Positions 1 through 64,000 of a stretch of 64,000 bases of DNA are shown in pieces. The translations under genes were made by a program, and so were the position numbers. The notes under the pieces were generated by a model. That model searched no databases. It was not told the DNA's origin and saw nothing but the letters and a program-made list of their open reading frames with translations. The stretch spans positions 1-64,000 of the forward strand of contig NZ_LCWM02000004.1 in NCBI RefSeq assembly GCF_002077075.2. Direction: 5' to 3'. This stretch comes from Thermoproteus sp. CP80. Its GTDB lineage: Archaea > Thermoproteota > Thermoprotei > Thermoproteales > Thermoproteaceae. Position 1 is the stretch's first letter, and the number at the start of each line of letters is the position of its first letter.

Positions 1-473
1 GCCGTCTTGAGGGCCGACTTGAACACGTTCCGCGGGGCGGGGGTGAGGTCGTACACCGGCCTCGGCCGCCTCACGTAGGGAGGCGTCTCGAACCGGGTCG
101 GCGAGAGGAACTCCACCCTGAACGCCGGCGTCTGCCGCGCGGCGGGCCGCGGCGGCCTCCAGAACTCCAGCTCCGCCGGGGCGACGCGGGCGCCGAAGAG
201 GTCGAAGCCGCCCTCCACCGCCTCTATGAACCTCCGCCCCAGCTCCTCGTCGAAGAAGGCGGCGCGGAGCTCCACCTCGGCCCCCGCCGCGGCGGCCGCC
301 GGCCCGACCGCAGGCCTTCCGTCGATCAGAAGCGGCCAGACTGTGAAGGGCTTCGGCCCCCTCTCCGGGAGCCCCGGCAGGAGGCGGTGCACCACGGAGT
401 GCGCCAGGTAGCCCGAGAAGAGGTTGATCGCCACCCCCCTCTCCAGGTTGCCCCTGAAGGCCACCACAGACAT
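1..473 (-). CDS. cas6: CRISPR endoribonuclease Cas6 (5' part, cut by window edge)
   Basis: Cas6 cuts the pre-crRNA inside each repeat and leaves an 8-nt ATTGAAAC-type handle. Only the first 157 residues are present; the frame stays open to base 1. The start region has the helix FSGYLAHSVVHRLL (residues 19-32), with a His where archaeal Cas6 proteins carry a catalytic or RNA-contacting one. Residues 118-128 read FRVEFLSPTRF, the strand-turn typical of the link to the second ferredoxin-like domain, followed by a Pro/Arg-rich RPRPVYDL stretch. ATG at 473 is 24 bases from a TATA box, so the transcript should be leaderless. The gene diverges from the array starting at 807. No other cas gene lies to its right; effector genes, if any, lie beyond the left edge. 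Confidence 0.82.
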   Translation of the reverse strand, partial: MSVVAFRGNLERGVAINLFSGYLAHSVVHRLLPGLPERGPKPFTVWPLLIDGRPAVGPAAAAAGAEVELRAAFFDEELGRRFIEAVEGGFDLFGARVAPAELEFWRPPRPAARQTPAFRVEFLSPTRFETPPYVRRPRPVYDLTPAPRNVFKSALKT

Positions 474-480
474 GGCCGTC

Positions 481-806
481 CCGAGGCGCCGCGATATAAA
501 GGATTCGACGCGCCGTCGGACGGCGTTTATAAAACGTCGTGCAGATTGCGCTTTACATCCATCGAAGCTGTCCACTGCTTCGGCGAGCTGCGTACGTAAA
601 GCGGGGATCCCGTTTATAAAACGGCAGCTTCCCGGCGCGGGCCGACGCCGAGACGTAAAAGCACGCAGATGCGCGCATCTGCACGCCCGGCGCACTTTAC
701 GTAGAAACAAGACGCGGCGACCCGTGCAGCGCAGTTAGACCTACATCACGCCGAAAGACGGATAGAAAAGCTTAAATGCCTATACATTCATGGTCCAAGA
801 AACCCG
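481..806 (+). promoter_or_regulatory. CRISPR leader with array promoter
   Basis: This stretch between cas6 and the first repeat has no convincing gene. It is less GC-rich than its surroundings and holds two TTTATAAAA motifs (near 527 and 612). A third TATA-like element, AGCTTAAATG (about 768-777), would start transcription close to 798, just before repeat 1. Repeat orientation (GAAAC end to the right) and the degenerate last repeat at 1278 both put the leader on this side. Confidence 0.6.
492..502 (-). promoter_or_regulatory. TATA box of cas6
   Basis: On the minus strand the bases read CCTTTATATC, centred 24 bases upstream of the cas6 ATG, the spacing expected for leaderless archaeal transcription. 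Confidence 0.55.
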
Positions 807-1301
807 GCATCTCCAATGGAGAATTGAAACTGGACTCAATGTGTCCAGCTTATACCACGGCTCGTAAATATGCCTCCAGCATCTCCAATGGAGAATTGAA
901 ACATATCAGCGCGGTCTAGGCCGTTATCCTGGCCAAGCTTTATACACGCATCTCCAATGGAGAATCGAAACTTCATACTCAACCACACCCACGTATACGA
1001 GCTCGTGTACCTGATCGGCATCTCCAATGGAGAATTGAAACATTCAGCGTGCTGAAGGAGATATCGAAGAGCATGCCGATACCGCATCTCCAATGGAGAA
1101 TTGAAACAAACCCAAAACCAAGCCCAAGCTCAAAACCAAGAACAGCATCTCCAATGGATAATTGAAACTGAGGGGGTTGAAAGGGCCTAAATACAGGCGA
1201 ATATATTCCAGGCATCTCCAATGGAGAATTGAAACCAATAATGCGCTCGGAGCCGCCCGCATAGTAGTAGAGCACGTGCATCTCCAATGGAGAATTGAAA
1301 T
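807..1301 (+). CRISPR. CRISPR array, 8 repeats of 24 bases and 7 spacers
   Basis: Repeats start at 807, 879, 948, 1018, 1084, 1145, 1212 and 1278, each 24 bases. They contain the partial palindrome CTCCAATGGAG and end in ATTGAAAC. Repeat 3 has T to C (AATCGAAAC), repeat 6 has G to T (GGATAATTG), and the last repeat ends in T instead of C. Spacers are 48, 45, 46, 42, 37, 43 and 42 bases. The decay sits at the right end, so the array is transcribed rightward. The divergent cas6 gene probably processes it. Spacer 5 (1108-1144) is an unusual A/C-rich run built from AAAACCAAG-like units. Confidence 0.98.
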
Positions 1302-1724
1302 TGCCTATGTTGGGTTCTGCGGCGGCCGCGGCGTCGCGTCCTGCGCCGGCTTGAGCACGGCCTCGGAGGCGGCATCCTCTTCGTACTCCTCGCCGTCCTC
1401 CCCGCGGAAGACGGCAGTGCGTGTGGGAATCGCCCCAGAGCTCCGGCTGGAGGCCCGCCGGCTCCGGCGCCTCGTCCACAGTCCAAGGCCTCCTCCAGCC
1501 CCGCAACCGTCTGACGCCTCTCGCTGGGCACAGACGCCGCAGGCGTCTTCCGCGTGGGCCCTGTCTCCCCAGGATCCGTTGGCTCTGCGCATTTTCGCAG
1601 CGCCCTACTCCGACGCTGGGGCGCCCGTCTTCGGCGGCAAGTTCATAGATGTGAGGCCCTCGGAGGCTCGTGGTCGCGTCTGCGCTGCGGTCTGCCGCTT
1701 GCGTCTTGGCTCTGCGCGGGGGCT
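1302..1724. other. Region after the CRISPR array without a supported gene
   Basis: GC-rich and with several open frames, none with a promoter, conserved motif or convincing codon use. Short stretches look like decayed coding sequence: a minus-strand acidic segment around 1340-1430 and a plus-strand segment around 1600-1660. Neither can be assigned. Confidence 0.4.
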
Positions 1725-2339
1725 ATGCCTTCCCATAGGGTGCACAGGACGTGCGCAGAGCTGATTGGGATATCCGGCGACGTGGCTAACTTCGTCGATA
1801 GGCTTATCGATCTGGGGAGGTGCGAGGCCCACGATGTGGGCGTCAGGCATCCGGCTGTGGATCTCGGCGGAGTCCAGACGCCTGCGGTGAGCGGCGCCGA
1901 GGTCCTGGTGGGTTGCCTGGCGATGCAGGGCAGGCTCGACGGCGTGCATCTACGGGCGGCGGCCCTCCACCACCTCCTCGACTGCGTGGACGGCAAGGTC
2001 GGGAGGTACGGCACGGCCCTTGCCGGCAACGCCTTCGACGTCGAGAGGGCCCTGGCGCGGTGCCTCTCGGAGGTGGCCGACAGGCTGAGAGACGTGGATA
2101 TGTACGTCCTGCCTGCGGACAGAGCCGCGGCGAGGGAAGCCGCCGAGATGCTAACCAAGCCGCTATACGACATCTACAACGACCACAGGGACGTGCTGCG
2201 GCGCTGCGTGACCCTAATCGCCGAGGAGGACGCCTCAAAGGGCGTCGAGCCTCTCGGCGTGTACCAGTATTACAATCCGCTGAGAGGGCTGTTGACCCTC
2301 TGCGGCGAGGAGCACCGGTGGGTCAAGCCATTTCTCTGA
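1725..2339 (+). CDS. Unrecognised helical protein, 204 residues
   Basis: I do not recognise the family. ATG at 1725 is the first start giving protein-like composition; the frame is open from 1554, but that leader is Arg/Trp-rich and implausible. A start nearer residue 17 (before ISGDVANFVDRL) is also possible. The product looks mostly alpha-helical, with acidic/hydrophobic periodicity and no transmembrane segment. Its last residues (EEHRWVKPFL) are encoded by a 22-base stretch that recurs at 2374 at the start of the next gene. No TATA box is evident at the usual distance. Position beside CRISPR and a proteasome-like gene suggests an accessory role, unproven. Confidence 0.5.
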   Translation: MPSHRVHRTCAELIGISGDVANFVDRLIDLGRCEAHDVGVRHPAVDLGGVQTPAVSGAEVLVGCLAMQGRLDGVHLRAAALHHLLDCVDGKVGRYGTALAGNAFDVERALARCLSEVADRLRDVDMYVLPADRAAAREAAEMLTKPLYDIYNDHRDVLRRCVTLIAEEDASKGVEPLGVYQYYNPLRGLLTLCGEEHRWVKPFL

Positions 2340-2395
2340 GGTGCACGTCCGTGAGTGGCCGCCCGACGACGTGGAGCACCGGTGGGTCGAGCCAT
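2310..2395 (+). repeat. Short direct duplication linking two small genes
   Basis: A 22-base segment beginning GAGCACCGGTGGGTC occurs at 2310-2331 and again at 2374-2395 with one mismatch. Each copy is read in frame with its own gene, encoding EHRWVKP and EHRWVEP. This suggests a local duplication or replacement that created or split the two frames. Confidence 0.7.
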
Positions 2396-2541
2396 CGGAC
2401 TACAGCCGCCTCTACAGGCTGGCGCAGAGGCTCGCGAGGAAGAAGGCGGATGTATCCGCGATAGTAGAGGAGATGGGAAGGAGCGGCGCCTGCAGAAGCC
2501 GCGACCTCTTCTTCGCCGTAGTCGAAAAGGCCGCGGCGTGA
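2341..2541 (+). CDS. Small unrecognised protein, 66 residues
   Basis: A GTG start one base after the TGA of the gene before it gives a charged, helical 66-residue product with no known motif. Its N-terminal EHRWVEPSD repeats the C-terminus of the upstream product. It may be an independent small gene in an operon with 1725-2339, or the natural C-terminus of that protein displaced by the duplication. No promoter of its own is visible. Confidence 0.45.
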   Translation: MHVREWPPDDVEHRWVEPSDYSRLYRLAQRLARKKADVSAIVEEMGRSGACRSRDLFFAVVEKAAA

Positions 2542-2681
2542 CGGCTCAACGCATCGAAACCAAGCTCTGCGCTCCATTAGGTTACAGGCTCTCTAGCGGC
2601 CTCCATCTATCGAGAGCGGGGATAACATCGCGGCCGATGCCGCTCTGTGAAGCCGCCGATCTTCAAACTATTGATTTCCTG

Positions 2682-3405
2682 ATGGGATTCTCCCCTATGA
2701 CCTTCGTGGCGGCGTTTCAGTACGGCCGCGGCGTGGTTCTGGCTTCCGACAGCCGGGCGGTGAGCGGGGCCTCGGCTGAGGAGGAGGCTCAAGCCGATAT
2801 ATATCTCGGACGGCGAGGGGGAGGTGGACCTCGCCGTGGTGGGCGGCGCCGGGGACGGCGCGGTCGTGAAGCAGTCCTTCCGCGACGCCGAGGCCGCGTT
2901 TAAGGAGTTCCACTACGCGGCCGGCAGGCACCCGAAGGGCGGGGAGGTGCACAAGGTGGCCGAGGACATACAGCGCAGGCTGCCGGCGCGCTACCGGGAG
3001 CTGAGGTCGCTGGGGTACGAGCCCGAGGCGTCCCTAATAGTGGCCGCGGTGGACGGCGACGGGAACCCCTACATCTTCCGCTACAGCGACGGGATTCTGG
3101 ACGGCCGGACGGAGGACGGATGCGCCGCGGTCGGCATAGGCCGCGACACCGGCGGGGTCCTGCTGCTGAGCCTCCTCGGCTACGGGCCTGAGGCTACCTG
3201 GGACATGGGCCTCCTAGCCCTCTTCCTCATAGACGCCATAGCGGCCGTGAACCCCTACGTCTCGCCCCTCGCGGCCGAGGCGGACGGCCTCTACATCCGG
3301 TGGCAGGACGGCGAGGTGGTCATGGGCCCGCTGGAGCCCGAGGCCTTCCAGGAGTACAGCGCGCCAAGAAGAGGATACAGCCGATACGCGCCCTCTGGCA
3401 GCTAG
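2682..3405 (+). pseudogene. Proteasome beta-subunit-like Ntn hydrolase, frameshifted
   Basis: Starting at ATG 2682, a six-residue propeptide (MGFSPM) precedes TFVAAFQYGRGVVLASDSRA. Counting from that Thr as T1, D17 and R19 match the proteasome active site. The rest of the fold continues in the +1 frame from about 2795 (LKPIYISDGEGEVDLAVVGG, supplying the K33 equivalent) to the stop at 3405. It includes helix and strand patterns of beta subunits (GIGRDTGGVLLLSLLGYG, then DMGLLALFLIDAIAAVNPY). After about 3360 the first frame again looks coding, ending in a charged helical tail at 3503, so a second shift is possible. The first shift falls in a GAGGAGGAGG run. It could be a real inactivation, a programmed shift or a sequencing error. 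It is divergent from the housekeeping proteasome; its substrate is unknown. Confidence 0.6.
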
Positions 3406-3527
3406 CCGAGACATGCGGCGAAGAGACGGTGGAGAAGGCGCTCGAGGCGCTCAAACCCTCATCTGGCAGGGAAGAGACGAAGAACGAAGACGCCAAACAA
3501 TAGGGTCTATATATAACTTTATACTCA

Positions 3528-4436
3528 TTATTTCATAAATAACATATTTACATATTTCTGGAATATATATGTATTGTAAATCATAAGAAGTCTGTTCTTA
3601 TCGCTCATGGTTTTTGCGTCGAGGATCTTCGTCAGCAGTTCCCTCTCGAAGGCGTCAGCTGTCCCCTCTACTAGCTGTCCAAGGGATGAGACGCTCGTCA
3701 GCGACGTCGTCTTTAGCCGGGCGAATCTCCCGCCTTCCCAAACCATCATTTCCTTCTTTGCCGCGGCTAATGTGGGGGTGCTCACGTCGACGCTATCTAC
3801 GTATTTAGCAACGCGCCTCAATATATCGATATTGGCCACGCCGAAAAGGTGCAGCCGCACCGATCTGCCCAACACGGCGCGTACTTCCTTCACCACCCTC
3901 TCGACGAACTCGACGTCGTTGCTTCTAGGCACGAGAGATCCGATCCCCACATATTTGGCCCCAAGCCTTCGGTAGAACTTGGCACACTTCGCGTACGACT
4001 TTACGTCCCAGCCCTGGACCACGAGCATGACCTCCCGCCCCAGCCGCTCCCCAATCTTCAGCGCAGCCTCGGCATTGACGAGATTCCTCTTAAACATCCT
4101 CTCCCTGCCCTCCCTATCCATATCCTCGATGAAGGGGTAGTCCTTCTGAACCAACACGTCAGAGCCAAGAAGATGTTGCAGATAGAGCACGTGGTACTGC
4201 GGCAAATCGGCCAAGAAGCCGGCGCGAGCGTGAAGCCAAGTCGTAAAGGAATCCACTATGAGCGTCCCTCCAAAGCCAAAATACCGCTTAAACCCGTCCA
4301 GGAGGACTCTAGATAGCTTCCATCTAGGCATTGAAAGCACTGACTTCAGAGAGACGACTATTCCATCCACGGGGAAAAACCTCCAGTAATGAGGATCTTC
4401 CGGCTCGGCATACCACGTGATGAAAAGCCTCGGCAT
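3528..4436 (-). CDS. Second TGT-like (tRNA-guanine transglycosylase fold) protein, 302 residues
   Basis: Last gene of the left-facing island operon, overlapping the ATPase gene by one base. The TIM-barrel signature of transglycosylases is visible: GTLIVDSF around D62, VVQGWD at 139-144, GIGSLVP at 164-170, HLFGVANID at 196-204, and VDVSTPT with D217 at the position of the nucleophilic Asp. The Zn site (CxCxxC...H) of the family is absent. Length suits a bare barrel. I infer a partner or paralogue of the DpdA-type enzyme encoded at 6042-7943, perhaps acting as a heteromer on DNA, because two such barrels are encoded in one operon. An inactive structural subunit or a tRNA-acting enzyme are alternatives. 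The C-terminal coding end is AT-rich. Confidence 0.65.
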   Translation of the reverse strand: MPRLFITWYAEPEDPHYWRFFPVDGIVVSLKSVLSMPRWKLSRVLLDGFKRYFGFGGTLIVDSFTTWLHARAGFLADLPQYHVLYLQHLLGSDVLVQKDYPFIEDMDREGRERMFKRNLVNAEAALKIGERLGREVMLVVQGWDVKSYAKCAKFYRRLGAKYVGIGSLVPRSNDVEFVERVVKEVRAVLGRSVRLHLFGVANIDILRRVAKYVDSVDVSTPTLAAAKKEMMVWEGGRFARLKTTSLTSVSSLGQLVEGTADAFERELLTKILDAKTMSDKNRLLMIYNTYIFQKYVNMLFMK

Positions 4437-5386
4437 TATACGTACTTCGACAACACATCCTTCGCCTTCTTCGCAGAGTCCAAGGCGCCGTTGAGAACCA
4501 ATATGTTCAACAGCTTAACAACCTCGCCTGGATTCCCCTCAGAAATGTCGTAAATAGCCTTAACGACCTCTCTATCCACCGAAGCCCTAACCCCCCTCCT
4601 CTCAAGTAGAAACCCCACGAACTTCTCTGTCTCCTCCAGCGTGAAAGGCCTTAGATGAACCATAAACGAAGAAAGGCGACGCGCCAGAGGAGGATAGGTG
4701 TTCAAAATGCCGTCCCATCCGGCGGGAGTCGTCGACGCTAGGAAGAACGCGCCGCCGGGCAGACTATCAATGAACATCCTGAGGTGCCTCAGGTAATGCA
4801 AGCGCTTAGGTTGCGGAATTGCGATTATGTCTTCCAACTCGTCAAAAAGAAAGATAAGCGGCACGCGGCCAGCCCTAGCGAGCCCCCACACTATTTTAAC
4901 CAGGTACTTAACCGCCAACTCGTCGTTTATTCTCGTGGAGATAAGCCCAAGCCTGCTCTTTATGTTCTGCGGAACGGCGTCGCCCAAAAGCCAAAGCTTG
5001 ATATACTTAGAGTCCTCTGCATCGCTCCCGGCGATCCTCAGGAGCCCTCCAAGGGGCTCCTCCACACGAGATGCGACCAGCTCGACCAGCTCCCTATCCT
5101 CAAGCAGAGCCCCCATTACGGCGTTATAGAAATTCAAGATGCTGACGCTCGGCGTGTCTACATAAATAGAAAAGCTCTTCACGTACCTCTTCCTGACGTG
5201 AGACGATAGGCGGAGGAGGACGTGAGTCTTGCCGAACCCATAGTTGCCGATCACTACCCCAGCGCCAGAGGAGCCCGTTGCCACAAACCTCACCACATTA
5301 GCCAACTCCTGGAGAACTCCATAGGCGTCGAAGAAGCTCTCAACCTCATCCTCTACAGGAACCGGAAGAAGCGTTCTGGTCCTCAT
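4436..5386 (-). CDS. P-loop AAA-type ATPase of the Dpd-like island
   Basis: A 316-residue ATPase. Walker A is GNYGFGKT (residues 47-54), Walker B LIFLFDELED (177-186, with D182 and E183), and a sensor-like ASTTP lies at 217-221. A lid-like helical C-terminus with GNPGEVVKLLN (284-294) resembles Orc/Cdc6-type and BREX-like ATPases. The start overlaps the upstream 231-residue gene by ATGA and the stop overlaps the TGT-like gene by one base, so translation is coupled. Bacterial dpd clusters contain a much larger ATPase, DpdH; this could be a functional counterpart, but I have no alignment to prove it. Probable role: energy-dependent recognition or loading step in modification or defence. Confidence 0.75.
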   Translation of the reverse strand: MRTRTLLPVPVEDEVESFFDAYGVLQELANVVRFVATGSSGAGVVIGNYGFGKTHVLLRLSSHVRKRYVKSFSIYVDTPSVSILNFYNAVMGALLEDRELVELVASRVEEPLGGLLRIAGSDAEDSKYIKLWLLGDAVPQNIKSRLGLISTRINDELAVKYLVKIVWGLARAGRVPLIFLFDELEDIIAIPQPKRLHYLRHLRMFIDSLPGGAFFLASTTPAGWDGILNTYPPLARRLSSFMVHLRPFTLEETEKFVGFLLERRGVRASVDREVVKAIYDISEGNPGEVVKLLNILVLNGALDSAKKAKDVLSKYV

Positions 5387-6078
5387 GTCTTCAACATGAT
5401 GTAGACATATCGCCTACCCCCAATTTCAAAACCTGCAACCTCGCCGGCAGGAGACCCGGTCAACACAATGTCGCCCTTCCTACGCGCCACAAATTCCCTA
5501 AACATCTCCTCCACCACGCGCCGCGGGAAGCGCAATTCCCTCTTAACTTCCTCCAAAAGATCTAAAATAGTGACATACTTACTCCACCTCCGCCTAGCCA
5601 ACTCTCTATATTTATCAAAAAGAACCTTTTCAAACATCCCCCAGAGCTCACCGCGCATGGGCATCCCAAGCCTCTCAACCTCCCTAGTCAATCTCAACAC
5701 AACATCTACCACCACCGCGTTGAATCCCGACAAAGCCACCAACTCGCTAGGTTGCGTAACCCCTCTGGAGATAAGCCCATAGACAACCCGGTAGGGCTCG
5801 AGCGCCTCCATAAATAGCTCGTGGATAGAGCCCCCATCGCCCCTCTCATAGGCAGAGACAAACCTGAGCCCTCTCTCAGTAACGCTGCCATCTTCACGTA
5901 TAAACCCAAGATTTAAGGCGGCTCTCCACAGCTCCCTAAGCCTTTTATCCTCGCCTACAGAGCCGCCTCCACCTATATAACGCAAAAATTCGTATAAGCT
6001 CTTCAGAGTAAACGGTCGCATGGAGAAGGCCAGCAGGTGCTTTAAATATCTTTTGTACCATCTGAAACTTCTAACCAA
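5383..6078 (-). CDS. Unrecognised protein with winged-helix-like segments, island operon
   Basis: Up to 231 residues. ATG at 6078 would overlap the dpdA-like gene by 37 bases; the in-frame ATG at 6021 (MRPFTLKSLYEFLRY) leaves a 20-base gap and is equally plausible. The product is basic and helical, with repeated helix-turn-helix-like stretches (residues 22-70 and 100-130) and a C-terminal beta hairpin (GFEIGGRRYVYIML). It ends with ATGA overlap into the ATPase gene. It may be the DNA-binding partner of that ATPase; DpdG of bacterial clusters is a possible analogue by position only. Confidence 0.7.
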   Translation of the reverse strand: MVRSFRWYKRYLKHLLAFSMRPFTLKSLYEFLRYIGGGGSVGEDKRLRELWRAALNLGFIREDGSVTERGLRFVSAYERGDGGSIHELFMEALEPYRVVYGLISRGVTQPSELVALSGFNAVVVDVVLRLTREVERLGMPMRGELWGMFEKVLFDKYRELARRRWSKYVTILDLLEEVKRELRFPRRVVEEMFREFVARRKGDIVLTGSPAGEVAGFEIGGRRYVYIMLKT

Positions 6079-7943
6079 CTTTCCAAACCTGTATATGTCT
6101 TTATAGCTATTTCACGTAATAGGGCTATCTGCCTAATTCTAGATTTCAGATTACCTGCCAAGATGTACCTAGCTCTGACGCCATCTGCGGTTATTGCTCT
6201 CTTCGGGAGAATGAGAATGGCATTCTCCATCCTCAAAAGCCTTCGTAGCACTCCCTCCACAGCGTAGGCGTATTCCCTGGGAAGCGCCACGATCACCAAG
6301 TCGTACTTCTTCGAACTCAACACCTTCAACAACTTATTCTCCACGCCAAGCCTCGCAGACCACTGCCTAATCCATCCTTTGAGCTTCCCCTTGAGAGTCG
6401 CCTCGTAGGGCACAATAGGCTCATTTTCGCCGATCAAGCCGTAACGTGCGCTAATAATATACACATCCACCTCCTTGTCTACACGCCTAAGAACGTCAGC
6501 GAGACTTCTAACCACCGCGAAGGAACCTCCATACATCTCCCTCGCAGGCTTTATGTAATTTCGCAGCACCTCTCTGTAGAGAGCCTCCTTCTCTATGTCG
6601 TGAGACGGCACGGTTAGGCCCCTTTCTCTTAGAACCGACACCACCTCTCCCCAAGGCACTCTCTTCTCCTCTGTGCAGTACGTCACTATGAGTACCGTGC
6701 GTGCACTCTTCAGAAGAGACTCCAGCTTCTTATCGCCTGAGGCCTCATCTATCTTTACGCCGCCGTCTCTCGGCACGGCAAATCTCGCCTCGAATCTTCC
6801 CGATCTCAACAGTTTGCTGAACACGTAAACATTGTGGAACCCCCTCCTCCTGTTTCTATTATTGCCCCTAAAAATCACCACATCCACACCTGCAGACCTA
6901 CAGACGGCGCAATCACAGCGCTTCCACGGCATGTCTCTCAAGGTCGCTACGTAGTACGGCAGATATCTCTCATGCCCCACGAGCTTAACGTAATCCCTAA
7001 CAGCCCCCCATACGTCATCAAAAGAGACAACCCCCCTATCGTACTCCCGCAGCTTCTTCAAAAGCAGGCGCGCTGCCTTCTCCACCTCAGGTCCCTTATC
7101 CACCACGCGGATAGCTGTATACGCCTTTCCATCCGCCGTAAGGTAGTTTCCGTGTTCACGCGTCCACGCCAGCCTAAGGACGGAAGAGCTGTCGAAGGAC
7201 ACCTCCGCTATATAATCGCTCAACTTGCTCAACAAAGGCAAGACCCCCAGACGCGTAACTCCAAGGAAATGCACCTTCTTGATGTCGCCCAAGCTCCTCA
7301 CCTCTGCGGTAAGCACCTCAACAAGCCGTTTCAAAAACTCTGTATCCCGCTTAGCGAGACCCCCCACTGCGAAGCTCCTGAAGCCGTAGCCATGTAGCTC
7401 CCTCAAGCTTTCCACATAATCCTCAATCGACACCCCCTGTATAGACCCCAAAAGCTCAAACCCGTAGCCCTCCCTCCTCCACAAGTCGAACATCTCCTTA
7501 GCCGCTCTCCTCGTGAACCCGATACGCCTCTCGGGATCCCCAAAAAACGGGATGTGGTCAAGAGTAACTCCAAAGTCGACCCCAAGAACTCGATAGTACT
7601 CCAACACCTCCTGCACGGTATACGGCGGCAACTCCCTATCGCGGTACTGCCAAGCTCCGCAGTCCCCGATGATCTGCATGCCATCTGGGAGCCTCATGAA
7701 CCCCCTAACCCCGCCCGCCCTCTTAATCTGCGCCAGCTTAGACTCAGAAAGCGTGGAGATAGACACCAACACGCCATCGACTACGTGGCCAACGAGCTCC
7801 CAAAGCCTCGCACCGTACGTAAACCGATCACGCCTATACCCCTCAGACTCCCTCTCACCGACGAAGTCAAACTTCGGATCGACAACATCATCCCAATCGG
7901 GTATGATAAACTTCAAAGAACCATTCCTCTTTGAAGAGGACAC
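6042..7943 (-). CDS. dpdA: DpdA-type 7-deazaguanine DNA transglycosylase
   Basis: DpdA proteins exchange guanine in DNA for preQ0, a 7-deazaguanine precursor. The N-terminus (KFIIPDWDDVVDPKFDF) and PPYTVQEVLEYYRVLGVDFG (107-126) are the DpdA signature as I know it. Catalytic elements of the TGT fold are present: GDCGAWQY (93-100, D94), SIQG (167-170), FAVGGLA (191-197) and SFD (D251, nucleophile position). The Zn ligands are C343, C345, C348 and H370. After the barrel, VYIISARYGLIGE (494-506) marks a DUF6884-like C-terminal domain. The 633 residues start with GTG at 7943, which sits 25 bases from a TATA box. It heads the left-facing operon. Archaea make preQ0 for archaeosine, so substrate should be available, though no que gene is in this window. 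An archaeosine tRNA enzyme is less likely: the DpdA N-terminus is present and no PUA domain is seen. Confidence 0.85.
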   Translation of the reverse strand: MSSSKRNGSLKFIIPDWDDVVDPKFDFVGERESEGYRRDRFTYGARLWELVGHVVDGVLVSISTLSESKLAQIKRAGGVRGFMRLPDGMQIIGDCGAWQYRDRELPPYTVQEVLEYYRVLGVDFGVTLDHIPFFGDPERRIGFTRRAAKEMFDLWRREGYGFELLGSIQGVSIEDYVESLRELHGYGFRSFAVGGLAKRDTEFLKRLVEVLTAEVRSLGDIKKVHFLGVTRLGVLPLLSKLSDYIAEVSFDSSSVLRLAWTREHGNYLTADGKAYTAIRVVDKGPEVEKAARLLLKKLREYDRGVVSFDDVWGAVRDYVKLVGHERYLPYYVATLRDMPWKRCDCAVCRSAGVDVVIFRGNNRNRRRGFHNVYVFSKLLRSGRFEARFAVPRDGGVKIDEASGDKKLESLLKSARTVLIVTYCTEEKRVPWGEVVSVLRERGLTVPSHDIEKEALYREVLRNYIKPAREMYGGSFAVVRSLADVLRRVDKEVDVYIISARYGLIGENEPIVPYEATLKGKLKGWIRQWSARLGVENKLLKVLSSKKYDLVIVALPREYAYAVEGVLRRLLRMENAILILPKRAITADGVRARYILAGNLKSRIRQIALLREIAIKTYTGLESWLEVSDGTKDI

Positions 7944-7950
7944 AAAAACT

Positions 7951-7972
7951 GTTAAAAATAACTACTTTAAAA
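7951..7972. promoter_or_regulatory. Interleaved divergent promoters of the island
   Basis: GTTAAAAATAAC (7951-7962) is centred about 25 bases upstream of the helicase ATG at 7982. CTTTTAAAGT on the minus strand (7963-7972) is centred about 25 bases upstream of the dpdA GTG at 7943. Each box lies inside the other operon's promoter region, so the two operons probably compete or are co-regulated. The spacing also fixes both start codons. Confidence 0.6.
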
Positions 7973-7981
7973 GCAACTGAC

Positions 7982-10858
7982 ATGTTACCGGTATCACTGG
8001 TTTCGAATGATCACGCCCTTTCACAAGCCTATAAACTACTTCAACAAACTTGCCCATATTATGCAAAACCGAACTTTTTTGAAAAATATGTGCTTAACAG
8101 CGTATTGTCCTATCTTGAAGAGAAGGAACAAGATCTCATTCTAGGTATGCGATATGACGAGTGGATAAGAATACGCAAAGAAAATGCCGAGAAGATAAAG
8201 GAGCACATTGTAAAAAATTTAGCTAAACTAATATATGCCTGCAATCCACAAACAGCAGGGGACGTAGAGGAGGACCTCAGGAAACTCGTTAGCGGCAGTG
8301 ACGTCGTAGAGAAATCCATCTGTTATCTCTACCTCTTCGGCATCTACAACGACTGCATAAGCAGATATATCCTTATCAGGACCGACAATGGGCAAGTACC
8401 GGATTACTCATTTTATCACAACAAGTACGACCAAAACTATGCCTGCAATGAAGCGCAGAAAGTATTTCCCGACTGTATAAAAGTCCTTCAAGACGCTTTA
8501 AATAACGGCTTTGATGTAAGAACAAGATTTATCGAAATAGCGAAGGATCTATACCTAGTCAAGCAAAGATTCCCCGATAGATCAATCTTTGAATCCTATC
8601 TACTTATAGACAGAGTATTTGCATACGCGCATCCCCGCGAACTCCCTATAGGCCGGCACCCCCCTGGGGAGCTCTGCAAAGAATTAGAAAACATGGCACG
8701 ACAATTCTTTGTCGCGTATCATCAATACCTAGGCATACCCTGCGACAAAGTCGAAGAAGAATTCAGGGACTACTGGGATATCTTTTGCCGCTTCATAAAC
8801 AGCGTGGGCATAGAGCTTTATTACAGCTTTCAGAAAAACGGAATAAGACGGGCACTAGAGAAACTGAGAAAAACTCTCAGCAAAAAAGAGCCCGACTACT
8901 TGGTAATTCAAGCGCCCACAGGTAGCGGAAAGACAGAGATTATGCTCTACACAATCATTCTTGCGGCCTTAGCTAGAAAGATGATCTTTCATAAACATGG
9001 GCTGGGAGAGTCTAAGGCTAATACACCGGTTGCGCTCATAATCTACCCCAGGCGTGCGTTAGCAAATGATCAAATGAGCCGGTTAGTCAAATACCTCCAA
9101 GTCATTAATCAACATCTAAAAAATCGACAATTGCCGCCAATAACAGTAACCATAAAATACACCGAAATTCGGCCAAAGGAGGATATAGAGAGCCGACTAC
9201 CCCAAGCCTTCGAAGAGCTAAAAAATGCAACTGCTAACGAAGTTGAAATAGTGCTACCCCACGGAGTCAAAGCGTATCTAGTCCAAGAAGGTAATCACGC
9301 CTTCGTTGAGTTACGTTTCATAACATGTCCCGATGGTACATCGTTTCCGAGACTCCGTGTCCTTGATAACAATCAAATTGACGAGATAGTACTCTGTGGA
9401 AACACAAAATTAGATTTCATCACGTTGACACGCAAGTCGACGTATGGCGATGTTCACATCACGCTATTCGAAACACTTAGGGGGCACCTGTTGAGCGGAT
9501 TCCGAACCCTCTTTGGCGTAAAGAGAGGCAATATCTTCGACCATCCTATTGTCATCGCGTTAGATGAAATCCACACATATACGGATATACCAGGCGTGAG
9601 ATACGCCTTTATGATCAGAAGAGTTCTAAACAAGATACGCTGGCAAAGACAGAGGGCGCTTAAAAACACAGAAGCGGGCTTCGGAGCATTGGTAATGGGA
9701 ATGAGCGCTACAATTCCAAGGCCTCACGAATTTCTCAGTGCATTGTTTATAGACAAGCGAATAAATGAAAAAACTGTAAAAGACTACTTGATTGAAGTAG
9801 AAGAAGACGAAAAGATACCGCTAGGTACCGAGTACTTCTTCATCGTAGTTCCCACGCGGAGAGCCCCCGTAGACGCTCTTTCTGTTAGCATACAGACACT
9901 AATGACGACTTTCTACAATACCCCCTCACTTCCTAAAAATGCTATATATACAAAAAAAGCTCTTATCTTCGTTGATGAACTAAATGTGTTATATAGACTA
10001 AAAAACGAGCTATACGACCCCCCATACTTTCGGGAAGGTGCTCTCAAACGACTCTATAATGGTAAATATGTCGGCCTACAAGACCTCCGCAATCCATATT
10101 TCCCTAACTTATTTAATACTACTGTGAGAGAGCTCCGTGATGATGCGAAGGTTATAGATGCAATTAGTAAAGGTTATATTTCTAGCGTTACTATGACAAA
10201 TAGTTGGAAATATGGAGAGCTGTGGTGGGGTTATATGCTTGATAGTTTTATAAACAAAAGTGAAAGTACCACAATCTTTAATAAAGTAATCGAGTTTTCC
10301 AGCCGTCATCGCGACAATATCAACGAAGCATATGTGGTTGTTTCAACGAGTAGCTTAGAAGTAGGAGTTGACTACTCGGATGTGGTGTTGATCTACCAGC
10401 ACGGCGCACCAAGGACGCTATCCGCTTTAATTCAAAGGGCTGGCAGGGCAGGCCGTCGCGTTTACGAAAATCCCCTAATGCGGATCATTGTAGGCATACA
10501 GCTCTCGCCGGATGTGCCTCATCAAGCCCATCTTTTTGAGTTATTCACCACGGCGCAGGGAAAACTCAGAGATCTGCTAAGTAACGACATGATATTTTTA
10601 CCAACCGAAAAATCGGAAGAGGTGCATAAGCAACTACTTGTGGAGCTACTCCTCGAATATTATGTTCTCAATAGAGAAAATCGCAAAAAGATACTATCTG
10701 GAAAATGGGACGAATGCGAACTACTTAGATTAAATTACGATAAAGTTAAAAGTTATGTTTTATATATATTTAAAGATATATATGACCAACAAAAACTTGA
10801 AAATCTATATCAGCAAGTTATGAATGAATTAAATGAGAGGTTACAATGTCAGCCATGA
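7982..10858 (+). CDS. Superfamily-2 helicase, DrmA/DpdJ-like
   Basis: A 958-residue protein from ATG 7982 (an upstream TTG at 7931 lies before the TATA box and is rejected). Walker A is APTGSGKT (311-318), the Walker B/DEAH-type motif is DEIH (528-531), motif V-like SSLEVGVDYSDVV precedes motif VI QRAGRAGRR (818-826). A roughly 300-residue N-terminal helical region and a long insertion between motifs are typical of helicases in defence islands. It overlaps the DUF1998-like gene, which is followed by a PLD gene: the DrmA-DrmB-DrmC order of DISARM. Dpd clusters also carry helicases plus a PLD protein (DpdJ, DpdK). Codon use is AT-rich, unlike flanking genes. Likely role: translocation on invading DNA. 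Confidence 0.85.
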   Translation: MLPVSLVSNDHALSQAYKLLQQTCPYYAKPNFFEKYVLNSVLSYLEEKEQDLILGMRYDEWIRIRKENAEKIKEHIVKNLAKLIYACNPQTAGDVEEDLRKLVSGSDVVEKSICYLYLFGIYNDCISRYILIRTDNGQVPDYSFYHNKYDQNYACNEAQKVFPDCIKVLQDALNNGFDVRTRFIEIAKDLYLVKQRFPDRSIFESYLLIDRVFAYAHPRELPIGRHPPGELCKELENMARQFFVAYHQYLGIPCDKVEEEFRDYWDIFCRFINSVGIELYYSFQKNGIRRALEKLRKTLSKKEPDYLVIQAPTGSGKTEIMLYTIILAALARKMIFHKHGLGESKANTPVALIIYPRRALANDQMSRLVKYLQVINQHLKNRQLPPITVTIKYTEIRPKEDIESRLPQAFEELKNATANEVEIVLPHGVKAYLVQEGNHAFVELRFITCPDGTSFPRLRVLDNNQIDEIVLCGNTKLDFITLTRKSTYGDVHITLFETLRGHLLSGFRTLFGVKRGNIFDHPIVIALDEIHTYTDIPGVRYAFMIRRVLNKIRWQRQRALKNTEAGFGALVMGMSATIPRPHEFLSALFIDKRINEKTVKDYLIEVEEDEKIPLGTEYFFIVVPTRRAPVDALSVSIQTLMTTFYNTPSLPKNAIYTKKALIFVDELNVLYRLKNELYDPPYFREGALKRLYNGKYVGLQDLRNPYFPNLFNTTVRELRDDAKVIDAISKGYISSVTMTNSWKYGELWWGYMLDSFINKSESTTIFNKVIEFSSRHRDNINEAYVVVSTSSLEVGVDYSDVVLIYQHGAPRTLSALIQRAGRAGRRVYENPLMRIIVGIQLSPDVPHQAHLFELFTTAQGKLRDLLSNDMIFLPTEKSEEVHKQLLVELLLEYYVLNRENRKKILSGKWDECELLRLNYDKVKSYVLYIFKDIYDQQKLENLYQQVMNELNERLQCQP

Positions 10859-13488
10859 AACGATCAGTCTATATAGAACTCTTGAAGAATCTTAAGGTAC
10901 TGAGGTACTACGTCCCGGATAAGCTATTTGCTGAGTCAAATCTTCCCCAAGTCAGAATCTTCTTAGGCCCAATACAAGGTGGTTGCAAGGTTAGTAGCGG
11001 GGCCAAATATCTTACCTCAGAGGATGTTTCACTTGCTTTTTCGTCGGCTGGTTACTTACCTGGCAAACCAACTTTCAGAACGAAATATGGTGTAATGATA
11101 CCTCTGAACAACGATAATATATATATAATTCACAAAGATCTTGTTACAAAAATAGATAATTACTATCAGTGTAAATTTAAATCGCCGCCTAGTACAATAT
11201 CACTTCCCGATGAACTTATATATGTTGCCACTATACTTGGAGCTGGACAAGTTAGATTATGTTCCAGTACGGAATCTATCAATGTGATTAGACCTATGAC
11301 TACCGCCGAATGCTATAATTGTGTTTTTCTACCAAGTGATACAAAGGCACATATCCCCATAGACCGTTTATTTGGCGGTGTTGATTATTTCCACGTCTAT
11401 CTTTCCTCTAGTAACTCATATAGTAGGCACTTTATTTATTTGGAGTCAAGTTCGTATCATCCTGTTGGTGAACTTGATATTACTGATTCAGCTACTAAGT
11501 CGCTAATATTCAAGTTGCTAATATTCAATGATGTTCTTGCACATCATCTCATCTATGCTGTGGATGTTGATGCTAAGATACGTGGATATTATTGTTCGCC
11601 TAATGCTCAGCAATGTAAAACAGCAAAAGCGCTACGTCAGGGTTCCTGTGTTCGATTACCGCGTAGTGTTGCGCAGAATGGAAGACAGGTTAAAGGAATT
11701 AAAACACGTAAATTACAGTTTGTAAAGGTTTTTGTTGATGATAAAGTAGAACAAAAAAAGGTAATACCTGCCGCGGTAGGCTATGGTATTACCAATACTT
11801 TCCTCCTTGAATTTCATATGAAAGATAAATTCAACGAAATTCTGCCAGTAATTTGTCAAATAGTTTCTGAACAATCTATAAGAGATAGAATAACTCTTAG
11901 TTTGTTATATAAGAAACTAAGTGTAAATACGAGTATAATTAATTTTATTAAACATATTCTTTCTTATGATTTGGTGATATCATATCACTTTTCAAAAATG
12001 GGATTTGTGAGAGTCGACCAATTTATTAAATATATATTCTTACTAAATGATTTGTTCTTACACCGTCTCATGATCGACATTGTCGCACTATCTAATTCAC
12101 CAGAGGTTGTTAAGAGAATACTTGACAGTTTAAAAAATGGCTTAGATAACTTACGGACAGACAAAGTACAATTATTACGTTATTTAGTATTTACCACCCG
12201 GGACAATACGCTGGGAATTTTTACAGATAAAAAATCAGCGGAGAGTAAGATAGATAGGGACAATTTCAACGGGATTAATCTGCGGCTACATAAGTTGTTA
12301 GAAAGGCAGAAACAAGTTCCCGGAAATGTATTAAAAAATGGTGATTGGCGTTGTGGTGTTCTATTAGATTTTATTCGACATACATATAGCCATCATTTGG
12401 TAAAAGTAATTTCACAAAGCGCGAATGTGGACTCTACTAAATTAATTGAAGGTTATGTAGAGGGAGAGCAGCAACCTATACTCATCATTGAACGTGAAAG
12501 AGGAGGTCTTGGTATCCTACGAGGTGCGATAGATGAATACGGAAAAGATGCCTATAGGGCGTATCGAGATCTTATTCTGTCGTTTGGAAAATGTCTAGTA
12601 GGAACGCCTGAGGATGTACTGCATTTTATATTGGCCGATCCCAACTTCCGTAAAAGACTTTGCGAAGCTAAACCACATGAACTAGCCAGAGTTATTGAGG
12701 AGTTTGTACGGGATCACATGGAGCTACTTCTGTTACCTGAAGAGCTTACCGAAACGGTAAGGCTGTGGCATTCTATTCGTATGGAGGCGCAACGACTTGT
12801 AGAGTTACTTCCACAGGAGAAATTACGCAACGCCATTCGACCCGACTGTGCCTTACTGAAGGAGATCCATGAAGGTAGATATCAACTTGAGAAGACTATT
12901 TATCGTTTTCCAGAACTTGATGAACTTATTATATATCTTCTATTAAATATGCAAAAAGGACAGGTATTGCGCTCAATAGTAGAGGAGCTCCTAGAACGGA
13001 GTCTTCAAGTATCTGGCAAATCTAGCCAGCTTATGCAGATTTACAATAACAAGGATAACTACATAGAACTATTTCTAGACGATGTGAGAAGTGTCCTAAG
13101 AACTGGCTGTGGAGCCCGCGGTACGGTTCCCCGCATATGTGCATCTAGGCGGAACGGCAGATATCCCCGTGATGTGGTGTATGCAGTTAGGGCTTTAGGC
13201 AGAATAATGCGTGGCATGTTGCTGAGATTGGCCTTGCTTACATGCAACTCTGCTTGTGGTCACTGTTATGTCAACACAAGATCTTGTAGCAGGTTCTCTG
13301 CGCCGTTCATCCAAGCGAGGACTCTTGACAGAAGAGTTGCAAAAATCGTCGCGTCGGAGTTCGTGAAACTTAAGTTTAACGGCATTCAGAACCTCTACAG
13401 TCCGGATTTTGAGCCTGACGTGGTGGCTAGGCTGAAAAAGGGTCACTATTCCAAAGTGAACCTAGAAATACCAAGGAAAGAGACTTAA
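10846..13488 (+). CDS. DUF1998-like (DrmB-like) zinc protein, 880 residues
   Basis: A large protein overlapping the helicase stop by 13 bases. A GAGAGG sequence four bases upstream supports ATG 10846; ATG 10855 (ATGA overlap) is the alternative. A glycine motif RERGGLGIL (G553, G554) is followed near the C-terminus by C800, C804, C807 and C814 (TCNSACGHCYVN) and then TLDRR. That is the four-Cys plus LDR pattern of DUF1998, the domain defining DISARM DrmB. The N-terminal two thirds are not recognisable. GC content is the lowest of the island, suggesting recent transfer. The Cys cluster superficially resembles radical-SAM spacing but lacks CxxxCxxC. It probably works with the helicase in recognising unmodified or foreign DNA. 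Confidence 0.7.
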   Translation: MSAMKRSVYIELLKNLKVLRYYVPDKLFAESNLPQVRIFLGPIQGGCKVSSGAKYLTSEDVSLAFSSAGYLPGKPTFRTKYGVMIPLNNDNIYIIHKDLVTKIDNYYQCKFKSPPSTISLPDELIYVATILGAGQVRLCSSTESINVIRPMTTAECYNCVFLPSDTKAHIPIDRLFGGVDYFHVYLSSSNSYSRHFIYLESSSYHPVGELDITDSATKSLIFKLLIFNDVLAHHLIYAVDVDAKIRGYYCSPNAQQCKTAKALRQGSCVRLPRSVAQNGRQVKGIKTRKLQFVKVFVDDKVEQKKVIPAAVGYGITNTFLLEFHMKDKFNEILPVICQIVSEQSIRDRITLSLLYKKLSVNTSIINFIKHILSYDLVISYHFSKMGFVRVDQFIKYIFLLNDLFLHRLMIDIVALSNSPEVVKRILDSLKNGLDNLRTDKVQLLRYLVFTTRDNTLGIFTDKKSAESKIDRDNFNGINLRLHKLLERQKQVPGNVLKNGDWRCGVLLDFIRHTYSHHLVKVISQSANVDSTKLIEGYVEGEQQPILIIERERGGLGILRGAIDEYGKDAYRAYRDLILSFGKCLVGTPEDVLHFILADPNFRKRLCEAKPHELARVIEEFVRDHMELLLLPEELTETVRLWHSIRMEAQRLVELLPQEKLRNAIRPDCALLKEIHEGRYQLEKTIYRFPELDELIIYLLLNMQKGQVLRSIVEELLERSLQVSGKSSQLMQIYNNKDNYIELFLDDVRSVLRTGCGARGTVPRICASRRNGRYPRDVVYAVRALGRIMRGMLLRLALLTCNSACGHCYVNTRSCSRFSAPFIQARTLDRRVAKIVASEFVKLKFNGIQNLYSPDFEPDVVARLKKGHYSKVNLEIPRKET

Positions 13489-14279
13489 TGAACTTAATAT
13501 GTAAGGTGGCAAGTTCTCCCACCTCTTCGCTAAGTGTGGAGAGCTTGATCCGGAGGTTTCTTCATGAGACGTTTGACAGTAAGTATCTCTATATAATTTC
13601 TCCGTGGATTACGCTATTTGAGTTTGAAAGGTCATTTATCCATCTTCCGTTTGTAGAGACCAGAAGAATCGATGATGTTTTTCGCGCATTTGTTTTTGCC
13701 GGCATTGACGTGAGGATATTGATGCGTTGCGTAGATGACGCTATTGATATTGAGCTCTTGAGACTTCTGCGTCTATTGCGCAAAAATCGTGGAATATTCC
13801 AGGAGGTGTTTGGGGCATCTCGGCAATATATCGCCAGCGAAACTTTGAAATATATAGTTAGCCACATCGACAGTTTGATTAAGACTATAAAAATAGTCAA
13901 TGCACTCAGGGACACACTTGGCGAAAATCTTCGTTTTGACATACCCGCCTCGGAATGGTACCAACGGCTTCATACCAAGCTATATCTCAACGATAGGTCT
14001 GCCATTATAGGCTCTGCCAACTTCACTAGGAGCGGTATATTGACTGATGGTAACTGGGAATGTCTGCTCCACTTCACTAAAGACACTAAGCTTTACGAAG
14101 ACGCGCTCAAAGCCGCACGTAGCCACTTTGATGTAAGTAAAGGCTTTGATGAGTGTGAGAGGGCAACTCTGTTTCTAGTCAATAGGTTGGAGTTGCTGGA
14201 CAAGCCGGTGACCGGTCTTGAGGAGTTGGAGGGTTACCTAACAGAGTTGTATCAAGAAATATCGTCAACAATAGCCTAG
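13488..14279 (+). CDS. Phospholipase D-family nuclease, DrmC/DpdK-like
   Basis: A 263-residue protein starting at an ATG that shares its A with the stop of the previous gene (TAATG). One HKD motif is complete: H162, K164 and D169 in LHTKLYLNDR, followed by IIGSANFTRSG and NWECLL, the standard PLD-nuclease context. A single motif per chain implies a dimer, as in other one-HKD nucleases. It is the third gene of the helicase/DUF1998/PLD triad and the counterpart of DISARM DrmC and Dpd DpdK. It should be the DNA-cutting or processing component. It ends tail-to-tail with a four-base overlap with the opposite gene, marking the right end of the AT-rich island. Confidence 0.88.
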   Translation: MNLICKVASSPTSSLSVESLIRRFLHETFDSKYLYIISPWITLFEFERSFIHLPFVETRRIDDVFRAFVFAGIDVRILMRCVDDAIDIELLRLLRLLRKNRGIFQEVFGASRQYIASETLKYIVSHIDSLIKTIKIVNALRDTLGENLRFDIPASEWYQRLHTKLYLNDRSAIIGSANFTRSGILTDGNWECLLHFTKDTKLYEDALKAARSHFDVSKGFDECERATLFLVNRLELLDKPVTGLEELEGYLTELYQEISSTIA

Positions 14280-15262
14280 CAATATATCTGCCTTATCGTT
14301 CTGCCGTCTTTCCGCGTCTGCCCCTCTATTCTGCACCCTATCGCCGGCAGGGTCAGAGCTAGGGGGAGCAGGCGGTAGGGTATCGTCCACATGGCCTCGT
14401 TGCGGTAGGCCCCGTCCTGGAGCCTGGCGAGCTCCTCCTCGGCTGGGGCTCTGAGGCGGCGGGGGCAGTCCTCGGCGGCGGCCTTCAGCATGGCCTCGTA
14501 GGCCTCGATGCCGCTCCTGAAGCCCCTCCTCTCCTCGACCAGCCTCACGGCGAAGGCCCTGAGCCAGCAGGCCGGGTGCCCCGCCAGATGCGCCGAGTCC
14601 GGCGCGGCGAGGAGCCTGCGGGGGCTCACCTCCCTGTGGACGTCCGCGGCGGCGCAGGCCTCCTCCACCCTCCCGCACCCCCTGTACCTCTCCCGGAGGG
14701 CCTCTGCGACCGGCCTCGCGCAGTCTCCGGGCCTGAACTCGGCGAGGCAGCGGGCCGCGCCGGGGCCCAGGGCCTCCGCCAGCCTCTCGTTGGCGCGGCG
14801 CGCCTCCCCGGCGTGGGGCGCCCTCAGGAGGTCCTCTGCTGAGGCGTCCACGGCGGCGTCCTCGGCCAGCGGCTGGGCTTTCCTCCAGAGCTCGTGGAAG
14901 TATCCCTCGGCTTCCCTCAGCACGGCCGGGGGCACCAGCGCGGCGAAGTTCGCGGCGGCGGGGCTGCGGAGCCCGGCGGCGGTGAGGGGGGCGCCGCCCG
15001 CCGCCAGGCCCCGGGCGCCGATGTAGAGGTTGCCCGCGTGGCCTGGGTATATGCGGACTGCGTCGCGCCACCTCTCGTACACCTCGCGGGGGACCGCGTA
15101 GTCTCCCACGACGACCCTCACCGCCTCCGCAGTCTTGGCCAGCTCCTCCAGGGCCTCCGCGTCGACGAAGCTGGTGGCGGCGCTGAGGGTCTCAGCGCCT
15201 ATCTCGGCCAGGCACTTCATCAGCGGCCCGCAGAGGCTGAGCCCGAACTCCAGGCGGATCAT
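14276..15262 (-). CDS. PLD-like protein with degenerate active site, 328 residues
   Basis: ATG 15262 is preceded by GGAGGTGG four bases away and by a TATA-like TTTTTATAGG, so this gene uses a Shine-Dalgarno unlike most of its neighbours. The first half follows the PLD-nuclease plan: VRVVVGDYAV, then GHAGNLYIGARGLAAGG where H(x)K(x4)D is expected, then PLTAAGLRSPAAANFAALV in the place of GSANLT..GL..N.E. The Lys and Asp are missing, so catalysis is unlikely. The rest is helical and Ala/Arg-rich with several Cys. GC content is high, unlike the island beside it. It may be a sensor or inhibitor derived from a PLD nuclease; the family call is tentative. Confidence 0.55.
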   Translation of the reverse strand: MIRLEFGLSLCGPLMKCLAEIGAETLSAATSFVDAEALEELAKTAEAVRVVVGDYAVPREVYERWRDAVRIYPGHAGNLYIGARGLAAGGAPLTAAGLRSPAAANFAALVPPAVLREAEGYFHELWRKAQPLAEDAAVDASAEDLLRAPHAGEARRANERLAEALGPGAARCLAEFRPGDCARPVAEALRERYRGCGRVEEACAAADVHREVSPRRLLAAPDSAHLAGHPACWLRAFAVRLVEERRGFRSGIEAYEAMLKAAAEDCPRRLRAPAEEELARLQDGAYRNEAMWTIPYRLLPLALTLPAIGCRIEGQTRKDGRTIRQIYC

Positions 15263-15294
15263 ACCACCTCCGGCGCGGCCTATAAAAACTGTTA

Positions 15295-15501
15295 ATGCGG
15301 CCGGTCGAGGATGGGCGCGCCTCGCCCTTGGAGGGCTGGGGCCCGGAGGCACGTCACCTGCCGCAGGTCCCGGCAGGCTCCGCGGCGTTCGAGACGCCAC
15401 TACCTAGGCGACCTCTCCGCGATGCACATGGGAGCTGTGGCGGTCTCGACGGCGAGGGGCGCATGCTCGCCCTCCTCAAGCTGCACTACTGGCCGTCTTA
15501 G
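15295..15501 (+). pseudogene. Relic of the 3' end of a second STAND-like ATPase gene
   Basis: The translation around TPLPRRPLRDA and GEGRMLALLKLHYWPS, ending in TAG at 15501, matches the extreme C-terminus of the large ATPase downstream (PLPRRLFRAV, SEGCRMALLKLYYYHL). The preceding codons are scrambled and no start or domain remains. I read it as the remains of a tandem paralogue whose body was deleted. Confidence 0.7.
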
Positions 15502-15550
15502 ACTTTGTTCCCTAACGTTCTGCCGGTCTCAACAAGTAGGTCGCCACCAA

Positions 15551-15562
15551 CCTATTTATATG
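15551..15562 (+). promoter_or_regulatory. TATA box of the STAND-like ATPase gene
   Basis: CCTATTTATATG is centred about 23 bases before the GTG start at 15579, again implying a leaderless transcript. Confidence 0.5.
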
Positions 15563-15578
15563 CCGCATGACTTAGTCC

Positions 15579-18500
15579 GTGTCTGGGCTTTATGAACGTG
15601 TCGTAGAGGCGGCTTACCCCCGCGTGAGGGAGCTCGTGGGCCGCCCCGGCGTCTTCCTCCTGGCTCCGCCGGGCTCCTCCCGCGGGTACATGCTGGAGAG
15701 GCTCTTGAGGGAGGACGAGGCGGAGGGCGCGGCGATCAGGGCCTACGCCTACCCGAGGCTCGCGGGGGAGCTACGGGCCAGGGGCCTGGCCGTGGAGGAC
15801 CTGCCCAGCGCCGAGGAGCTCGGGAAAGGCGCCGAAGAGCGCGTCGTCGTGGCTGTGGAGAGCTCCATCCAGGCCGTGGAGCTGAAGGAGAGGCTGGGGA
15901 AGAGGGCCGAGCTGATCTACCTGCCGAAGCTCTTCAAAGAGGCGGCCAAAGACGTCGACAAGAAGCTCCTGGAGGTGGCTGAGGTGGAGCACAGGGGGCT
16001 CGGCGCGGGCATCTCGCCGAAGCTCCTCAGGCCGGGGGAGGCCGAGGAGCTCAGGAGGGGCCGGGACGCCCTCCTCGCCCTGAGCCCAGGCGCCGTGGGG
16101 TTTAGAGATGTGGCGAAGGAGGCTCTGGTAAGCCTCCGCTTTAAGATGGCATCGGCCCTTCTGGCGGAGCTCCTCGCCCCGGCCTTTGCGGTTTCTGCGG
16201 TCCTCCAGGCGGCGGACCCCCGCGCCGCTGCGCCTCTCGTAGCGTTTCTTGCGAAGGCGGCGGGGGTGGGTAGGGAGGAGCTGGCGGGCTTCGCCGCCCG
16301 CCTCCTGGAGCTCCTCGCCGGGAGGAGGAAGCCGCGGGATAAGGTCGTTGCGGGCTTCGCCGGGCTCGTGAGGAGGGCCCTCGACGCCGAGCCCTACGTT
16401 GACGACGACCGCTACGAGGCGGTCGTGGACCAGGTGGCGCTGGAGTGGGGCATGGACGTCGCGGCCTTCAAGGCCCTTGTCGGAAGCCTAGCCGCCCTAG
16501 CCAGAGGCGAACTGGTCACCAAGGAGGAGCTCAGCCGGGAGCTCGCCCAACACGTGAAGGGGGGAGAGCTGGAGAAGATCGAAGAGGCCATAAGACAATT
16601 GGTGGAGGGCAAACTAGCCGAGATAGAGAAGAGGCTGGAGGAGGTCAGGAGGGGGCTCGATGGTGTGGAGGAGGGCCTAAAGAGGAAGGGGCTCCCCATC
16701 CGCATCCTCTCGGTAGAGGAGGTGGAGGCTGGCCAGCTCTACGACAACTTCCGGGCGAAGGGCGGCACGCCGGCGGTTTCTGTGGCAGAGGGGGTGTTTC
16801 GGCTGGTTGAGACCAGCCGGTTTAAGGAAGTGGTTCAGGAGGTGCTGAGGAGGCTCGCCACATACGGCGTGGTGGTGTTGCGGGGGCCGAAGGGGGTTGG
16901 GAAATCCACCTTGGCGGCCTATGCGGCTTGGCTGGCCCTCCGAGGCGGAGTTGCCGGCTACGCGGCGAGGATCCAGAAGATGGAGAGAGGTCAGCGGGTG
17001 GCGTTGAGAGATGTGTTAGACGCAGTTGAGGAGGGGCGGCTGGTCGCCGTCTTTGACCCGTCTCCTCTTGAGTTCTACATAGAGCCAGGCGCATATGCCG
17101 GGGCGACGCAGGAGGCGGCCGCCGCGGCGCCTGCCACGCTTGAGGAGTTGCTGAAATTTGCTGAGGAGAACAGGGGACGGGGCCTGGTGCTGGCGGTTAT
17201 CCCCGACGACCTCTACGAAGAATTAGACGGCGAGGTGAAGAGGAGGGCTGAGGGATACGTCCTCCCCATCGACCTTAGAGATGCGGAGTTCCTGACGGAG
17301 GTCATATACGAATACTCCGGCTGCAGAGAAACGCCGAGGGAAAAGTTAAGAATACTGGCGGGGGATGTGGCACAATTCGACGGCGGATACACGCTAGCCG
17401 CCAGATACGCCGGCCTGTGGCTTAGGAGCAATGGGTGTAGCGTTGGAGATATAGAGAGGACTGTAGAGGCTTCGAGGAAGGAGCCGAAGCTCTTCTTCGC
17501 CCACTACATCTGGCGCGTGCTGCTTCGGGGCAGCGGCGACTTGGCCATGCAGGCCGCGGTGCCGCTCCTCCTCCACGCCTACTTCGGCCCGGTGCCGGTG
17601 GGCGTGACGTACGTCGCGAAGGCGGCGGATGAGGGGGGCAGGTGGCGTCTTTCAACGCCGGAGGGGCTAGAGGGCGACGACCTGCAGTCGCTGAAAAAAG
17701 ACGCGCTGGAGCCCATAGCCAATTGGCTCGCCCAGCGACACGAGGACCTCGTGGAGGAGGCGCTGAAAGACCTCGTCGGCCTAAACGGCGAGGAGGCGAG
17801 GGAGCAGTACAGAGAAGACTTGGGCGACCTAATCGAGAGACTGGACTGGGCCCGCGGCGAGGTGCTTAAAGAAGGCGACAAAGTCCTCGCCGAGCTCGGC
17901 ATCCAAGAGAAGAGACGGGGATTGGGGACAGCTCTGCTGCTCTTAGTCGCCAGGAGGCTCGCCGCTGTTTTCAAGAGCGGCGAGAGTAGGCGTTGCTGGC
18001 GCAGGGTGGCCTTCATCGCTGGCCACGCGCTGGCTGGATATCCCAAGTTGCCTAAGAGGAAGCAGTTCCCAAAGGGCGTTGCAAAGACCCTGGGCGACTC
18101 CCTGAAGTCCTGCGCCGTGGATGACTACTTGACGATAGACGGCAAGATACCGCCGCTTTCAATATACATGATTAGGTTTCCGTATTACGTTGAGGTGCTG
18201 TACGCCAGAGATCTTTCGCGGATTCGGAAGATAAGGGAAAAGATAAGCGTCCTCTCCCCCCTTGCAGACGCGGTGGCCGTAAACACCGCGAAGAAAACGG
18301 CGGAGGAGTTGCTGGCAAGGTGGAGAAGGGAGGGATCGCGCTTGGCCGGGGCCTTTTATGTCTTGGGTCTGGCGGCATTGGCCGCAGAGGCTAAGGTAGA
18401 TGGGAAGACGGCTAAGTTGTTGCTCTATGTGGCGCCTTTCGCGATACAAGGGGCGGCTCATTCAGCGGCGGTGTTGTCGGTTTTGGCGGCGTTGCGTCCT

Positions 18501-20033
18501 CTGGGCGAGAAGGCGCCGCATAGATACGTCGTTGCGCTGACCGCCGCCTCGGAGCCGGGGCCGCTAGGTCAAAAAACCGTGCAATACATCTACGACGCCT
18601 TGCGGCAATTCAGGGACCGCCTCCTTAAGACGAAGCGCTTCTGGCCTCTGGTGGAGGCTATTGTCGCCTACTCAAACCTATTGAGAAATCACTCGGCACA
18701 CATCAAGGATCGCTGGAAGGAGACTGTGGCTGATATGTGCCGGCTGTACGGCGAGGTTAGAAGGCGTAGCGCCGCAACGACGCCGGACAGCGGCCTCTCG
18801 GCGCAACGCTTGCTCGACGCTGTGGCTAGGGCTTATGTGCTGGCTGTGGCTCTCGAAAGCTACGACTTGGCGCTACATGTGAAGGACCGTTGCGGCTTAA
18901 GCGACTTCGAAAGAGAGGTCGAAGCTGTGAGGAGTGTGTTGGACAAAGCGGCGGCCCGTCCAGAGGAGTTGAAAATAATTATGGAAAACGAAGACTTCGC
19001 CGATTGGGTGAGGGTACGCAACATCACACGCGACGCCGGGTTTATGGTCAGGAATTTTAGAAGTTGGTTCATGTATGTGCTGACTCGCTACAAGCTAAGT
19101 CATGCCCTTGATGATAAAGGCGAGTTAGACGAGAAAAAGCTGGAAGAGACGGCAGAAGAGTTCAAAAAAGTGGCTGAGATGCGCAGAGAGCTGGAGGACT
19201 GGGGAAACTACCTCATCGCCTGCGGTTTGGCTCTTAAGGCCCGCGTACTCGTCGCAAAGAATTTGGAGGAGCTTCTCGAGAGAGCTAAAGGCTTCTGGGA
19301 GCTGTGGAGTGAGGCGGAGGAACACCTTGAACCGACCGCCATTAATTTAGCGACAGCGGCTTTCATACTAGGCGAGTGTCTAGTCTACCTGGCTGCCTCT
19401 GGTAACAAGGAGATGGCAGAGGAGTTGTTGAAAAAGTCGCGGTGGTTGCTGGACTACGACCGGGAGGTCTCCGTGGTTACTCGGCTTATGCTTAGGGTTC
19501 TCGGCGTGGGGGAGGGGGCGAGGCAGGAAGAAGTTGTGGACGTGTTTAAGCCGCGGCTTTCACCGGAGTTTCGGCCGGCTTTATTGATGCTGGCTGGCCC
19601 TCTGCAGAAAGACGAAGCTCTTGAAGAATGCGACAAATTGTCCAACGCCCTACCACCCAAGCCCGAAGCCTGCGTTAACGCCGTGGCGGCCGCCGCAGGC
19701 GATCGAGAAGCCGCCGAGATGTTGAGATCAGTTTTAAGATCAGATATAGAGGAACTAGTGTCTGAGGCGCGTCTCTTGCTGGGTAAGGCGGATGGGAGGA
19801 CTCTAGTGGAAGTCCTGGCACCTATACACTCTCTGGCACAGTTTGCCTTCACGTTGCTGGCGGCTGTAGAGGGGAGGATCGACGCGGTTAAGCTACACGG
19901 CCTGAGGGGCTCTGCGAGGTTTAAGAAACCCCTACCTCGGCGGCTATTCCGCGCCGTCTACGAGAACTGCGACGACTTAAACAGCGAGGGGTGCAGGATG
20001 GCCCTGCTGAAGCTGTACTACTACCACCTCTAG
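15579..20033 (+). CDS. Giant STAND/NACHT-like P-loop ATPase, 1484 residues
   Basis: An N-terminal region contains a weak P-loop-like APPGSSRGY (about 29-37). A predicted coiled coil (about 330-375, GGELEKIEEAIRQLVEGKLA) leads into a clear NTPase domain: Walker A GPKGVGKST (436-444) and Walker B RLVAVFD (D493). From about 650 to the end the protein is helix after helix, as in TPR/ARM-type sensor arrays. N-terminal effector, central ATPase and C-terminal helical repeats is the STAND plan used by Avs and NLR-like defence ATPases; I infer such a role because of the neighbours. The N-terminal domain is not recognised. GC content drops in the second half (about 18100-19850). The tail of a decayed copy lies at 15295-15501. 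Confidence 0.7.
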   Translation: MSGLYERVVEAAYPRVRELVGRPGVFLLAPPGSSRGYMLERLLREDEAEGAAIRAYAYPRLAGELRARGLAVEDLPSAEELGKGAEERVVVAVESSIQAVELKERLGKRAELIYLPKLFKEAAKDVDKKLLEVAEVEHRGLGAGISPKLLRPGEAEELRRGRDALLALSPGAVGFRDVAKEALVSLRFKMASALLAELLAPAFAVSAVLQAADPRAAAPLVAFLAKAAGVGREELAGFAARLLELLAGRRKPRDKVVAGFAGLVRRALDAEPYVDDDRYEAVVDQVALEWGMDVAAFKALVGSLAALARGELVTKEELSRELAQHVKGGELEKIEEAIRQLVEGKLAEIEKRLEEVRRGLDGVEEGLKRKGLPIRILSVEEVEAGQLYDNFRAKGGTPAVSVAEGVFRLVETSRFKEVVQEVLRRLATYGVVVLRGPKGVGKSTLAAYAAWLALRGGVAGYAARIQKMERGQRVALRDVLDAVEEGRLVAVFDPSPLEFYIEPGAYAGATQEAAAAAPATLEELLKFAEENRGRGLVLAVIPDDLYEELDGEVKRRAEGYVLPIDLRDAEFLTEVIYEYSGCRETPREKLRILAGDVAQFDGGYTLAARYAGLWLRSNGCSVGDIERTVEASRKEPKLFFAHYIWRVLLRGSGDLAMQAAVPLLLHAYFGPVPVGVTYVAKAADEGGRWRLSTPEGLEGDDLQSLKKDALEPIANWLAQRHEDLVEEALKDLVGLNGEEAREQYREDLGDLIERLDWARGEVLKEGDKVLAELGIQEKRRGLGTALLLLVARRLAAVFKSGESRRCWRRVAFIAGHALAGYPKLPKRKQFPKGVAKTLGDSLKSCAVDDYLTIDGKIPPLSIYMIRFPYYVEVLYARDLSRIRKIREKISVLSPLADAVAVNTAKKTAEELLARWRREGSRLAGAFYVLGLAALAAEAKVDGKTAKLLLYVAPFAIQGAAHSAAVLSVLAALRPLGEKAPHRYVVALTAASEPGPLGQKTVQYIYDALRQFRDRLLKTKRFWPLVEAIVAYSNLLRNHSAHIKDRWKETVADMCRLYGEVRRRSAATTPDSGLSAQRLLDAVARAYVLAVALESYDLALHVKDRCGLSDFEREVEAVRSVLDKAAARPEELKIIMENEDFADWVRVRNITRDAGFMVRNFRSWFMYVLTRYKLSHALDDKGELDEKKLEETAEEFKKVAEMRRELEDWGNYLIACGLALKARVLVAKNLEELLERAKGFWELWSEAEEHLEPTAINLATAAFILGECLVYLAASGNKEMAEELLKKSRWLLDYDREVSVVTRLMLRVLGVGEGARQEEVVDVFKPRLSPEFRPALLMLAGPLQKDEALEECDKLSNALPPKPEACVNAVAAAAGDREAAEMLRSVLRSDIEELVSEARLLLGKADGRTLVEVLAPIHSLAQFAFTLLAAVEGRIDAVKLHGLRGSARFKKPLPRRLFRAVYENCDDLNSEGCRMALLKLYYYHL

Positions 20034-20077
20034 CGGCGCCTCCCGCGGCCGGGCATGGCCGCGGGCCTCAAACCGCT

Positions 20078-20521
20078 TCATCTCGTCGCCGGCGGCGGGT
20101 ATAGCCATTTCTCCAGCCCGGGCGCCCTTGCGACCGCCTTCGCGGCCTCCTCCACTATTCTCCTATGCATTATCTGCGGCCTCTCGCGGCATGCCTCGGC
20201 CAGCTTGTAGGCGACGGACAGCAGGCCGCCGGCCGTGGGCTCCACGGCGTATTCGCCGAACGGCGTCTCCAGCAGCAGCCTTCCCCCCACTGCCCTCGCC
20301 TCGACGGGGCATCCGTCGAGCTCGCGGAGGAGCCTCCTGCCCCTCCACGACAGCCTGTAGACGTCGCCCCTCCTCTCCGCCAGCCCCCACTCCAGCGCCA
20401 GGCCCAGGGCGGCGTGCGCGTAGGGGCCCCACGTGCGCTCGAACAGCGCGAGGCGCGCCAAGCCGCCCCTCGCCTCCAGCGCCCTCAACGCCCTGACCAC
20501 GTCGCCGAGCCGCACGAACAC
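20078..20521 (-). CDS. Winged-helix DNA-binding-type protein, 147 residues
   Basis: A GTG start at 20521 lies about 24 bases from GATATTAGG on the minus strand. Residues 1-70 (VRLGDVVRALRALEARGG through GDVYRLSWRGRRLLREL) have the helix-helix-wing plan of archaeal winged-helix regulators, the wing ending in a Trp-Arg-Gly turn. The second half has a small beta part and helices. It is convergent with the STAND ATPase and divergent from 20681, so it could regulate the gene train to its right. Specific family not recognised. Confidence 0.6.
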   Translation of the reverse strand: MFVRLGDVVRALRALEARGGLARLALFERTWGPYAHAALGLALEWGLAERRGDVYRLSWRGRRLLRELDGCPVEARAVGGRLLLETPFGEYAVEPTAGGLLSVAYKLAEACRERPQIMHRRIVEEAAKAVARAPGLEKWLYPPPATR

Positions 20522-20680
20522 GCGGGGAACGCCTCCCAGCCTAATATCTCCACGGGTGATCGAGGCCGCAGCGGAGAGTCCACGCTGAAACTATAGCCGT
20601 GGGGGAAGTTTTTGGGAGGTGTCTCCCTCCACTTTTCCGGCATAACTAGCGCGTTTTTTAGTGGGTGCGTACCTTGTGCC

Positions 20681-21322
20681 GTGGAGGTGAGGGTCGTGGG
20701 CGACGTCTGCGGCTTCCTGCATTGGGATGTGGAGGACTTCGAGAGGCTGTACGGACCGCTTGTGCCCCTCCTCAAGCGGAGGCTCGGCGTGAGGGACGCC
20801 GAGGACGTCCTCTCGGCCTTCTTCCAAAACCCCCACGCGGTGAGGCCCGCCCTCGCGGAGCCCCGGCCCGTCAGATTCGCGGGGCCCCACGCCGAGGAGC
20901 TCAACCGCTACGTGGAGTCCGGCCTGGTCCCCATGGGGGCGAGGCTCAGGCCTCCCCTCCTCGACGTCCCCGAGGAGGTGGGGGCCCGCGTCTTCGTCTC
21001 CCCCTGCTTCCTCCTGTCCCTGTTCGGCACCTACGGCAGAGGGCCCTGGGAGGCCTGGCGCAAGAACGCCCCGGATCTGCCCATCCCCCGCTCGGTCGGC
21101 CACCCCCACGCCTACCTCAGAAGGGTGTTCCCGCAGGCGGTCCTCGACCTGCTCGGCGCGAGGGGCCTCCTCTGGCTCGCCAACACGCGGAACCCGAGGC
21201 GCGGCCGCAGGAGGAACCTCACGCTGGCGGAGTTCGCCTACTGGATCGCGACCAGGAGGATGGCGCACATAGACGCCGAGATGGGGAGGCTGGAGGCCGC
21301 CGAGCTACAGAAGGGGGGATGA
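20681..21322 (+). CDS. Unrecognised 213-residue protein
   Basis: The GTG at 20681 is preceded at about 25 bases by GTTTTTTAGTGG, so I prefer it over an ATG at 20612. The product begins MEVRVVGDVCGFLHWD and has a mixed alpha/beta look with a basic segment near 180-190 (RNPRRGRRRNLTLAEF). There is no transmembrane helix and no recognised motif. It is the first rightward gene of the accessory block that runs into the DNA-exchange genes; membership of the same element is inferred. Confidence 0.55.
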   Translation: MEVRVVGDVCGFLHWDVEDFERLYGPLVPLLKRRLGVRDAEDVLSAFFQNPHAVRPALAEPRPVRFAGPHAEELNRYVESGLVPMGARLRPPLLDVPEEVGARVFVSPCFLLSLFGTYGRGPWEAWRKNAPDLPIPRSVGHPHAYLRRVFPQAVLDLLGARGLLWLANTRNPRRGRRRNLTLAEFAYWIATRRMAHIDAEMGRLEAAELQKGG

Positions 21323-21487
21323 GCCTCTCTACGTATATACAACACGGCGGCCCGGAGCCGCCCTCCGTAGCGGAGGCCCCGCCGCGCCTCCCCGCTACGA
21401 GGGGCGGGGGGACTCCGCCGTTTTGTGCGCACGTAAAGCGGGCCGCCCGCCGGCCCGTAGCCGCAGCGCCCGGGCCCCTGGCCGGCC

Positions 21488-22153
21488 ATGGCGTGGGTGG
21501 AGCCGGATAGGGTGGCCCAGATCCTCGGCGGGGGCTGGAGGATGGCGCGCGGCCTCCCTCCCGCCGACGCCGTGTGGGTGGTGAGGAGGGCCGCGCTGGA
21601 GGACGGCGGCGCCGTGTGCGGCGGGGAGCCCAAGCCCGTGGTCTACCTAGCCGCCAAGGCCGAGGGGCAGTGGTTCGCCTTGGGCAAGGTGGCGCCGGCG
21701 GAGCGGTGCGTCTCCGTGACCTTCTACCGGGAGTTCCCGTCCGCCCGGAGGGCCGTGGAGGCCCTCGTGGACTACGGCAAGAGGATCTTCGACTTCTTCA
21801 CGCCCCAGTTCGACGTCTCGGTGGTGGAGGCCGTGGGCCTCTGCGGGAGGCCCGACTTCGCCGACTACTGCGAGAGAAGGAGGGCCGAGAGGCCCCTGAG
21901 GAGGGCGACCGCCGGGCCCGCCGCTCCGCCGCCGCAGGAGGGGCCGGCCTCCGGGTCGGCGCCTCGGCGGGTGGGGCTCGACGCAGCCCTGCGCTGTCTC
22001 TTCGGGATGCTCGGCCTCGAGGCGGGCGGCTGCGGCCGGGCCGCGGAGGTCGACTTCGAGGCCGTGCGGTGCTGGGCGGCCGGGCTCCTCGGCGGGAGGC
22101 TCGAGGAGTGGGAGAGGTGCGTCCTGGGGGGCCGTGCCGGCGCGCGGGCCTGA
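21488..22153 (+). CDS. Unrecognised 221-residue protein
   Basis: ATG at 21488; no convincing TATA box in the GC-rich 160 bases upstream. The first ~130 residues alternate strand and helix with several Cys. A Pro/Ala/Gly-rich linker (about 140-160) separates a smaller Cys-containing helical domain (LRCLFGMLGLEAGGCG). Two-domain soluble protein of unknown function; overlaps the next gene by 20 bases, suggesting co-translation. Confidence 0.5.
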   Translation: MAWVEPDRVAQILGGGWRMARGLPPADAVWVVRRAALEDGGAVCGGEPKPVVYLAAKAEGQWFALGKVAPAERCVSVTFYREFPSARRAVEALVDYGKRIFDFFTPQFDVSVVEAVGLCGRPDFADYCERRRAERPLRRATAGPAAPPPQEGPASGSAPRRVGLDAALRCLFGMLGLEAGGCGRAAEVDFEAVRCWAAGLLGGRLEEWERCVLGGRAGARA

Positions 22154-22484
22154 GGCCGGGTGCCTGGGCGCCTCCTACGGCGAGCGGCCGGAGCTCTGCG
22201 AGGCGTCTCTGTGCGGGGACGCGGCCTACTTCAAGGCACACGTGGAGCTCTGCTTCTCGGCGATGCTCTACTCCTCGCTCTCGAGGGGCCGGGGAGGGCT
22301 CGTGAGGATCAGGCCCGCCCTGGTCCGGGAGGTCGGGCGCTTCAGGGAGGACGGGTCGGTCATGCGCCGGGTGAGCAACGTGCTGAGGGAGCTGAGGGCG
22401 ATGCTGGGCGGCGAGTACGCCTCGCGGGAGGACGCCGCGAGGGCCGCCAGGAGGCTTTTCTACAAGTACCTGGAGAGGGGGTGA
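22134..22484 (+). CDS. Unrecognised 116-residue helical protein
   Basis: GTG at 22134 inside the end of the previous gene. The central part reads as helices with a basic C-terminal half (VRIRPALVREVGRF and EDAARAARRLFYKYLERG). The N-terminal 20 residues are not protein-like and the true start may be later, for example near 22200. No motif recognised. Confidence 0.45.
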   Translation: MPARGPEAGCLGASYGERPELCEASLCGDAAYFKAHVELCFSAMLYSSLSRGRGGLVRIRPALVREVGRFREDGSVMRRVSNVLRELRAMLGGEYASREDAARAARRLFYKYLERG

Positions 22485-22611
22485 CGCGCCCGGCGGGCCC
22501 TCCGCCCCGGCCAGGACGCGGCCCCCGCTCGATCCGCAGGACCGCGCCCGAGGACCCGCATGTAGGGCCGTGGAGGGCTCTGCGACGACAGGGGCAGTGG
22601 AGGCCGGGCAA

Positions 22612-22631
22612 GGTTTTTCCTCTCGGCCGAG
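22612..22631 (+). promoter_or_regulatory. Shared upstream element, copy 1
   Basis: GGTTTTTCC, three bases, then CGGCCGAG. The same two blocks with identical spacing recur at 26936-26955 before the pilin-like gene. Here they lie about 20-30 bases before a GTG at 22642. They may be a common promoter/operator of the DNA-exchange cluster. Confidence 0.4.
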
Positions 22632-22641
22632 CGGGACACGT

Positions 22642-22974
22642 GTGTCGAACATCAGGAAAGGGATCCGGATACCGGCCAGCAGAGGGGTAGACGGCCTCGA
22701 CGAGTCCGGCGGACGGGCCGCGCGGTCCCAGGCCGCGCATCAGCCGGCCCTTCAGGCCGCGCTCCAGGCCGCGGACGCGTCCAAATCATCTGCGCCTCAG
22801 CCTCGGCGGGCGGCGCACGATGCGGGGCGGAGGAGGCGCTCTATGCTGCTCTCGGCGACGTCCGACGACGCGGCGCTGAGGCCGGCCTCCTGTATGGACC
22901 GGGTGCTGCTGGAGGCGCTCCGGCGCGTTGGAGGGCCGCGCCTCGAGGCGGCGCCGACCCCATCAAGAATATGA
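22642..22974 (+). CDS. Small basic protein coupled to the ParA-like gene
   Basis: A GTG start about 30 bases after a T-rich promoter-like element gives a 110-residue, Arg/Ala-rich protein (MSNIRKGIRIPASRG at the start). Its stop forms an ATGA overlap with the next gene, the same junction used three more times in this train, which is the main reason to accept it. No motif; composition is low-complexity in the middle. It could bind DNA. Confidence 0.4.
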   Translation: MSNIRKGIRIPASRGVDGLDESGGRAARSQAAHQPALQAALQAADASKSSAPQPRRAAHDAGRRRRSMLLSATSDDAALRPASCMDRVLLEALRRVGGPRLEAAPTPSRI

Positions 22975-23570
22975 TGAGGATAGGGTTCTGCTTCGTCAAG
23001 GGCGGGACCGGCAAGACCACGCTCGCCTCCTCCGCGGTCCTGTACCTAAACGCCGTCGCGGCGACCGCCGGCCTCATCGACGCCTCGCCCGTGCCCATGG
23101 CCTCCCTCCTCCTGGCCGCGGGGGTCCAGCCAGGCGTCCATGCGGGAAGGGAGGACATACCCGTGGCCGTGACGCGCACGCCGGAGGCGCTGGACGCGGC
23201 GTTGAGGGCGCTGGAGAAGATGAAGGTGTCCATAGCCGTGATAGACCTCCCGCCCATGGCCAAGACGCCCCGGCTGGACGTGGCGGTTATCGTCTCAGAC
23301 CCGCCCGGCCTCGAGTTCGTCGGCGACTTCAAGGCCGACGCCGCCCACAGCATCCTCGCCGTGAACATGGCCGAGGGGGTCGACCTGGGCAGATACAAGG
23401 GGCTGGCCAACTCGGCCGCCGTCCTGCCCTACTCGCCGGCGGTGGCCAGGGCCTATCAGAGGCTGACGCCCGCCATACTGCCCCACCATCCCAAGGCGCG
23501 GTCGCTCGGGCGCTGGAAGAAGGCGTTCCTCCGGCTCATGGGCGAGGTGGCGAGGCAAGTCAGGAGATGA
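22971..23570 (+). CDS. ParA/MinD-like ATPase, 199 residues
   Basis: Starts MMRIGFCFVKGGTGKTTLAS; KGGTGKTT is the deviant Walker A of the ParA/MinD/SIMIBI class. A second motif AVIDLPP (about 86-92) corresponds to Walker A' / B. The protein is shorter than plasmid ParA and has no helix-turn-helix domain. ATGA overlaps on both sides place it inside an operon leading to a VirB4-like ATPase. It could position the transfer apparatus or partition an element; no ParB or centromere-like repeats were seen nearby. Confidence 0.8.
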   Translation: MMRIGFCFVKGGTGKTTLASSAVLYLNAVAATAGLIDASPVPMASLLLAAGVQPGVHAGREDIPVAVTRTPEALDAALRALEKMKVSIAVIDLPPMAKTPRLDVAVIVSDPPGLEFVGDFKADAAHSILAVNMAEGVDLGRYKGLANSAAVLPYSPAVARAYQRLTPAILPHHPKARSLGRWKKAFLRLMGEVARQVRR

Positions 23571-23974
23571 GGCTTCTGGAGATCCGCCACAGGATAAGGG
23601 AAGGAGTCGCGGAGGCCCGCCGCAGGTTGAGGGAGCGGCGCAGGGCGAGGGAGGCGGCGCGCAGGTTCCGCGACATAGTCAGGGCCGAAAAGCTGTACGG
23701 GGAGTGGGAGCTCGACTACGTGGAGCTCGGCGTTGAGGATGTGCTCCGGATGTATAAGGTGAGGCCTCTGTTCAAGGACCTCTGGCACATGGCCGAGCAC
23801 TGCACGGACGTCCGCGGCTGCTACCGCATGCTGGCGTACCTAAAGCTTGAGGGCAGGGAGGACGACCTCAAGCTCGTGAGGGAGGCCGTGAGGATTGACG
23901 CCGACGTGGAGATGCTGGTCACGCTGCTGTATCAGGGCAAGAGGGAGGAGGCGGCAAAGCTGATGAGGAGATGA
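23567..23974 (+). CDS. Helical protein between ParA-like and VirB4-like genes, 135 residues
   Basis: Coupled by ATGA to both neighbours. The N-terminal third is an extremely basic helix (residues 5-35, IREGVAEARRRLRERRRAR). The rest is a small helical bundle with two Cys (CTDVRGCYRML). No family recognised. Suggests an adaptor binding DNA or an acidic partner of the ATPases encoded on either side. Confidence 0.65.
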   Translation: MRLLEIRHRIREGVAEARRRLRERRRAREAARRFRDIVRAEKLYGEWELDYVELGVEDVLRMYKVRPLFKDLWHMAEHCTDVRGCYRMLAYLKLEGREDDLKLVREAVRIDADVEMLVTLLYQGKREEAAKLMRR

Positions 23975-25980
23975 GGAGACCCCACGCCTACATCTACATC
24001 GCCCTCGCCGCCTTCGCCGTATCTCTCTACCGGCACCCCGCCACGGCCCTCGTCGCGGTCGCCGCGGCGTACCTCTGGGGCAGGTGGCTTTTGCTCTGGA
24101 TATACGGCCGGAGATGGCCCCTTGAGCCCTACCGCGAGAGGGCCCAGATAGGGCAGTACCCGGCGGCGTACGACCCCCGCCGCAGGCTGTACCACGTCCT
24201 GTGGAAGGCCGAGCCCACTAGAAGCGAGTTCGGCATATCAGCGGCCCAGACGATCCACGAGATGTACGCCTCCCTCGCCCTCCAGAGCCACGAGTTCATC
24301 TCGGTCATCCAGCTCGGCGACGAGAGGTTCATACGCTACTCCACGAGGATCCCGGACGAAAGCCGCATATCGCATGTGGAGTCGGTGCTCCGCACGTATT
24401 TCGTCCTCCACAGGGACCTCTGGCTGTCCGGCAGAATCAGGCCGCGGCGCTGGCTTTACTACGTGGCCGCGGTGCCCCTCGCCCTCGCGCCCCTCGACCC
24501 TGCGTTCATCGCCGTGGCCCTCATACTGCTGTACCACGCCCATTACATACGTAAATGGTACAGAGAGGCGGAGCTGTTCCTGTCGGTCGAGGCCGTGTCC
24601 ACCAAGCGCGACATAGGGACGTCGAGGCAGACCCTGGAGCTCTACGCATCGGCGGAGGCAACCGCCATCGCCAAGATGGAGAAGTGGGCCGTCGTCTTCG
24701 CGCCGAGGCCCGAGAGGAGCGTGGAGAGGGAGTTCGGCAAGGCGTATGAAAGCCCCGTCGAGAAGAGGAGCGTGGTGGTGAGGCTCCACAAGGCCTCCCA
24801 GCTATTGGAGCGCATGCTGAAGTACGACGAGAGGCCCATCTACATGCAGGTCTTCGGCTCGCAGGACTTGGCCACCCAGCTGGAGATCCGCAGAGACCCC
24901 CTGGCGAACGTGTTGTTCTGGACGCCCAACCCGGCCTACATGACCAAGGCCCTAAGCCACGACCTGTCGCGCGTCCCGATCTTCTACGGCGGGAAGCTGA
25001 TGTCGTCGGGGAGGAAGCTCCTGGTGGGCGTCGACAGATTCGGCAGGCCCGTGGAGATCGACATAGACTCCATGCCTGTGGCCCACGCGGTCGTCCTGGG
25101 CCCTTCGGGCATGGGCAAGTCGTGGACGGTCGGCACCCTGGCCGCGCGGCTGGCCAAGCATAAGGACATAAGGCTGGTCGTGATCGACCCCCACGGGGAC
25201 TACGTCGCGCTGGCCAAGCTGATAGGGGCTGAGGTCTTCGAGGTGCCTCGGCTCGTGCCGCCCCTCGGCTCCCTGAGGGACAACAGGTACTTCCGCACGC
25301 TCCTCGTGGAGTTCGGCCTGATGCCTCCCGGCGCGGCCGGATCCGCCTCCGTGGACCCCAGGGCCGCGGCCGAGGCCGTGGCGCAGGCCGCCGGGGTCAA
25401 GGCCGTGAAGGAGGCGGCTCCCCCCGAGAACGTGGTGTGGGACCTGCGCCCGCTGAGGCACGACGCGGCGGCGCAGGCCTTCTTCGTCTCGCTGATACTC
25501 CTCTGGTATCTGGCGCAGCAGGGCGGGAGGCCCTTCGCCGAGAGGGTGGAGACCGTGATCGTCGTGGACGAGGCGGCCCTCCTCATGCACTCGGCCAGGG
25601 TCGCCGAGGGCGGCGTGGTCACCAACGCCGTCCTTTCGCTCATACGGCAGTTCTCCATGGGCGGGAGGAAGTACGGGTTCGCCCTGTGGATCGTCGCCCA
25701 GCTGGCCGACCACATCCCCGACGACATAATCAAGTCCGCCGGCTTCGTCCTCCAGCTGGGAGGGACCCTCCGCGCCCTTGAGCGCAGCGCCAAGGTGCTC
25801 CAGCTGGACAGGGACGACATACAGTATCTGATCAGCGCGACGACGCCCCGCGAGACTGTGGGCGGCGCCGCGGCGGCGGGGAGCAAGCCCTACGCCATGG
25901 GCGTGCTGGAGCTGTCGCCGCGCCAGATAAAGTACCACGTCAAGATACCCCTGGAGCCCGCCCTGAAGGAGGCGGCATGA
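23971..25980 (+). CDS. tedB: VirB4/HerA-type secretion ATPase, TedB/CedB-like
   Basis: 669 residues. Two hydrophobic helices at about 4-40 and another pair near 165-195 anchor it to the membrane. The motor has Walker A GPSGMGKS (377-384) and Walker B VIVVDEA (D533, E534), with IDPHGDY after the first strand and a conserved QLADHIP region in the RecA-like core. This matches the TraC/VirB4/HerA class that powers conjugation; in crenarchaea the homologues are CedB (Sulfolobales) and TedB (Thermoproteales DNA import). Neighbouring pilin-like and channel-like genes support the Ted call. ATGA overlaps link it to the genes before and after. Confidence 0.75.
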   Translation: MRRPHAYIYIALAAFAVSLYRHPATALVAVAAAYLWGRWLLLWIYGRRWPLEPYRERAQIGQYPAAYDPRRRLYHVLWKAEPTRSEFGISAAQTIHEMYASLALQSHEFISVIQLGDERFIRYSTRIPDESRISHVESVLRTYFVLHRDLWLSGRIRPRRWLYYVAAVPLALAPLDPAFIAVALILLYHAHYIRKWYREAELFLSVEAVSTKRDIGTSRQTLELYASAEATAIAKMEKWAVVFAPRPERSVEREFGKAYESPVEKRSVVVRLHKASQLLERMLKYDERPIYMQVFGSQDLATQLEIRRDPLANVLFWTPNPAYMTKALSHDLSRVPIFYGGKLMSSGRKLLVGVDRFGRPVEIDIDSMPVAHAVVLGPSGMGKSWTVGTLAARLAKHKDIRLVVIDPHGDYVALAKLIGAEVFEVPRLVPPLGSLRDNRYFRTLLVEFGLMPPGAAGSASVDPRAAAEAVAQAAGVKAVKEAAPPENVVWDLRPLRHDAAAQAFFVSLILLWYLAQQGGRPFAERVETVIVVDEAALLMHSARVAEGGVVTNAVLSLIRQFSMGGRKYGFALWIVAQLADHIPDDIIKSAGFVLQLGGTLRALERSAKVLQLDRDDIQYLISATTPRETVGGAAAAGSKPYAMGVLELSPRQIKYHVKIPLEPALKEAA

Positions 25981-26240
25981 GCGGCAGGCCCGACTGGCGC
26001 GACTGCCTGTACCGCCCGTCGACGTTCTGCGATGCCGAGCGCGGCGAGGGGCGAGCCGCGCTGATCTTTCGGCATGAAGGTTCTGGAGGGCTACGCGGGC
26101 TTAGGGCTTATCCAAACCCGGCCAGATGGTGTGGACGTGGCGGTCTACGGAGTCGGGAGGCGTCCAAGGGCTTCCGCCTCGCCGGAGGCGCGGAGGAGCC
26201 GGGCGTGCCCCACCTCTCCAGGGAGGGGCGGGCTCGTTAG
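25977..26240 (+). CDS. Possible small protein after the VirB4-like gene
   Basis: The ATGA junction at 25977-25980 suggests a real start. The first 32 residues (DWRDCLYRPSTFCDAERGEG included) look protein-like, with two Cys. After about 26070 a different frame (from 26074, MKVLEGYAGLGLIQTRPDG) looks better, so the gene may be frameshifted. Function unknown. Confidence 0.4.
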   Translation: MSGRPDWRDCLYRPSTFCDAERGEGRAALIFRHEGSGGLRGLRAYPNPARWCGRGGLRSREASKGFRLAGGAEEPGVPHLSREGRAR

Positions 26241-26242
26241 GT

Positions 26243-26650
26243 ATGGCCAGATCTGAGCGCTTCGACCTGTTTACGCCGGACGGGTCCCTCTTGGGCGAGC
26301 TCCGGCTCTACACAGAGGTTACAGAGCTGGGGAGGCGGCACTGGGCGAAGATCGACATCTACGGCGGGCCCCTCATAGGCATACACGACGCCCTCACCCT
26401 ATTCCTCGACGTGCTGGCGGGGAGGAGGCCGCTGGAGGAGCTCGACAGCTCCCTCTACTGGTGCGTGCCGCTCTGCCGCGCCGAGTTTGTGGAGGTGGCG
26501 AGGGCCCCGTGGGGCGTCGCGATGAAGATAGAGGCGGAGATGGAGGGCGAGGTCGGCGTCGTGCGCAGGCTCTACGAGGCGGTGCTCCCCCGCAGGTCCG
26601 TCAGCCGCATGGAGAGGCTCGTCTACGGCCAGGCCGTAGGCCGCGCCTAG
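26243..26650 (+). CDS. Unrecognised 135-residue alpha/beta protein
   Basis: ATG at 26243 (MARSERFDLFTPDGSLLG). The first 75 residues form an apparent beta-rich sheet (LRLYTEVTELGRRHWAKIDIYGG) and two helices follow. No transmembrane segment and no known motif. It lies between the VirB4-like and pilin-like genes, so a role in the same apparatus is likely but unproven. A hairpin-forming sequence overlaps its stop codon. Confidence 0.6.
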   Translation: MARSERFDLFTPDGSLLGELRLYTEVTELGRRHWAKIDIYGGPLIGIHDALTLFLDVLAGRRPLEELDSSLYWCVPLCRAEFVEVARAPWGVAMKIEAEMEGEVGVVRRLYEAVLPRRSVSRMERLVYGQAVGRA

Positions 26651-26672
26651 CGCTATATATCCTACATAGCGC
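26650..26672. other. Perfect 7-bp inverted repeat at a gene end
   Basis: GCGCTAT (26650-26656) and ATAGCGC (26666-26672) flank a nine-base A/T-rich loop, directly at the stop of the preceding gene. It could be an operator or an RNA hairpin; there is no T-run after it, so a terminator role is not obvious. Confidence 0.45.
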
Positions 26673-26935
26673 CGTCCCGGCCGCCGCCTCGATCCCTCAG
26701 ACTCGAGGCCGAGGAGGCGCCTCGAGGGCTGGAGCACGGGCTTGCCGGGGCCGTTAGGAGGCGATGGGGGCGGTATGGGACGCGGGCGAGGGGGGCTCCA
26801 CGGGGCTCCAGAGCCGAGGAGACGTCCCCCGAGAGGCGGCATCCCGAGGGCTCCAGAGGGATAGACGGGCTTGGCCCACGTCGGATGCCTCCAGCCGCCG
26901 GCGGCTGGGGGCGTCCGCCGGATCGGGGCATTTAG
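26673..26935. other. Intergenic stretch without a supported gene
   Basis: GC-rich sequence between the gene ending at 26650 and the pilin-like gene at 26967. I see no gene, RNA signature or repeat apart from the hairpin at its left end and the regulatory element at its right end. Confidence 0.4.
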
Positions 26936-26955
26936 GGTTTTTCCGGCCGGCCGAG
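26936..26955 (+). promoter_or_regulatory. Shared upstream element, copy 2
   Basis: GGTTTTTCC, three bases, then CGGCCGAG, as at 22612-22631. It precedes the pilin-like ATG (26967) by about 30 bases. The T-run could serve as a TATA-like box. Confidence 0.4.
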
Positions 26956-26966
26956 TATTCGACGGC

Positions 26967-27497
26967 ATGCCGCCCACGAACAAGCCGATGGCTAAGGGCA
27001 AGGGGGGCGGGGAGTCCAAGGCCAAGAAGGCAATCGGGGAGCCTAAGAAGGCCGCCGTCGCGGCGGCCCTCGCGCTGGCCCTGGCCGCGGCGCTCGCGCA
27101 CGCGCAGACCTCCAACGCCACCGGCAACGCCACCGCGGGCAACGCCGCAGCCGTCGTCGGCCAGGTCGAGAGCTGGACCGTGGGCGGGCTGGGGCTTGTG
27201 GTGGACATATTCGGGGCACTGTTCTGGGCCGCCGTGGGGATAGCCATATTCCACATCGCCGTGGCCTACATAGCGCCCACGCGCTTCCAGAGGCTGGGGG
27301 CCATGTGGGACGCGGTGGAGAGGACCAAGGACATAGCGATAGGGCTGGCCGTGCTGTTCTTCATCTTCTACGGCATCATGGCGGCCGCGGCATCCATAAG
27401 CGGGAGCTTCAACGCGGGGACGGCGTGGACCCTCTTCGCGAAGGTGGTGTCGAAGCCCCTCGTGGACATGTTCAACGCCATAATGAAGTCCATCTAG
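26967..27497 (+). CDS. tedC: VirB2-like pilin, TedC-like
   Basis: ATG at 26967 gives 176 residues: a Lys-rich N-terminus, a hydrophobic signal (AAVAAALALALAAALAHAQ) with a likely cleavage after the Gln, and an N-glycosylation-rich segment (SNATGNATAG). Then come two long hydrophobic helices separated by a short charged loop (TRFQRLGAMWDAVERTKD). Signal plus two helices with a charged turn is the VirB2/TraA pilin layout, described for Thermoproteales TedC pili. It lies five bases before the channel-like gene and downstream of the TedB-like ATPase. The identification rests on architecture, not on residue identity. Confidence 0.6.
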   Translation: MPPTNKPMAKGKGGGESKAKKAIGEPKKAAVAAALALALAAALAHAQTSNATGNATAGNAAAVVGQVESWTVGGLGLVVDIFGALFWAAVGIAIFHIAVAYIAPTRFQRLGAMWDAVERTKDIAIGLAVLFFIFYGIMAAAASISGSFNAGTAWTLFAKVVSKPLVDMFNAIMKSI

Positions 27498-27501
27498 CCG
27501 G

Positions 27502-28332
27502 ATGCCCCAGCCCCCCGTTTTTCTAGATCCCCTAACCCTCTCAGGCGTGGCCGTCCTCTCGGCGCAGGCGCTCTACTACGCTGGGCATTGGCTCCTAGGG
27601 GGGCGGGAGGGCAAGGCCAGGGCGGCCGAGGGCTTCGAGAAGGTGGTCATCGCGGGCGTCCTCTTCGGGCTCGCCATGGCGGTCCCCCACCTCCTCCTGC
27701 TGGGCGTGGACGCATATCTGAGCCTGACCGGCATCGGCGGGTCGCAGGCGGGGGCCCTCCTCAGCGCCGTGGGCGACGCCCAGCGGTTCGGAGACGCGAT
27801 GCAGGCGGCCCTCGACAACGCGTCGGCCCTATACGCCAGATATTTCCACGACGCGGAGAGCTCCCTCACGACCTTCTTCTGGGCCGTCTTCGGCACGGGC
27901 CTCACGCCGTGGACGCAGAGCTGGAGCATGGCCATAGCCAACGTCATGTCCGTGGCCGCGACGGTGCTGGGCAACGTACTGGTGACGGCGCCCATCTACG
28001 CCGCAGCCGCCGCCCTGGCCAAGACGTGGACCGCCTTCCTGCCGGTGGGGGCCGTCCTCGTGACGTACGAGAGGACCAGGAACCTCGGCGCGTGGCTCAT
28101 GGCCATAGGCGCCGTCGTGCCGGTGGTCCTGGCGCTGGGGGCCGAGGTCGCCTACAGGACGGCGCCGCCCGTCCAGATGACCTGGCAGAACCTGATCGGC
28201 GACGTGGGGCCCGTCTGGGACGCCGTCAAGGCCATGGTGGTCCTCGGCCTGATAGGCCTGACGGCGGCGGCGCTCGCGTACGCCTTCTCCCGCATATTCG
28301 ACGAGGTGGGGGCGCACTTCGCGGTGGAATGA
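27502..28332 (+). CDS. tedA: Multi-pass membrane protein, TedA/CedA/VirB6-like
   Basis: 276 residues with about six or seven hydrophobic helices, among them VAVLSAQALYYAGHWLLGG, GVLFGLAMAVPHLLLLGVDA, MSVAATVLGNVLVTAPIYAA, LMAIGAVVPVVLALGAEVAY and MVVLGLIGLTAAALAYAFS. It lies between the pilin-like gene and the giant gene, with which it shares an ATGA overlap. In Ced and Ted systems the polytopic channel protein is CedA/TedA, proposed to be VirB6-like; this is the natural candidate. No residue-level confirmation is possible here. Confidence 0.6.
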   Translation: MPQPPVFLDPLTLSGVAVLSAQALYYAGHWLLGGREGKARAAEGFEKVVIAGVLFGLAMAVPHLLLLGVDAYLSLTGIGGSQAGALLSAVGDAQRFGDAMQAALDNASALYARYFHDAESSLTTFFWAVFGTGLTPWTQSWSMAIANVMSVAATVLGNVLVTAPIYAAAAALAKTWTAFLPVGAVLVTYERTRNLGAWLMAIGAVVPVVLALGAEVAYRTAPPVQMTWQNLIGDVGPVWDAVKAMVVLGLIGLTAAALAYAFSRIFDEVGAHFAVE

Positions 28333-31300
28333 TCGAGATAGCGCCGGACCCGGTGGTGCTCGCCTCGGCCGTCCTCGCCGCTGCCCTGATGCTCATCAGG
28401 GGGGACCCCAGGTGGACCCACCCCGTGATGGCGGCCGTCGCGGCCATGATCCTGGTGCCCGCGGCGGTCTCGGCCGTGGCCGCGTGGTTCGGCGCCCCGA
28501 TGCCCGCCGGCGTCTTCGAGCCCAGGCGGGGGGAGTACCTCTGGTACGTCGCCCCCGCCCCCTCCCTTCAGGAGGCCCTCGACAGGAACTACGCGGCGAT
28601 CCACGCCGCCATGACGGCCGTGGAGGCCTTCCAGCGGGCCATGGCCGCCGCGGTGTACGCCGCGGCGTTCAAGGACGTGATCGTGTCCGTGCTCCTGACG
28701 GTCGTCCCCGGCGGCCAGGGGGCGGCGATCGCCGAGTGGGCCGCGGGCCTCTCCAGGTTCGACCCCGTCATGGGCCTCCTCCTCACTATGTACAACGCGG
28801 CCACGTCCATGGGCATGGTGTACCACCTCTTCGACGCGATGGCGGATCTCGCGAGGCGCCTCGCCGTCCCCCTCCTCTCGCTGTCCGCGCTGGCCCTGAC
28901 CACGGGCCGCACCAGGGCGTTGGGAGGCCTCATGGCCGCCTTCGCGCTCCTCGCCGTACTGCTGTCGTATACGGGGTACTACCTGTCGCCCCTAGCCGTG
29001 GACGCGGCGCAGTGGGGCAACGCCACCGCGGCCTGGGGCGAGCGGATCGCCCAGAGCGCGGCGGGCTCCTCCCCTCCGCCCCTGCTGGCTGTGGAGGGTG
29101 CCCCCGACGTCCTCTACCTGGCCAGGTACAACAACACCTTCGTCCAGCCGAGCCCGGCCTATCTGGCCCAGGGGATGCGGTGGGTGGCGAACGCATCGGC
29201 GACGCCGCCGGAGGACGTGGTGGAGGGGATACTGGGTCTGGGCAGGTCGGCGAGGGCCGTCTTCAACGGGTCGGACTGGGTCGCCGCGACGACCGGCTCC
29301 GTCGCGCCCGTGGCGTACGGCAACAAGACGTGGAGGGCCTACGCCGTCCTGGACTGGCTCGACTTCCCGGCGCCGACGCCGCAGAGCGGCTCCTGCGTGG
29401 AGAGGGAGGGCCTTCCCGACATATACCGGCTGGCGGCTGAGGAGGCCTCCAGAGGCGGCAGCCCGCCTCCGCCCGACGTGGGCGAGTGGCTGAACCAGAC
29501 CGCGGAGCGCGCGTGCAGATTCGCGGCGTCCCTGGGCTACAGGAGCTACTTCGTCGACGTGAGGCCGCCCCCCTTCTGGCGCCTCCTAAGCGTCGACATC
29601 AGGTACACGGCCCTGGGCGAGCACGGCCCCGTGGGCGGAGGCGTCGCCAAGGCCTGGGACGGGGTGTGGGGCTGGCTGTCCGGGCCCGACAACGAGACGT
29701 GCATCAACGCCCTGGGGAATAGGTCCGGATGCGCCCTCCTGGACACGACGCTCAAGGCCGGCCTCTACAACTTCTCACTCTGGAACCTCCGCGGCATAGG
29801 GGCCAAGGCCGCCGTGGATCCAGTCGTCGGCGGCGTCGCCGACTACTTCAACTTCTCCCTCCCCAAGGCCTCCCTGTATCTAAACAAAACTATATATCTA
29901 TATACATGGACTGAGGTATGTACATGGACCCAGGGAAACAATACATACACCTCAAGCAGACAGTGGTGGGACGCCTACAGCGTGCAGAGTGTGGACGAGC
30001 AGATCCTATACAACATATCGACGACGATATACGGAAGGCCCTGGGTCGTGAGGGAGCCCGAGAACTACACGGCGCAGATACCCGTCGTGGAGAGGAGCTG
30101 GGTCATCTCGGTGTGGAGCGAGCACGGGCCTTGGGACGGGCCGACGCCGCCGAACAACGCCACGTGCACGATAGAGGATAGGCACGTCTACAAGACCATC
30201 TACGTCTACGACGTAAGGCCGAGGACCCGCATTCTTTATGGGTTCTGGTGGATGCAGGGCGGCGTCGTTGCGGTGAAGCCCAGCGGCGGCGCCCTCCCCG
30301 GCGTCCTCTGGGACAACTCGACGTCGGCGGCCTACGTGGATGGGGCCGAGGGCCAGTTCTACTGCTCCGCGCTAACCGCGCCCGCCTCCACGCCGGACTG
30401 GCGGGCCGTGCCGGCGGCCGAGGGGAACCTCACGGCGCTCCTTAGGGACGACTACTTCAGCCAGGTGGTCCTCAGGAACTTCACCAGGGCCGTCCTCAGG
30501 TGGGCCAACTACAGCGGATTCGCGGCCTTCGCCTCGACGCAGGGGGACCCGGTCCTCAGGGCCGTTGCGGCGAGCGGCCAGGCCCTTCTGGAGTCGCTGG
30601 ACAGGGCCCCGGCCGTGGTGCCCATGTACTACACGGCGCCGGGCTCCTACCGGGCGGAGAACTTCCTCGTCGCATGCGTCGCGTACGACTGGCGCGGCTC
30701 CGCCGCGGTCAACGGCTCCCTTGCCCTCACCCCGGCCGCGGAGTGGTGGGTCGCTAGATACGCCCTGGGGGACTCCAGAGTGGCTGGGCAGTACCGCGGC
30801 CTCGCCGAATACTTCAAGGCCATGTTCAACAGCCCGCCTCCGCCCCCTCCGGCCGCCCTGGCGCCTTATGCGGGCGGCTGGGACGTGCCCTGGGACAACC
30901 GCGCCCTCCCCTACGCGCCCTACTACGGCCCCGGCATGGCCATGCCGCCCGTGGACAGGGCCGTCGGCGTCGCGCTTTGGGACGTCTCCAGAATGCTGTC
31001 CCCCATATCCGCGGCGGCCGGCTTGATAACCCGCGTGTTCCAGACCCTGTTCGTATCGATCTTCGCGGTGGTCGCCGCCTTCGAGCTCCTCGCGTCCCTC
31101 TTCGAGTTCCCTTCGCCGAGCTACTTCCTCTGGCGCTTCGCGACCGGCGCGGTGCAGGAGTGGACCTACTGGCTGCCGGTGAGGCTCACGGTGGGCGTCA
31201 AGGTGCCCGCGGGGGTCTGGAGGGCCGTGAGGAGGCCCTTCATGAGGGCCTCCGTGAGGATCGCCGCAAGGGCGCACGCCCTCGCCGCCTCGAGAATACC

Positions 31301-34300
31301 GGCGCTGAGGCGGATCAGAAGCCCGGACCTGAGGGAGTACTACCGCGAGTACGTGAAGCGCAGGAGGGACATAGCCGTGAAGGACCCGGCGGAGCAGATA
31401 AGGGAGGAGATCGACGTCAAGTGGAGGAGGGAGGCCCTGGAGCGCATAAGGCGGGCCGTGGAGGAGAGGGCGGACGTGGAGTGGATGAGGAACCTTGAGC
31501 GCAGGAGGGAGGAGGAGAGGCGTAGGGCGCTGGAGATGGCTAGACGCGTCAAGGAGGCTCTGAGGGCGGACAACATCGTCCAGGCCGTGAGGGAGCTCTC
31601 GCCGAGGATAGACGCCGAGATACAGGAGAAGGTGGAGATGACGCGCCACTCCCTCTCGTACTACCTCTTCTGGTGGAGGCTGGACAGGCTGCCGTTCGCG
31701 TGGCGGTCCCTCCTGCGCCTGGACCCGCACGTCGTCGCCAGGCTCGAGGCGGAGGGCAGGATCAAGCCGGAGGAGGCCGAGGCTCTGCTCAACCTGAGGG
31801 CGGCGGCGCAGTCCTACGTCCGCGAGTTCAAGAGGCACCTGGCCGAGTACGCTACCTCCCGCTACTACGTAGAGGCCGGAGAGGAGCTCGAAAAGGCGAG
31901 GCAGATAATGCTCGAAGCCGCCGAGAAGGGCCACGAAGACTTCCGCCGGTTTATCGACGAGTTCGGGAGGCGTTACGAGGTCCTTAGGAGGTACTTCTCA
32001 GGCGACCTCCCCGCGGAGGGAAGGGCTGAAATCGCCGAGGAGGCCAAGAAGGCGGTGGAGCGCCTTGAGGAGGCGCTGAGGCACTTCGCCGTGATCGACA
32101 GGTCGCCTAGGGCTAGGCTGGTCGCGGCCCTCAACGAGGCCCTCCGGCACATAGCCGAGGGGAGGGCGCCGCAGATCCCCAGGGACGCCTCCGCCGAGGA
32201 CATAGTCAAGGGCCTGGCGCTTATGGACCTCGGCCTGGCCGTAAGGGCTTTGAGAAGCGCCGAGAGGTACCTGGAGGCGCACTACGCCGTGGCGCCCACG
32301 AGGTACGACACGAGGCAGATAGCGGCGGAGATGGTCAGGTGGCATATCGAGGAGAGGATTCCGACCTTGAGGATAGCCGGCCTCGCCAGAGGCATAGCGC
32401 TGGGGGCCAGGGGCGCCGAGGAGGGCGAGGTGGCGCTGAGGGCGTGGGCCGGGAGGACTGCTGTAAGGCGCGTGGAGGAGGCGCCGTGGGAGGCGGTGGC
32501 GCATAGGGCGTCGCTCCTCAGGGAGCAGAGGGCCAACGCCGCGGAGGCCGTCAAGATTAAGCCGGACGTTGTCCTTCTGTCGGACTACGCCAGATACCTC
32601 GCCGGGTTTAGGGTCGAGGGGGAGGCGCTGGACGCTCTGCGCAAGGCCGTCGAGTACCGCCGCGTCCTGCACGTGCTGGAGAGGGCCGAGGAGCTGAGGC
32701 TGGCGCCTCAAGCCGTCGAGAGGCTCGCGGCGGAGGCCGAGAGGCTGAGGCAAGAGGTCCTACGGGAGACCTCGGCCGTATTCAGAAGGTTCGGGGAGGA
32801 TTTCTTCTTCGTCAGGGACCTCCTGGAGGGCCGCCGCGTCGTCAGGCGGGAGGCGCTTGGGGCGCGCTCGGTTGCTGGGGCCTTCGGGGAGTCTCCTCTA
32901 TATGATGAAGTAAGGCACCTCATCGACGAGGAGAGGGTCAGGGCCCTCGTCAGGGCGCCTCTGTACTCGTACGTCGTGGACCGCCTCGGCCACGACCTGC
33001 TCCGGCCCACGTACGCCAGGTGGTATTCGCTGTTCGTAGAGTACGGCCCGTACATAGCCTCTGCCTTCGAGCACGCCAGGACCAGCCCGGTCAAGGCCGG
33101 CGCCCCCGTCGGCATCGCGGGCGGCTTCAGCTACGCCGGCAAGATGATGAGGTGGCTCGGCGACTTCAGCAAGGAGGCGGTGGTGAGGGGCCTGAGGGCT
33201 TATTACAGGGGGGAGGGGAGGCCCTTCAGAGAGGTCTCTGAGATGACGATAAGGGGCGCCAAGATCCAGCTCTACGAGGGGGCGGCTTCGGCGATCGGCG
33301 CCAAGGCCGCACGCCTGCTCTCAGAGGCCGGGGCGGCCGGGGACGAGAGGGCCGAGAAGCTGAGGGCCGAGGCGGAGGGGCTCAAGCTCCTGGCCTCGGC
33401 GCTGCGCGCGAGGGCGGCGTACGAGGAGATCCGCCTTGTCCAGACGTATCTGAGGGGCGCCGAGAGGAGGGCCGAGGCGCTTATGCGGGAGGCGGAGAGG
33501 GCCGCGGATCCCGGGACGCGGGAGGAACTGTCTAGAAGGGCCAGGGAGGAGCTCGAGGCGGCTAGGGAGAGGGCCGAGCGGCATCTGGCGGACGCGAGGG
33601 CGCGCTATAGGGCGCACGTGGCCGAGATCCGCGACTTCGTTAAGGAGCATGACGTCCGCGAGGTGGCCGCGAGGTACTTCGGCCTGACGGCGAGGGCCTT
33701 TACAGGCGATCCCCAGGAGGTGGCGGAGAGGATGGTCAAGGCAGTGAACGTGAGGCGGGTCGCGAGCTGGATCGACGGGCTCGGCCTCCCGAGGGAGCTG
33801 GGCGGTATGGCGGTGAGGGTCATAGACGCCGAAAGGGTCTACGCGGAGTTCGAGAGGGTCCTAGCCGACCGGGGAAGGCCCATGGAGCCGGGCTATCGCC
33901 TGGAGGGGGCAGGGCAGTTCTTCGAGGGGGCCGTCCCTCAAGCCCCCAAGAGGTCCCGCGTGGAGGAGGCCGTGCCGAGGGCGGTCAGGGACGTCTTCGC
34001 GACCTACTATAGTAGGTTGAGGGATGCCGCCGAGAGGGCGGCCGTCTACCTCGCCCTGGTCAAGAACGACGGTAGGTTCGCCAAGAGGGAGGTGGAGAGG
34101 GCCAGGCAGGCCCTCCTGAAGGCCCTCAGGGCGGGCAGCAGGGAGGAGGCCCTCGCGGCCCTCGAAGAGCTGAAGAAGGCGCTGAAGGCCCTCGGCATAG
34201 ACGTCGAGGGCGATGCTCCCCAAGCCATAGTGAAGGCCGTGGAGGAGAGGGCTAGGCCCGCCTACGAGGAGTACCTCAACGCTAGGAGGGAGTACCTGGC

Positions 34301-37300
34301 GGCGGTGGACGCTATCGCCAAGTTCTCGCCCGAGGCGGCCCTCGCCCTGGGCGATATGGCGAGGGAGGCGGGCTCCGACCCAATATCCAGATGGATGGCC
34401 CTTACGGCGTACGAGGCCAGGGAGAGGGCGCTTAGGGAGTACGCCCGGCATTGGGCCAGGCCGCTTGAGGAGCGCTGGAACTCCCTACCCCAGCCAGTCA
34501 GGGAGATCATCGCCAGGAGGGAGGACGAGGCGGTGGGGGAGGTCCTGCGCAAGGCCCTGAGGAGCGCAGGCATTATCGTGAAGAGGGACGCCGCCGCCGA
34601 CCTGGCGGCCCTTGAGGGAGCTTTGTCCAAGGTCTTCACGGCGAATGGGGAGTGGGGCGACCTCGGGGAGTATGTAAAGCAGGCGGTCGAGGTTGCTAGG
34701 AGGGTTCAGAGGGGGGAGGCGTCTACGGACGAGCTGGGCAGGGCGGTGGACGGCCTTCTGGCGGCCTACGGCGTTAGGGCGGCGGAGCGCTTCGTGGAGA
34801 GCGACAGGCTCGAGGACGCGGTGGGGGAGATGCACGAGGCCATGCGGCGCTACGCCCGCGGCTCCGGCCTTAGGATGGGCAGGGAGGCCGCCGAGAGGGC
34901 CCTCCTGCTGGCCCTCTCCGCCGTGCCTAAGGAGCACGTGGAGGCGTATACACGGGGCGGCTGGAGGGGGCGGATAGAGCCCTACGTGGCCTACTGGACC
35001 GAGGACGCCGAGCTCGCCAGAAGGGCCGGCGAAGCCGGCTGGGAGGTCCGCCAGATAAAGAGGCCCGCCTCCTTCGAGGAGGGGGTGCCCAAGGAGTGGC
35101 GCCCCGCCTACGTCGTCGCCCCCCGCGGCGTAGACCTCTCGGCGGTTGAGAGGGCCGTGACGGAGCTCGTTGACGGCGCGCCCGAGGGCCTCGCCTATAT
35201 AAGGCCCGCCGAGTGGCCAGCGCCGGAGCCGTTCATCTGGTTCGTCCTCAGGGACAGACAGCCGGCCAGAGACGGCGACCAGATAGTCGCCTACTCCATC
35301 GATAGGCTCTCGATCGAGGAGCCCCTGTCTAAATTCGGGGAGGCCCTTAGGGCCAGGGACCGCGACGGCATGAGGAAGATGGTGAGGGAGCTCTACGAGG
35401 CGAGGCTCAACAGAACGGCGTGGCAGATAGTGTATGAGTTCGACCGGCCCAGGGCCAGGGACGCCCTTGAGCATCTGCGCAGGAGGTACGGAGAGCCCTA
35501 CGGGAGGCTCTGGGAGAGGCACGACGAGCTCTACCTCACCTGGCTGGCCTTCAGGCTTGCCGACGAGTTCGAGTCGTATCTTAGGAGCGGGGCGGGCAGG
35601 GAGCTCAGGACCAAGGAGGAGGTGGCGGACGTCATCTCTACGCCGTGGCTCCTCCGCGAGCTTACGCCGGCCTTCATGTACCGGCTGGTGGGGGACGAGG
35701 AGGGGTGGGGCGAGTTCAGGGCCGCGTGGATAACAGCAGTGAACATGTGGTTCGAGGGGATGGCCGAGCCGTACCAGCCCAAGAAGCCGGCCGCGGCGAG
35801 GAGGACGCTGGAGCTCTTCAACGCCTTCATGGGCGCCGGCCTCAAGTACGAGGAGCTGTTCCCGCCTCCCCAGAGGGCCGAGTCGGTCAAGCCCGAGGCG
35901 GCTAGGGCCGAGGCGGCGAAGCCGGCTAAACCCGAGCCGGCCGAGGCGGCTGGGCGCGCGGAACCCGAGGCGGTGAGGCAGTCAGTACAAACCGTAGAGG
36001 AGCGCGGCTTGGGGCGGGCGGAGCCCGGGAGGCCGAGGGCGCCTATAGCCGACGTGATCCCGGATGGGGCGGCCGACGAGGCGTCCTACCTCGTGGGGAG
36101 GTTCGGCGCCGTCCTCGACAGGGAGGCGGCCTTCAGCGCCCACGACTTCGCCGCGGCGAGGGTGAGGGAGAGGCTGGAGAGGGCGGCCGCAAGGGAGCCC
36201 GAATTCGCCCACATACTGGCCGAGGTGGCCGGCGACGTACTCAGCCACTTCGGCCTCCTGATGGCGTCCCCCGACGCCGCGAGGCACGCGCAGGACGCCC
36301 TTCTCTACCTCTTCGAGGGGTACCGGACCAGGGACGGCGAGAGGCTCTACGCGCGCATAGAGCCCGCTATAAGGGAGGCCGTAAGAAAGGCCGAGGAGGC
36401 GGGCATCCCCGACGCCGAGCACCGCGTGAAGCAGTTCGTCCTGGAGATCCTAGACGTCCTTGCGAGGGCCGGCGAGCGCTACAGGAGGGACGCGCTTAAG
36501 GGCGTATCGGCCGTCGAGAGGGCGCTTAGGGCCACCGCCTTAGCCGGTCTCTCCGCGGCGGCCGCCTACTCGGCCTACCAAGGCCTCTACTCGGACGCCG
36601 TGGTCTCCTCCGTAGCTTCCGCGTTCGCGCTGGCGGACGCGGGCCGGTTCAGGGAGGCCGCCGAGTACGTCCGGAGGGCGGCCAAGGCATTATACGAGTC
36701 GGCTAAGGAGCTTTTCGAGAGGGCCAGGGTGGCGGCGGAGAGGCCGGCGGAGCTCTTCGTCGAGGCCGTCGCGAGGGTCCTGGCTTGGGTAGACGAGCAC
36801 AAGGCCTACCTCTTCCTGGCCGCGGCCGTCGCGGCCGGGCTGGTGGCGGCCTCCGCCGCCATGGGCCTCTGGGGCCTCATCGAGCTGGGCAGGCTCGCCT
36901 ACGCGGCGGCCGGCCTGCCGCTCTTCGCCGGGCTCGCCGACGCGGGAGAGAGGGCGGCGGAGAGGTTCAGGGCCCTGGCCGAGAGGTACATAAAGTGGAG
37001 GATCGACGAGGGGGCCGTCGACGGGGTCCTAAAGGCGCCTCTGAGGGGGGAGGGGCCGTATAGGGCGCTTCTGAGGCCGGCCGAATCCAAAAGCCTGCCC
37101 AGGCCCCTCGCGGAGCTGAGGGAGGCGCTGAGATCGGTGGAGGGCGAGGCGGAGAAGGACGCCGCCGTGGTCGCGGCGCTGGCCCTCTACAGGGCGCTTG
37201 TGAGGGGCGCGGAGGCCTATGGGGAGTGGGGCGAGCTGTACCGCTGGGCGAGGGGCCTGGTCAAGAAGCAAGAGTTCACGGTGGCGGCCGGCGAGATCGA

Positions 37301-40300
37301 GAGGCTCCGCGAGGCGCATGGGAGGCTTGAGGAGGCGGCTGAGCTAACGAGGAGGGAGCTGAACGTCGTGCTGGCGCTCTATAAGGAGAAGCCCGACCTC
37401 CACGAGAGGCTCAAGCCCCTCCTGGAGGTGGACCTGAAAATGGCGGAGGGGCTGGCCGAGGCGGGGAGCGGCGAGCTCTCCAAGTTCGGAGGCGCCAGCA
37501 TGGGGACCAAGGCATACGCCGCCCTTCTCTCCATAGCCAGAGGCGGGATATACGGACACGCGGCGATGTTGCTGGCCGGGGAGGGCGCTCTGGCGGATAT
37601 AGTGTTGTCGACGCCCGCGACCGCCTACAAGAAGGCCAGGGAGATCGCCAAGGGGCGCGGCGAGGCAGTCGACCCCTCCCGCTCGCCTAAGGGGGCCGCG
37701 GGCCGCTGGGAGGACAGGGCCACCTCGGCGCTCCTCCGCTACCTCCTAAGCAGAGCCGATGAGGCCGACCTCAAGTTCAGGCGCGTCGGGGAGGGATTCG
37801 AGGTGCTCAGGGCCTACGGCGGCGTCGAGGCGCGTGTAGACGCTCTGGTGGTGGAGGGACAGCCGCGCTCCAAGGCTACCGAGGAGGAGTCGAGGCGCTT
37901 CGTGGAGGAGGCGAAGAGGAAGGCGCCAGACCTCTCGGGGATGGACAAGGCGCCGCAACTCATGGCGTGGCGTGCCACGGACGTGTCGTCCTCCGGAGGG
38001 CGGATAGAGGCCGCCACCGCCCATCCTTGGCAGGCGGCCTGGTACGTCGCCCTCCTCGGCGAGCCGGAGTCGATCAGGGGCGGGGCCAGCATCACGAAGG
38101 AGGGCCATAGGCTCAACGTCATTATGTACTGGCCCCGCGGGAGGGAGGACCGGATTCTGAGGGGGAGCAGATGGCTTGAGTCGGTGCTGGGCCGCCCCGT
38201 CAAGGGCTGGCGCGACCTGGTGGACGTCATAGACTGGAGCCGGATCCTTGAGAGGGTCGGGGAGCTGGCCGACGCGCTGAAGCCCTGGATGGGCCCCAAG
38301 GAGATGGGCGAGGCGGAGAGGGAGGGTCTCGTAGGGAAGATGTTAGGCGAGCTTGCCCTCTTCGCCCACTTCGCCGAGGCGAGGAGGGGGTTAGACGACG
38401 GCGAGTGGCGTAAGGAGAGGGCCGTGAGGCTGTCGAGGGCTGTGGAGGCCCTGAGCGGCGGGAGGATAAGGGGCGAGTACGCCGAGAGACTGGCCAAGCT
38501 GATTATCCGCTACACTGAGGGGAATAAGAAAGATGCAGAGAAGCGCATCGACAAGCTGGCTGGGGAGCTGGCCGGCGTCCTCAAGGAGGATGTGGAAAGG
38601 GTTAGGGGAGAGGTCTGGGGCGTCGTGGACTTCGCCCTAAGCGATATGCGCTGCCTCGCTAGGGACTGCGCGAGGGATGAGGTGGCCAGGAAGTTCGTCG
38701 CCCCCGCCCTTGAGCTCATCATGCTGGACAAGGCGCTTAGGGGCGGGTTCGATAGGGAGGAGGCCCTGCTGCGGTTCGGCGAGATGTACGCCACCGCGAT
38801 TGCGGGGGACGGCTCCGTGGAGCGTGGGCTGGTCGTGCTGGTCGTCGGAGGTGAGCTTGGCGGTGGGGCTACGCTCCTGCGCCTCACCGCGTTGCATCTG
38901 CTCAACGAGCTCCTGCCCGAGGATCTGAGATTCGGCGTGCGGACGTACGCGGGCGAGGGCATATACCGCATAGCCGCAATCGGCGGAGATGCGGCGAGGC
39001 TTAAGCGCCTCCTCGCCGTCTCCGCGCCCTCCGCCGGCGGAGGGTACTTAAGCGACAAGTTCGAGGGGTTCGTGGGGGAGGCCCGGGTGGAGGTGCGGTT
39101 CGGCGGCATGAGGCTGACTCCAAAAGGCCACGTCGCCGCCGATCTGACCATATCGGAGGGCGGCGTCGAGGTGAAGTACAACGTCTATCTGCGCAGAGAC
39201 GCGATCGTGCTTGAATTCATCTCGACGGATCGCAACCGCGTGGAGCTCGCGGCCCGCCTCCTCAGGCATGCGGGCGTTAACGCCGAGGTGAAGAAGGTGG
39301 GCGATAGAGGCGTGTGGCGCGTCGAAGCCACCACCGACATGCTTGCGGCCGGCCGCAAGGAGCTCAGGGACGCCATCGCGGAGGTCGTTAGGAGGGCCGT
39401 CGAGAACGGCGGGGTTGACAGGGAGACGGCCGACCGCTGGCTAGAAAAGCTGGAGAGGGGGCTCACGCTGAGGGAGGACTGGCCGAAGTACGAAGTGGGG
39501 CTGACCGAGGGCGCGCTGGTTGTCAGATATGCTTCCACAAACCCCGGCAACATAGAGCGGGAGGCACGGCGGCTTGAGGCGATGGGCCTCGTGGAGGGCA
39601 GGCACTTCACGGTCAAGATGCCGAAGGGCGGGAAGGCGGGGTATGTAAGGGTCCTCAGGGAGGGCCTTGAGCGCGCCGCGTGGCTTTCAGTCCACGGCGA
39701 AGGCGATCGGCAGAGGCTCGCGGCCAAGTTCGTAAGCTACATACTGAAGAGGGCCGAGGAGAAGGGCGGCGCCGTCTACGAGAAGGCCCTGGAGATCGTG
39801 GATAGGGGTAGGGAGGTGGGCTCCCTAAAGCTTGCGGACGTTAGGGGGGCTGAGGTCTTCGTCGGGGGCAAGAGGTACGTCGTGGACGTCCTCGGCGGAG
39901 GTGCCCAGACCGAGAGGAGCGGGAGCGGCAGGACCCTCCTGAGGATCACGATAGCCGCCGACATAGCTGAAAAAGAAGCGAGAGGCGACGGCGTCAGGGG
40001 CGAGTACACGATTACCTTCGGCAGGTATGGGAAAGACAACGCGGCCGTGGGCTACGCTGTGGCTAGGGCCGACGCCCCCGGCGGCAGGGAGGCCGACGCC
40101 GAGAGGTTCTCAGCCCTCATAAAGGCCCTGACGGGAAAGGAGCCGAGGGTGCGCCGCATGAAGGACGGCACGATAGTGATAAAGTGCACCAGGGAGCACC
40201 TCGACGGCTTCGCCCGCTACGCCGAGCTCGCAGACGCCATAGAGAGGTGGCTGGAGGAGACGAGCCGCCAGCACTGCTGGAAAGGGACCTGTCGAGATTC

Positions 40301-40307
40301 GGCCTAA
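28329..40307 (+). CDS. Giant membrane protein with C-terminal PaREP2b domain, 3992 residues
   Basis: One uninterrupted frame. The ATG at 28329 overlaps the previous stop (ATGA); the frame is open further upstream but that part is antiprotein. Layout: four or more N-terminal membrane helices (about 8-225); a long probably external region rich in Asn-X-Ser/Thr sites and aromatic residues (about 225-880); a further hydrophobic pair (about 898-940, VFQTLFVSIFAVVAAFELL); some 1700 residues of highly charged Arg/Glu/Ala helices, probably coiled coil (about 990-2700); hydrophobic stretches near 2730-2770 and 2825-2855; and from about 3460 a PaREP2b-type domain (AIVLEFISTDRNRVELAARL, RYASTNPGNIEREARRL, GKAGYVRVLREGLERAAWLS). 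PaREP2b is known from Pyrobaculum mostly as broken copies; here it is intact and fused. Co-transcription with Ted-like genes suggests a scaffold or surface component of the apparatus. No intein motifs seen. Confidence 0.8.
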   Translation: MIEIAPDPVVLASAVLAAALMLIRGDPRWTHPVMAAVAAMILVPAAVSAVAAWFGAPMPAGVFEPRRGEYLWYVAPAPSLQEALDRNYAAIHAAMTAVEAFQRAMAAAVYAAAFKDVIVSVLLTVVPGGQGAAIAEWAAGLSRFDPVMGLLLTMYNAATSMGMVYHLFDAMADLARRLAVPLLSLSALALTTGRTRALGGLMAAFALLAVLLSYTGYYLSPLAVDAAQWGNATAAWGERIAQSAAGSSPPPLLAVEGAPDVLYLARYNNTFVQPSPAYLAQGMRWVANASATPPEDVVEGILGLGRSARAVFNGSDWVAATTGSVAPVAYGNKTWRAYAVLDWLDFPAPTPQSGSCVEREGLPDIYRLAAEEASRGGSPPPPDVGEWLNQTAERACRFAASLGYRSYFVDVRPPPFWRLLSVDIRYTALGEHGPVGGGVAKAWDGVWGWLSGPDNETCINALGNRSGCALLDTTLKAGLYNFSLWNLRGIGAKAAVDPVVGGVADYFNFSLPKASLYLNKTIYLYTWTEVCTWTQGNNTYTSSRQWWDAYSVQSVDEQILYNISTTIYGRPWVVREPENYTAQIPVVERSWVISVWSEHGPWDGPTPPNNATCTIEDRHVYKTIYVYDVRPRTRILYGFWWMQGGVVAVKPSGGALPGVLWDNSTSAAYVDGAEGQFYCSALTAPASTPDWRAVPAAEGNLTALLRDDYFSQVVLRNFTRAVLRWANYSGFAAFASTQGDPVLRAVAASGQALLESLDRAPAVVPMYYTAPGSYRAENFLVACVAYDWRGSAAVNGSLALTPAAEWWVARYALGDSRVAGQYRGLAEYFKAMFNSPPPPPPAALAPYAGGWDVPWDNRALPYAPYYGPGMAMPPVDRAVGVALWDVSRMLSPISAAAGLITRVFQTLFVSIFAVVAAFELLASLFEFPSPSYFLWRFATGAVQEWTYWLPVRLTVGVKVPAGVWRAVRRPFMRASVRIAARAHALAASRIPALRRIRSPDLREYYREYVKRRRDIAVKDPAEQIREEIDVKWRREALERIRRAVEERADVEWMRNLERRREEERRRALEMARRVKEALRADNIVQAVRELSPRIDAEIQEKVEMTRHSLSYYLFWWRLDRLPFAWRSLLRLDPHVVARLEAEGRIKPEEAEALLNLRAAAQSYVREFKRHLAEYATSRYYVEAGEELEKARQIMLEAAEKGHEDFRRFIDEFGRRYEVLRRYFSGDLPAEGRAEIAEEAKKAVERLEEALRHFAVIDRSPRARLVAALNEALRHIAEGRAPQIPRDASAEDIVKGLALMDLGLAVRALRSAERYLEAHYAVAPTRYDTRQIAAEMVRWHIEERIPTLRIAGLARGIALGARGAEEGEVALRAWAGRTAVRRVEEAPWEAVAHRASLLREQRANAAEAVKIKPDVVLLSDYARYLAGFRVEGEALDALRKAVEYRRVLHVLERAEELRLAPQAVERLAAEAERLRQEVLRETSAVFRRFGEDFFFVRDLLEGRRVVRREALGARSVAGAFGESPLYDEVRHLIDEERVRALVRAPLYSYVVDRLGHDLLRPTYARWYSLFVEYGPYIASAFEHARTSPVKAGAPVGIAGGFSYAGKMMRWLGDFSKEAVVRGLRAYYRGEGRPFREVSEMTIRGAKIQLYEGAASAIGAKAARLLSEAGAAGDERAEKLRAEAEGLKLLASALRARAAYEEIRLVQTYLRGAERRAEALMREAERAADPGTREELSRRAREELEAARERAERHLADARARYRAHVAEIRDFVKEHDVREVAARYFGLTARAFTGDPQEVAERMVKAVNVRRVASWIDGLGLPRELGGMAVRVIDAERVYAEFERVLADRGRPMEPGYRLEGAGQFFEGAVPQAPKRSRVEEAVPRAVRDVFATYYSRLRDAAERAAVYLALVKNDGRFAKREVERARQALLKALRAGSREEALAALEELKKALKALGIDVEGDAPQAIVKAVEERARPAYEEYLNARREYLAAVDAIAKFSPEAALALGDMAREAGSDPISRWMALTAYEARERALREYARHWARPLEERWNSLPQPVREIIARREDEAVGEVLRKALRSAGIIVKRDAAADLAALEGALSKVFTANGEWGDLGEYVKQAVEVARRVQRGEASTDELGRAVDGLLAAYGVRAAERFVESDRLEDAVGEMHEAMRRYARGSGLRMGREAAERALLLALSAVPKEHVEAYTRGGWRGRIEPYVAYWTEDAELARRAGEAGWEVRQIKRPASFEEGVPKEWRPAYVVAPRGVDLSAVERAVTELVDGAPEGLAYIRPAEWPAPEPFIWFVLRDRQPARDGDQIVAYSIDRLSIEEPLSKFGEALRARDRDGMRKMVRELYEARLNRTAWQIVYEFDRPRARDALEHLRRRYGEPYGRLWERHDELYLTWLAFRLADEFESYLRSGAGRELRTKEEVADVISTPWLLRELTPAFMYRLVGDEEGWGEFRAAWITAVNMWFEGMAEPYQPKKPAAARRTLELFNAFMGAGLKYEELFPPPQRAESVKPEAARAEAAKPAKPEPAEAAGRAEPEAVRQSVQTVEERGLGRAEPGRPRAPIADVIPDGAADEASYLVGRFGAVLDREAAFSAHDFAAARVRERLERAAAREPEFAHILAEVAGDVLSHFGLLMASPDAARHAQDALLYLFEGYRTRDGERLYARIEPAIREAVRKAEEAGIPDAEHRVKQFVLEILDVLARAGERYRRDALKGVSAVERALRATALAGLSAAAAYSAYQGLYSDAVVSSVASAFALADAGRFREAAEYVRRAAKALYESAKELFERARVAAERPAELFVEAVARVLAWVDEHKAYLFLAAAVAAGLVAASAAMGLWGLIELGRLAYAAAGLPLFAGLADAGERAAERFRALAERYIKWRIDEGAVDGVLKAPLRGEGPYRALLRPAESKSLPRPLAELREALRSVEGEAEKDAAVVAALALYRALVRGAEAYGEWGELYRWARGLVKKQEFTVAAGEIERLREAHGRLEEAAELTRRELNVVLALYKEKPDLHERLKPLLEVDLKMAEGLAEAGSGELSKFGGASMGTKAYAALLSIARGGIYGHAAMLLAGEGALADIVLSTPATAYKKAREIAKGRGEAVDPSRSPKGAAGRWEDRATSALLRYLLSRADEADLKFRRVGEGFEVLRAYGGVEARVDALVVEGQPRSKATEEESRRFVEEAKRKAPDLSGMDKAPQLMAWRATDVSSSGGRIEAATAHPWQAAWYVALLGEPESIRGGASITKEGHRLNVIMYWPRGREDRILRGSRWLESVLGRPVKGWRDLVDVIDWSRILERVGELADALKPWMGPKEMGEAEREGLVGKMLGELALFAHFAEARRGLDDGEWRKERAVRLSRAVEALSGGRIRGEYAERLAKLIIRYTEGNKKDAEKRIDKLAGELAGVLKEDVERVRGEVWGVVDFALSDMRCLARDCARDEVARKFVAPALELIMLDKALRGGFDREEALLRFGEMYATAIAGDGSVERGLVVLVVGGELGGGATLLRLTALHLLNELLPEDLRFGVRTYAGEGIYRIAAIGGDAARLKRLLAVSAPSAGGGYLSDKFEGFVGEARVEVRFGGMRLTPKGHVAADLTISEGGVEVKYNVYLRRDAIVLEFISTDRNRVELAARLLRHAGVNAEVKKVGDRGVWRVEATTDMLAAGRKELRDAIAEVVRRAVENGGVDRETADRWLEKLERGLTLREDWPKYEVGLTEGALVVRYASTNPGNIEREARRLEAMGLVEGRHFTVKMPKGGKAGYVRVLREGLERAAWLSVHGEGDRQRLAAKFVSYILKRAEEKGGAVYEKALEIVDRGREVGSLKLADVRGAEVFVGGKRYVVDVLGGGAQTERSGSGRTLLRITIAADIAEKEARGDGVRGEYTITFGRYGKDNAAVGYAVARADAPGGREADAERFSALIKALTGKEPRVRRMKDGTIVIKCTREHLDGFARYAELADAIERWLEETSRQHCWKGTCRDSA

Positions 40308-40386
40308 GCCAGAAGTCCAGGGATTACCTAGAGGCGTTGGAGGAGCTGGCGGCAAAAACGTAAAAACCACCCTGCGCCCACTCGGC

Positions 40387-40794
40387 ATGGGGCGTACAGG
40401 CTGGTTCATCCTCCTGATCGCCTTCTCCGCGGGCGGGCTGGCGGCATCGGCGTTGGTTCTCTACCTATGGTACGTGGTCGGCAGGCTGCCGCCCGGCTGC
40501 TACCTCCCCCAGGCAGTGCTCCCCGGCGTCACCGTCGACTGCATGACGGTCCTGTCGAGCCCCTACGCACATATAGGCCCGATCCCTCTGGACGGCTTGG
40601 CCGCTGTGTGGTTCATCTTGAACATGGGATTGGCCGCCGTCTACTTCCGCACGTTTAGGGACGGCTTGCTCACGGCGCTTTTCTACTGGAGGCTTGTGGG
40701 CATCGCGGTGTTGCCCTATCTCCTCTACGTGGAGCTGGCGGTCCTCAAGGCCTTATGTCTATATTGTACTATAATGCACGCATTTATAATATAG
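40387..40794 (+). CDS. VKOR-family disulfide-forming membrane protein
   Basis: 135 residues, four membrane helices. The VKOR signature is present: an early Cys pair region (PPGCYLPQ and TVDCMTVLSSPYAHIGPIP, with the conserved Ser after the Cys) and the active CxxC in the last helix (ALCLYCTIMHAF). VKOR homologues oxidise thioredoxin-like partners, and hyperthermophilic crenarchaea use them for disulfide bonds. GTAAAAACC about 24 bases upstream supports the ATG at 40387. It is separate from the giant gene upstream. Confidence 0.88.
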   Translation: MGRTGWFILLIAFSAGGLAASALVLYLWYVVGRLPPGCYLPQAVLPGVTVDCMTVLSSPYAHIGPIPLDGLAAVWFILNMGLAAVYFRTFRDGLLTALFYWRLVGIAVLPYLLYVELAVLKALCLYCTIMHAFII

Positions 40795-40880
40795 ATTTCA
40801 TTCTAATTTCAGTATTTTTGAGAAGGGTGAATATATTAAGGGGATAGGCCGGCCGCGCTGGGACGCAGGGACGTGTGAGG

Positions 40881-40887
40881 GAAAAAC
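40881..40887 (-). terminator. Likely T-run terminator of the CC1 gene
   Basis: On the minus strand CTGTTTTTCC follows the CC1 stop by about 30 bases. Runs of T are the usual archaeal termination signal. Confidence 0.35.
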
Positions 40888-40916
40888 AGGGTTTGAATTT
40901 AGGCGTCCGTTTTTCC

Positions 40917-41084
40917 TTATTTCTTCTTGCCTATCAGCCTCCAGACCTTGATGCCCGTGTAGGGTGAGGTGGCCACCGCGAATATCATGGGGCCGCGGGC
41001 GGTGTTCTTCTCCACGGTCTCGTACTTGTCCGTCTCGAACGCCTGCTTGGCCTTGATGTCGTAGAACTTCAGCTTCTGCGGCAT
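40917..41084 (-). CDS. Crenarchaeal chromatin protein CC1
   Basis: 55 residues from ATG 41084: MPQKLKFYDIKAKQAFETDK, then TARGPMIFAVATSPYTGIKV and a C-terminal GKKK. This matches CC1, the small basic DNA-binding protein described from Thermoproteus and Pyrobaculum, which binds single- and double-stranded DNA. A GTATAAGC box sits about 24 bases upstream of the ATG. The family has no Cys or zinc site, consistent here. Longer frames upstream of 41084 are rejected because they cross the promoter. Confidence 0.8.
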   Translation of the reverse strand: MPQKLKFYDIKAKQAFETDKYETVEKNTARGPMIFAVATSPYTGIKVWRLIGKKK

Positions 41085-41360
41085 GCCCAACCAAACGGCG
41101 TTGCTTATACGTCTATCGGACAAAAACAGCCCCGTAGGCGGGACGTTGACGGCGCGATGCAGGTCGCCGTCGAGGAGGGCCGTCCAGCCTTCTCCCGCGA
41201 CCCGCGGATTTCGCCGCCGGCTGGAGGCCACGGGGCCGGTCCGACCGCCTCCGTGGATCTGCCGACGGCGGATTACGGCGAACATGGGCGCCCCGGCCCA
41301 AGAGGGGGCACGACGCCCAATGGCCAGAAAAGGTTATTAGTGGCGAGTTTACTGCGGAGC

Positions 41361-41468
41361 ATGGGCGGAAGGCAGAGGACTAGCCTGTTCATGACGACTG
41401 AGGAGGAGGCCAGGAAGCTGGGAATAGAGGCCTCCTCCGAGGCCGAGGGCAAGAAGGAGAAGAAGTGA
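41361..41468 (+). CDS. Very small charged protein, 35 residues
   Basis: ATG at 41361 is 24 bases after AAGGTTATTAG, a TATA-like box. The product begins MGGRQRTSLFMTTEEEARKLG and ends in a KKEKK tail, composition typical of small conserved thermophile proteins. It is divergently arranged with CC1. Function unknown; the promoter spacing is the main evidence. Confidence 0.55.
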   Translation: MGGRQRTSLFMTTEEEARKLGIEASSEAEGKKEKK

Positions 41469-41483
41469 GGAGGCGGATCGAAC

Positions 41484-42302
41484 CTATTTTTCGGCCTTTG
41501 TTGGCTTCCCTACGCTACATATATTTGCGTAGTTGAGCAGAGCCAACACGGCGAAGATGGCCTCCTCTGTCCTGACGGCCTCGGTGCCTTGCCTCGGTAT
41601 GAAGTTTAGAAACAGGCCCTTCAGCTCTATCCCCTCGATCCTCGCTATCTCGTCTACGCCGGCCTTAGGGCCGCCGAACACCACCAGGGTGCGGCCTACG
41701 GGTCTCGGCAGGCCTTCGCACACGGATCTGCCCTCTCTGCCCGTATAGATGGCGGTATCGTAGCCCTCCGCCAGCTGCTTGAAGGGCTTCACCTCTACCC
41801 TGTAGCCCCAGTAGTCCGGCGGCCTCTTGACGACCACGGCTCTATACGTGTCGGGCCGGCTGGTCTCGGCCTCGATCCTCACGATGAGGCGGGAGCCTAT
41901 TGGATACGGCTTGGGGATCTTGGCGTACTTCCCCCCGCCTATATACACGAGGGAGTAGTATCCGTCCCACCTCTCGACGACGCCGTCCACGACATCTCCC
42001 GCGGAGGGCTCTCTAGGAGGCATGTGGCTTGGTATCCTCAGCGGAGGCAGGAGGCCGGCGAGCTTCAGCCTTCTGTCCAGCTTGAAGAGCCGCCTCCTCA
42101 GATGGGGGGGCGTGGACGCGTACTCCAGCAGTAGCTTCATCAGCTCCACCTCCTCCCAGTCTACGCCTTCGCCGTAGGTGTAGATGATGATCGTCTCGGC
42201 TCTAAACACGGCGGCGCCTCTGGCTATATAGCCCAGCTTCCTGACCTTGCTCTCGTCGTCAGGCGCCTCGGCCAACACGTCGTGAGGTATGGCTATATCC
42301 AC
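41484..42302 (-). CDS. SPOUT-class RNA methyltransferase (DUF171 family)
   Basis: 272 residues from GTG 42302. The N-terminal strand IDIAIPHD-like start, an inserted OB-type domain (GDVVDGVVERWDGYYSLVYI, about 100-120) and the SPOUT knot motifs near the C-terminus (TLVVFGGPKAGVDEIA, then FIPRQGTEAVRTEEAIFAVL) identify the DUF171/SPOUT1-like family, thought to methylate rRNA. These genes often sit by ribosomal protein genes, as here beside secY-rpl15. Methyl donor is S-adenosylmethionine; the exact RNA target is unknown. Confidence 0.85.
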   Translation of the reverse strand: MDIAIPHDVLAEAPDDESKVRKLGYIARGAAVFRAETIIIYTYGEGVDWEEVELMKLLLEYASTPPHLRRRLFKLDRRLKLAGLLPPLRIPSHMPPREPSAGDVVDGVVERWDGYYSLVYIGGGKYAKIPKPYPIGSRLIVRIEAETSRPDTYRAVVVKRPPDYWGYRVEVKPFKQLAEGYDTAIYTGREGRSVCEGLPRPVGRTLVVFGGPKAGVDEIARIEGIELKGLFLNFIPRQGTEAVRTEEAIFAVLALLNYANICSVGKPTKAEK

Positions 42303-42329
42303 GTGGCGACCTGCCCGATATAAAAAGAG

Positions 42330-42485
42330 CTATACCTCTTGCTCCTCCAGCTCGTCTATTATACTTCTCAACTCGTCGAGGGCCTCCTCAGCCGACTCGC
42401 AGTCTTTTTCCTCCACGGCGGCCTCCAGCTCGTCGGCCACGTCCCGTAGCCTCCTGGCTAGTCTATCCCGGCCGGCGGCCGACAT
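42330..42485 (-). CDS. Small coiled-coil protein downstream of secY, 51 residues
   Basis: A 51-residue acidic helix (MSAAGRDRLARRLRDVADEL, then SAEEALDELRSIIDELEEQE) starting one base after the secY stop. Heptad-like spacing suggests a short coiled coil with a single Cys. Position between secY and the SPOUT gene and clean codon use argue that it is real. Function unknown. Confidence 0.65.
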   Translation of the reverse strand: MSAAGRDRLARRLRDVADELEAAVEEKDCESAEEALDELRSIIDELEEQEV

Positions 42486-42486
42486 G

Positions 42487-43902
42487 CTACTGGCTTAACA
42501 CGCGCTTCAAGCCCGGATACGCCTCCATCAATCCCTCCTGCAGTATCTGCGTGTAGTAGCCCAGGCCTATCTCGATGAGCAGTATGAGGCCTATCCCCGA
42601 GCCCCATACGCCGAAGATGTCGCCGATAGCGGCCAACGTGCCCGCTACCATCCCGCTGAGCAGTATAAGAGTGTTTATGGGCCTTCTGAGGACCCGCGCC
42701 ATGATCCTCTCGCTCTGCCTGAAGCCCGGCACGTGGAGGCCCGATTGGGTCAAGCTCTTGGCGTACTCGTCGGGGCCGATGCCCCCGATCTGCCCCCACA
42801 GCCACGCGAACGCGGTGGCCAGAGCGACGTAGAGCAGGATGTGAAGCACCACGTAGTCGGGGGTCAGTATTCTGGCGGGAGTCATGGCGGTGAGCAACAC
42901 GGCGAGCGTCGGGGATATGCCGCCGGTCAGCGCGGCCACGCCCGCCACCAGCTGCTCGGCCAGGATGAGGGAGTAGGCGGTGAATATTATGGGTATGACG
43001 GATACGTACATGAACCTCAGAGGTATGTTTATCCTGAAGCCCCAATACTGCGTGTAGGCAGCCGGTATGTTGACGTGCATCTGCTCTATGTAGACCAATA
43101 TATATGCGAGGACCAGCGTGGCGGCGAGGCCCACCACGTCAGGCAGAGATATCGAGGGCGGCACCTGTCTGAACAAGAGGTCGAGGAGGCCCGGGGAGGC
43201 CCCGTGCAACGTGTTGTACACGGCGACGGCCAGAGCCGGCACGAAGCCCAGCGGGAGCTGCATGGCCGGATAGTCGGCGGGATTGACGTTGGGGAACGTC
43301 GGCATGCTCCAGGAGAAGAGGTCCACGAAGAACGTCCTGGTTATCGAGAGGAGTATTATCAGATTTATCGCGCTTCCGCCGAAGCCCCACCCCTTGGCTA
43401 TCATGTCGTCCAGCAAGATCACTATCTGCGTGGCTATGAGCAGCTGGACGAACACGGCGAAGGCCTCGAGCGGCGTCAGCTGGCCGAATGTGCCCGTGGC
43501 TATCGTGGCCGCGGTCTCGCCGGCGGCCATGACCAAGGCCAGGAGCTTCTGGAAGGCCGAGAACCTCAGCCTGTCCTTCTTGTCCTCGAGGTCGAAGGGC
43601 AGGAGCTCGGAGAACTGGAGGATCTCCATAATTATCCCGGCCACGACTATGGGGCCTATGCCCAGCTGTGCCCACGTCCCGAAGGTGGTGCCGAATATCG
43701 TCGACACCAGCGGGTTGTAGAAGATGGACGCGGCGGCGCCCGTCGGCGTAGTTCTGTGTATCCCCCAGAGGGGGGTAATCGTCATTATTATGTAGACAAG
43801 GGCCGCCAGCGCCGTCCACATCAGGCGGGTGGACAGAGGCAACGCCTTCTTGGGCCTCTGGACCGTTATAAGCCGTTCCAATATTGGATCGAGAAAGTCC
43901 AT
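42487..43902 (-). CDS. secY: Protein translocase subunit SecY
   Basis: 471 residues with ten membrane helices; forms the channel for secreted and membrane proteins. The N-terminal amphipathic helix (FLDPILERLITVQRPKKALP), the plug-region IFYNPLVSTIFGTTFGTWAQLG and RFSAFQKLLALV are typical of archaeal SecY/Sec61-alpha. The start overlaps the rpl15 stop by one base (TAATG), the usual archaeal order rpl15-secY. Confidence 0.97.
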   Translation of the reverse strand: MDFLDPILERLITVQRPKKALPLSTRLMWTALAALVYIIMTITPLWGIHRTTPTGAAASIFYNPLVSTIFGTTFGTWAQLGIGPIVVAGIIMEILQFSELLPFDLEDKKDRLRFSAFQKLLALVMAAGETAATIATGTFGQLTPLEAFAVFVQLLIATQIVILLDDMIAKGWGFGGSAINLIILLSITRTFFVDLFSWSMPTFPNVNPADYPAMQLPLGFVPALAVAVYNTLHGASPGLLDLLFRQVPPSISLPDVVGLAATLVLAYILVYIEQMHVNIPAAYTQYWGFRINIPLRFMYVSVIPIIFTAYSLILAEQLVAGVAALTGGISPTLAVLLTAMTPARILTPDYVVLHILLYVALATAFAWLWGQIGGIGPDEYAKSLTQSGLHVPGFRQSERIMARVLRRPINTLILLSGMVAGTLAAIGDIFGVWGSGIGLILLIEIGLGYYTQILQEGLMEAYPGLKRVLSQ

Positions 43903-44375
43903 TACCTATGGACGGCTCCGTGGACTATGCGGACCTCGCCCCCGGCCTTGGCTATCTTCTCGACGGCGTCGCGGGTCGCCACAGGCGTGTAGACTATCAA
44001 GGGCCTCGACACCCTCCCGCCGCCCAACAGCTTGTTGTAGCCCAGCTTGGGCAGATCAACGACGTACCGCTCGCCCTCCTTGACGGCGGCGCCGCGGCTC
44101 TCCATCTCCTCCAAGAGCTCCTCCAGCCTGCCCACGTTGATGGGCCTCCACGCGACCGATATCGCCTTGGGCTGCTTGAAGCCGTGTTTGCCGTAGAACG
44201 GCCAGCCTGAGGTCTCCTCGGCGTGTACCATCACGAAGGACCACTTGTGTTTATGGAAGCCCACCATGCCCTTGCCGCCCGACGAGCCGCTCTTCCTGTG
44301 CTGGCCGACTCTCCCCCATCCGTGGGTCCTTGTGCCTCTTCTGTACTTAACGGCTGGCTTAAAACGGCGGACCAT
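43902..44375 (-). CDS. rpl15: 50S ribosomal protein L15 (uL15)
   Basis: 157 residues. [23 protein letters not shown] and [11 protein letters not shown] are the Gly/Lys/Arg-rich uL15 N-terminal extension that threads into 23S rRNA; the globular part ends with [25 protein letters not shown] box (CTTATATAGG on the minus strand, about 44392-44401) lies about 22 bases before the ATG, so L15-SecY form their own transcription unit here rather than following rpl30. Confidence 0.96.
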
Positions 44376-44412
44376 CGCTGAACTTTATTAGCCCCTATAT
44401 AAGCTTGACTCT

Positions 44413-45027
44413 ATGGAAGAGCTCTCGAGGGCGCTCGTCCAGCGCATGAGGTGCCCGAGGCTCGTGCCTACGGGTGAGGGGGCCCGTTGCCTAAATCCGC
44501 CGACAGGCCCACTGGAGCGGCCGGACCCTCTCTGGGCGATCCGAGGATGGGTCGATGGCGGTAGGCCTGGCGCTTGCCGTGCGCGGGGACCGGCGGGGTG
44601 TCCGCGGTCGATTTCCCAGCCTGTTTCTATTCAAGGCCCTACACGCGGCGGGGCCTTTCCAGCCATCTCTACGGCGTCTCGAGGGGACGGCGGAGACCGA
44701 GATTAGCGCGTATACATAACCTCGGCGGCCGAGCGCGCGCCGCCGGGCGACGGGACGGCCGCAGAGGAGGCCGCTAACCGCCCGCCTTGGCTGAAGGCGG
44801 AGTTGGAGATCACGAGACCAAGGGCCATCGTGGCGCTCGGAGGGGCGACGGGGCTCGCCGTATCTAGGGCGTTGGGCTCCAAGCCGCCCGAGTTCGTCTG
44901 CGGCGCCTTTGCCGGCGGGTGGTAGGACGCGTAGACTCTCACGGACTCCACCTCGCGGTGCAAACGTGGGCGGGCTCGACCGAGGGCAGTTCTCGATGCG
45001 GCGAGGACCTACGCGCGACGTCAGTAG
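44413..45027 (+). pseudogene. Decayed family-5 uracil-DNA glycosylase gene
   Basis: Family hallmarks survive in different frames. The start MEELSRALVQRMRCPRLVP (44413) is the Cys-containing N-terminus. SLFLFKALHAAG (about 44620-44660) and YGVSRG follow. The best piece (44710-44925) reads VYITSA, then APPGDGT, then WLKAELEITRPRAIVALGGA. The tail RAVLDAARTYARRQ ends at TAG 45027. Iron-sulfur Cys residues expected in the middle are replaced (AERAPP, NRPPWL), and at least two or three frameshifts are needed. It is therefore inactive. It overlaps the HEPN gene's stop tail-to-tail. Confidence 0.78.
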
Positions 45028-45392
45028 GGCTTCCAGATCTGCCTCTGCCTCTCCCTTGCCTTGAGGAAGACGTAGAGGTAGTTGCTTATCAGCTCGGCGC
45101 ATTTTATACACCTCTCGCCGTTTTCGCCGAAGGCCTGGCTTTCCAGGCAGACGACGCATTTGCTCACGTCCTCGGGGGGCTCGACTCCGGCTATCTCCTT
45201 GACGAGCGCGGGCAACCTCTTTATGACCTGGAAATGGCCGTACGGGTCGTAGCCCAGGATCCCCTTCGCCAGCGCCTCCACGGACACGTACGCGTTGTAG
45301 CAGGCAGATCTATGATCGCCCTCCTCAAAGGCTGAGATGGCGTCGTTGAGATGCCTCACGTGTCGTTCGTACCACTTGGGATGCATCATCAT
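45021..45392 (-). CDS. HEPN-domain protein with Cys cluster, 123 residues
   Basis: Starts MMMHPKWYERHVRHLND; the helix SACYNAYVSVEALAKGILGY is the HEPN pattern, and GEGDH just before it replaces the common RxxxxH arrangement. A CVVC...CIKC pair (residues about 79-96) could bind a metal, an unusual addition. TTTAATTG on the minus strand about 26 bases upstream supports the start. HEPN proteins are often RNases or toxin components, or archaeal partners of nucleotidyltransferases; no MNT gene is adjacent, and the catalytic Arg-His motif is not evident. Confidence 0.65.
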   Translation of the reverse strand: MMMHPKWYERHVRHLNDAISAFEEGDHRSACYNAYVSVEALAKGILGYDPYGHFQVIKRLPALVKEIAGVEPPEDVSKCVVCLESQAFGENGERCIKCAELISNYLYVFLKARERQRQIWKPY

Positions 45393-45414
45393 GTCGAGAG
45401 TTCGCTTTCTACAA

Positions 45415-45588
45415 TTAAACTTTTTCGTAGAATTGAGATGCGAACTTTACATCGTGCACGGCCGCGAGGTGCCTCGCGGCGTCCTTTATGGAGAAGAACC
45501 GCTTGCCGCATTTCCTACACGCTATGTGCCTAACCCCTCCCTCCTCCACGATCTGGAGGTAGGCAGACAGCTCCTTGGGCACGTCCAT
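45415..45588 (-). CDS. C2H2 zinc-finger protein, 57 residues
   Basis: MDVPKELSAYLQIVEEGGVR precedes a complete finger: C-x2-C-x12-H-x4-H in ACRKCGKRFFSIKDAARHLAAVH. The tail is basic/aromatic. Single C2H2 fingers of this length are common small DNA- or RNA-binding proteins of Thermoproteales and their viruses. ATG 45588 lies within a direct repeat shared with the divergent rnhB promoter, which suggests mutual or self regulation. Confidence 0.8.
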   Translation of the reverse strand: MDVPKELSAYLQIVEEGGVRHIACRKCGKRFFSIKDAARHLAAVHDVKFASQFYEKV

Positions 45589-45610
45589 ATAACCCCTGAC
45601 ACGTCCATAT
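45581..45610. promoter_or_regulatory. Direct repeat in the zinc-finger/rnhB divergent promoter
   Basis: ACGTCCATAT occurs at 45581-45590 and 45601-45610, 20 bases apart, covering the zinc-finger start codon on one side and the bases just before the rnhB GTG on the other. CATATAACC at about 45586-45594 is 24 bases from that GTG and would be its TATA box. The pair may be an operator. Confidence 0.5.
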
Positions 45611-45612
45611 TT

Positions 45613-46230
45613 GTGGTTGTCGCAGGCGTCGACGAGGCGGGGCGCGGACCCGTCGTGGGGCCCATGGTCCTCGCCATAGTGGCCGGGGACGGAGAGGCCT
45701 TGAAGGCCCTTGGCGTCAGGGACTCCAAGACTCTGTCGCGGAGCGCCCGGGAGAGGCTCTACCCGCTTATCCTGAAGTCCGCGAAGTGTGTAAACTATGT
45801 AGTTGTAGAGCCGTACGTGATAGACAGATGGACGGCCTCCCACAAGCTCAACTTGCTGGAGGTCGAGGAGGCGGCGGAGCTCATACGGCTATGCGACGCC
45901 GACGTCTACTACGTGGATAGCCCCGACCCCAAGCCAGAGCGATTCGCGCAACTCCTCTCGAGGATGGCCGGGCGCAGGATCGTCGCCATGAACAAGGCGG
46001 AGCGCATACCTCAAGTGGCGGCCGCCAGCATAGTGGCCAAGGTCGTCAGAGACCGCTTGGTGGATATGCTGAAGGCCGAGATGGGGGATTTCGGCTCCGG
46101 CTATCCCTCAGACGGCAGGACCATCGCCGCGTTGCGCGCCAGCAAGATAGCCCGCGAATGCGTTAGGCACAGCTGGAGCACGTCTAGGAGACTACGGGGC
46201 GGCGATCTTGACGGCTGGATGTCGAAGTAG
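45613..46230 (+). CDS. rnhB: Ribonuclease HII
   Basis: Removes RNA from RNA-DNA hybrids. From GTG 45613 the product is 205 residues, normal for archaeal RNase HII. Catalytic residues are in place: D7 and E8 in GVDEAGRGPVVGP, an Asp in YVDSPDP, and an Asp in GYPSDGRT near the C-terminus, plus RDSKTLS. The frame is open far upstream (45337), but that part overlaps the zinc-finger gene antisense and crosses its promoter, so the GTG with a TATA box 24 bases before it is preferred. Confidence 0.93.
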   Translation: MVVAGVDEAGRGPVVGPMVLAIVAGDGEALKALGVRDSKTLSRSARERLYPLILKSAKCVNYVVVEPYVIDRWTASHKLNLLEVEEAAELIRLCDADVYYVDSPDPKPERFAQLLSRMAGRRIVAMNKAERIPQVAAASIVAKVVRDRLVDMLKAEMGDFGSGYPSDGRTIAALRASKIARECVRHSWSTSRRLRGGDLDGWMSK

Positions 46231-46645
46231 GATGTCGGCCGAAGGCCGCGCCAACCGTCGGGCCTTTAGGGGCGCCGGGTTCCGCGAAGCCGCTTCCCGA
46301 ACGCGCATCGTCGCTCGGACGTCATCGCAAGCCGGCCTCCATCGCGCTGAGCAGCACGTCCATACTCGCCGCGTGGAAACTTTTCGAAGCCGCCTCGAAA
46401 TCCTCTAGACCGCGTGGACCGGCGCGGCCTACGGCCCCTCGACCCACCGAAGACTCAACCGCCCTCATAATATGCTAATATCCGCCTATGGAGCGAGGTT
46501 GCTACGGATTCCGCCGAGAAGTAGGTGGCATACGAGGCCTGGGGAGGCGGGGCCTCTGGGCGTAGACAAATACGAGAGGCCGGCACGGGGATCGAGGCGG
46601 AGCCCGTGGCAAATGTTTAAATATTGGCCGGAACACGGTACGGCG
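46231..46645. other. Intergenic region between rnhB and rpsE
   Basis: About 415 bases. The only features I can support are a weak minus-strand small frame (46322-46468) and the rpsE promoter: GTTTAAATATTGG, centred near 46620, 26 bases before the ATG at 46646. No RNA gene recognised. Confidence 0.4.
46322..46468 (-). CDS. Possible 48-residue helical protein
   Basis: ATG 46468 to TGA gives a short product whose second half (LEDFEAASKSFHAASMDVLL) is a plausible amphipathic helix; the first 20 residues are Gly/Arg-rich. A GATATTAG element lies too close (about 13 bases) for a standard promoter. Could be a small gene or the tail of a lost one. Confidence 0.25.
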   Translation of the reverse strand: MRAVESSVGRGAVGRAGPRGLEDFEAASKSFHAASMDVLLSAMEAGLR

Positions 46646-47254
46646 ATGAGCGCCGTAGATCTTTCTATGTGGGAACCGAGGACGCGCCTCGGCCAGCTGG
46701 TCAAGGAGGGGAAGATAAGGTCTGTAGACGAGGTGTTCGCTACCAATATGTTGATAAAAGAGCCGGAGATCGTCGACGCGCTTCTTCCCAACTTGAGGCA
46801 GGAGCTGCTCAGCATAAATATAGTCCAGAGGCAGACGGACGCAGGGGAGGTGAGCCAGTTCCAGGCCGTCGTCGCTCTGGGCAACGAGGACGGCTACGTG
46901 GGCATAGGCATAGGCAAGGCGCGCCAGGTCAGGCAAGCCATAGAGAAGGCCGTCAGAGAGGCGAAGCTCAACATAACGCCTGTCAGAAGGGGATGCGGCT
47001 CCTGGAGGTGCTCCTGCGACGAGCCCCACTCGGTGCCCTTCGTCGTCGAGGGCAAGTCCGGCAGCATCGTCGTCAAGCTGATACCGGCCCCCAAGGGCGT
47101 AGGGCTCGTGGCGGGCGACGTGGCGAAGGCCGTGCTCAGGCTCGCCGGGATAAAGGACGTATGGACCAAGACGTCCGGCGACACTAGGACCACGCTGAAC
47201 TTCGCATTGGCTACGTACAACGCCTTGAGGAATACATATAGGTTCAAGACATGA
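46646..47254 (+). CDS. rps5: 30S ribosomal protein S5 (uS5)
   Basis: 202 residues from ATG 46646. The double-stranded-RNA-binding and S5 C-terminal domains are clear: [40 protein letters not shown] and [20 protein letters not shown]. An insertion with Cys residues ([12 protein letters not shown]) is typical of archaeal/eukaryotic S5 (S2e-like). It has a well-placed TATA box and overlaps rpl30 by ATGA. Confidence 0.96.
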
Positions 47255-47802
47255 CCGCGGTGGCGGAGAGCCAAGCCGAGAGGGCCGTATATCCGCGATA
47301 CGCCGTAATCAGGCTGCGCGGCGTAGTCAACACGCCTAGGGAGGTCGAGGCCGCGTTGGGCTACCTCAGGCTCAGGAGGAAGTTCGTTATGTCGCTTGTG
47401 GTAGCCAAGCCGAATATAAACGGCATGCTGGAGAGGGCCCAGAGCTGGATCACCTGGGGCGAGATAGATGCAGACACGTTGGCCCAGGTATTGGCGAAAA
47501 GGGGAAGGATCGTCGGGGATAAGCCTCTGACCGAGGAACATCTGAGGAGATACGGGTGGCAGAGCTTCGAGGAGCTGGCCCTCGCCTACGTCTCGGGCGA
47601 GATAGAGAGGGTGGCTTGCCCCAGGAGGGGCACCTGGCCTAGGAGGGACGGCAGAACGCTCTGCGTGCCCTACCTGAAGCCGTTCTTCAGGCTACACCCG
47701 CCCGTGGGGGGCTTCAGGGACGTCAAGAAGAGCTTCGCCGAGGGCGGCGACCTAGGCTACAGAGGGCCAGCGATAAACGAGCTCATAGCCAGAATGGTCT
47801 AG
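47251..47802 (+). CDS. rpl30: 50S ribosomal protein L30 (uL30)
   Basis: 183 residues; archaeal L30 with the long C-terminal extension. [20 protein letters not shown] is the core motif, and [20 protein letters not shown] the archaeal tail. Coupled to rps5 by ATGA. Normally followed by rpl15 and secY, which here lie 3 kb away in the opposite orientation; instead a KaiC-like gene faces it 25 bases downstream. Confidence 0.96.
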
Positions 47803-47826
47803 CTAAAAACAGCGCTATCGCAACCC

Positions 47827-48636
47827 CTACTGCCTCAACACGAGCCCCTTCCCCGTCTCGATCTCAAGGTCGAAGGCCTTGCGGCTGTGGTTCGTCATCC
47901 TCATCTTGACGACTATGAGGTGCCTTCTGACCTCCCTGGCCGTTTCGACGTCGTCCATCCAGATGTGGATGATGCCGTCGGCTATGTGCTCGAGCCCGAA
48001 TCCGTAGGCCTGGCCCGTGGTGGGCGCGTATTGGCTTGTGAGCAACGCCGTAACGTTATCCCTATGCGTCGCTATTTTCAGCTGATACGAATACTTCCGC
48101 GCCATCACCGGTCTGTCGACCCAAAAAGCCGACATGGAGTCTATCACGAGCCTCACGTGGCGCTCCGGCGTCCCCCTCTCCTTGGCCACCTCCAAGACCG
48201 AGTAGGCCTCGTTTATGGCCTCTATGAGCGTATCCATGGAGAGGGCGGCGTAGCGCCTCACCTTCTCGGGGCTCTCCTCCCTCGCCTTCTCGGTCATCTG
48301 GCGCGCCACCTTGAGCAGGCCGAAGATGTCCACCACCACGATCTCGGGCAACTCCTCAGGCTCCCTCCTCCACGCTATGTTGTACATCCTGTACCTGGAG
48401 AGGTCCATGCCCAGCTGCCTCGCCTGGGTCACCACGTCTTTATATTCCTGCTCCGTCGTCACGTAGACCACCGGGTCGCCTGCCTTGAGACCTGCGTAGG
48501 CGAAGTGCATGCAGAGTATCGACTTGCCGACGCCCGGCTCGCCCGTGACGACGACCCAGCTCCCCTTGGGGATGCCTCCCTCTAGGGCCCTGTCGAGCTC
48601 CTCCACGCCTGTGGATATCCTCTCGATCTCGGACAC
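47827..48636 (-). CDS. KaiC/RadA-like RecA-superfamily ATPase
   Basis: 269 residues, a single KaiC domain. ISTGVEELDRALEGGIPKGS, Walker A GEPGVGKS (32-39), and Walker B VRLVIDS (D166) are clear; TTEQEYKDV is the usual segment after the second strand. Single-domain KaiC proteins are abundant in crenarchaea, with roles proposed in signalling or motility regulation, none established. The GTG start lies 23 bases from AATAAAACC. Confidence 0.88.
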   Translation of the reverse strand: MSEIERISTGVEELDRALEGGIPKGSWVVVTGEPGVGKSILCMHFAYAGLKAGDPVVYVTTEQEYKDVVTQARQLGMDLSRYRMYNIAWRREPEELPEIVVVDIFGLLKVARQMTEKAREESPEKVRRYAALSMDTLIEAINEAYSVLEVAKERGTPERHVRLVIDSMSAFWVDRPVMARKYSYQLKIATHRDNVTALLTSQYAPTTGQAYGFGLEHIADGIIHIWMDDVETAREVRRHLIVVKMRMTNHSRKAFDLEIETGKGLVLRQ

Positions 48637-48658
48637 CGATAAAAGGTCCGTGATGGTT

Positions 48659-49216
48659 TTATTGGTTTCTGGTCCAGAGCTCTATTATCTCGGCGTTCGA
48701 CAGCACCGGGAAGAGGCGCGCCATATTGGACAGGGACCTCTCGTGGGCGGCCCTGTCGGCTGAGGACACGGCCTCTCTGGCCACCACCGGCAGATATCCC
48801 AGCGCCTGCGCGTGGCGGGCCGACGTCTCGACGCCTATGTCGGTGGCTATGCCGGTGAAGACTATGGTGGTTATCCCCGCGTTCCTCAACAACAGCTCGA
48901 AGTTGGTGCCGACGAATATGGAGGTGGTGTTCTTGTTTAGCACCACGTCTCCATCGCGCGGATAAACCTCCTTGTGTATATCGCCGGGGTTCCAGCTCCT
49001 CCTAAACGGCGACGCGAACCTCTCGGGGAACGGGGTGATCTTGGTGTAGACCACGGGCACGTCCAGCCGCCTGGCGGCGTCCACGAGCTCCTTAAGCTTG
49101 GCCAGAAACTCCTCCTTGTTGAATATGGCGTTCACGAGGGCCTCCTGGACGTCCCAGACCACCAGCACCGAGCTACTCCGCCTGATGAACCTCTTCAGCT
49201 CCTCGGGGTTCTGCAT
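48659..49216 (-). CDS. Isochorismatase-family hydrolase lacking the catalytic Cys
   Basis: 185 residues with the family Rossmann-like fold: LVVWDVQEA (catalytic Asp), a Lys in LNKNTTSIF, and the [20 protein letters not shown] segment before VVAREAVSS. In nicotinamidases and other cysteine hydrolases the residue before VE is Cys (D-x-C-V); here it is Gly. True isochorismatases such as EntB and PhzD also lack that Cys, so a vinyl-ether or other Asp/Lys-based hydrolysis, or another reaction altogether, is more likely than an amidase. TATTTAAAACT lies 24 bases upstream of the ATG. Confidence 0.85.
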
Positions 49217-49226
49217 TGAGGATACC

Positions 49227-49712
49227 TCAGCCCAGTTTTAAATATTCGGCGTTGGCCTCGCGATACGCCTCCCGGAGCTCGTCCAACGCCGAGGTGTATA
49301 TATCCAGTTTGGCCGCCGCCTCGTTCAGCTCGGCGACGGCGCTTGCGAGCCGCCTAAACCTCGCCTTCAGCTCCTGGACGCGGCCCCTCCCCCTCCTCAT
49401 GTCCGCGGCCAGTCTCCTCAGCCCTCCGGCCAGCGCGGAGGCCCTCGCGTCCACGGCCCTCCTCACCATATGCCTGACCGCGTTGTACTGATCGTCGGTG
49501 AGCCTCAACACCGCGTATTCGAGGAGGGGGCCCGTGCCCTTGGACTCCCAGCGCTCTATCAGCTCGCGTTTAGCCGCGCCGAGGGCCCTGTCGACCCTCT
49601 CCTCCGGCTCCCAGGTGATGGCCACGCCGGGCGCCACCTCCACGTGGCGGATGTCCCTCAGGATCCTCGCGGCTAGGCGCTCGTCTGTGGAGTGCACCAG
49701 CACCAGCAACAC
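49227..49712 (-). CDS. Unrecognised coiled-coil protein, 161 residues
   Basis: GTATATAACC on the minus strand, centred about 25 bases away, selects the GTG at 49712 rather than ones further upstream. An N-terminal alpha/beta part ([20 protein letters not shown]) of about 75 residues is followed by long basic helices ([20 protein letters not shown] onward) likely to form a coiled coil. No motif recognised. It shares its promoter region with the end of the trp operon. Confidence 0.6.
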
Positions 49713-49734
49713 AAGCCCTTGGGAACGCCCCCGG

Positions 49735-50370
49735 TTATATACCAACTCCCTTCACCTTCACGGCCAGGGCGTACACCTTCGAGCCGTCCTTGACGCCGGG
49801 CGAGGACTCCACCCCGCTGGCCACGTCCACCATATAGGGCTTGAACTTCAACACGTGCTCCACGTTGTCGGGCGTAATCCCGCCGGCAACTGCGACTCTG
49901 CCCAACGTCGAGACGGCCTCAATCAACTCCAGAGGCAGGCGTAGGCCGTAGCTGTAGACGGCGCCAGATCCCTTCACCGCGTCCACCAAGACGTACTCGT
50001 AGCGGCCGCCGGCCAGTTGAGCCGCCCTCCGCAGAACGTCGTCCCTGCCGAAGAGCACCACGGGGGCCAGGGCCACGCCTCTCCTCCGCGCCGGGTCCTC
50101 CACATCGGCGCCGAATATCTGCGGCATCTGAGCCACGGGGAAGTCGTAACGCGCGGCGAGGTCCACGGCCCGCGCCGGATCGTACGAGTCGAAGACCGCG
50201 ACGGGCTTCGCCCTGCCCAGAACCGACGCCAGATCCCTCGCCAAGTCGGGCGTCGTCCTCCTCGGCGATTTGGTCTCCGGATCCACTATAAAGCCGGCGT
50301 AGTCGGCCACCCTATCCACGAGCTCGACGTCCGAGCGCCTCGTCAATCCGCAGATCTTCAGAAGCGTCAC
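49735..50370 (-). CDS. trpF: Phosphoribosylanthranilate isomerase
   Basis: Third step of tryptophan synthesis. 211 residues from GTG 50370, which overlaps the trpD stop (GTGA). LLKICGLTRRSD is the N-terminal strand with the catalytic Cys; VLVDAVKGSGAVYSYG holds the Asp; VAVAGGITPDNVEHVL and VDVASGVESSPGVKD are the phosphate-binding loops. Complete TIM barrel; last gene of the operon. Confidence 0.95.
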   Translation of the reverse strand: MTLLKICGLTRRSDVELVDRVADYAGFIVDPETKSPRRTTPDLARDLASVLGRAKPVAVFDSYDPARAVDLAARYDFPVAQMPQIFGADVEDPARRRGVALAPVVLFGRDDVLRRAAQLAGGRYEYVLVDAVKGSGAVYSYGLRLPLELIEAVSTLGRVAVAGGITPDNVEHVLKFKPYMVDVASGVESSPGVKDGSKVYALAVKVKGVGI

Positions 50371-51359
50371 GGCCTGCTCGCCCTCACGACCGTCTCCACG
50401 TGCCGCGCAGCCAGGCCGGACTCTATAGTCCGTAGGGCCAGCTCGAGGCCGTCTCTGACGTCTCCCGCCAGGCCCGCCACGTATAGGGCGAGCGCGGCGT
50501 TCACGGCTATGGCGTATTTGGCGTCGCGGTCCTCCCCCCTCAAGCCTCTCAACGTCTTGGCCACCGACTCCTCCCTGGTGTCGGCCCTGGGCGTTCTGCC
50601 CCGCGGCACGCCTAGATCCTCGGGGGCGAGCTCGTACTCCTCCACCCTGCCGCCCTTCATCTCGGCGACCGCCGTGGCGCCCTCTATGGAGGCCTCGTCG
50701 ATCCCCGGCTCGCCGTGCACCACCAGGACGTGCTCCAGCCCCAGCCTGGCGGCGGCCTCGGCCACCACCGGCATGAGCCGCCTCTCCGCCACCCCTATTA
50801 TCTGTCTCCGCACCTGTCCGGGATTGGCCAGAGGACCCACTATGTTGAAAATGGTTCTGTACGGCAGCTTCTTGCGCACGGGGGCGACCCGGGAGAACGT
50901 GGGATGGTAGGCCGGCGCGAATAGGAAGGCGAACCTGGACCTCTTGAGGGCCTCGACGGCCTCGGCAGGCTTCAGGTTTATGTTGTAGCCGAGGGCCTCG
51001 AGGAAGTCGGCGCTGCCCGTCGGGCTTGTCACGGACCTGTTGCCGTGTTTGAGCACGTAGGCGCCGGCGGCAGACGCCACGAGCGCGGCGGCCGTCGAGA
51101 GGTTTATCGTCCTCTGGCCGTCGCCGCCTGTGCCCGCCGTGTCTATCGCCGGGAGGTCCACCTCGACCTTGACGCAAGTATCGCGCGCGGCTCTGGCGAA
51201 GCCCGCCACCTCCTCCGGCGTCTCGCCCCTCACCCTCATGGCCGTCAGCACGGCCGCTATCTCCACATCGCTCAGCTCCCCTCTCAGCATAGAGAGGGCG
51301 AGCGCGTAGCTCTCCTCGTAGCTCAAGGTCCCCCCCTCGCCGAGCTTTCTAAGCGACAT
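50367..51359 (-). CDS. trpD: Anthranilate phosphoribosyltransferase
   Basis: Couples anthranilate to PRPP. 330 residues; the PRPP-binding DTAGTGGDGQRTINLST and KHGNRSVTSPTGSADFLEALG are diagnostic, as is FNIVGPLANPG. It overlaps trpB2 by 11 bases and trpF by 4, indicating co-translation. Confidence 0.97.
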   Translation of the reverse strand: MSLRKLGEGGTLSYEESYALALSMLRGELSDVEIAAVLTAMRVRGETPEEVAGFARAARDTCVKVEVDLPAIDTAGTGGDGQRTINLSTAAALVASAAGAYVLKHGNRSVTSPTGSADFLEALGYNINLKPAEAVEALKRSRFAFLFAPAYHPTFSRVAPVRKKLPYRTIFNIVGPLANPGQVRRQIIGVAERRLMPVVAEAAARLGLEHVLVVHGEPGIDEASIEGATAVAEMKGGRVEEYELAPEDLGVPRGRTPRADTREESVAKTLRGLRGEDRDAKYAIAVNAALALYVAGLAGDVRDGLELALRTIESGLAARHVETVVRASRP

Positions 51360-52581
51360 GGGCCTTCTCGTATGCGTCCACGTCCAGGAGCCCGTGCCCC
51401 GATAGGTTGAACGCTATGACGGAACCCGGCGGAAGCTTCTTGGCTAGGTCCGCCACGGCCCTTATCGCGTGGGAGCTCTCCGGAGCCGGTATTATGCCCT
51501 CCGACCTCGCGAACGCGACAGCCGCCTCGAACACCTCCTCCTGCCTATAGGCCACGGCCTCCACCAGGCCCAGCCTCTTCAGTATCGAGAGGCTGGGGGC
51601 GGCTCCGTGGTAGCGGAGACCCGCGGCGTGTACAGCCGGCGGGACGAAGTCGTGCCCCAACGTGTACATCTTTATCATGGGCAAGACCCCGACCGCGTCC
51701 GGGAAGTCGTATCTGTACTCGCCCGCGGTGAGCTTAGGCGCCGCAGCGGATTCGGCGGCCAGGAACCTCGTCCTCCCGAAGCCCTCGCCCCTCAGCTTCA
51801 TGCCTATCATGGGGTAGGCGAACCCCCCGAAGTTGGAGCCTCCCCCCACGCAGCCCACGGCGTAGTCCGGCTCCTCAGGCATCTGCCTAATCGCCTCGAG
51901 CCCTATGACCGATTGGTGTATCAAGACGAACTCCAGCACGCTACCCGGCAGATACCGCCTCCTTTCGCCCGCCAGCGTGTACTCAACCGCCTCGGATATG
52001 GCTATGCCCAGGGAGCCCGGGTGGTCGGGCCTGTTGAACTTCCTCCCGGTCTCGGTCACGTCGCTGGGGCTGGGGTAGACCGTGGCGCCGTACGTCTTCA
52101 TGAAGGCGACCCGCTGCCTCTTGCTGTTGTAGGAGGGCCTGGTCATGAACACAACGGCCTTGAGGCCGAAGAGGGCGGCCGCCAGCGACACCGCCATGCC
52201 CCACTGCCCGGCCCCCGTCTCCGTCGCGACCTCATCGGCCCCGTCCAGCTTGGCGTAGTACGCCTGGGCGAGCGCCGTGTTCAGCTTATGGCTTCCGACG
52301 GGCAGGGCGCCCTCGTACTTGTAGTATATATGGACCTTGAGCCCGAGCCTCCTCTCGAACCCCTCGGCCCTCCTGAAGGGGGTGGGCCTACCCATCCTCG
52401 CGTAGGCCTCCCTGACCTCCTCCGGTATCGGGATCCACCGCTCTGCGGTGAATTCTTGGTCTATCAGCGCCGAGGGCAGAATTTTCGTAAGCAACGCAAT
52501 TCTGCTGTCCCCCTCGTCCGGATCCTTGGGAGGGGGGAGCGGCGCGGGGAGATCCGCGCCTATGTTGTACCACCTATCCAC
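51349..52581 (-). CDS. trpB2: Tryptophan synthase beta chain, TrpB2 type
   Basis: 410 residues. The PLP Lys is K99 in GSHKLNTALAQAYYAK; TETGAGQWG and GCVGGGSNFGG follow. The longer N-terminus and LIHQSVIGLEA identify the TrpB2 subfamily common in thermophilic archaea, which condenses serine with indole (or phosphoserine in some cases) and need not bind TrpA tightly. No TrpB1 gene is in the window, although trpA is in the same operon. Confidence 0.95.
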   Translation of the reverse strand: MDRWYNIGADLPAPLPPPKDPDEGDSRIALLTKILPSALIDQEFTAERWIPIPEEVREAYARMGRPTPFRRAEGFERRLGLKVHIYYKYEGALPVGSHKLNTALAQAYYAKLDGADEVATETGAGQWGMAVSLAAALFGLKAVVFMTRPSYNSKRQRVAFMKTYGATVYPSPSDVTETGRKFNRPDHPGSLGIAISEAVEYTLAGERRRYLPGSVLEFVLIHQSVIGLEAIRQMPEEPDYAVGCVGGGSNFGGFAYPMIGMKLRGEGFGRTRFLAAESAAAPKLTAGEYRYDFPDAVGVLPMIKMYTLGHDFVPPAVHAAGLRYHGAAPSLSILKRLGLVEAVAYRQEEVFEAAVAFARSEGIIPAPESSHAIRAVADLAKKLPPGSVIAFNLSGHGLLDVDAYEKAHVA

Positions 52582-52610
52582 CCCGACGACATGGGGCCGA
52601 GTACCCGGCT

Positions 52611-53435
52611 CTATTTAAGCTTTGCCGTCCCTATATAGACGGCCAATATGCCGAGCAGTATGAGCGCCGATCCGACCACTTGATCCGCCGCGGGGACAGC
52701 CCCGAAGGCCAAGTAGGAGAAGAGGTAGGAGAAGACGGGGACCAGCAACGACAGCTCGCCCACCTTCACCGGGCCCAGCTCGCGCACGGAGCGGAACCAC
52801 AGAAGCCAAGCCGCGCCTTGGGCCAACACGGCCAACGCCGTCAACAAGAGAGCGGCCTTGACCGTAAAGGACGATCTATAGGCCAGGGCGGCGAACGGCA
52901 ACAGGAACGCCGCCGCCGCGCCGTTCATGGCGGCCGTGGTGGACGTCGGCGGCCTCCCGGCCAACCATTTGCTGTAGACTACCGTGCCCAACGCCCAGAT
53001 AAAGCCGCCGAGTATGGGCAATAGGTCGTAGAGGCCTACGCCGCCTCCAACCGCCGAGATCGCCACGCCGAGTACTCCGAGGGCCACGCCGAGGATCTCG
53101 TTGGGCCTTACCCGCGTCTTCAGGGCCATGGCTGAAAGGACTATAAGGAATAGAGGCTGGGTGTACATGAGAGACGAGACGAGCCCAGGGCTGTTCGACA
53201 ACATGACGGAAAGATTTATCAACAACACGGTGGCGCCCATGTTCAGCACGCCCGCGATGGCCGTCCTTCCGTCGATCTTAACCGGCCTAGATATCGCCGA
53301 TAGGAATAGAAATCCTACCAGCGCCCTGAAAAACGCTATGAAGCCGGGCGAGAAGTAGGCGACCAAATACTTTGTCAGAGGATAGGCGAGCCCCCAGATG
53401 GCGGCGACGGCGAGCGGATAGGCGTACGCCCTCAT
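52611..53435 (-). CDS. EamA/DMT-family transporter inside the trp operon
   Basis: 274 residues with ten hydrophobic helices in two homologous halves; PLAVAAIWGLAYPLTKYLVA is the usual first EamA helix and a similar helix begins the second half. Overlaps trpA by ATGA, and trpB2 follows in the same direction. Family members export amino acids or metabolites; the operon suggests tryptophan or a precursor, unproven. Confidence 0.9.
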   Translation of the reverse strand: MRAYAYPLAVAAIWGLAYPLTKYLVAYFSPGFIAFFRALVGFLFLSAISRPVKIDGRTAIAGVLNMGATVLLINLSVMLSNSPGLVSSLMYTQPLFLIVLSAMALKTRVRPNEILGVALGVLGVAISAVGGGVGLYDLLPILGGFIWALGTVVYSKWLAGRPPTSTTAAMNGAAAAFLLPFAALAYRSSFTVKAALLLTALAVLAQGAAWLLWFRSVRELGPVKVGELSLLVPVFSYLFSYLAFGAVPAADQVVGSALILLGILAVYIGTAKLK

Positions 53436-54157
53436 CTAATAGCCCTCTTTATCTCGGCGAGGAACTCGACCGCGGCCTCCACGCCGCCATCCGCGAGACG
53501 CTTCATGGCCGCGGTTCCCACCACCAGCCCGTCGGCCCCCGCCTCCACGAGAGCCCTCGCCTTGTCGGGCCCATCTATCGCGAAGCCGGCGACGAGGTAG
53601 GTCTTGCCTATATGCTCCCTGGCAAGCCTGATGTTCCTCTCGACGTATACCGGCAACTTTATGCCGGTCGCCGCGTACAGGCCTATATATATGAACAGGG
53701 GGTCGTAGCCCGCGAGCCTCTCGGCGAGGGCGTAGGGGAATTTGCCGGGGAGGAAGAACGCGGGGGCCAGCCCGTTCGCCCTCATCGACGCCACGTAGGC
53801 GTCCAGCATCTCGGGCATGTCTATCAGGAGGTCGGGCAGGAGGACCGAGGCCGCGCCCGCCCCGGCCGCCGCTCTGGCCAGCTCGTCGAACCTGCCCGCG
53901 AAATCCTCGGCATAGCCCATGAGGATGGCGTTCTCGGGGAGCTCCAGCCCCCGCAACGCGGCGATGCCCTTAACCGGCGCCGACCTATGGCTCGACCTGA
54001 TGAAAGGGCCGTCGTACTTGGGGTTCTCCGTGGGTATCCCGACCTCCACGAAGTCGGCTATCCCGGCCGCCGCGTCTAGAAACTCCGCGAAGACGGCGCC
54101 GTTGGGCCAGCCGGCTGTCACATACACGCCGAGGCCCGGCCGAGGCAACGTTGCCAT
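53432..54157 (-). CDS. trpA: Tryptophan synthase alpha chain
   Basis: Cleaves indole-glycerol phosphate to indole. 241 residues, short for the family. The catalytic Glu lies in DFVEVGIPTENPKYDGP and the Asp in SVLLPDLLID; VAGFAIDGPDKARALVEAGA and GLVVGTAAM form the phosphate site. First gene of the trp operon, with a TATA box 25 bases upstream. trpC, trpE and trpG are not in the window. Confidence 0.93.
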   Translation of the reverse strand: MATLPRPGLGVYVTAGWPNGAVFAEFLDAAAGIADFVEVGIPTENPKYDGPFIRSSHRSAPVKGIAALRGLELPENAILMGYAEDFAGRFDELARAAAGAGAASVLLPDLLIDMPEMLDAYVASMRANGLAPAFFLPGKFPYALAERLAGYDPLFIYIGLYAATGIKLPVYVERNIRLAREHIGKTYLVAGFAIDGPDKARALVEAGADGLVVGTAAMKRLADGGVEAAVEFLAEIKRAIR

Positions 54158-54177
54158 GGACGGCGGTTTTGGGCCCC

Positions 54178-54191
54178 CCTAAAAAATTTTG
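54178..54191 (-). promoter_or_regulatory. trp operon promoter
   Basis: On the minus strand an A/T-run TTTTTTAGG is centred about 25 bases before the trpA ATG (54157). It lies only a few bases from the stop of the upstream nucleotidyltransferase gene (54193). No attenuator-like structure is visible. Confidence 0.5.
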
Positions 54192-54192
54192 C

Positions 54193-55416
54193 CTACGTCA
54201 GCGCGAAGTTCTCTAGCTTGACCCCGTCGCCGACAGATCTATGCGGCCAGACCTTGGCGTTTATCAACACGGCGCCTCTGCCGACCGTCACGTCGTTGCC
54301 CAACACCGAGCCTATCAGGAGCGCCCCCTCGCCCACGGCGCTGTGCCTCCCCACTATGGATCCCTCGACCCTGGACCTTGGCCCCAGCACCGATCTGTCC
54401 ATGACCACCGAGTCGACGACCTCGGCGCCTTCGCCCAAGATGGTGTAGTTGTCTATCACCGAGTTCTTCAGGTAGACGCCCCTCCCTATCTTGACGTGTC
54501 TCCCTATCAGGACGTCGCCCTCCACCCTTACGTCGCCCGAGCTTATACGCTCCTTCAGCTCCCTCTTCAGAGCCAACGACTCGGGGCTCGTCCCCTGCAC
54601 GAAGATCCGGGGCAGGACCTCCTCCGAGGCGAGGTCCGACGGCCCCAGGTTGTCCAGCAGATACCGCGTCGCCGCGAGGTATCTATCGGGGCTACCCACG
54701 TCGAACCAAAAGCCCTTCGTGACGAACCCGTAGACGGGCAGGCCCGCATCTATCGCGGCCGGTATCACGTTGGACCCGAAGTCCATTAGCCCCTCTCTGT
54801 AGAGCCTCGACCCCACCTCGCCCTCCAGGAAATTTAGGAAGTCCTCAGAAAGGAGGTACAGCCCCGTGTTGACCAGATTGCTGGGGGCGTCCTCCCTCCT
54901 CTTGGGCTTCTCCACGAACCTTAAGATCCTCATCCTCTCGTCCACGGCGGCGACGCCGAACTCCTCTACGTTCTCCTCCTCCTTCAGGGCTATGGTCATA
55001 AACGCCTTGTTGGCCTCGTGGAATTTGTAGAAGGAATCCAGATCCATCTCGAATATGTTGTCGCCCTGCACCACCAGCACCGGCTCCTTCACGCCGTAGT
55101 ACTCCAGAGAGATCTTCACAGCCTCCGCGTTTCCCCGGGTCTCAGCCCTAGGCATGTACCTCAGGCGGACCCTCACGCCGTATTCCCTCTCGAGCCAGTA
55201 GCCCTCGCCGAAGTAGTCGTAGATGTCCTTGTAGTTGTAATAGCCCCTGACCCCCATTATGATCTCCTCGACGCCCTGCCTAGCCAAATTGACCAGAGTG
55301 AACTCTATGAGGGGCCTGTTGAGCATGCGGACCATGGCCTTGGAGGTCTCCACGGTGAGAGGCCGGAGGCGCACCGCCTCGCCGCCGACGGGAATAACGG
55401 CAACTCTGACGCCCAT
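54193..55416 (-). CDS. Sugar-1-phosphate nucleotidylyltransferase with beta-helix domain
   Basis: 407 residues. The N-terminal NTP-transferase domain has GGEAVRLRPLT (a variant of GGxGTRLxPLT), VVQGDNIFEMDL, RFVEKPK and TKGFWFDVGSPDRYL. From about 290 a left-handed beta helix follows (GDVLIGRHVKIGRGVYLKNS and so on), as in GlmU- or ManC-like enzymes. The sugar cannot be told. The next gene downstream in the same orientation starts at 54157; glycogen synthase lies upstream at 55444. Confidence 0.9.
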   Translation of the reverse strand: MGVRVAVIPVGGEAVRLRPLTVETSKAMVRMLNRPLIEFTLVNLARQGVEEIIMGVRGYYNYKDIYDYFGEGYWLEREYGVRVRLRYMPRAETRGNAEAVKISLEYYGVKEPVLVVQGDNIFEMDLDSFYKFHEANKAFMTIALKEEENVEEFGVAAVDERMRILRFVEKPKRREDAPSNLVNTGLYLLSEDFLNFLEGEVGSRLYREGLMDFGSNVIPAAIDAGLPVYGFVTKGFWFDVGSPDRYLAATRYLLDNLGPSDLASEEVLPRIFVQGTSPESLALKRELKERISSGDVRVEGDVLIGRHVKIGRGVYLKNSVIDNYTILGEGAEVVDSVVMDRSVLGPRSRVEGSIVGRHSAVGEGALLIGSVLGNDVTVGRGAVLINAKVWPHRSVGDGVKLENFALT

Positions 55417-55443
55417 ACATATCGGTACGCCTGAACATAAATT

Positions 55444-57006
55444 TTAAGCCGGCGTGACCGCCTTGTAGAAGGCCATCTGTCTAGCCTTCTCGTAACAATG
55501 TTTTAGCTGTTCGTAGAGGTTTTTCTCTCTGAACCTCTCGTCGACGTAGCGCGATATGTAGCGCCTCAGGCCTTTTACATATTCTATACCTCTGGCAGAC
55601 GCGATCTCTCTGAGCCTTCCGTCGGGTATGGAGTCGGGCTTGAACCGCCACAGCCAATTGGCCAGAGACTCCATCGCGGCGCCCAGCGCCGCCACGTCCT
55701 CCGGCGGCACGAGGAGGCCTACCCCCTCGCCGCTCCGGAAGTCGGCGACCACCTCGGGCAGCCCGCCGGTCGCGGACGCTATGACGGGCGTCCCCACCGC
55801 CATGGCCTCTATGGCCGAGATGCCGAAGGGCTCCCAACGGGAGGGCATGACGAGCGCGGTCGCGGCGTAGTTGAGGGCCATGTAGAGGTCTCTGGGGATC
55901 TTAGCGAAGGAGAGGAAGGCCCTCCCCCACCTCTCGCGGACGAGGCGCCTTAGGTATTCCTCATATCCGAAGTCCCCCACGGATACGGCGAGCACCAGAA
56001 GGCGCGCCGAGGGGGAGAGGTCGAGCGCCCTTATCGCCAGATCGAGCCCCTTCTGGCTGGTCGCCCGCCCCACGGCCAGGAAGAGGGCGCCTCCTCCATC
56101 TAGGTGCCCCTCCCCTCCCATCCTCTCCACCGCCTCAACCAGGCGCCAGGGGGAGCCGTCGGGGGCCAGCCTGCGGAAGTGGGACTCGGCCTCCTCGATC
56201 CTCCAGTCCGTGGAGTTGTAGAGGACGCACGACTTGCCCCTAAGCCAATCGCCGTACTTCGAAAGCGCCTCGCGCAGGTATCCCCAGCTCACGCTGGACA
56301 CCACATCGCTCTCCACGGCGGCGAAGCCCTCGACAGAGCCCCCCACGGAGTCCCACACGGCTGAGTACAGCTCCTGCCTGTGGCAGCAGACCCTCCAGAC
56401 CAGATGGGGCCTGTCCGGCAGACCCGCCCATTCGGCGGAGGCGTAGTGCCACGGGAAGGAGTAGCCCGACGACAGGTGGATCGTGTATACGAGAGGTATC
56501 GCAAGCCCCTTCCTCTCTGCGTAGTCCCTCAGGGCTATCCCGGCGAGCCCGGAGTGCCAGTCGTTGGCATGTATTAGGTCCGGGAGCCCGTACCTCTCGG
56601 CGTAGGACACCACCGCCCTAGCGAATAGGGCCGCCTTCTCCTCGACGTTCTCGTAGGGGTACCACCTGTCGAAGACGAGGCCGGTGGCCGTATCCAAGCC
56701 TTTGAACATAACCACCTTGACCCCGGCGACCTCGGTCCCCTCAGCCCCGAGGCAATAGGGGTAGGGCCTCCCGTCGAGGCCGCGCCTATCCCCACAGACC
56801 CGGAAGTCCAGCGGCGATAGGGGAAATCCCCTGTTGGGGTCCAGATGCCTTCCGTGCGACGGCATTAGGACGGTCACATCGATGCCCCGCCTGGCTAAAG
56901 CCGTTGCGTACTGCCTCACGGCCTCGCCCAGCCCGCCCACCTTGACCAAACCTGCATATTCGAACGTCAGCAGAAAAACCTTGTTCACCGCCTCGGGAGC
57001 TCTCAT
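55444..57006 (-). CDS. glgA: Glycogen/starch synthase (GT5)
   Basis: Uses ADP- or UDP-glucose to extend glycogen. From ATG 57006 the product is 520 residues; an ATG three codons earlier is possible. FEYAGLVKVGGLGEAVRQYA has the KxGGL sugar-nucleotide motif near residues 22-26; the GT-B C-terminal domain has LFLAVGRATSQKGLDLAIRA, LVMPSRWEPFGISAIEAMAV and GTPVIASATGGLPEVV. A TATA-like GATATACG lies just over 20 bases upstream. It follows the nucleotidylyltransferase gene in the same orientation. Confidence 0.92.
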   Translation of the reverse strand: MRAPEAVNKVFLLTFEYAGLVKVGGLGEAVRQYATALARRGIDVTVLMPSHGRHLDPNRGFPLSPLDFRVCGDRRGLDGRPYPYCLGAEGTEVAGVKVVMFKGLDTATGLVFDRWYPYENVEEKAALFARAVVSYAERYGLPDLIHANDWHSGLAGIALRDYAERKGLAIPLVYTIHLSSGYSFPWHYASAEWAGLPDRPHLVWRVCCHRQELYSAVWDSVGGSVEGFAAVESDVVSSVSWGYLREALSKYGDWLRGKSCVLYNSTDWRIEEAESHFRRLAPDGSPWRLVEAVERMGGEGHLDGGGALFLAVGRATSQKGLDLAIRALDLSPSARLLVLAVSVGDFGYEEYLRRLVRERWGRAFLSFAKIPRDLYMALNYAATALVMPSRWEPFGISAIEAMAVGTPVIASATGGLPEVVADFRSGEGVGLLVPPEDVAALGAAMESLANWLWRFKPDSIPDGRLREIASARGIEYVKGLRRYISRYVDERFREKNLYEQLKHCYEKARQMAFYKAVTPA

Positions 57007-57473
57007 GGCGCACATATTTCTCGTATATCAAAATTGAGATCCGCCGGGGGCCTCGACGGATCGCGGCGAGCTCAAGCAGATTTCGGCATGATACGTAGGA
57101 GACGTGGAGCGACGGCGCGTCGACGGCCGCGCCTTGTCCAGAATCCGCGATGCTGAGGGGCGCCGCATACCCCCGCTTCTGTCGGGGTATCGATCTGACC
57201 CCCTACCCGGGCCTCGCCGCGGCCTCACAGGCCCTGCTTGGGGGCCGCGGCGCCGGCTGGTTTTTACCCCCGCCTTTCGGCGGCCCGCCGGCGCCCTCCG
57301 CGGGCGGTGCGGGAGGTTCCAGAGGGCGGCCGTCTCCGAGCCGCCCCCGTCCCCTCGGCGCCCGGCCATGTTGTTTATCGGGATAAAAATCCTTAACCGA
57401 GGCGTCTATCGAGGAGCCCTTTTCGAGGCAGGCCCTCGTCGGGGCTGATTTTTATAGGGGTCGTCAGGCGTAC
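57007..57473. other. GC-rich intergenic region between glgA and a transporter gene
   Basis: About 465 bases. It holds the glgA promoter at the left and, at the right, TTTTTATAGG about 25 bases before the GTG of the transporter. The middle has many G/C hairpin possibilities but no conserved SRP or RNase P signature that I can find, and no convincing gene. Confidence 0.4.
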
Positions 57474-58634
57474 GTGCGCTCCGGCAGGGATATCTTGGGC
57501 CTAATCGCGCTGATCGCGACGTTGACGATCGCGGCTAGGTCCGTGAACTACATGGTGCAGAGCACCGTGCCGCCTCTGGCCAGAGAGCTCGGCTTCACGC
57601 CGTCCTCGATAGGCTTGTTGGCCGCCGTAGGCGCCGTCGGCCAGCTCATCGGCAGCTCCGTGGTCAACATCGCGCTGGGACCCTCGCCTAGAAGGAGGGC
57701 CTTAGTCGCCGCAACGGCGGCGATTCCCCCGGCGTTGGCGGCCTTCTGGCTGTCCGGACCCGCCGGGCTTTGGGCCGCCTCCTTCATCTCGGGCCTATCC
57801 TTCGGCGTGGTTATGCCCAACTTGATAAATATCGCGTCGGTGAGGCCCGAATACGCCGAGAGGTTGCTCGCGGCCTACTCCCTCTCGCTGAGCACGAGCC
57901 TCGTCATAGGCCCGGCCTACGAGACGGCCATATTGACCAGGTATGGCTACAGAGAGGTGTTCCTCTTCTTCCTACCCTTCGCCGTAACCCTGCTCGCCCT
58001 GTCGCCGAGGATCCCCATAGTCGGGTCTAGATCAGCCGACCTCCGCGCGACCTATGGATCCGCGCTGTCGAGCAGAGGCTTTATATCGGCGGCGTTGGCC
58101 ATTACGTCGTATAACGTGCCCTTCATAGCACTCGTGACCTATCTGCCCATATACGCCTCGGAGGAGCTGGGGCTTGCAAGGGCCGCGGCCTATTCTCTCT
58201 TCCTGCCCTTCTTCGCCGTGTCCATGCTCACGCGCCTCTACATGTTCCTCCGACCTGTCAGGGACGTGAACAAGGCCTTCGCCGCGTCCGTGGCGCTGAC
58301 CTTGTCGGGCCTGGCCGTCTTCTACGCGGCCAGGGACTACGCCTCGTTGGCCACGGCCATGGCCATCCTCGGCGTGCCTCACGGCAGCGTGTTCACCATC
58401 TCGACCATAATGATAGTCAGGACGACGACGTTGGAGGAGAGAAACGCCGTTAATTCCCTCTTCTCGTCCTATCTGGTGGTTTTAGGTATGGCGATTCCGC
58501 CGGCCCTAGGCGCCGCGGCCGAGCTCTGGGGCTACGGCGCCATGTGGCTCCTCCTGGCCCCCTTGGTGGCGGCGATGTCAGCCGCCTTCTTCTCGTTGTT
58601 CGGCAAAACCAAGGAGTTCAAAAGCCCTATTTGA
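57474..58634 (+). CDS. Major facilitator superfamily transporter
   Basis: 386 residues with 12 hydrophobic helices in two halves. GFTPSSIGLLAAVGAVGQLI and SGLSFGVVMPNL resemble the loop and helix patterns of MFS exporters. GTG start, TATA box about 25 bases upstream. Substrate unknown. Its end overlaps the opposite small membrane gene by eight bases. Confidence 0.88.
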   Translation: MRSGRDILGLIALIATLTIAARSVNYMVQSTVPPLARELGFTPSSIGLLAAVGAVGQLIGSSVVNIALGPSPRRRALVAATAAIPPALAAFWLSGPAGLWAASFISGLSFGVVMPNLINIASVRPEYAERLLAAYSLSLSTSLVIGPAYETAILTRYGYREVFLFFLPFAVTLLALSPRIPIVGSRSADLRATYGSALSSRGFISAALAITSYNVPFIALVTYLPIYASEELGLARAAAYSLFLPFFAVSMLTRLYMFLRPVRDVNKAFAASVALTLSGLAVFYAARDYASLATAMAILGVPHGSVFTISTIMIVRTTTLEERNAVNSLFSSYLVVLGMAIPPALGAAAELWGYGAMWLLLAPLVAAMSAAFFSLFGKTKEFKSPI

Positions 58635-58914
58635 TGAGCAACCCTATCACGAGGCCTATTATGAACGTGAGGGAGGAGTAGGGGATCATGGCCTTCAACA
58701 CGCCGAGCTTCTCCGCGGCTTGGTAGGCCGTGTAGCCCAGGCTCTGGATTATGCCCATGGCAGCGGACGGCGAGATGTAGCCCACGGCGACCGCCAGCAA
58801 CAATATGGCCAACAACACTATGGCTACGCCTATGAGCCGTCTTATCAATACGCCTATAAGTAAGCCGAATATGAAGGGCACGACCAAGGCGAGAACCTGC
58901 GTCAACGGTATCAT
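58627..58914 (-). CDS. Small membrane protein, three helices, 95 residues
   Basis: VLALVVPFIFGLLIGVLI, VAIVLLAILLLAVAVGYI and LTFIIGLVIGLLIK are membrane helices separated by a polar Gly/Ala/Tyr segment. TTTAAATAAGC about 23 bases before the ATG is a good TATA box. Function unknown. Confidence 0.75.
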   Translation of the reverse strand: MIPLTQVLALVVPFIFGLLIGVLIRRLIGVAIVLLAILLLAVAVGYISPSAAMGIIQSLGYTAYQAAEKLGVLKAMIPYSSLTFIIGLVIGLLIK

Positions 58915-59163
58915 ACCACTATAAACATAGCTTATTTAAAAACATTTGGGGCCGCACGCCCGCTCCGATACGTCCGCGGACTCCATTATGCGGGGCAGGG
59001 AGATCGGCGATAAGAACGCTGAGAGCTCGTTCGCCTACTTGGCGGAACCTATGGCGCAGGCGTTCAGCGGCGGGCATCTCGGCTTGATGCGGCGAGGTGC
59101 CCTTGACCAAGCCCCTCGGGCTATGGGGATGAATTTATAAAGTGCGAGCGGAGATACGCCGCG

Positions 59164-59796
59164 GTGGCGTTCGCCTGTATGCCCAACTGCGCGTTGTGCT
59201 GCAGAGCCAGCCCCGTGACCGTGTTGCCGCATGAAGTCTACGTGCTGGAGTCGCTGGCGCGCGACCTGGATGTGAGGGTCAAGTTTGCGCCGGCCTATAC
59301 GCTCCTCGACGCCGTAAGCGGCGTGAGGGTAGCGCTCAGCTACCTGATGCTTCTCGACGGCGAGGGCAAATGCCCATTCCTCAGAGGAACTAAGTGCCTC
59401 GTCCACGACCTCTACAAGCCCCTGACCTGCAGATCGTTCCCCTATCTGCCCAAGGTGATAAAATACGAGCTGGATCCAGTCGCGAAGGAGATAAGAATGG
59501 AGATAAACTTCGTCATGTCGACCCTCTGCCCCGTCGTCAAGTCCGACCTGTCCCCCCGCGATCTGGTCAAAATGCGCGACATAAGGATCGCAGTCCAGTA
59601 CGCGCCGAAGGAGGTCGAGGTGGCCAGAGAGACCGTGGAGAGGAGGCTCTTCTACGCCCGCATATTGAGCGACCTCTGGCAGAAGGGCTACGTGGAGCTA
59701 CAAGACGGGGCCAACAGCCCCTTCCACCCGGTCGTCAACGGCTTTGCCTTCATACGGCGCTTCCGGCCCGAGTTAACCATAAAGGATCTGCTCTAG
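59164..59796 (+). CDS. YkgJ-type Cys-cluster protein
   Basis: 210 residues. The N-terminal Cys cluster C5, C9, C12, C13 (MPNCALCCRA) plus CPFLRGTKCLVHDLYKPLTC and a later LCP match the YkgJ/zinc- or iron-chelating family (CxxxCxxCC). Role unknown in archaea. GTG 59164 lies 25 bases after TTTATAAAG. Tail-to-tail four-base overlap with the next gene. Confidence 0.82.
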   Translation: MAFACMPNCALCCRASPVTVLPHEVYVLESLARDLDVRVKFAPAYTLLDAVSGVRVALSYLMLLDGEGKCPFLRGTKCLVHDLYKPLTCRSFPYLPKVIKYELDPVAKEIRMEINFVMSTLCPVVKSDLSPRDLVKMRDIRIAVQYAPKEVEVARETVERRLFYARILSDLWQKGYVELQDGANSPFHPVVNGFAFIRRFRPELTIKDLL

Positions 59797-60617
59797 CCGT
59801 ATATCCTATAGAGCATGTAGATTCCGACCGCGACGATGATGGCGCCGTACGCCTTCCTCAGCGCGTCCTTAGGCGCCTTCACGGCCAGGCCGGTGCCGAG
59901 GTACCCGCCGCCGATGCCGCCCAGCACGTAGAGCACGGCTATGAGCGGTAGCACATCGCCGTAGTACCAATACTCGGCGCCGGACGCCACGCCGAACGTC
60001 CCGACGCTTATCAGGCTGGTCCCTATGGCCCTGGTTATGCAGAGGCCGGCCGAGAACATCAGGCTCGGCACGATCAAGAAGCCGCCGCCTATGCCGAAAT
60101 ATCCGCTGAGGAGGCCCACGACGAGCCCGAGGCCGGCGACCTTGGCCATAATCGACGGCGTGAGCCTCGGGCATCTCCTCACCGCCTCCGTGACCCTCTC
60201 GACCTCCGCCAACCCGCCTGCCCTCGCAGGCTCTCTCCTCACAGCGACGTATATGCCTAGGGCTATCATCGCTATTGCGAAGTACGTGAGGAGGGACGTG
60301 CCGGGCGTGATGTGGCCCAGATACGCGCCTATCAGCGAACCCACGAGGCCCACGGCGGCGAACATCGCGCCTACTCTGGGCGCTATGTTCCTCTTTTTAA
60401 AGTGCATATAGGAGTTTATGAATGCGTTTATCCCCACGGCCAGCGCCGTCGTGCCTATGGCCACATGCGCCGAGTTCGGCAGGGCGGAGAGACCGACGAA
60501 ATAGAGGAAGAGCGGCACCGCGAGTATGGATCCGCCTCCCCCTATCAAGCCCAGGGAAAACCCCACCAGCACCCCCGATATGACCGAAAGGGCGTACTGG
60601 ACCAGTCCTATGTCCAT
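59793..60617 (-). CDS. TauE/SafE-family (sulfite exporter-type) permease
   Basis: 274 residues, eight hydrophobic helices with the two GxGGG motifs of the family: LGLIGGGGSILAVPLFLY and GYFGIGGGFLIVPSLM. These proteins export sulfite, sulfoacetate or other sulfur/organic anions, plausible for sulfur-metabolising Thermoproteales. An AT-rich tract lies immediately upstream. Confidence 0.88.
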   Translation of the reverse strand: MDIGLVQYALSVISGVLVGFSLGLIGGGGSILAVPLFLYFVGLSALPNSAHVAIGTTALAVGINAFINSYMHFKKRNIAPRVGAMFAAVGLVGSLIGAYLGHITPGTSLLTYFAIAMIALGIYVAVRREPARAGGLAEVERVTEAVRRCPRLTPSIMAKVAGLGLVVGLLSGYFGIGGGFLIVPSLMFSAGLCITRAIGTSLISVGTFGVASGAEYWYYGDVLPLIAVLYVLGGIGGGYLGTGLAVKAPKDALRKAYGAIIVAVGIYMLYRIYG

Positions 60618-60639
60618 GGGATGCGGGTTGTTGCATCAA

Positions 60640-60771
60640 AAATATAAATTTTTTGTCTTATTCATGACATAGGGAAAATAAACATGTTAAAAATATAATA
60701 TTTTTATTAAATTAAAATTTACTTATTTACTATAAGAGAAGAGATAAAAACTAATTAGATATCCATATTCG
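60640..60771. other. Very AT-rich intergenic tract
   Basis: About 130 bases of A/T-rich sequence with T- and A-runs between two GC-rich genes. It contains TTAAAAATATAATATTTTTATT and a TATA-like GATAAAAAC about 27 bases before the ATG at 60772. Promoters of both divergent genes lie here; nothing else recognised. Confidence 0.6.
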
Positions 60772-61362
60772 ATGAAAATACAAGACGCGGTGAAGCTGGC
60801 GGTGGAGGGAAACCCCTTGTATTCGCTGGTGATGTCGACGGGCCTCGCCAACCTCTCGGCGGTCGCACGCGCCATAAAGCCCCTCGTCGATGCGGCCGCC
60901 GGAAAGGACGTGAAGATAGCCACCATAGTCAAGGCCTTGGAGAGGCTCGAGAAGTCCCTCATGCGCTCGTCGCCGAGACCCGAGGACTTTAGATACGTCG
61001 AGTCGGTGGCCTACAGCGGCATGGCCGTGGCCGAGGGGGGCCGTGTGGATCTCAACTCGATCTACAGCTCCGGGGAGCCCTTCGTGGCGCTCAGCGACGG
61101 GGCCAAGACGTGGATCCTGGCGCCGGCCCGCCTTCTGGGCCGCGCGGAGGCCGACAGAGGCCTCGTCAAGGTGGTGTTTCCCCGACAGGCGCCTGTGGGC
61201 GCCGTGACTCTCCTAGTGCAGCTCATGAGGGCGGTCGGCATAAGCCCCGAACACGTGTTGAGGCACGACAACCAGATATACATAGTGGCCAGGAGGGAGG
61301 ATCTGCCCGGCATATTGAGCCTCGTGGAGAGGGTAAAGAAACTTGCCGAGGGAATCCGCTGA
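60772..61362 (+). CDS. Unrecognised protein with HTH-like N-terminus, 196 residues
   Basis: KIQDAVKLAVEGNPLYSLVM and LANLSAVARAIKPLVDAAAG resemble a helix-turn-helix; the C-terminal 60 residues (GAVTLLVQLMRAVGISPEHV, then NQIYIVARREDLPGILSLVE) have an ACT-like beta-alpha-beta order. It might be a ligand-responsive regulator. No family assigned. Overlaps the next frame by 20 bases. Confidence 0.7.
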   Translation: MKIQDAVKLAVEGNPLYSLVMSTGLANLSAVARAIKPLVDAAAGKDVKIATIVKALERLEKSLMRSSPRPEDFRYVESVAYSGMAVAEGGRVDLNSIYSSGEPFVALSDGAKTWILAPARLLGRAEADRGLVKVVFPRQAPVGAVTLLVQLMRAVGISPEHVLRHDNQIYIVARREDLPGILSLVERVKKLAEGIR

Positions 61363-61564
61363 GACCAATGGGCGCAAGTCGCCAGCCAACGCGCTCTATT
61401 TCAGCACCGCGCTCGCGACGGCCGCCGGGGCCGTCCTCCTGGAGGTTGCGTTCTACTGCTCCATCTCGAGCCCCGCCGTTCTATCCCTCTTCCTAGGGTC
61501 TATTGTGGCTATATTGATGTCTGAGGTCGCTATCTTGAGAAATAGAATCAGTTCCATAAAATAG
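61343..61564 (+). CDS. Small membrane protein, two helices, 73 residues
   Basis: A TTG start inside the previous gene gives a polar N-terminus, then two membrane helices (ALATAAGAVLLEVAFYCSI and AVLSLFLGSIVAILMSEVAI). No in-frame ATG precedes the first helix. The overlap suggests coupling with the regulator-like gene. Confidence 0.55.
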   Translation: MPRESAETNGRKSPANALYFSTALATAAGAVLLEVAFYCSISSPAVLSLFLGSIVAILMSEVAILRNRISSIK

Positions 61565-61607
61565 TATATGTCCTCACTGTTAAAAATGCATCGTTGTTTA
61601 TCCTCCT

Positions 61608-62174
61608 ATGTCGGCAAGGCTCTACGCGACGGCGCTCGCCGTCGCCGCGATTCAGTTCATAGTCGTGGTGCAAATAGCGCAGTGGCTCTACCCCAACTAC
61701 AACGTGTGGACCAACTACATAAGCGATCTGGGCAACAGGTCGCTGGCGGGGCCGCTCATATCGACGCTCTTCAACGCGTCCGCGGCGGCTCTGGGCGTTC
61801 TGGTCATGGCCTCCTCCTACGGGGTGGGCCGCCTGACGACGAGGAGGGCCGCCTCGACGGTCCTGCTCGGCCTTTCGGGCCTGGGGGCGCTTGGGGTCGG
61901 CCTATTCCCCGAGGGCTCGCCCTACGGCCTCCACACCGTCTCGGCCCTCACCGCGTTTCTCTTCGGGGGGTTGGCCGTCGCGGCGCTCGGCGTATATACG
62001 GCCGTGCCGAAGGCCCTCAGATGGCTGGGCGTCGCCTTCGGCGCGATCTCCCTGGCGTCGCTGGCGGCCTACATAGCGCTGGGCGAGCCGCCGATAGTGG
62101 AGAGGCTGGTGGTCTACCCCATCTTGATATACGCAGCGCTGTACGGAATATACGTGGCGGCAAAATGGGGCTAG
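61608..62174 (+). CDS. DUF998-family membrane protein
   Basis: 188 residues with six hydrophobic helices. YPNYNVWTNYISDLGNR after the first helix and LFPEGSPYGLHTVSALTAF in the middle are the DUF998 hallmarks. Function unknown. GTTAAAAATG about 25 bases upstream supports ATG 61608. Its stop overlaps the small opposite gene. Confidence 0.82.
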   Translation: MSARLYATALAVAAIQFIVVVQIAQWLYPNYNVWTNYISDLGNRSLAGPLISTLFNASAAALGVLVMASSYGVGRLTTRRAASTVLLGLSGLGALGVGLFPEGSPYGLHTVSALTAFLFGGLAVAALGVYTAVPKALRWLGVAFGAISLASLAAYIALGEPPIVERLVVYPILIYAALYGIYVAAKWG

Positions 62175-62311
62175 TTTAGGAGCGAGCAACGGACCAACCT
62201 AACCTCTTTCCTGTCGGTGCAGAGCTCCCTATCCACCCCGAGGCACCTCACGTCTAGAAACGGCGCTATCAATAGGTGTTTCGACGTCACGTATTTCTTG
62301 AGCTCCATCAT
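62171..62311 (-). CDS. Small Cys-containing protein, 46 residues
   Basis: MMELKKYVTSKHLLIAPFLD followed by three Cys residues (VRCLGV, ELCTD, VRCSLLN). GGTTTTTAGC about 24 bases upstream of the first ATG is a well-placed TATA box. Could bind metal or form a disulfide; no family recognised. Confidence 0.5.
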   Translation of the reverse strand: MMELKKYVTSKHLLIAPFLDVRCLGVDRELCTDRKEVRLVRCSLLN

Positions 62312-62376
62312 GTAGAAGACGTACGCCGCGGGCTAAAAACCGATCGGAGGGTGCAGGTCCTGCACTGAACGCCCGG

Positions 62377-63180
62377 CTACGCGATCGATCCGTTGAGCAG
62401 CTCGACCAGCTTCTGGAGCGCCGCGCCGTCGGCCTCCTGGCGCGATCCCAGCACGTTCATGTTGAGGCTGAGGGGCGTCAGCGCGATGTCTCCCTCCTCG
62501 TGGACTATATAGACGTCGGTGCCCGGCTCCGCCTTCACCAACTCGCCGTATAGCCAGTAGTAGATCCCGCCGCGCGGATCCCTCCTCTTGTCGACCCTCT
62601 GCGAGAACTTCACCTTGGCGGCAGGCGCCAGCTTCACCACGGCGCCCGGCCTGAACCTCCTGGGGAAGTTAAGGCTTATGACGTCGACCCCCTTCGGCAT
62701 GCCGAACTCGGCCACGAACTTGACCGCAGTCTTGGCGACGTTCCTGATGGCCAATATGAGGGCCGGGTCCTCCAGGAGCTCCTCCGGCTCGTTGACGTCG
62801 ACGGAGAACGCAAACGCCGGTATGCCCAGGAGCGCCGCCTGCATGGCCGCGCCTATGGTGCCCGACGAAAGGATGACCTGCAGCGACGTGTTGTCGCCCA
62901 CGTTGATGCCCGAGAGGACCAGATCTATGCGGTCGACTATCTCCAGAGCAGCAAGATACACCGTATCGGACGGCGTGCCCGACGTGGCGTATGCCTGCAC
63001 CCCCTCGAGCTCCATCTTGGATATGCGGAGGGGCTTGTGGAGCGTTATGCCGAGGCCCGACGCGGACTTGGGCGTCTCGGGAGCCACGACGTATACCCTC
63101 CCCAGGTCCTTGACGAAGGAATACAGCATCCGCAGGCCCGGCGAATATATCCCGTCGTCGTTGGTCACCAGTATGTTCAT
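62377..63180 (-). CDS. surE: SurE 5'-nucleotidase / survival protein
   Basis: Metal-dependent nucleotidase acting on nucleoside monophosphates and short polyphosphates. ATG 63180 gives 267 residues: MNILVTNDDG with metal-binding D8 and D9, VVAPETPKSASGLGITLHKP, SGTPSDTVYLA and LSGINVGDN, all diagnostic. CCTTAAAGATGG about 26 bases upstream favours this ATG over one four codons earlier. Confidence 0.95.
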   Translation of the reverse strand: MNILVTNDDGIYSPGLRMLYSFVKDLGRVYVVAPETPKSASGLGITLHKPLRISKMELEGVQAYATSGTPSDTVYLAALEIVDRIDLVLSGINVGDNTSLQVILSSGTIGAAMQAALLGIPAFAFSVDVNEPEELLEDPALILAIRNVAKTAVKFVAEFGMPKGVDVISLNFPRRFRPGAVVKLAPAAKVKFSQRVDKRRDPRGGIYYWLYGELVKAEPGTDVYIVHEEGDIALTPLSLNMNVLGSRQEADGAALQKLVELLNGSIA

Positions 63181-63316
63181 GTAGCTCTCCAAGGCCCCAT
63201 CTTTAAGGTCGTAGCCCCCATACGGCTCCGCCTTAGGGCCGGAGACGCCTTTTAAGGCTGGCTTAGGCGGCCGCCGAAATGTATGCCGCGTAGATCCCGG
63301 CGGAGGTCGCCGGGGA

Positions 63317-63330
63317 AATGTTTAAAATGT
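63317..63330 (+). promoter_or_regulatory. TATA box of the tRNA-Gln gene
   Basis: GTTTAAAATG is centred about 26 bases before the first base of the tRNA. Confidence 0.6.
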
Positions 63331-63349
63331 TTTGTGTGTTTGTGGGGCG

Positions 63350-63509
63350 AGCCCGGTCGTCTAGCGGCCAAGGGGCCACGGAGGGCGGTCCGGGCCGCGT
63401 GCCCGGACGCAGCCCGGCTATGGATGCGGGGAGTCCGTTGGGACCCGCAACTCTGGACCGGAAGGGGAGAAACCCCGTGGCCCGGGTTCGAATCCCGGCC
63501 GGGCTACCA
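63350..63509 (+). tRNA. tRNA-Gln (CTG) with three inferred introns
   Basis: The acceptor AGCCCGG (63350-63356) pairs with CCGGGCT (63499-63505), followed by an encoded ACCA. The T-arm CCGGG-TTCGAAT-CCCGG is perfect. D-stem GTCT (63359-63362) pairs only if about 50 bases after AAGG (about 63373-63422) are removed, giving GGAT. The anticodon stem CGGGG (63427-63431) pairs with CCCCG (63473-63477) only if about 19 bases before and about 15 bases after CTCTGGA (63451-63457) are removed. The loop then carries anticodon CTG. Exact splice points are uncertain by a few bases. Multiple introns at non-canonical sites are known in Thermoproteales tRNAs. Mature length would be about 76. Confidence 0.88.
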
Positions 63510-63604
63510 TTTCTTCTAGCTATCGCCTAGTCTGAGATATGATGAGCAAATTCCCATGTTGGCTGTTGTTAGTTCCACGTATAGGCCAGGTTCGGCGCTT
63601 CGAT

Positions 63605-64000
63605 TTAATATCGACCGCCCCAGCAACCTGTCCATCCATCTGCTCCTCTCGACCTCCTCGACGTAGGGCCGCGCCGGCTCGGCGTACATCCCTGACTCAC
63701 AGCGATGGCAACTTTAAAGAAGTAGTAAAGATGTTGAGAGATGAAAAGGGGGTGTCTTTTCAAGATTTTTTCGGCGATCTCCCTCTGCCTCGGCGTGCCG
63801 TTCTCCGCCTTTTCGGCGAGGTAGAGCGCTACGGCTCTTCTGACGGCGTCGTCTTCCTCTGCAAGCTTTAGAAGGTCCGTGGTGGAGATGTAAACCACGT
63901 AGCTAGCGCTGGACTTTATTATGTTCGGCCTAAACCCGGCCGCCTTGAGCTTATCGATGGCTTCTAGCGCCTTCTTAATATCCTTGGTGTAGTACTCGGC
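63605..64000 (-). CDS. PaREP2a-family protein (3' part, cut by window edge)
   Basis: The minus-strand frame is open from base 64000 to a stop at 63605 (131 residues seen). ALEAIDKLKAAGFRPNIIKS, VVYISTTDLLKLAEEDDAVR and GTPRQREIAEKILKRHPLF match my recollection of the PaREP2a family of Pyrobaculum, of unknown function. After FISQH the composition changes, so the C-terminus may be altered. A PaREP2b domain also ends the giant protein. Confidence 0.65.
   Translation of the reverse strand, partial: AEYYTKDIKKALEAIDKLKAAGFRPNIIKSSASYVVYISTTDLLKLAEEDDAVRRAVALYLAEKAENGTPRQREIAEKILKRHPLFISQHLYYFFKVAIAVSQGCTPSRRGPTSRRSRGADGWTGCWGGRY

What the first reader, a model, noticed from the sequence alone, without database searches (positions are those of the whole stretch)
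3528..14279. Dpd/DISARM-like hybrid: DNA 7-deazaguanine enzyme beside a helicase-DUF1998-PLD triad
A DpdA-type transglycosylase with intact D94, D251 and C343/C345/C348/H370 shares a divergent promoter with a helicase, a DUF1998-like protein and an HKD nuclease. The latter three have the order and motifs of DISARM DrmA-DrmB-DrmC, but no DNA methyltransferase is present. A base-replacing enzyme would be the self-marking partner instead. The island is AT-richer than both flanks, as expected for acquired DNA. Dpd clusters known to me are bacterial; an archaeal version reduced to seven genes would be new to me.
Basis: partly seen in the sequence, partly recalled or inferred. Interest (0 to 1): 0.93.

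Follow-up and report, generated by a model that had tools for sequence, protein, structure and literature searches.

The report
Archaeal Dpd-type DNA-base restriction-modification island
A heat-loving archaeon carries an immune gene cluster that probably swaps guanines in its own DNA for a 7-deazaguanine base and attacks DNA without the mark; it belongs to the bacterial Dpd kind, but with a split helicase and a second base-swapping enzyme set where Dpd's DpdB should be, and a cultured strain carries the same genes.

Summary
The seven genes are real and form two divergent operons in an AT-rich island of a Thermoproteaceae-type genome. The Dpd half of the reading holds. 6042-7943 is a DpdA (273.7 bits against a cut-off of 200) fused to a DpdC-like domain; it groups with DpdA, not archaeosine TGT, and the genome has its own archaeosine TGT and Gat-QueC. 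The DISARM half fails. The helicase and the 880-residue protein align with the N- and C-terminal halves of a single DpdJ (profile E 4e-71 and 4e-21), DrmA forms a separate clade, and the nuclease scores better as DpdK. So this is Dpd with DpdJ cut in two. The new part is the rest of the DpdA operon: a second DpdA-like transglycosylase, a predicted DNA-binding protein and a BrxD-type ATPase. The set recurs in Vulcanisaeta, Caldivirga and a Pyrodictiaceae MAG, and the triad beside DpdA also in haloarchaea. No locus examined has both DpdB and a second TGT (7 and 18 loci), so the triad may replace DpdB. Vulcanisaeta distributa IC-017T, a cultured type strain, carries all seven genes, so the DNA-modification claim can be tested directly. 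This genome lacks a large ATPase that all four full relatives have.

The parts
6042..7943 (-). DpdA, DNA-guanine transglycosylase (aa 9-384), fused to a DpdC-like/DUF6884 domain (aa 413-565)
   Evidence: NF041059 DpdA 273.7 bits, cut-off 200; PADLOC DpdA 250.9 bits, DpdC E 4.9e-10; PF21818 34.2 bits, cut-off 30; DpdA clade 98/98
6834..6917 (-). Zn site C343-C345-C348-H370 of DpdA
   Evidence: invariant in six relatives
6249..6707 (-). DpdC-like (DUF6884) domain of the fusion, aa 413-565
5383..6078 (-). 231-aa conserved protein, predicted helical with a winged-helix-like N-terminal part; overlaps dpdA by 37 bp
   Evidence: A5 alignment; homologues in L015 and haloarchaea E 1e-27 or better; AF2 pLDDT 81 but no significant PDB fold match
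4436..5386 (-). BrxD/ORC-type P-loop ATPase (GNYGFGKTH, DELE)
   Evidence: PF10923 BrxC_BrxD 41.3 bits, cut-off 22.2; alignment A4
3528..4436 (-). TGT2, second TGT/DpdA-like protein of 302 aa; both active-site Asp equivalents (D62, D217) kept, Zn site lost
   Evidence: PF01702 53.4 bits; only PDB sequence match 7ui4, a DNA-guanine transglycosylase; D62 and D217 invariant, aligned to DpdA and Tgt
7931..10858 (+). DpdJ N-terminal half: YprA-family SF2 helicase (likely start 7982)
   Evidence: PADLOC DpdJ 151.7 bits; hhalign to bacterial DpdJ columns 1-806 of 1605, E 4e-71; DrmA outside at 100/100
10846..13488 (+). DpdJ C-terminal half with a DUF1998/MZB-type signature
   Evidence: hhalign to DpdJ columns 796-1570 of 1605, E 4e-21; 3 of 5 family members hit the PADLOC DpdJ model, best E 0.0012
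12379..13287 (+). DUF1998-like signature: HTxSHH, GGxG, C800-x3-C804-x2-C807-x6-C814
   Evidence: invariant in five relatives; similar Cys spacing in DrmB and intact DpdJ
13488..14279 (+). DpdK-like PLD (HKD-type) nuclease
   Evidence: PADLOC DpdK E 8.1e-8 against DrmC 1.2e-5; NF041068 31.6 bits, cut-off 100; H162, K164, N168, GSAN invariant

Best explanation
This is an archaeal restriction-modification system of the Dpd kind. Modification operon: DpdA exchanges guanine in duplex DNA for preQ0 from the cell's archaeosine pathway, and its fused DpdC-like domain hydrates the nitrile, so self DNA should carry 7-amido-7-deazaguanine (dADG). The wHTH-like protein, BrxD-type ATPase and second transglycosylase (TGT2) load and position DpdA on DNA, the job of DpdB in bacteria. 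Restriction operon: a DpdJ helicase made of two chains (motor plus OB/DUF1998 canopy) engages unmarked DNA and the DpdK nuclease cuts it. Shown by sequence: gene identities, DpdJ collinearity, the conserved set, DpdB absence. Inferred: the chemistry, the role of the triad, restriction. Dpd kinship is very likely (about 0.9); that the triad stands in for DpdB is about 0.4.
For: DpdA passes the equivalog cut-off and the archaeal DpdAs form one clade (97/98). Catalytic and Zn residues are intact. The genome has its own archaeosine TGT and a Gat-QueC, hence preQ0 synthesis. A queuosine-precursor transporter family gene sits beside dpdA in two Vulcanisaeta clusters (the V. distributa one is below cut-off), and preQ0 genes sit beside haloarchaeal and G249 relatives. 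DpdJ halves collinear with intact DpdJ, DrmA excluded. Gene set conserved in five genomes. Triad beside DpdA in Thermoproteota and Halobacteria and, with a Zn-bearing TGT, in G249. DpdB/DndB absent from all six archaeal genomes, control positive, and never beside a second TGT in the loci examined.
Against: No chemistry or phenotype is shown. DpdB absence and TGT2 presence rest on very few independent switches (2 pairs on supported branches, no significance). Second TGTs are not one clade (p-AU 0.0125 and 0.0008), so 'TGT2' may be several recruits. The window lacks the large ATPase that four relatives have, so restriction here may be impaired. DpdK and DpdJ scores are below equivalog cut-offs. 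The genome is 77% complete.
Confidence: 0.72

Rival explanations
1. Degenerate or modification-only island: DNA is marked (or nothing is), but restriction is lost because the large ATPase and coiled-coil genes upstream of dpdJ in relatives are missing here.
For: 1087-1123-aa ATPase in G086, G270, G359 and G381 but no match in G000; in Vulcanisaeta and Caldivirga it precedes dpdJ in the operon.
Against: All seven ORFs are full length with intact motifs; gene overlaps show no decay. G000 is only 77% complete.
Confidence: 0.15
2. Dpd/DISARM hybrid as first proposed: a DISARM DrmA-DrmB-DrmC module whose methyltransferase is replaced by DpdA.
For: Split helicase plus DUF1998 protein plus PLD has DISARM's order; weak DrmA and DrmC scores.
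Against: DpdJ beats DrmA in HMM score, tree and profile alignment (4e-48 against 1.5e-5; C-half 1e-11 against 0.003). Split DpdJ also occurs in Halorientalis and apparently in a Deinococcus dpd island, so splitting is not diagnostic of DISARM.
Confidence: 0.03
3. A BRIGADE system (Dpd/ARMADA hybrid of haloarchaea) in a hyperthermophile.
For: Same TGT2-p231-ATPase triad and archaeal DpdA clade in haloarchaeal loci.
Against: BRIGADE is described as usually having two YprA helicases, one or both ARMADA-like, and only in halophiles (PMC12458937). The seven-gene cluster here has one, of the Dpd branch.
Confidence: 0.07
4. A tRNA- or RNA-modifying island: the two TGTs act on tRNA.
For: TGT fold; TGTs normally act on tRNA (established knowledge).
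Against: Separate archaeosine TGT, DpdA clade, company of a DNA helicase and nuclease.
Confidence: 0.03

Closest known systems
Bacterial Dpd system (dpdA-K; e.g. Enterobacter pPOL9A L032, Paenibacillus sp. 37 L030)
   Same: DpdA, DpdC-like domain, DpdJ, DpdK, link to preQ0 genes or transporter
   Different: DpdJ is two genes; DpdB missing; no match to DpdD, E, G, H, I models; a second TGT, a wHTH-like protein and a BrxD-type ATPase instead (Paenibacillus too has a second TGT); DpdA-DpdC fused in the opposite order to the bacterial fusions
BRIGADE (haloarchaeal Dpd/ARMADA hybrid, PMC12458937)
   Same: archaeal DpdA clade; in the haloarchaeal plasmid loci seen here, the TGT2-p231-ATPase triad
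   Different: single Dpd-branch helicase, no ARMADA-like YprA, hyperthermophilic Thermoproteota, no preQ0 genes in the locus; haloarchaeal TGT2 keeps the Zn site
DISARM (DrmA-DrmB-DrmC + methyltransferase)
   Same: gene order helicase, DUF1998 protein, PLD nuclease; common YprA ancestry
   Different: no methyltransferase; helicase and C-half are DpdJ by score, tree and alignment
BREX-related capture (BRC) system with TGT (PMC12839542)
   Same: TGT combined with BREX-type ATPase and no DpdB
   Different: no HerA, PglZ, DUF4007 or GNAT among the seven genes; DpdJ/DpdK effector instead

Membership tests
Dpd | DpdA with TGT catalytic and Zn residues | tested here: met
   273.7 bits, cut-off 200; residues invariant; clade
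Dpd | DpdB (DGQHR/DndB-like partner) | tested here: not met
   none in locus or in six genomes, controls ring; described as dispensable in certain clusters (PMC12839542)
Dpd | DpdC | tested here: met
   as C-terminal domain of DpdA, E 4.9e-10
Dpd | DpdJ helicase | tested here: met
   split in two. Below the NCBIfam full-length cut-off
Dpd | DpdK PLD nuclease | tested here: inconclusive
   best family hit, E 8e-8, but 31.6 bits against cut-off 100
Dpd | DpdD-DpdI restriction genes | tested here: not met
   no such hits for the seven proteins apart from a weak generic-helicase DpdF match of the helicase; a large ATPase in DpdH's place exists in relatives only
Dpd | 7-deazaguanine in genomic DNA; restriction of unmarked DNA | not testable with these tools
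   needs nucleoside MS and transformation or virus challenge
DISARM | DNA methyltransferase | tested here: not met
   none among the seven proteins
DISARM | DrmA helicase | tested here: not met
   DpdJ 151.7 against DrmA 55 bits; outside DrmA 100/100
DISARM | DrmB (separate DUF1998 protein) | tested here: not met
   DUF1998-type signature present but aligns to DpdJ C-half (E 1e-11) far better than DrmB (0.003); no DrmB model hit
DISARM | DrmC PLD with N-terminal 4-helix bundle | tested here: inconclusive
   DrmC E 1.2e-5, weaker than DpdK; helix bundle not tested
BRIGADE | two YprA helicases, at least one ARMADA-like | tested here: not met
   one helicase in the cluster, on the Dpd branch
Archaeosine tRNA TGT | groups with arcTGT; passes TIGR00432 | tested here: not met
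   28.5 bits against cut-off 350; separate clade

The most novel reading that the evidence does not exclude
Archaea run a DpdB-independent DNA base-exchange machine: DpdA-DpdC plus a second, Zn-less or Zn-bearing transglycosylase, a DNA-binding protein and a BrxD/ORC-type ATPase, exchangeable with DpdB across bacteria and archaea. TGT2 would be a pairing partner for DpdA (as QTRT2 is for QTRT1 in eukaryotes, from own knowledge) or a second enzyme acting on the opposite strand.
Probability: 0.35. Interest if true: 0.75.

Novelty: new variant of a known kind. Interest (0 to 1): 0.57.

Why it matters
It would extend 7-deazaguanine DNA restriction-modification to cultured hyperthermophilic archaea, which already make preQ0 for tRNA archaeosine, and point to a three-protein substitute for DpdB, whose role in bacteria is poorly understood. 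It also shows that the DISARM-like split of a YprA helicase arises repeatedly in Dpd loci, so gene order alone should not be read as DISARM.

Tried and rejected
Pfam gives no DUF1998/MZB match for the 880-aa protein, its AlphaFold model is poor (pLDDT 42) and PDB sequence search is empty; motif and profile-profile evidence were used instead. p231 fold search found nothing significant. Searches of viral contigs for TGT2 and DpdA relatives were empty. A first TGT tree used wrongly trimmed bacterial DpdAs (N-terminal DpdC domain kept); it was redone with DpdA domains only, same conclusion. The AU tests of second-TGT monophyly were run on that first tree and not repeated. A sign test of DpdB/TGT2 exclusivity has no power (2 pairs). 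hhalign of the 880-aa family to the full-length archaeal DpdJ set failed (probability 0.04), while the bacterial set worked; the helicase tree fits this, placing the window closer to bacterial DpdJ. Key Dpd papers (Thiaville 2016, Yuan 2018, Gedara 2023) are not in the library, so DpdB's role is cited through PMC12839542.

Full report
Observation. The seven ORFs lie as stated, in two divergent operons with overlapping or abutting genes, in an island of 35-58% GC between flanks of 62-73%. The two halves differ too: 50-58% on the DpdA side, 35-44% on the helicase side. The genome (G000, 1.56 Mb, 80 contigs, 77% complete) has the truncated RNaseP-T RNA; its order mates include Vulcanisaeta and Caldivirga, so it is a Thermoproteaceae-type archaeon; I was not given a name.

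Gene identities. 6042-7943 passes the NCBIfam DpdA equivalog cut-off (273.7 bits, cut-off 200) and carries a DpdC-like/DUF6884 domain at its C-terminus. D94, D251, C343, C345, C348 and H370 are invariant in six relatives. 7931-10858 is DpdJ-like (151.7 bits; DrmA 55). 13488-14279 is a PLD protein nearest DpdK. 4436-5386 is a BrxC/BrxD-type ATPase. It keeps both Asp residues that align with the active site (D62, D217) and has lost the Zn site. 5383-6078 has no known family; the model is helical with a winged-helix-like N-terminal part, without a significant PDB match.

Not the tRNA enzyme. In a tree of 47 TGT-family proteins the DpdAs form one group (98/98) and archaeosine TGTs another (98/94); archaeal DpdAs (Thermoproteota, G249, haloarchaea) are one clade within DpdA (97/98). 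The genome has a separate archaeosine TGT (524 bits, cut-off 350) and a Gat-QueC (glutaminase plus QueC domains).

Not DISARM. Profile-profile alignment puts the helicase family on columns 1-806 and the 880-aa family on columns 796-1570 of a 1605-column alignment of intact bacterial DpdJ (E 4e-71 and 4e-21): DpdJ cut in two. The 880-aa family has the DUF1998-type pattern HTxSHH, GGxG, CxxxCxxCx6C, invariant in five members; Bell et al. note that canonical Dpd lost these cysteines while some deep Dpd-like systems keep them (PMC12458937). Against DISARM sets from Thermoproteota (L058-L060, with a likely methyltransferase gene nearby in two), scores are far weaker: helicase to DrmA 1.5e-5, C-half to DrmB 0.003; DrmA is split off at 100/100. 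All 15 plasmid records matching the helicase carry genes annotated DpdJ, DEAD/DEAH helicase, AAA or hypothetical, or unannotated; none is annotated DrmA. A split DpdJ also occurs in Halorientalis (929 + 710 aa; collinearity by hhalign) and apparently in a Deinococcus dpd island (1027 + about 736 aa, MZB trace). DISARM's order here is thus shared ancestry plus splitting. That DpdJ and DrmA are in one clade is known (PMC12458937).

Relatives. Among 398 sampled Thermoproteota genomes six have DpdA over cut-off; the TGT2 family is in 4 of 81 genomes of the class. All seven genes occur in G086, G270 and G359; G381 has six on a contig that starts inside dpdJ-C, the helicase part lying off that contig. 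G086's contig is 2,374,137 bp, the length published for Vulcanisaeta distributa IC-017T (PMC3035369). In both Vulcanisaeta loci a queuosine-precursor transporter family gene lies beside dpdA (76 bits, cut-off 51, in L016; 41 bits in L019). Vulcanisaeta and Caldivirga also have a large ATPase before dpdJ, with another gene of about 430 codons between; the ATPase is in all four relatives but not in G000.

The triad. TGT2, p231 and the ATPase recur next to DpdA in eight haloarchaeal plasmid loci (L031, L034, L036, L037, L039, L040, L041, L067; in L034 the ATPase reads as two frames) and in G249, often with preQ0 genes. In haloarchaea and G249 the second TGT keeps the Zn site. Bacterial second TGTs occur in Paenibacillus, Picosynechococcus, Nostoc and Deinococcus loci. 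Of 26 loci with DpdA or a DpdA-like protein, 7 have DpdB, 18 a second TGT, none both, one (L045) neither. Cyanobacterial DpdAs of one clade show both states (L029, L035 second TGT; L033, L038 DpdB). DndB/DpdB is missing from all six archaeal genomes with positive controls. But switches are few (3 and 2 on the tree), so exclusivity is a hypothesis, and second TGTs are not one clade.

Mechanism. preQ0 from the archaeosine pathway is inserted into DNA by DpdA and converted to the amide by the fused DpdC-like domain (established for bacterial homologues, cited in PMC12839542 and PMC11888242); the triad replaces DpdB; DpdJ-N/DpdJ-C with DpdK restricts unmarked DNA. Only gene identity and conservation are shown here. 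Loss of the large ATPase may mean that restriction in this strain is altered.

Prior knowledge. Archaeal Dpd-like systems (BRIGADE, haloarchaea) are described (PMC12458937). The GATOR-GC census required dpdAB and bacteria (PMC11888242), so it would miss this variant. In the papers searched I found no report of a Thermoproteota Dpd system, of the triad, or of its relation to DpdB; the supplements of the YprA paper could not be read. Verdict: a new variant of the Dpd kind, testable in a type strain.

Noticed in passing
window 803-1301: CRISPR array of 8 repeats (core GCATCTCCAATGGAGAATTGAAAC, spacing 61-72) about 2.2 kb from the Dpd island.
   Followed up: no
window 57157-57364: Truncated archaeal RNase P RNA (RNaseP-T, 194.8 bits), typical of Thermoproteaceae.
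   Followed up: no
window 15579-20033: 1484-aa STAND/AAA-like NTPase ORF directly beside the island (PF13191, PF20720 sub-threshold); may be another defence gene.
   Followed up: partly
window 22928-40307: HerA/FtsK-like ATPase (23971-25980, PF01935), membrane protein ORFs and a giant open frame of 4239 codons (27588-40307): perhaps an integrated conjugative or viral element.
   Followed up: partly
L019:12081-12482, L016:12537-12935, L018:490-894: A 132-134-aa gene follows TGT2 in three relatives but not in the window; the L019 copy has a weak GIY-YIG match (E 0.05).
   Followed up: partly
L064 (Deinococcus taeanensis p_TS293_6): Dpd island with dpdE, dpdF, dpdH, an apparently split DpdJ, a degenerate DUF6884-TGT protein and a TGT2-like protein, no DpdB.
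   Followed up: partly
L068 (Haladaptatus sp. YSMS36 plasmid): Three TGT-family genes in about 13 kb with PLD, DEAD helicase and DUF6884 genes: a multi-transglycosylase locus.
   Followed up: no
DpdA of L029, L030, L033, L035, L038: Bacterial DpdA fusions carry the DpdA domain at the C-terminus (residues about 280-700, DpdC-like part first), the opposite order to Thermoproteota, so the fusion arose at least twice.
   Followed up: partly

Follow-up and report, generated by a model that had tools for sequence, protein, structure and literature searches.

Ted is a T4SS-like system for DNA exchange in the Thermoproteales, for which TedA, TedB, and TedC have been described (Beltran et al. 2023, PMC9905601). 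In the related Ced machine of Saccharolobus, CedE, a second CedA paralogue with five transmembrane (TM) helices, is needed for both DNA export and import (PMC11868833). Archaeal Ced and Ted systems have no recognisable relaxase that would choose and prepare the DNA to be transferred.

We analyzed 64,000 nucleotides of Thermoproteus sp. CP80 (contig NZ_LCWM02000004.1; hereafter, the window). This stretch contains a TedC pilin gene related to 8DFT, a polytopic TedA gene downstream of it, a VirB4/HerA-like TedB gene upstream, and, beyond tedA, a gene of exceptional length:

22971..23570, + strand: ParA/MinD-like ATPase, the usual Ted neighbour (P-loop read directly; same order in P. calidifontis)
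23971..25980, + strand: tedB, HerA/VirB4-like ATPase, 669 aa (PF01935, E 7.8e-15; orthologues in ted loci)
26967..27497, + strand: tedC, pilin (matches the solved P. calidifontis pilin 8DFT, E 3.3e-8)
27502..28332, + strand: tedA, polytopic VirB6/CedA-like channel, 276 aa, directly downstream of tedC (P. calidifontis TedA orthologue, 32% identity, E 1.4e-15)
28329..40307, + strand: giant Ted-linked protein, 3,992 aa (open frame; orthologues in closed genomes; ATGA overlap with tedA conserved)

The match of the ParA/MinD-like gene to PF01656 is weak (E 0.0084, below the cut-off). An earlier note on this DNA had described the last gene as an unbroken 12 kb frame overlapping a channel-like gene, and both points hold: the frame runs through 3,992 sense codons with zero internal stops, and its ATG shares 4 nt (ATGA) with the stop of tedA. 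The search for full-length homologues that the note had proposed yielded intact relatives of 4,372–5,058 residues in closed genomes; because of these relatives, and because the body of the protein is under purifying selection (dN/dS about 0.1), the giant is neither a chance frame nor an assembly artefact. A viral or plasmid origin was also rejected: the tail has no relatives in the viral contigs searched, neither the tail nor the N-terminus has any among PLSDB plasmids, and a PHROGs search gave no match.

In the window, in P. calidifontis, in both copies of genome G003, and in two copies of genome G016 (G016b and G016c), the giant starts on the stop codon of tedA, and in P. oguniense it abuts tedA; three giants have no adjoining tedA (G016a, G016d, and a fragmentary copy in the window's own genome). 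In P. calidifontis, it follows tedC–tedA, and the neighbouring pilin is 8DFT itself, the subunit of the solved pilus; the pilin of G009 matches 8DFT with E 7.5e-64. Among 19 genomes of the family, eight contain both the giant and TedB and 11 contain neither (1.3e-5, a figure valid if the genomes were independent). The computed linkage to tedC–tedA and co-occurrence with TedB bear out the suggestion that the giant is a transfer-associated protein. We propose that it is a fourth conserved Ted component, anchored in the membrane, with a putative role in DNA docking and a LAGLIDADG-like tail swapped with PaREP2b copies, a reading to which we assign a probability of about 0.5. The protein is built of the following parts:

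28329..28973, + strand: N-terminal membrane domain, about 5 TM helices, distantly TedA-like, aa 1–215 (hydropathy; profile–profile comparison with TedA)
28974..30998, + strand: sequon-rich ectodomain, aa 216–890, 20 sequons (sequon counts; confined likewise in all giants)
31023..31109, + strand: TM segment after the ectodomain, aa 899–927 (hydropathy; position conserved in all giants)
31110..36695, + strand: charged, predicted cytoplasmic body, aa 928–2789 (80–95% identity between paralogues elsewhere; dN/dS about 0.1)
36700..40269, + strand: variable tail cassette, aa 2790–3980, the DNA unit common to dispersed solo PaREP2b genes (own-genome blastn; boundary alignments)
38757..39029, + strand: predicted LAGLIDADG-fold domain d1 with GDG motif, aa 3477–3567 (hhalign 95–96%; AF2 model; I-DmoI Z 8.3)
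38808..38810, + strand: Asp3494 codon, aligned with I-DmoI residue 21, the catalytic Asp position (12-sequence alignment; structural alignment offset)
39159..39437, + strand: second, degenerate LAGLIDADG-like repeat, aa 3611–3703 (hhalign 79%; I-Tsp061I Z 5.3)
39468..39818, + strand: third, degenerate LAGLIDADG-like repeat, aa 3714–3830 (hhalign d2–d3 93%; I-MsoI and I-DmoI second domain Z 5.2–5.5)
39876..40295, + strand: possible fourth LAGLIDADG-like repeat, aa 3850–3989 (WhiA Z 5.0, I-TnaI Z 4.1; hhalign only 0.3%)

The polytopic N-terminus and the sequon-rich region that the earlier note had read from the letters were both recovered, with several hydrophobic helices within aa 1–215 by hydropathy and 20 N-glycosylation sequons in aa 216–890 versus one in the next 3,102 residues. 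Profile–profile comparison gives the membrane domain a distant likeness to TedA (89.9%, E 1.7e-6, 204 columns; reversed control 0.2%); orthologues of the giant in the sister family do not match TedA directly (0.9%). After the last TM helix, about 3,000 residues would be cytoplasmic, and the distribution of sequons would keep the tail inside the cell that makes the protein; one isolated hydrophobic stretch is found at about aa 2828 by hydropathy. The body, envisaged previously as a charged helical coiled coil, is indeed highly charged (16–17% K+R, 15–16% D+E), but it has no peak at the heptad periodicity of 102.9 degrees, and a coiled coil is not supported. No Pfam relaxase (MOB) family was found in the giant or its segments.

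The C-terminus had been taken for an intact PaREP2b domain (PF07775), and so it is: the match scores 47.1 bits against a cut-off of 20.4, the direct match covering only profile positions 92–257 and being missed by hmmscan with the whole 3,992-aa protein, and a profile–profile match spans about 570 columns (E 7e-100), which shows a complete domain. To read the gene as a fusion with PaREP2b, however, misses the central point, namely that PaREP2b is itself a LAGLIDADG-fold domain. This new result comes from profile comparison and structural modelling. The tail matches LAGLIDADG members by hhalign at 95.2% (E 2.8e-8), with a reversed control at 0.8% and 12 shuffles reaching up to 0.2%; one solo PaREP2b exceeds the PF14528 cut-off (24.1 vs. 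22.5 bits), and a scan across the whole giant places the signal only at aa 3376–3875. The AlphaFold2 model of d1 (pLDDT 75) has a predicted alpha-beta-beta-alpha-beta-beta-alpha fold that aligns with I-DmoI at Z 8.3 over 83 aa (rmsd 2.0 A), and Asp3494, invariant in a 12-sequence alignment, superposes on the catalytic Asp21 of I-DmoI in this model. Structure predictions were limited to 5-sequence alignments because a scan of genome contigs gave only three loci, all in Pyrobaculum sp. WP30. The fold assignment is weaker for the later repeats, since VIA-align gave nothing above Z 5.5 for them, and the fourth has no sequence support by hhalign (0.3%). In P. calidifontis and G003, the tails of the giants bear only a weak likeness to LAGLIDADG (41%, E 2.8e-4). 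Querying the PDB directly by sequence with the tail gave no match.

In the alignment, the acidic motif is kept only in the first repeat. An active LAGLIDADG unit carries two acidic motifs, a nuclease needing both acids, so cutting would require dimerisation; LAGLIDADG folds need not cut, as illustrated by WhiA, a DNA-binding regulator with this fold. The sister-family orthologues, which also reside in ted loci, are shorter (914–1,444 aa), align to the giants over the N-terminal ~1,000 residues (hhalign 98.6%, E 9.5e-16), and miss most of the cytoplasmic part, the ectodomain being what is conserved in both families. The GDG motif was found in none of the three tested (G021, G025, and G038), and the LAGLIDADG tail is thus not universal to Ted. 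The reduced orthologues, the shared ectodomain, and the single acidic motif could all be accommodated if the giant were an adhesin or surface scaffold of the Ted mating junction, with a working ectodomain, a cytoplasmic part that anchors it, and a LAGLIDADG fold that, as in WhiA, has been put to another use, be it protein contacts or the control of transcription. We consider this unlikely, as it leaves unexplained both the invariant position of Asp3494 and the fast, exchangeable tail.

The conservation of the body and the variation of the last ~1,200 residues are apparent between paralogues, whose bodies are 80–95% identical and tails 20–80%; among those of G016, dN/dS is 0.08–0.15 for bodies versus 0.2–0.4 for tails at similar dS. 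Tails of giants group with solo PaREP2b genes of the same genome. The window's own genome has 12 PaREP2b loci, of which ten are such dispersed solos rather than giants; by blastn, three solos begin exactly at 36700 and most finish at about 40269. PaREP2b is far more numerous in G012 and G013, which have neither TedB nor the giant, and the idea that PaREP2b is, as a rule, found downstream of ted genes is not supported on these counts. The solos are related to the giant's tail all the same: where a solo reaches the junction, its 5' end retains part of the conserved zone that surrounds this junction in the giant (about −110 to +50 aa), a finding that covers the window's own genome, Pyrobaculum sp. 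WP30, P. oguniense, and G012. In P. oguniense (2.43 Mb), one solo is preceded by a frameshifted piece of the giant's body and a TedB fragment, hence sits in a decayed ted locus. The earlier view of PaREP2b elsewhere as remains of giants therefore survives as to kinship; the P. aerophilum and WP30 solos that were inspected, however, mostly keep an open frame and look maintained or proliferating, not mere debris. PaREP2a was rejected as the solos' upstream partner; the ~1.1 kb head that they have in common codes for a divergent TFIIB-like gene instead.

Sharp DNA boundaries (36700 and about 40269), 10 dispersed loci in one genome and many more in G012 and G013, and raised dN/dS are what a selfish LAGLIDADG element would display, a homing-endonuclease relative that had colonised a structural Ted gene at its 3' end, with the dispersed PaREP2b genes as its other copies and a tail that would serve its own spread and not transfer; the P. 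oguniense genome paper calls PaREP2b a putative transposon (PMC3558965), which counts for the same explanation. It is nevertheless improbable, in our judgement, because the tail occupies the same junction in every full-length giant of the family, where no tail-less (empty) allele was seen, because tails keep their frame and are, on balance, under purifying selection, and because the junction scraps on solos point from giant to solo. Far less credible still is a polymorphic contact-dependent effector with a conserved delivery body, a nuclease-like toxin tail, and solos as orphan toxin modules. Replaced tails on a conserved body, orphan tails across the genome, a nuclease-type fold, and linkage to a T4SS-like machine would suit it, but no conserved downstream gene that might confer immunity was found across giant loci, most of which are followed directly by core metabolic genes, and a polymorphic toxin with an immunity gene was rejected on this ground; moreover, the sequons would keep the tail in the cytoplasm of the cell that makes it, and several helices anchor the giant in the membrane.

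As a fourth Ted component, the giant would act through its distantly TedA-like membrane domain, which probably pairs with the TedA channel translated along with it. This domain would bear a glycosylated ectodomain outside the cell and, inside, a long helical arm leading to the LAGLIDADG-like repeats. We infer that the tail may bind particular DNA sequences beside the channel, doing the docking (perhaps nicking) job of the bacterial relaxosome and coupling protein, and that TedB would power transport. The tail is a variable, replaceable module, and both its fast evolution and its replacement by, or gene conversion with, PaREP2b copies elsewhere in the genome have presumably made it diverse; its alleles would thus differ in the DNA that they recognise. 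A bolder and rather doubtful version makes the tail a relaxase substitute, a membrane-tethered LAGLIDADG dimer that would recognise specific chromosomal sites, nick them, and feed the strand to the TedA channel, with PaREP2b cassette exchange reprogramming the sites; if true, PaREP2b repeats would be a specificity reservoir for transfer sites. The giant is in any case a concrete candidate, a Ted component that is conserved and co-translated and has a predicted cytoplasmic LAGLIDADG-like tail. PaREP2b, an unexplained Pyrobaculum repeat family that had no known fold, is now assigned one and tied to a DNA-transfer machine, and a tail that is built like a DNA-cutting enzyme family and varies from copy to copy suggests how cells may pick the DNA they exchange.

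In comparison with known systems, the locus is of the same operon type as published Ted, with orthologous tedC, tedA, and tedB in the window and the P. calidifontis giant following tedA; the account of the Ted components in that paper names TedA, TedB, TedC, HerA-like and ParA-like proteins, and Rad50, and the giant is not among them (PMC9905601). Like CedE in its related machine, the giant may be a second VirB6/CedA-like paralogue with a domain of about 5 TM helices, but of CedE only 5 TM helices are described, whereas the giant adds an ectodomain, a body of about 1,900 aa, and a LAGLIDADG tail (PMC11868833). The tail has the predicted fold of LAGLIDADG homing endonucleases such as I-DmoI and of WhiA, and its first repeat has the I-DmoI acidic motif position; unlike these proteins, the giant is membrane-anchored, 4,000 aa long, with several degenerate repeats and no intron or intein. 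Extended VirB6 proteins, such as F TraG and RvhB6 of the Rickettsiales, join a VirB6-like N-terminus to a long extension, as the giant may do, and none is known to carry a cytoplasmic LAGLIDADG tail. Finally, by profile–profile comparison the tail is a full-length member of PaREP2b, a family whose genes were known so far as solos and which here forms the end of a conserved giant.

By computation, we establish that the giant open reading frame of the window is a conserved gene of the Thermoproteales DNA exchange (Ted) operon, encoding a membrane-anchored protein with a variable, LAGLIDADG-like C-terminal tail. The window corresponds to contig C16 of an assembly of 1.56 Mb (77% complete), and the locus reads as follows:

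From 22971: ParA-like gene, upstream of the giant
23971-25980: TedB, HerA/VirB4 type, upstream of the giant
26967-27497: TedC, matching the solved pilin 8DFT (E 3.3e-8), upstream of the giant
27502-28332: TedA, orthologue of P. calidifontis TedA, upstream of the giant
28329-40307, + strand: the giant
3' of the giant: core genes (putative RNA methyltransferase, SecY, ribosomal L15, RNase HII, S5, L30)

A gene for a 135-aa putative membrane protein (40387-40794) separates the giant from the core genes; no relative of it was found downstream of other giants. To the left of the ted genes, 3528-14279 holds a Dpd-like island for 7-deazaguanine modification of DNA (DpdA fused to a DpdC/DUF6884-like part, another TGT-like gene, a BrxD-like ATPase, a DpdJ-like helicase and a DpdK-like PLD nuclease), followed at 15579-20033 by a 1,484-aa protein with a weak STAND/AAA ATPase match.

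The unbroken 12 kb frame claimed by an earlier note is borne out by a frame scan, with 3,992 codons open. Mechanically, the longest open stretch already begins at 27588; the ATG at 28329 is the likely start because it overlaps the stop of the preceding gene as ATGA, an overlap that recurs in relatives. Hydropathy predicts several helices in residues 1-215 and another near 900, and the intervening region (residues 216-890) holds 20 sequons, versus one in the other 3,102 residues. The body is charged and lacks a heptad peak in periodicity analysis, so the coiled coil proposed in the same note was not upheld. The PaREP2b family (PF07775) matches over cut-off at about residues 3609-3778.

The N-terminal 1,024 residues were found in 9 of 121 genomes searched, and full-length homologues exist: closed genomes, including P. 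calidifontis (2,009,313 bp), whose pilin is the 8DFT sequence, and P. oguniense (2,436,033 bp), carry frames of 4,372-5,058 aa. Of 19 genomes of the Pyrobaculum/Thermoproteus family, eight have TedB together with the giant and the other eleven have neither. In the window, P. calidifontis, G003 (copies a and b) and G016 (copies b and c), the start of the giant coincides with the tedA stop (ATGA); in P. oguniense the giant abuts tedA. Its TM domain is also detected in a sister family (profile A8), where orthologues of 914-1,444 aa are situated in ted loci, one (G025) directly 3' of a TedC-like gene. As these proteins match the N-terminal ~1,000 residues of the giants (98.6%, E 9.5e-16), the TM-ectodomain-TM module belongs to Ted in both families, and the very long cytoplasmic region is an elaboration of the Pyrobaculum/Thermoproteus family. 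The genomes G016 and G007 each contain 3-5 copies of TedB and four or more giants, suggesting mobile rather than purely domesticated loci. A second giant in the window's genome (L044, on contig C25) is truncated by the contig start, and its reading frame is broken at about position 1000, from sequence error or decay. In a sister-family genome, a giant N-terminus broken by stop codons (L121, G028:C9, 8769-9604) shares its contig with a TFIIB-like gene, an apparent case of between-family transfer and of decay.

Paralogues within one genome mostly share 80-95% identity up to about a hydrophobic junction motif and less beyond it, with one divergent patch in G016b (near residues 3000-3200) inside the otherwise conserved part. 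Tail identities between paralogues are 58-80% in G016, 20-28% for G007a/b and 20-69% for G003a/b. Among the G016 copies, dS is similar along the gene, and dN/dS rises from ~0.1 in the body to 0.2-0.4 in the tail; the G007 and G003 tails are saturated with substitutions, which implies tail replacement. The two giants of the window's genome have a tail dS of ~0.29, lower than along the greater part of the body, which fits gene conversion. That the giant is a polymorphic toxin is disfavoured, since its predicted topology counts against this and no conserved candidate immunity gene follows it.

Related tails also occur as dispersed, stand-alone (solo) PaREP2b genes. In a tail tree, giant tails cluster with solos of the same genome, not with one another. 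Three solo loci share DNA with the window's giant from exactly 36700 onwards and two from 38573; the common stretch mostly runs to about 40269, twelve codons short of the giant's stop. Classic P. aerophilum-type PaREP2b aligns with giant tails over 569 columns (E 3.4e-46). Where a solo has a long 5' part, this includes the giant's junction zone (about -110 to +50 aa), also in genomes that lack both giant and Ted. An out-of-frame piece of giant body and a TedB fragment (2433992-2434405) precede a P. oguniense solo at 2.43 Mb, a locus that, as read from its sequence, is a decayed ted locus. The genome paper of that species (PMC3558965), which calls PaREP2b a putative transposon, names two regions labelled paREP2, 485-530 kb and 2,420-20 kb, among the large ones missing from P. 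arsenaticum; if coordinates agree, these contain the locus of the P. oguniense giant (519-532 kb) as well as the decayed one, making both accessory. The earlier suggestion that PaREP2b fragments are remains of transfer-associated giants holds for the decayed P. oguniense locus and fits the junction zone on solos, but not every solo is such a remnant, as many are open frames in Ted-less genomes. The putative-transposon reading was the only one encountered in the open-access PaREP2b literature, which is weak evidence that others are absent. Upstream of several solos in the window's genome stands a divergent TFIIB-like gene (PF00382; L056:1236-2128, L054:1964-3111), with copies 83-92% identical in DNA and one more in G028, from another family.

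A GDG-like motif is present in the tail of every giant. When relatives were searched with LAGLIDADG_3 (PF14528), one solo scored over cut-off (24.1 bits), and giant G016b and three other frames fell below it. A tail profile matched that of genuine LAGLIDADG hits (95.2%, E 2.8e-8, 78 columns; reversed control 0.8%, shuffles <=0.2%), and windows along the entire giant confined the signal to residues 3376-3875; the tails of the P. calidifontis and G003 giants are weakly LAGLIDADG-like (41%, E 2.8e-4; 56% against alignment A4). Segmental structure prediction, as the earlier note had advised, agreed. An AlphaFold2 model of residues 3402-3992 (five sequences; pLDDT 75.4, pTM 0.44) has the order alpha-beta-beta-alpha-beta-beta-alpha; its top PDB matches in Foldseek were LAGLIDADG endonucleases (best E 3.9e-4), and VIA-align superposed it on I-DmoI (Z 8.3, 83 residues, 2.0 A), with Asp3494 on I-DmoI position 21. 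With the first domain removed, a second model (pLDDT 82.9) again ranked LAGLIDADG proteins first; at Z <=5.5, the later repeats are likely LAGLIDADG-like, less firmly than the first, and the acidic motif is kept in the first repeat only. A tail of this fold could be a selfish endonuclease, or the giant an adhesin or scaffold in which the fold was re-used. In the mechanism that we propose instead, the tail would lie in the cytoplasm, bind DNA, dock it at the TedA channel and perhaps nick it. A search of open-access papers for LAGLIDADG together with archaeal conjugation gave nothing relevant, an absence that is weak evidence, and the portion of the Ted description consulted (PMC9905601) does not mention the giant's gene.

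The membrane end of the giant can itself be compared with the Ted channel. Residues 1-240 of nine giants matched TedA in profile-profile comparison (89.9%, E 1.7e-6, 204 columns), against 0.2% for reversed, <=0.2% for locally shuffled and 4-13% for block-shuffled TedA; the sister-family orthologues reached only 0.9%. The giant's membrane domain is likely akin to TedA/VirB6.
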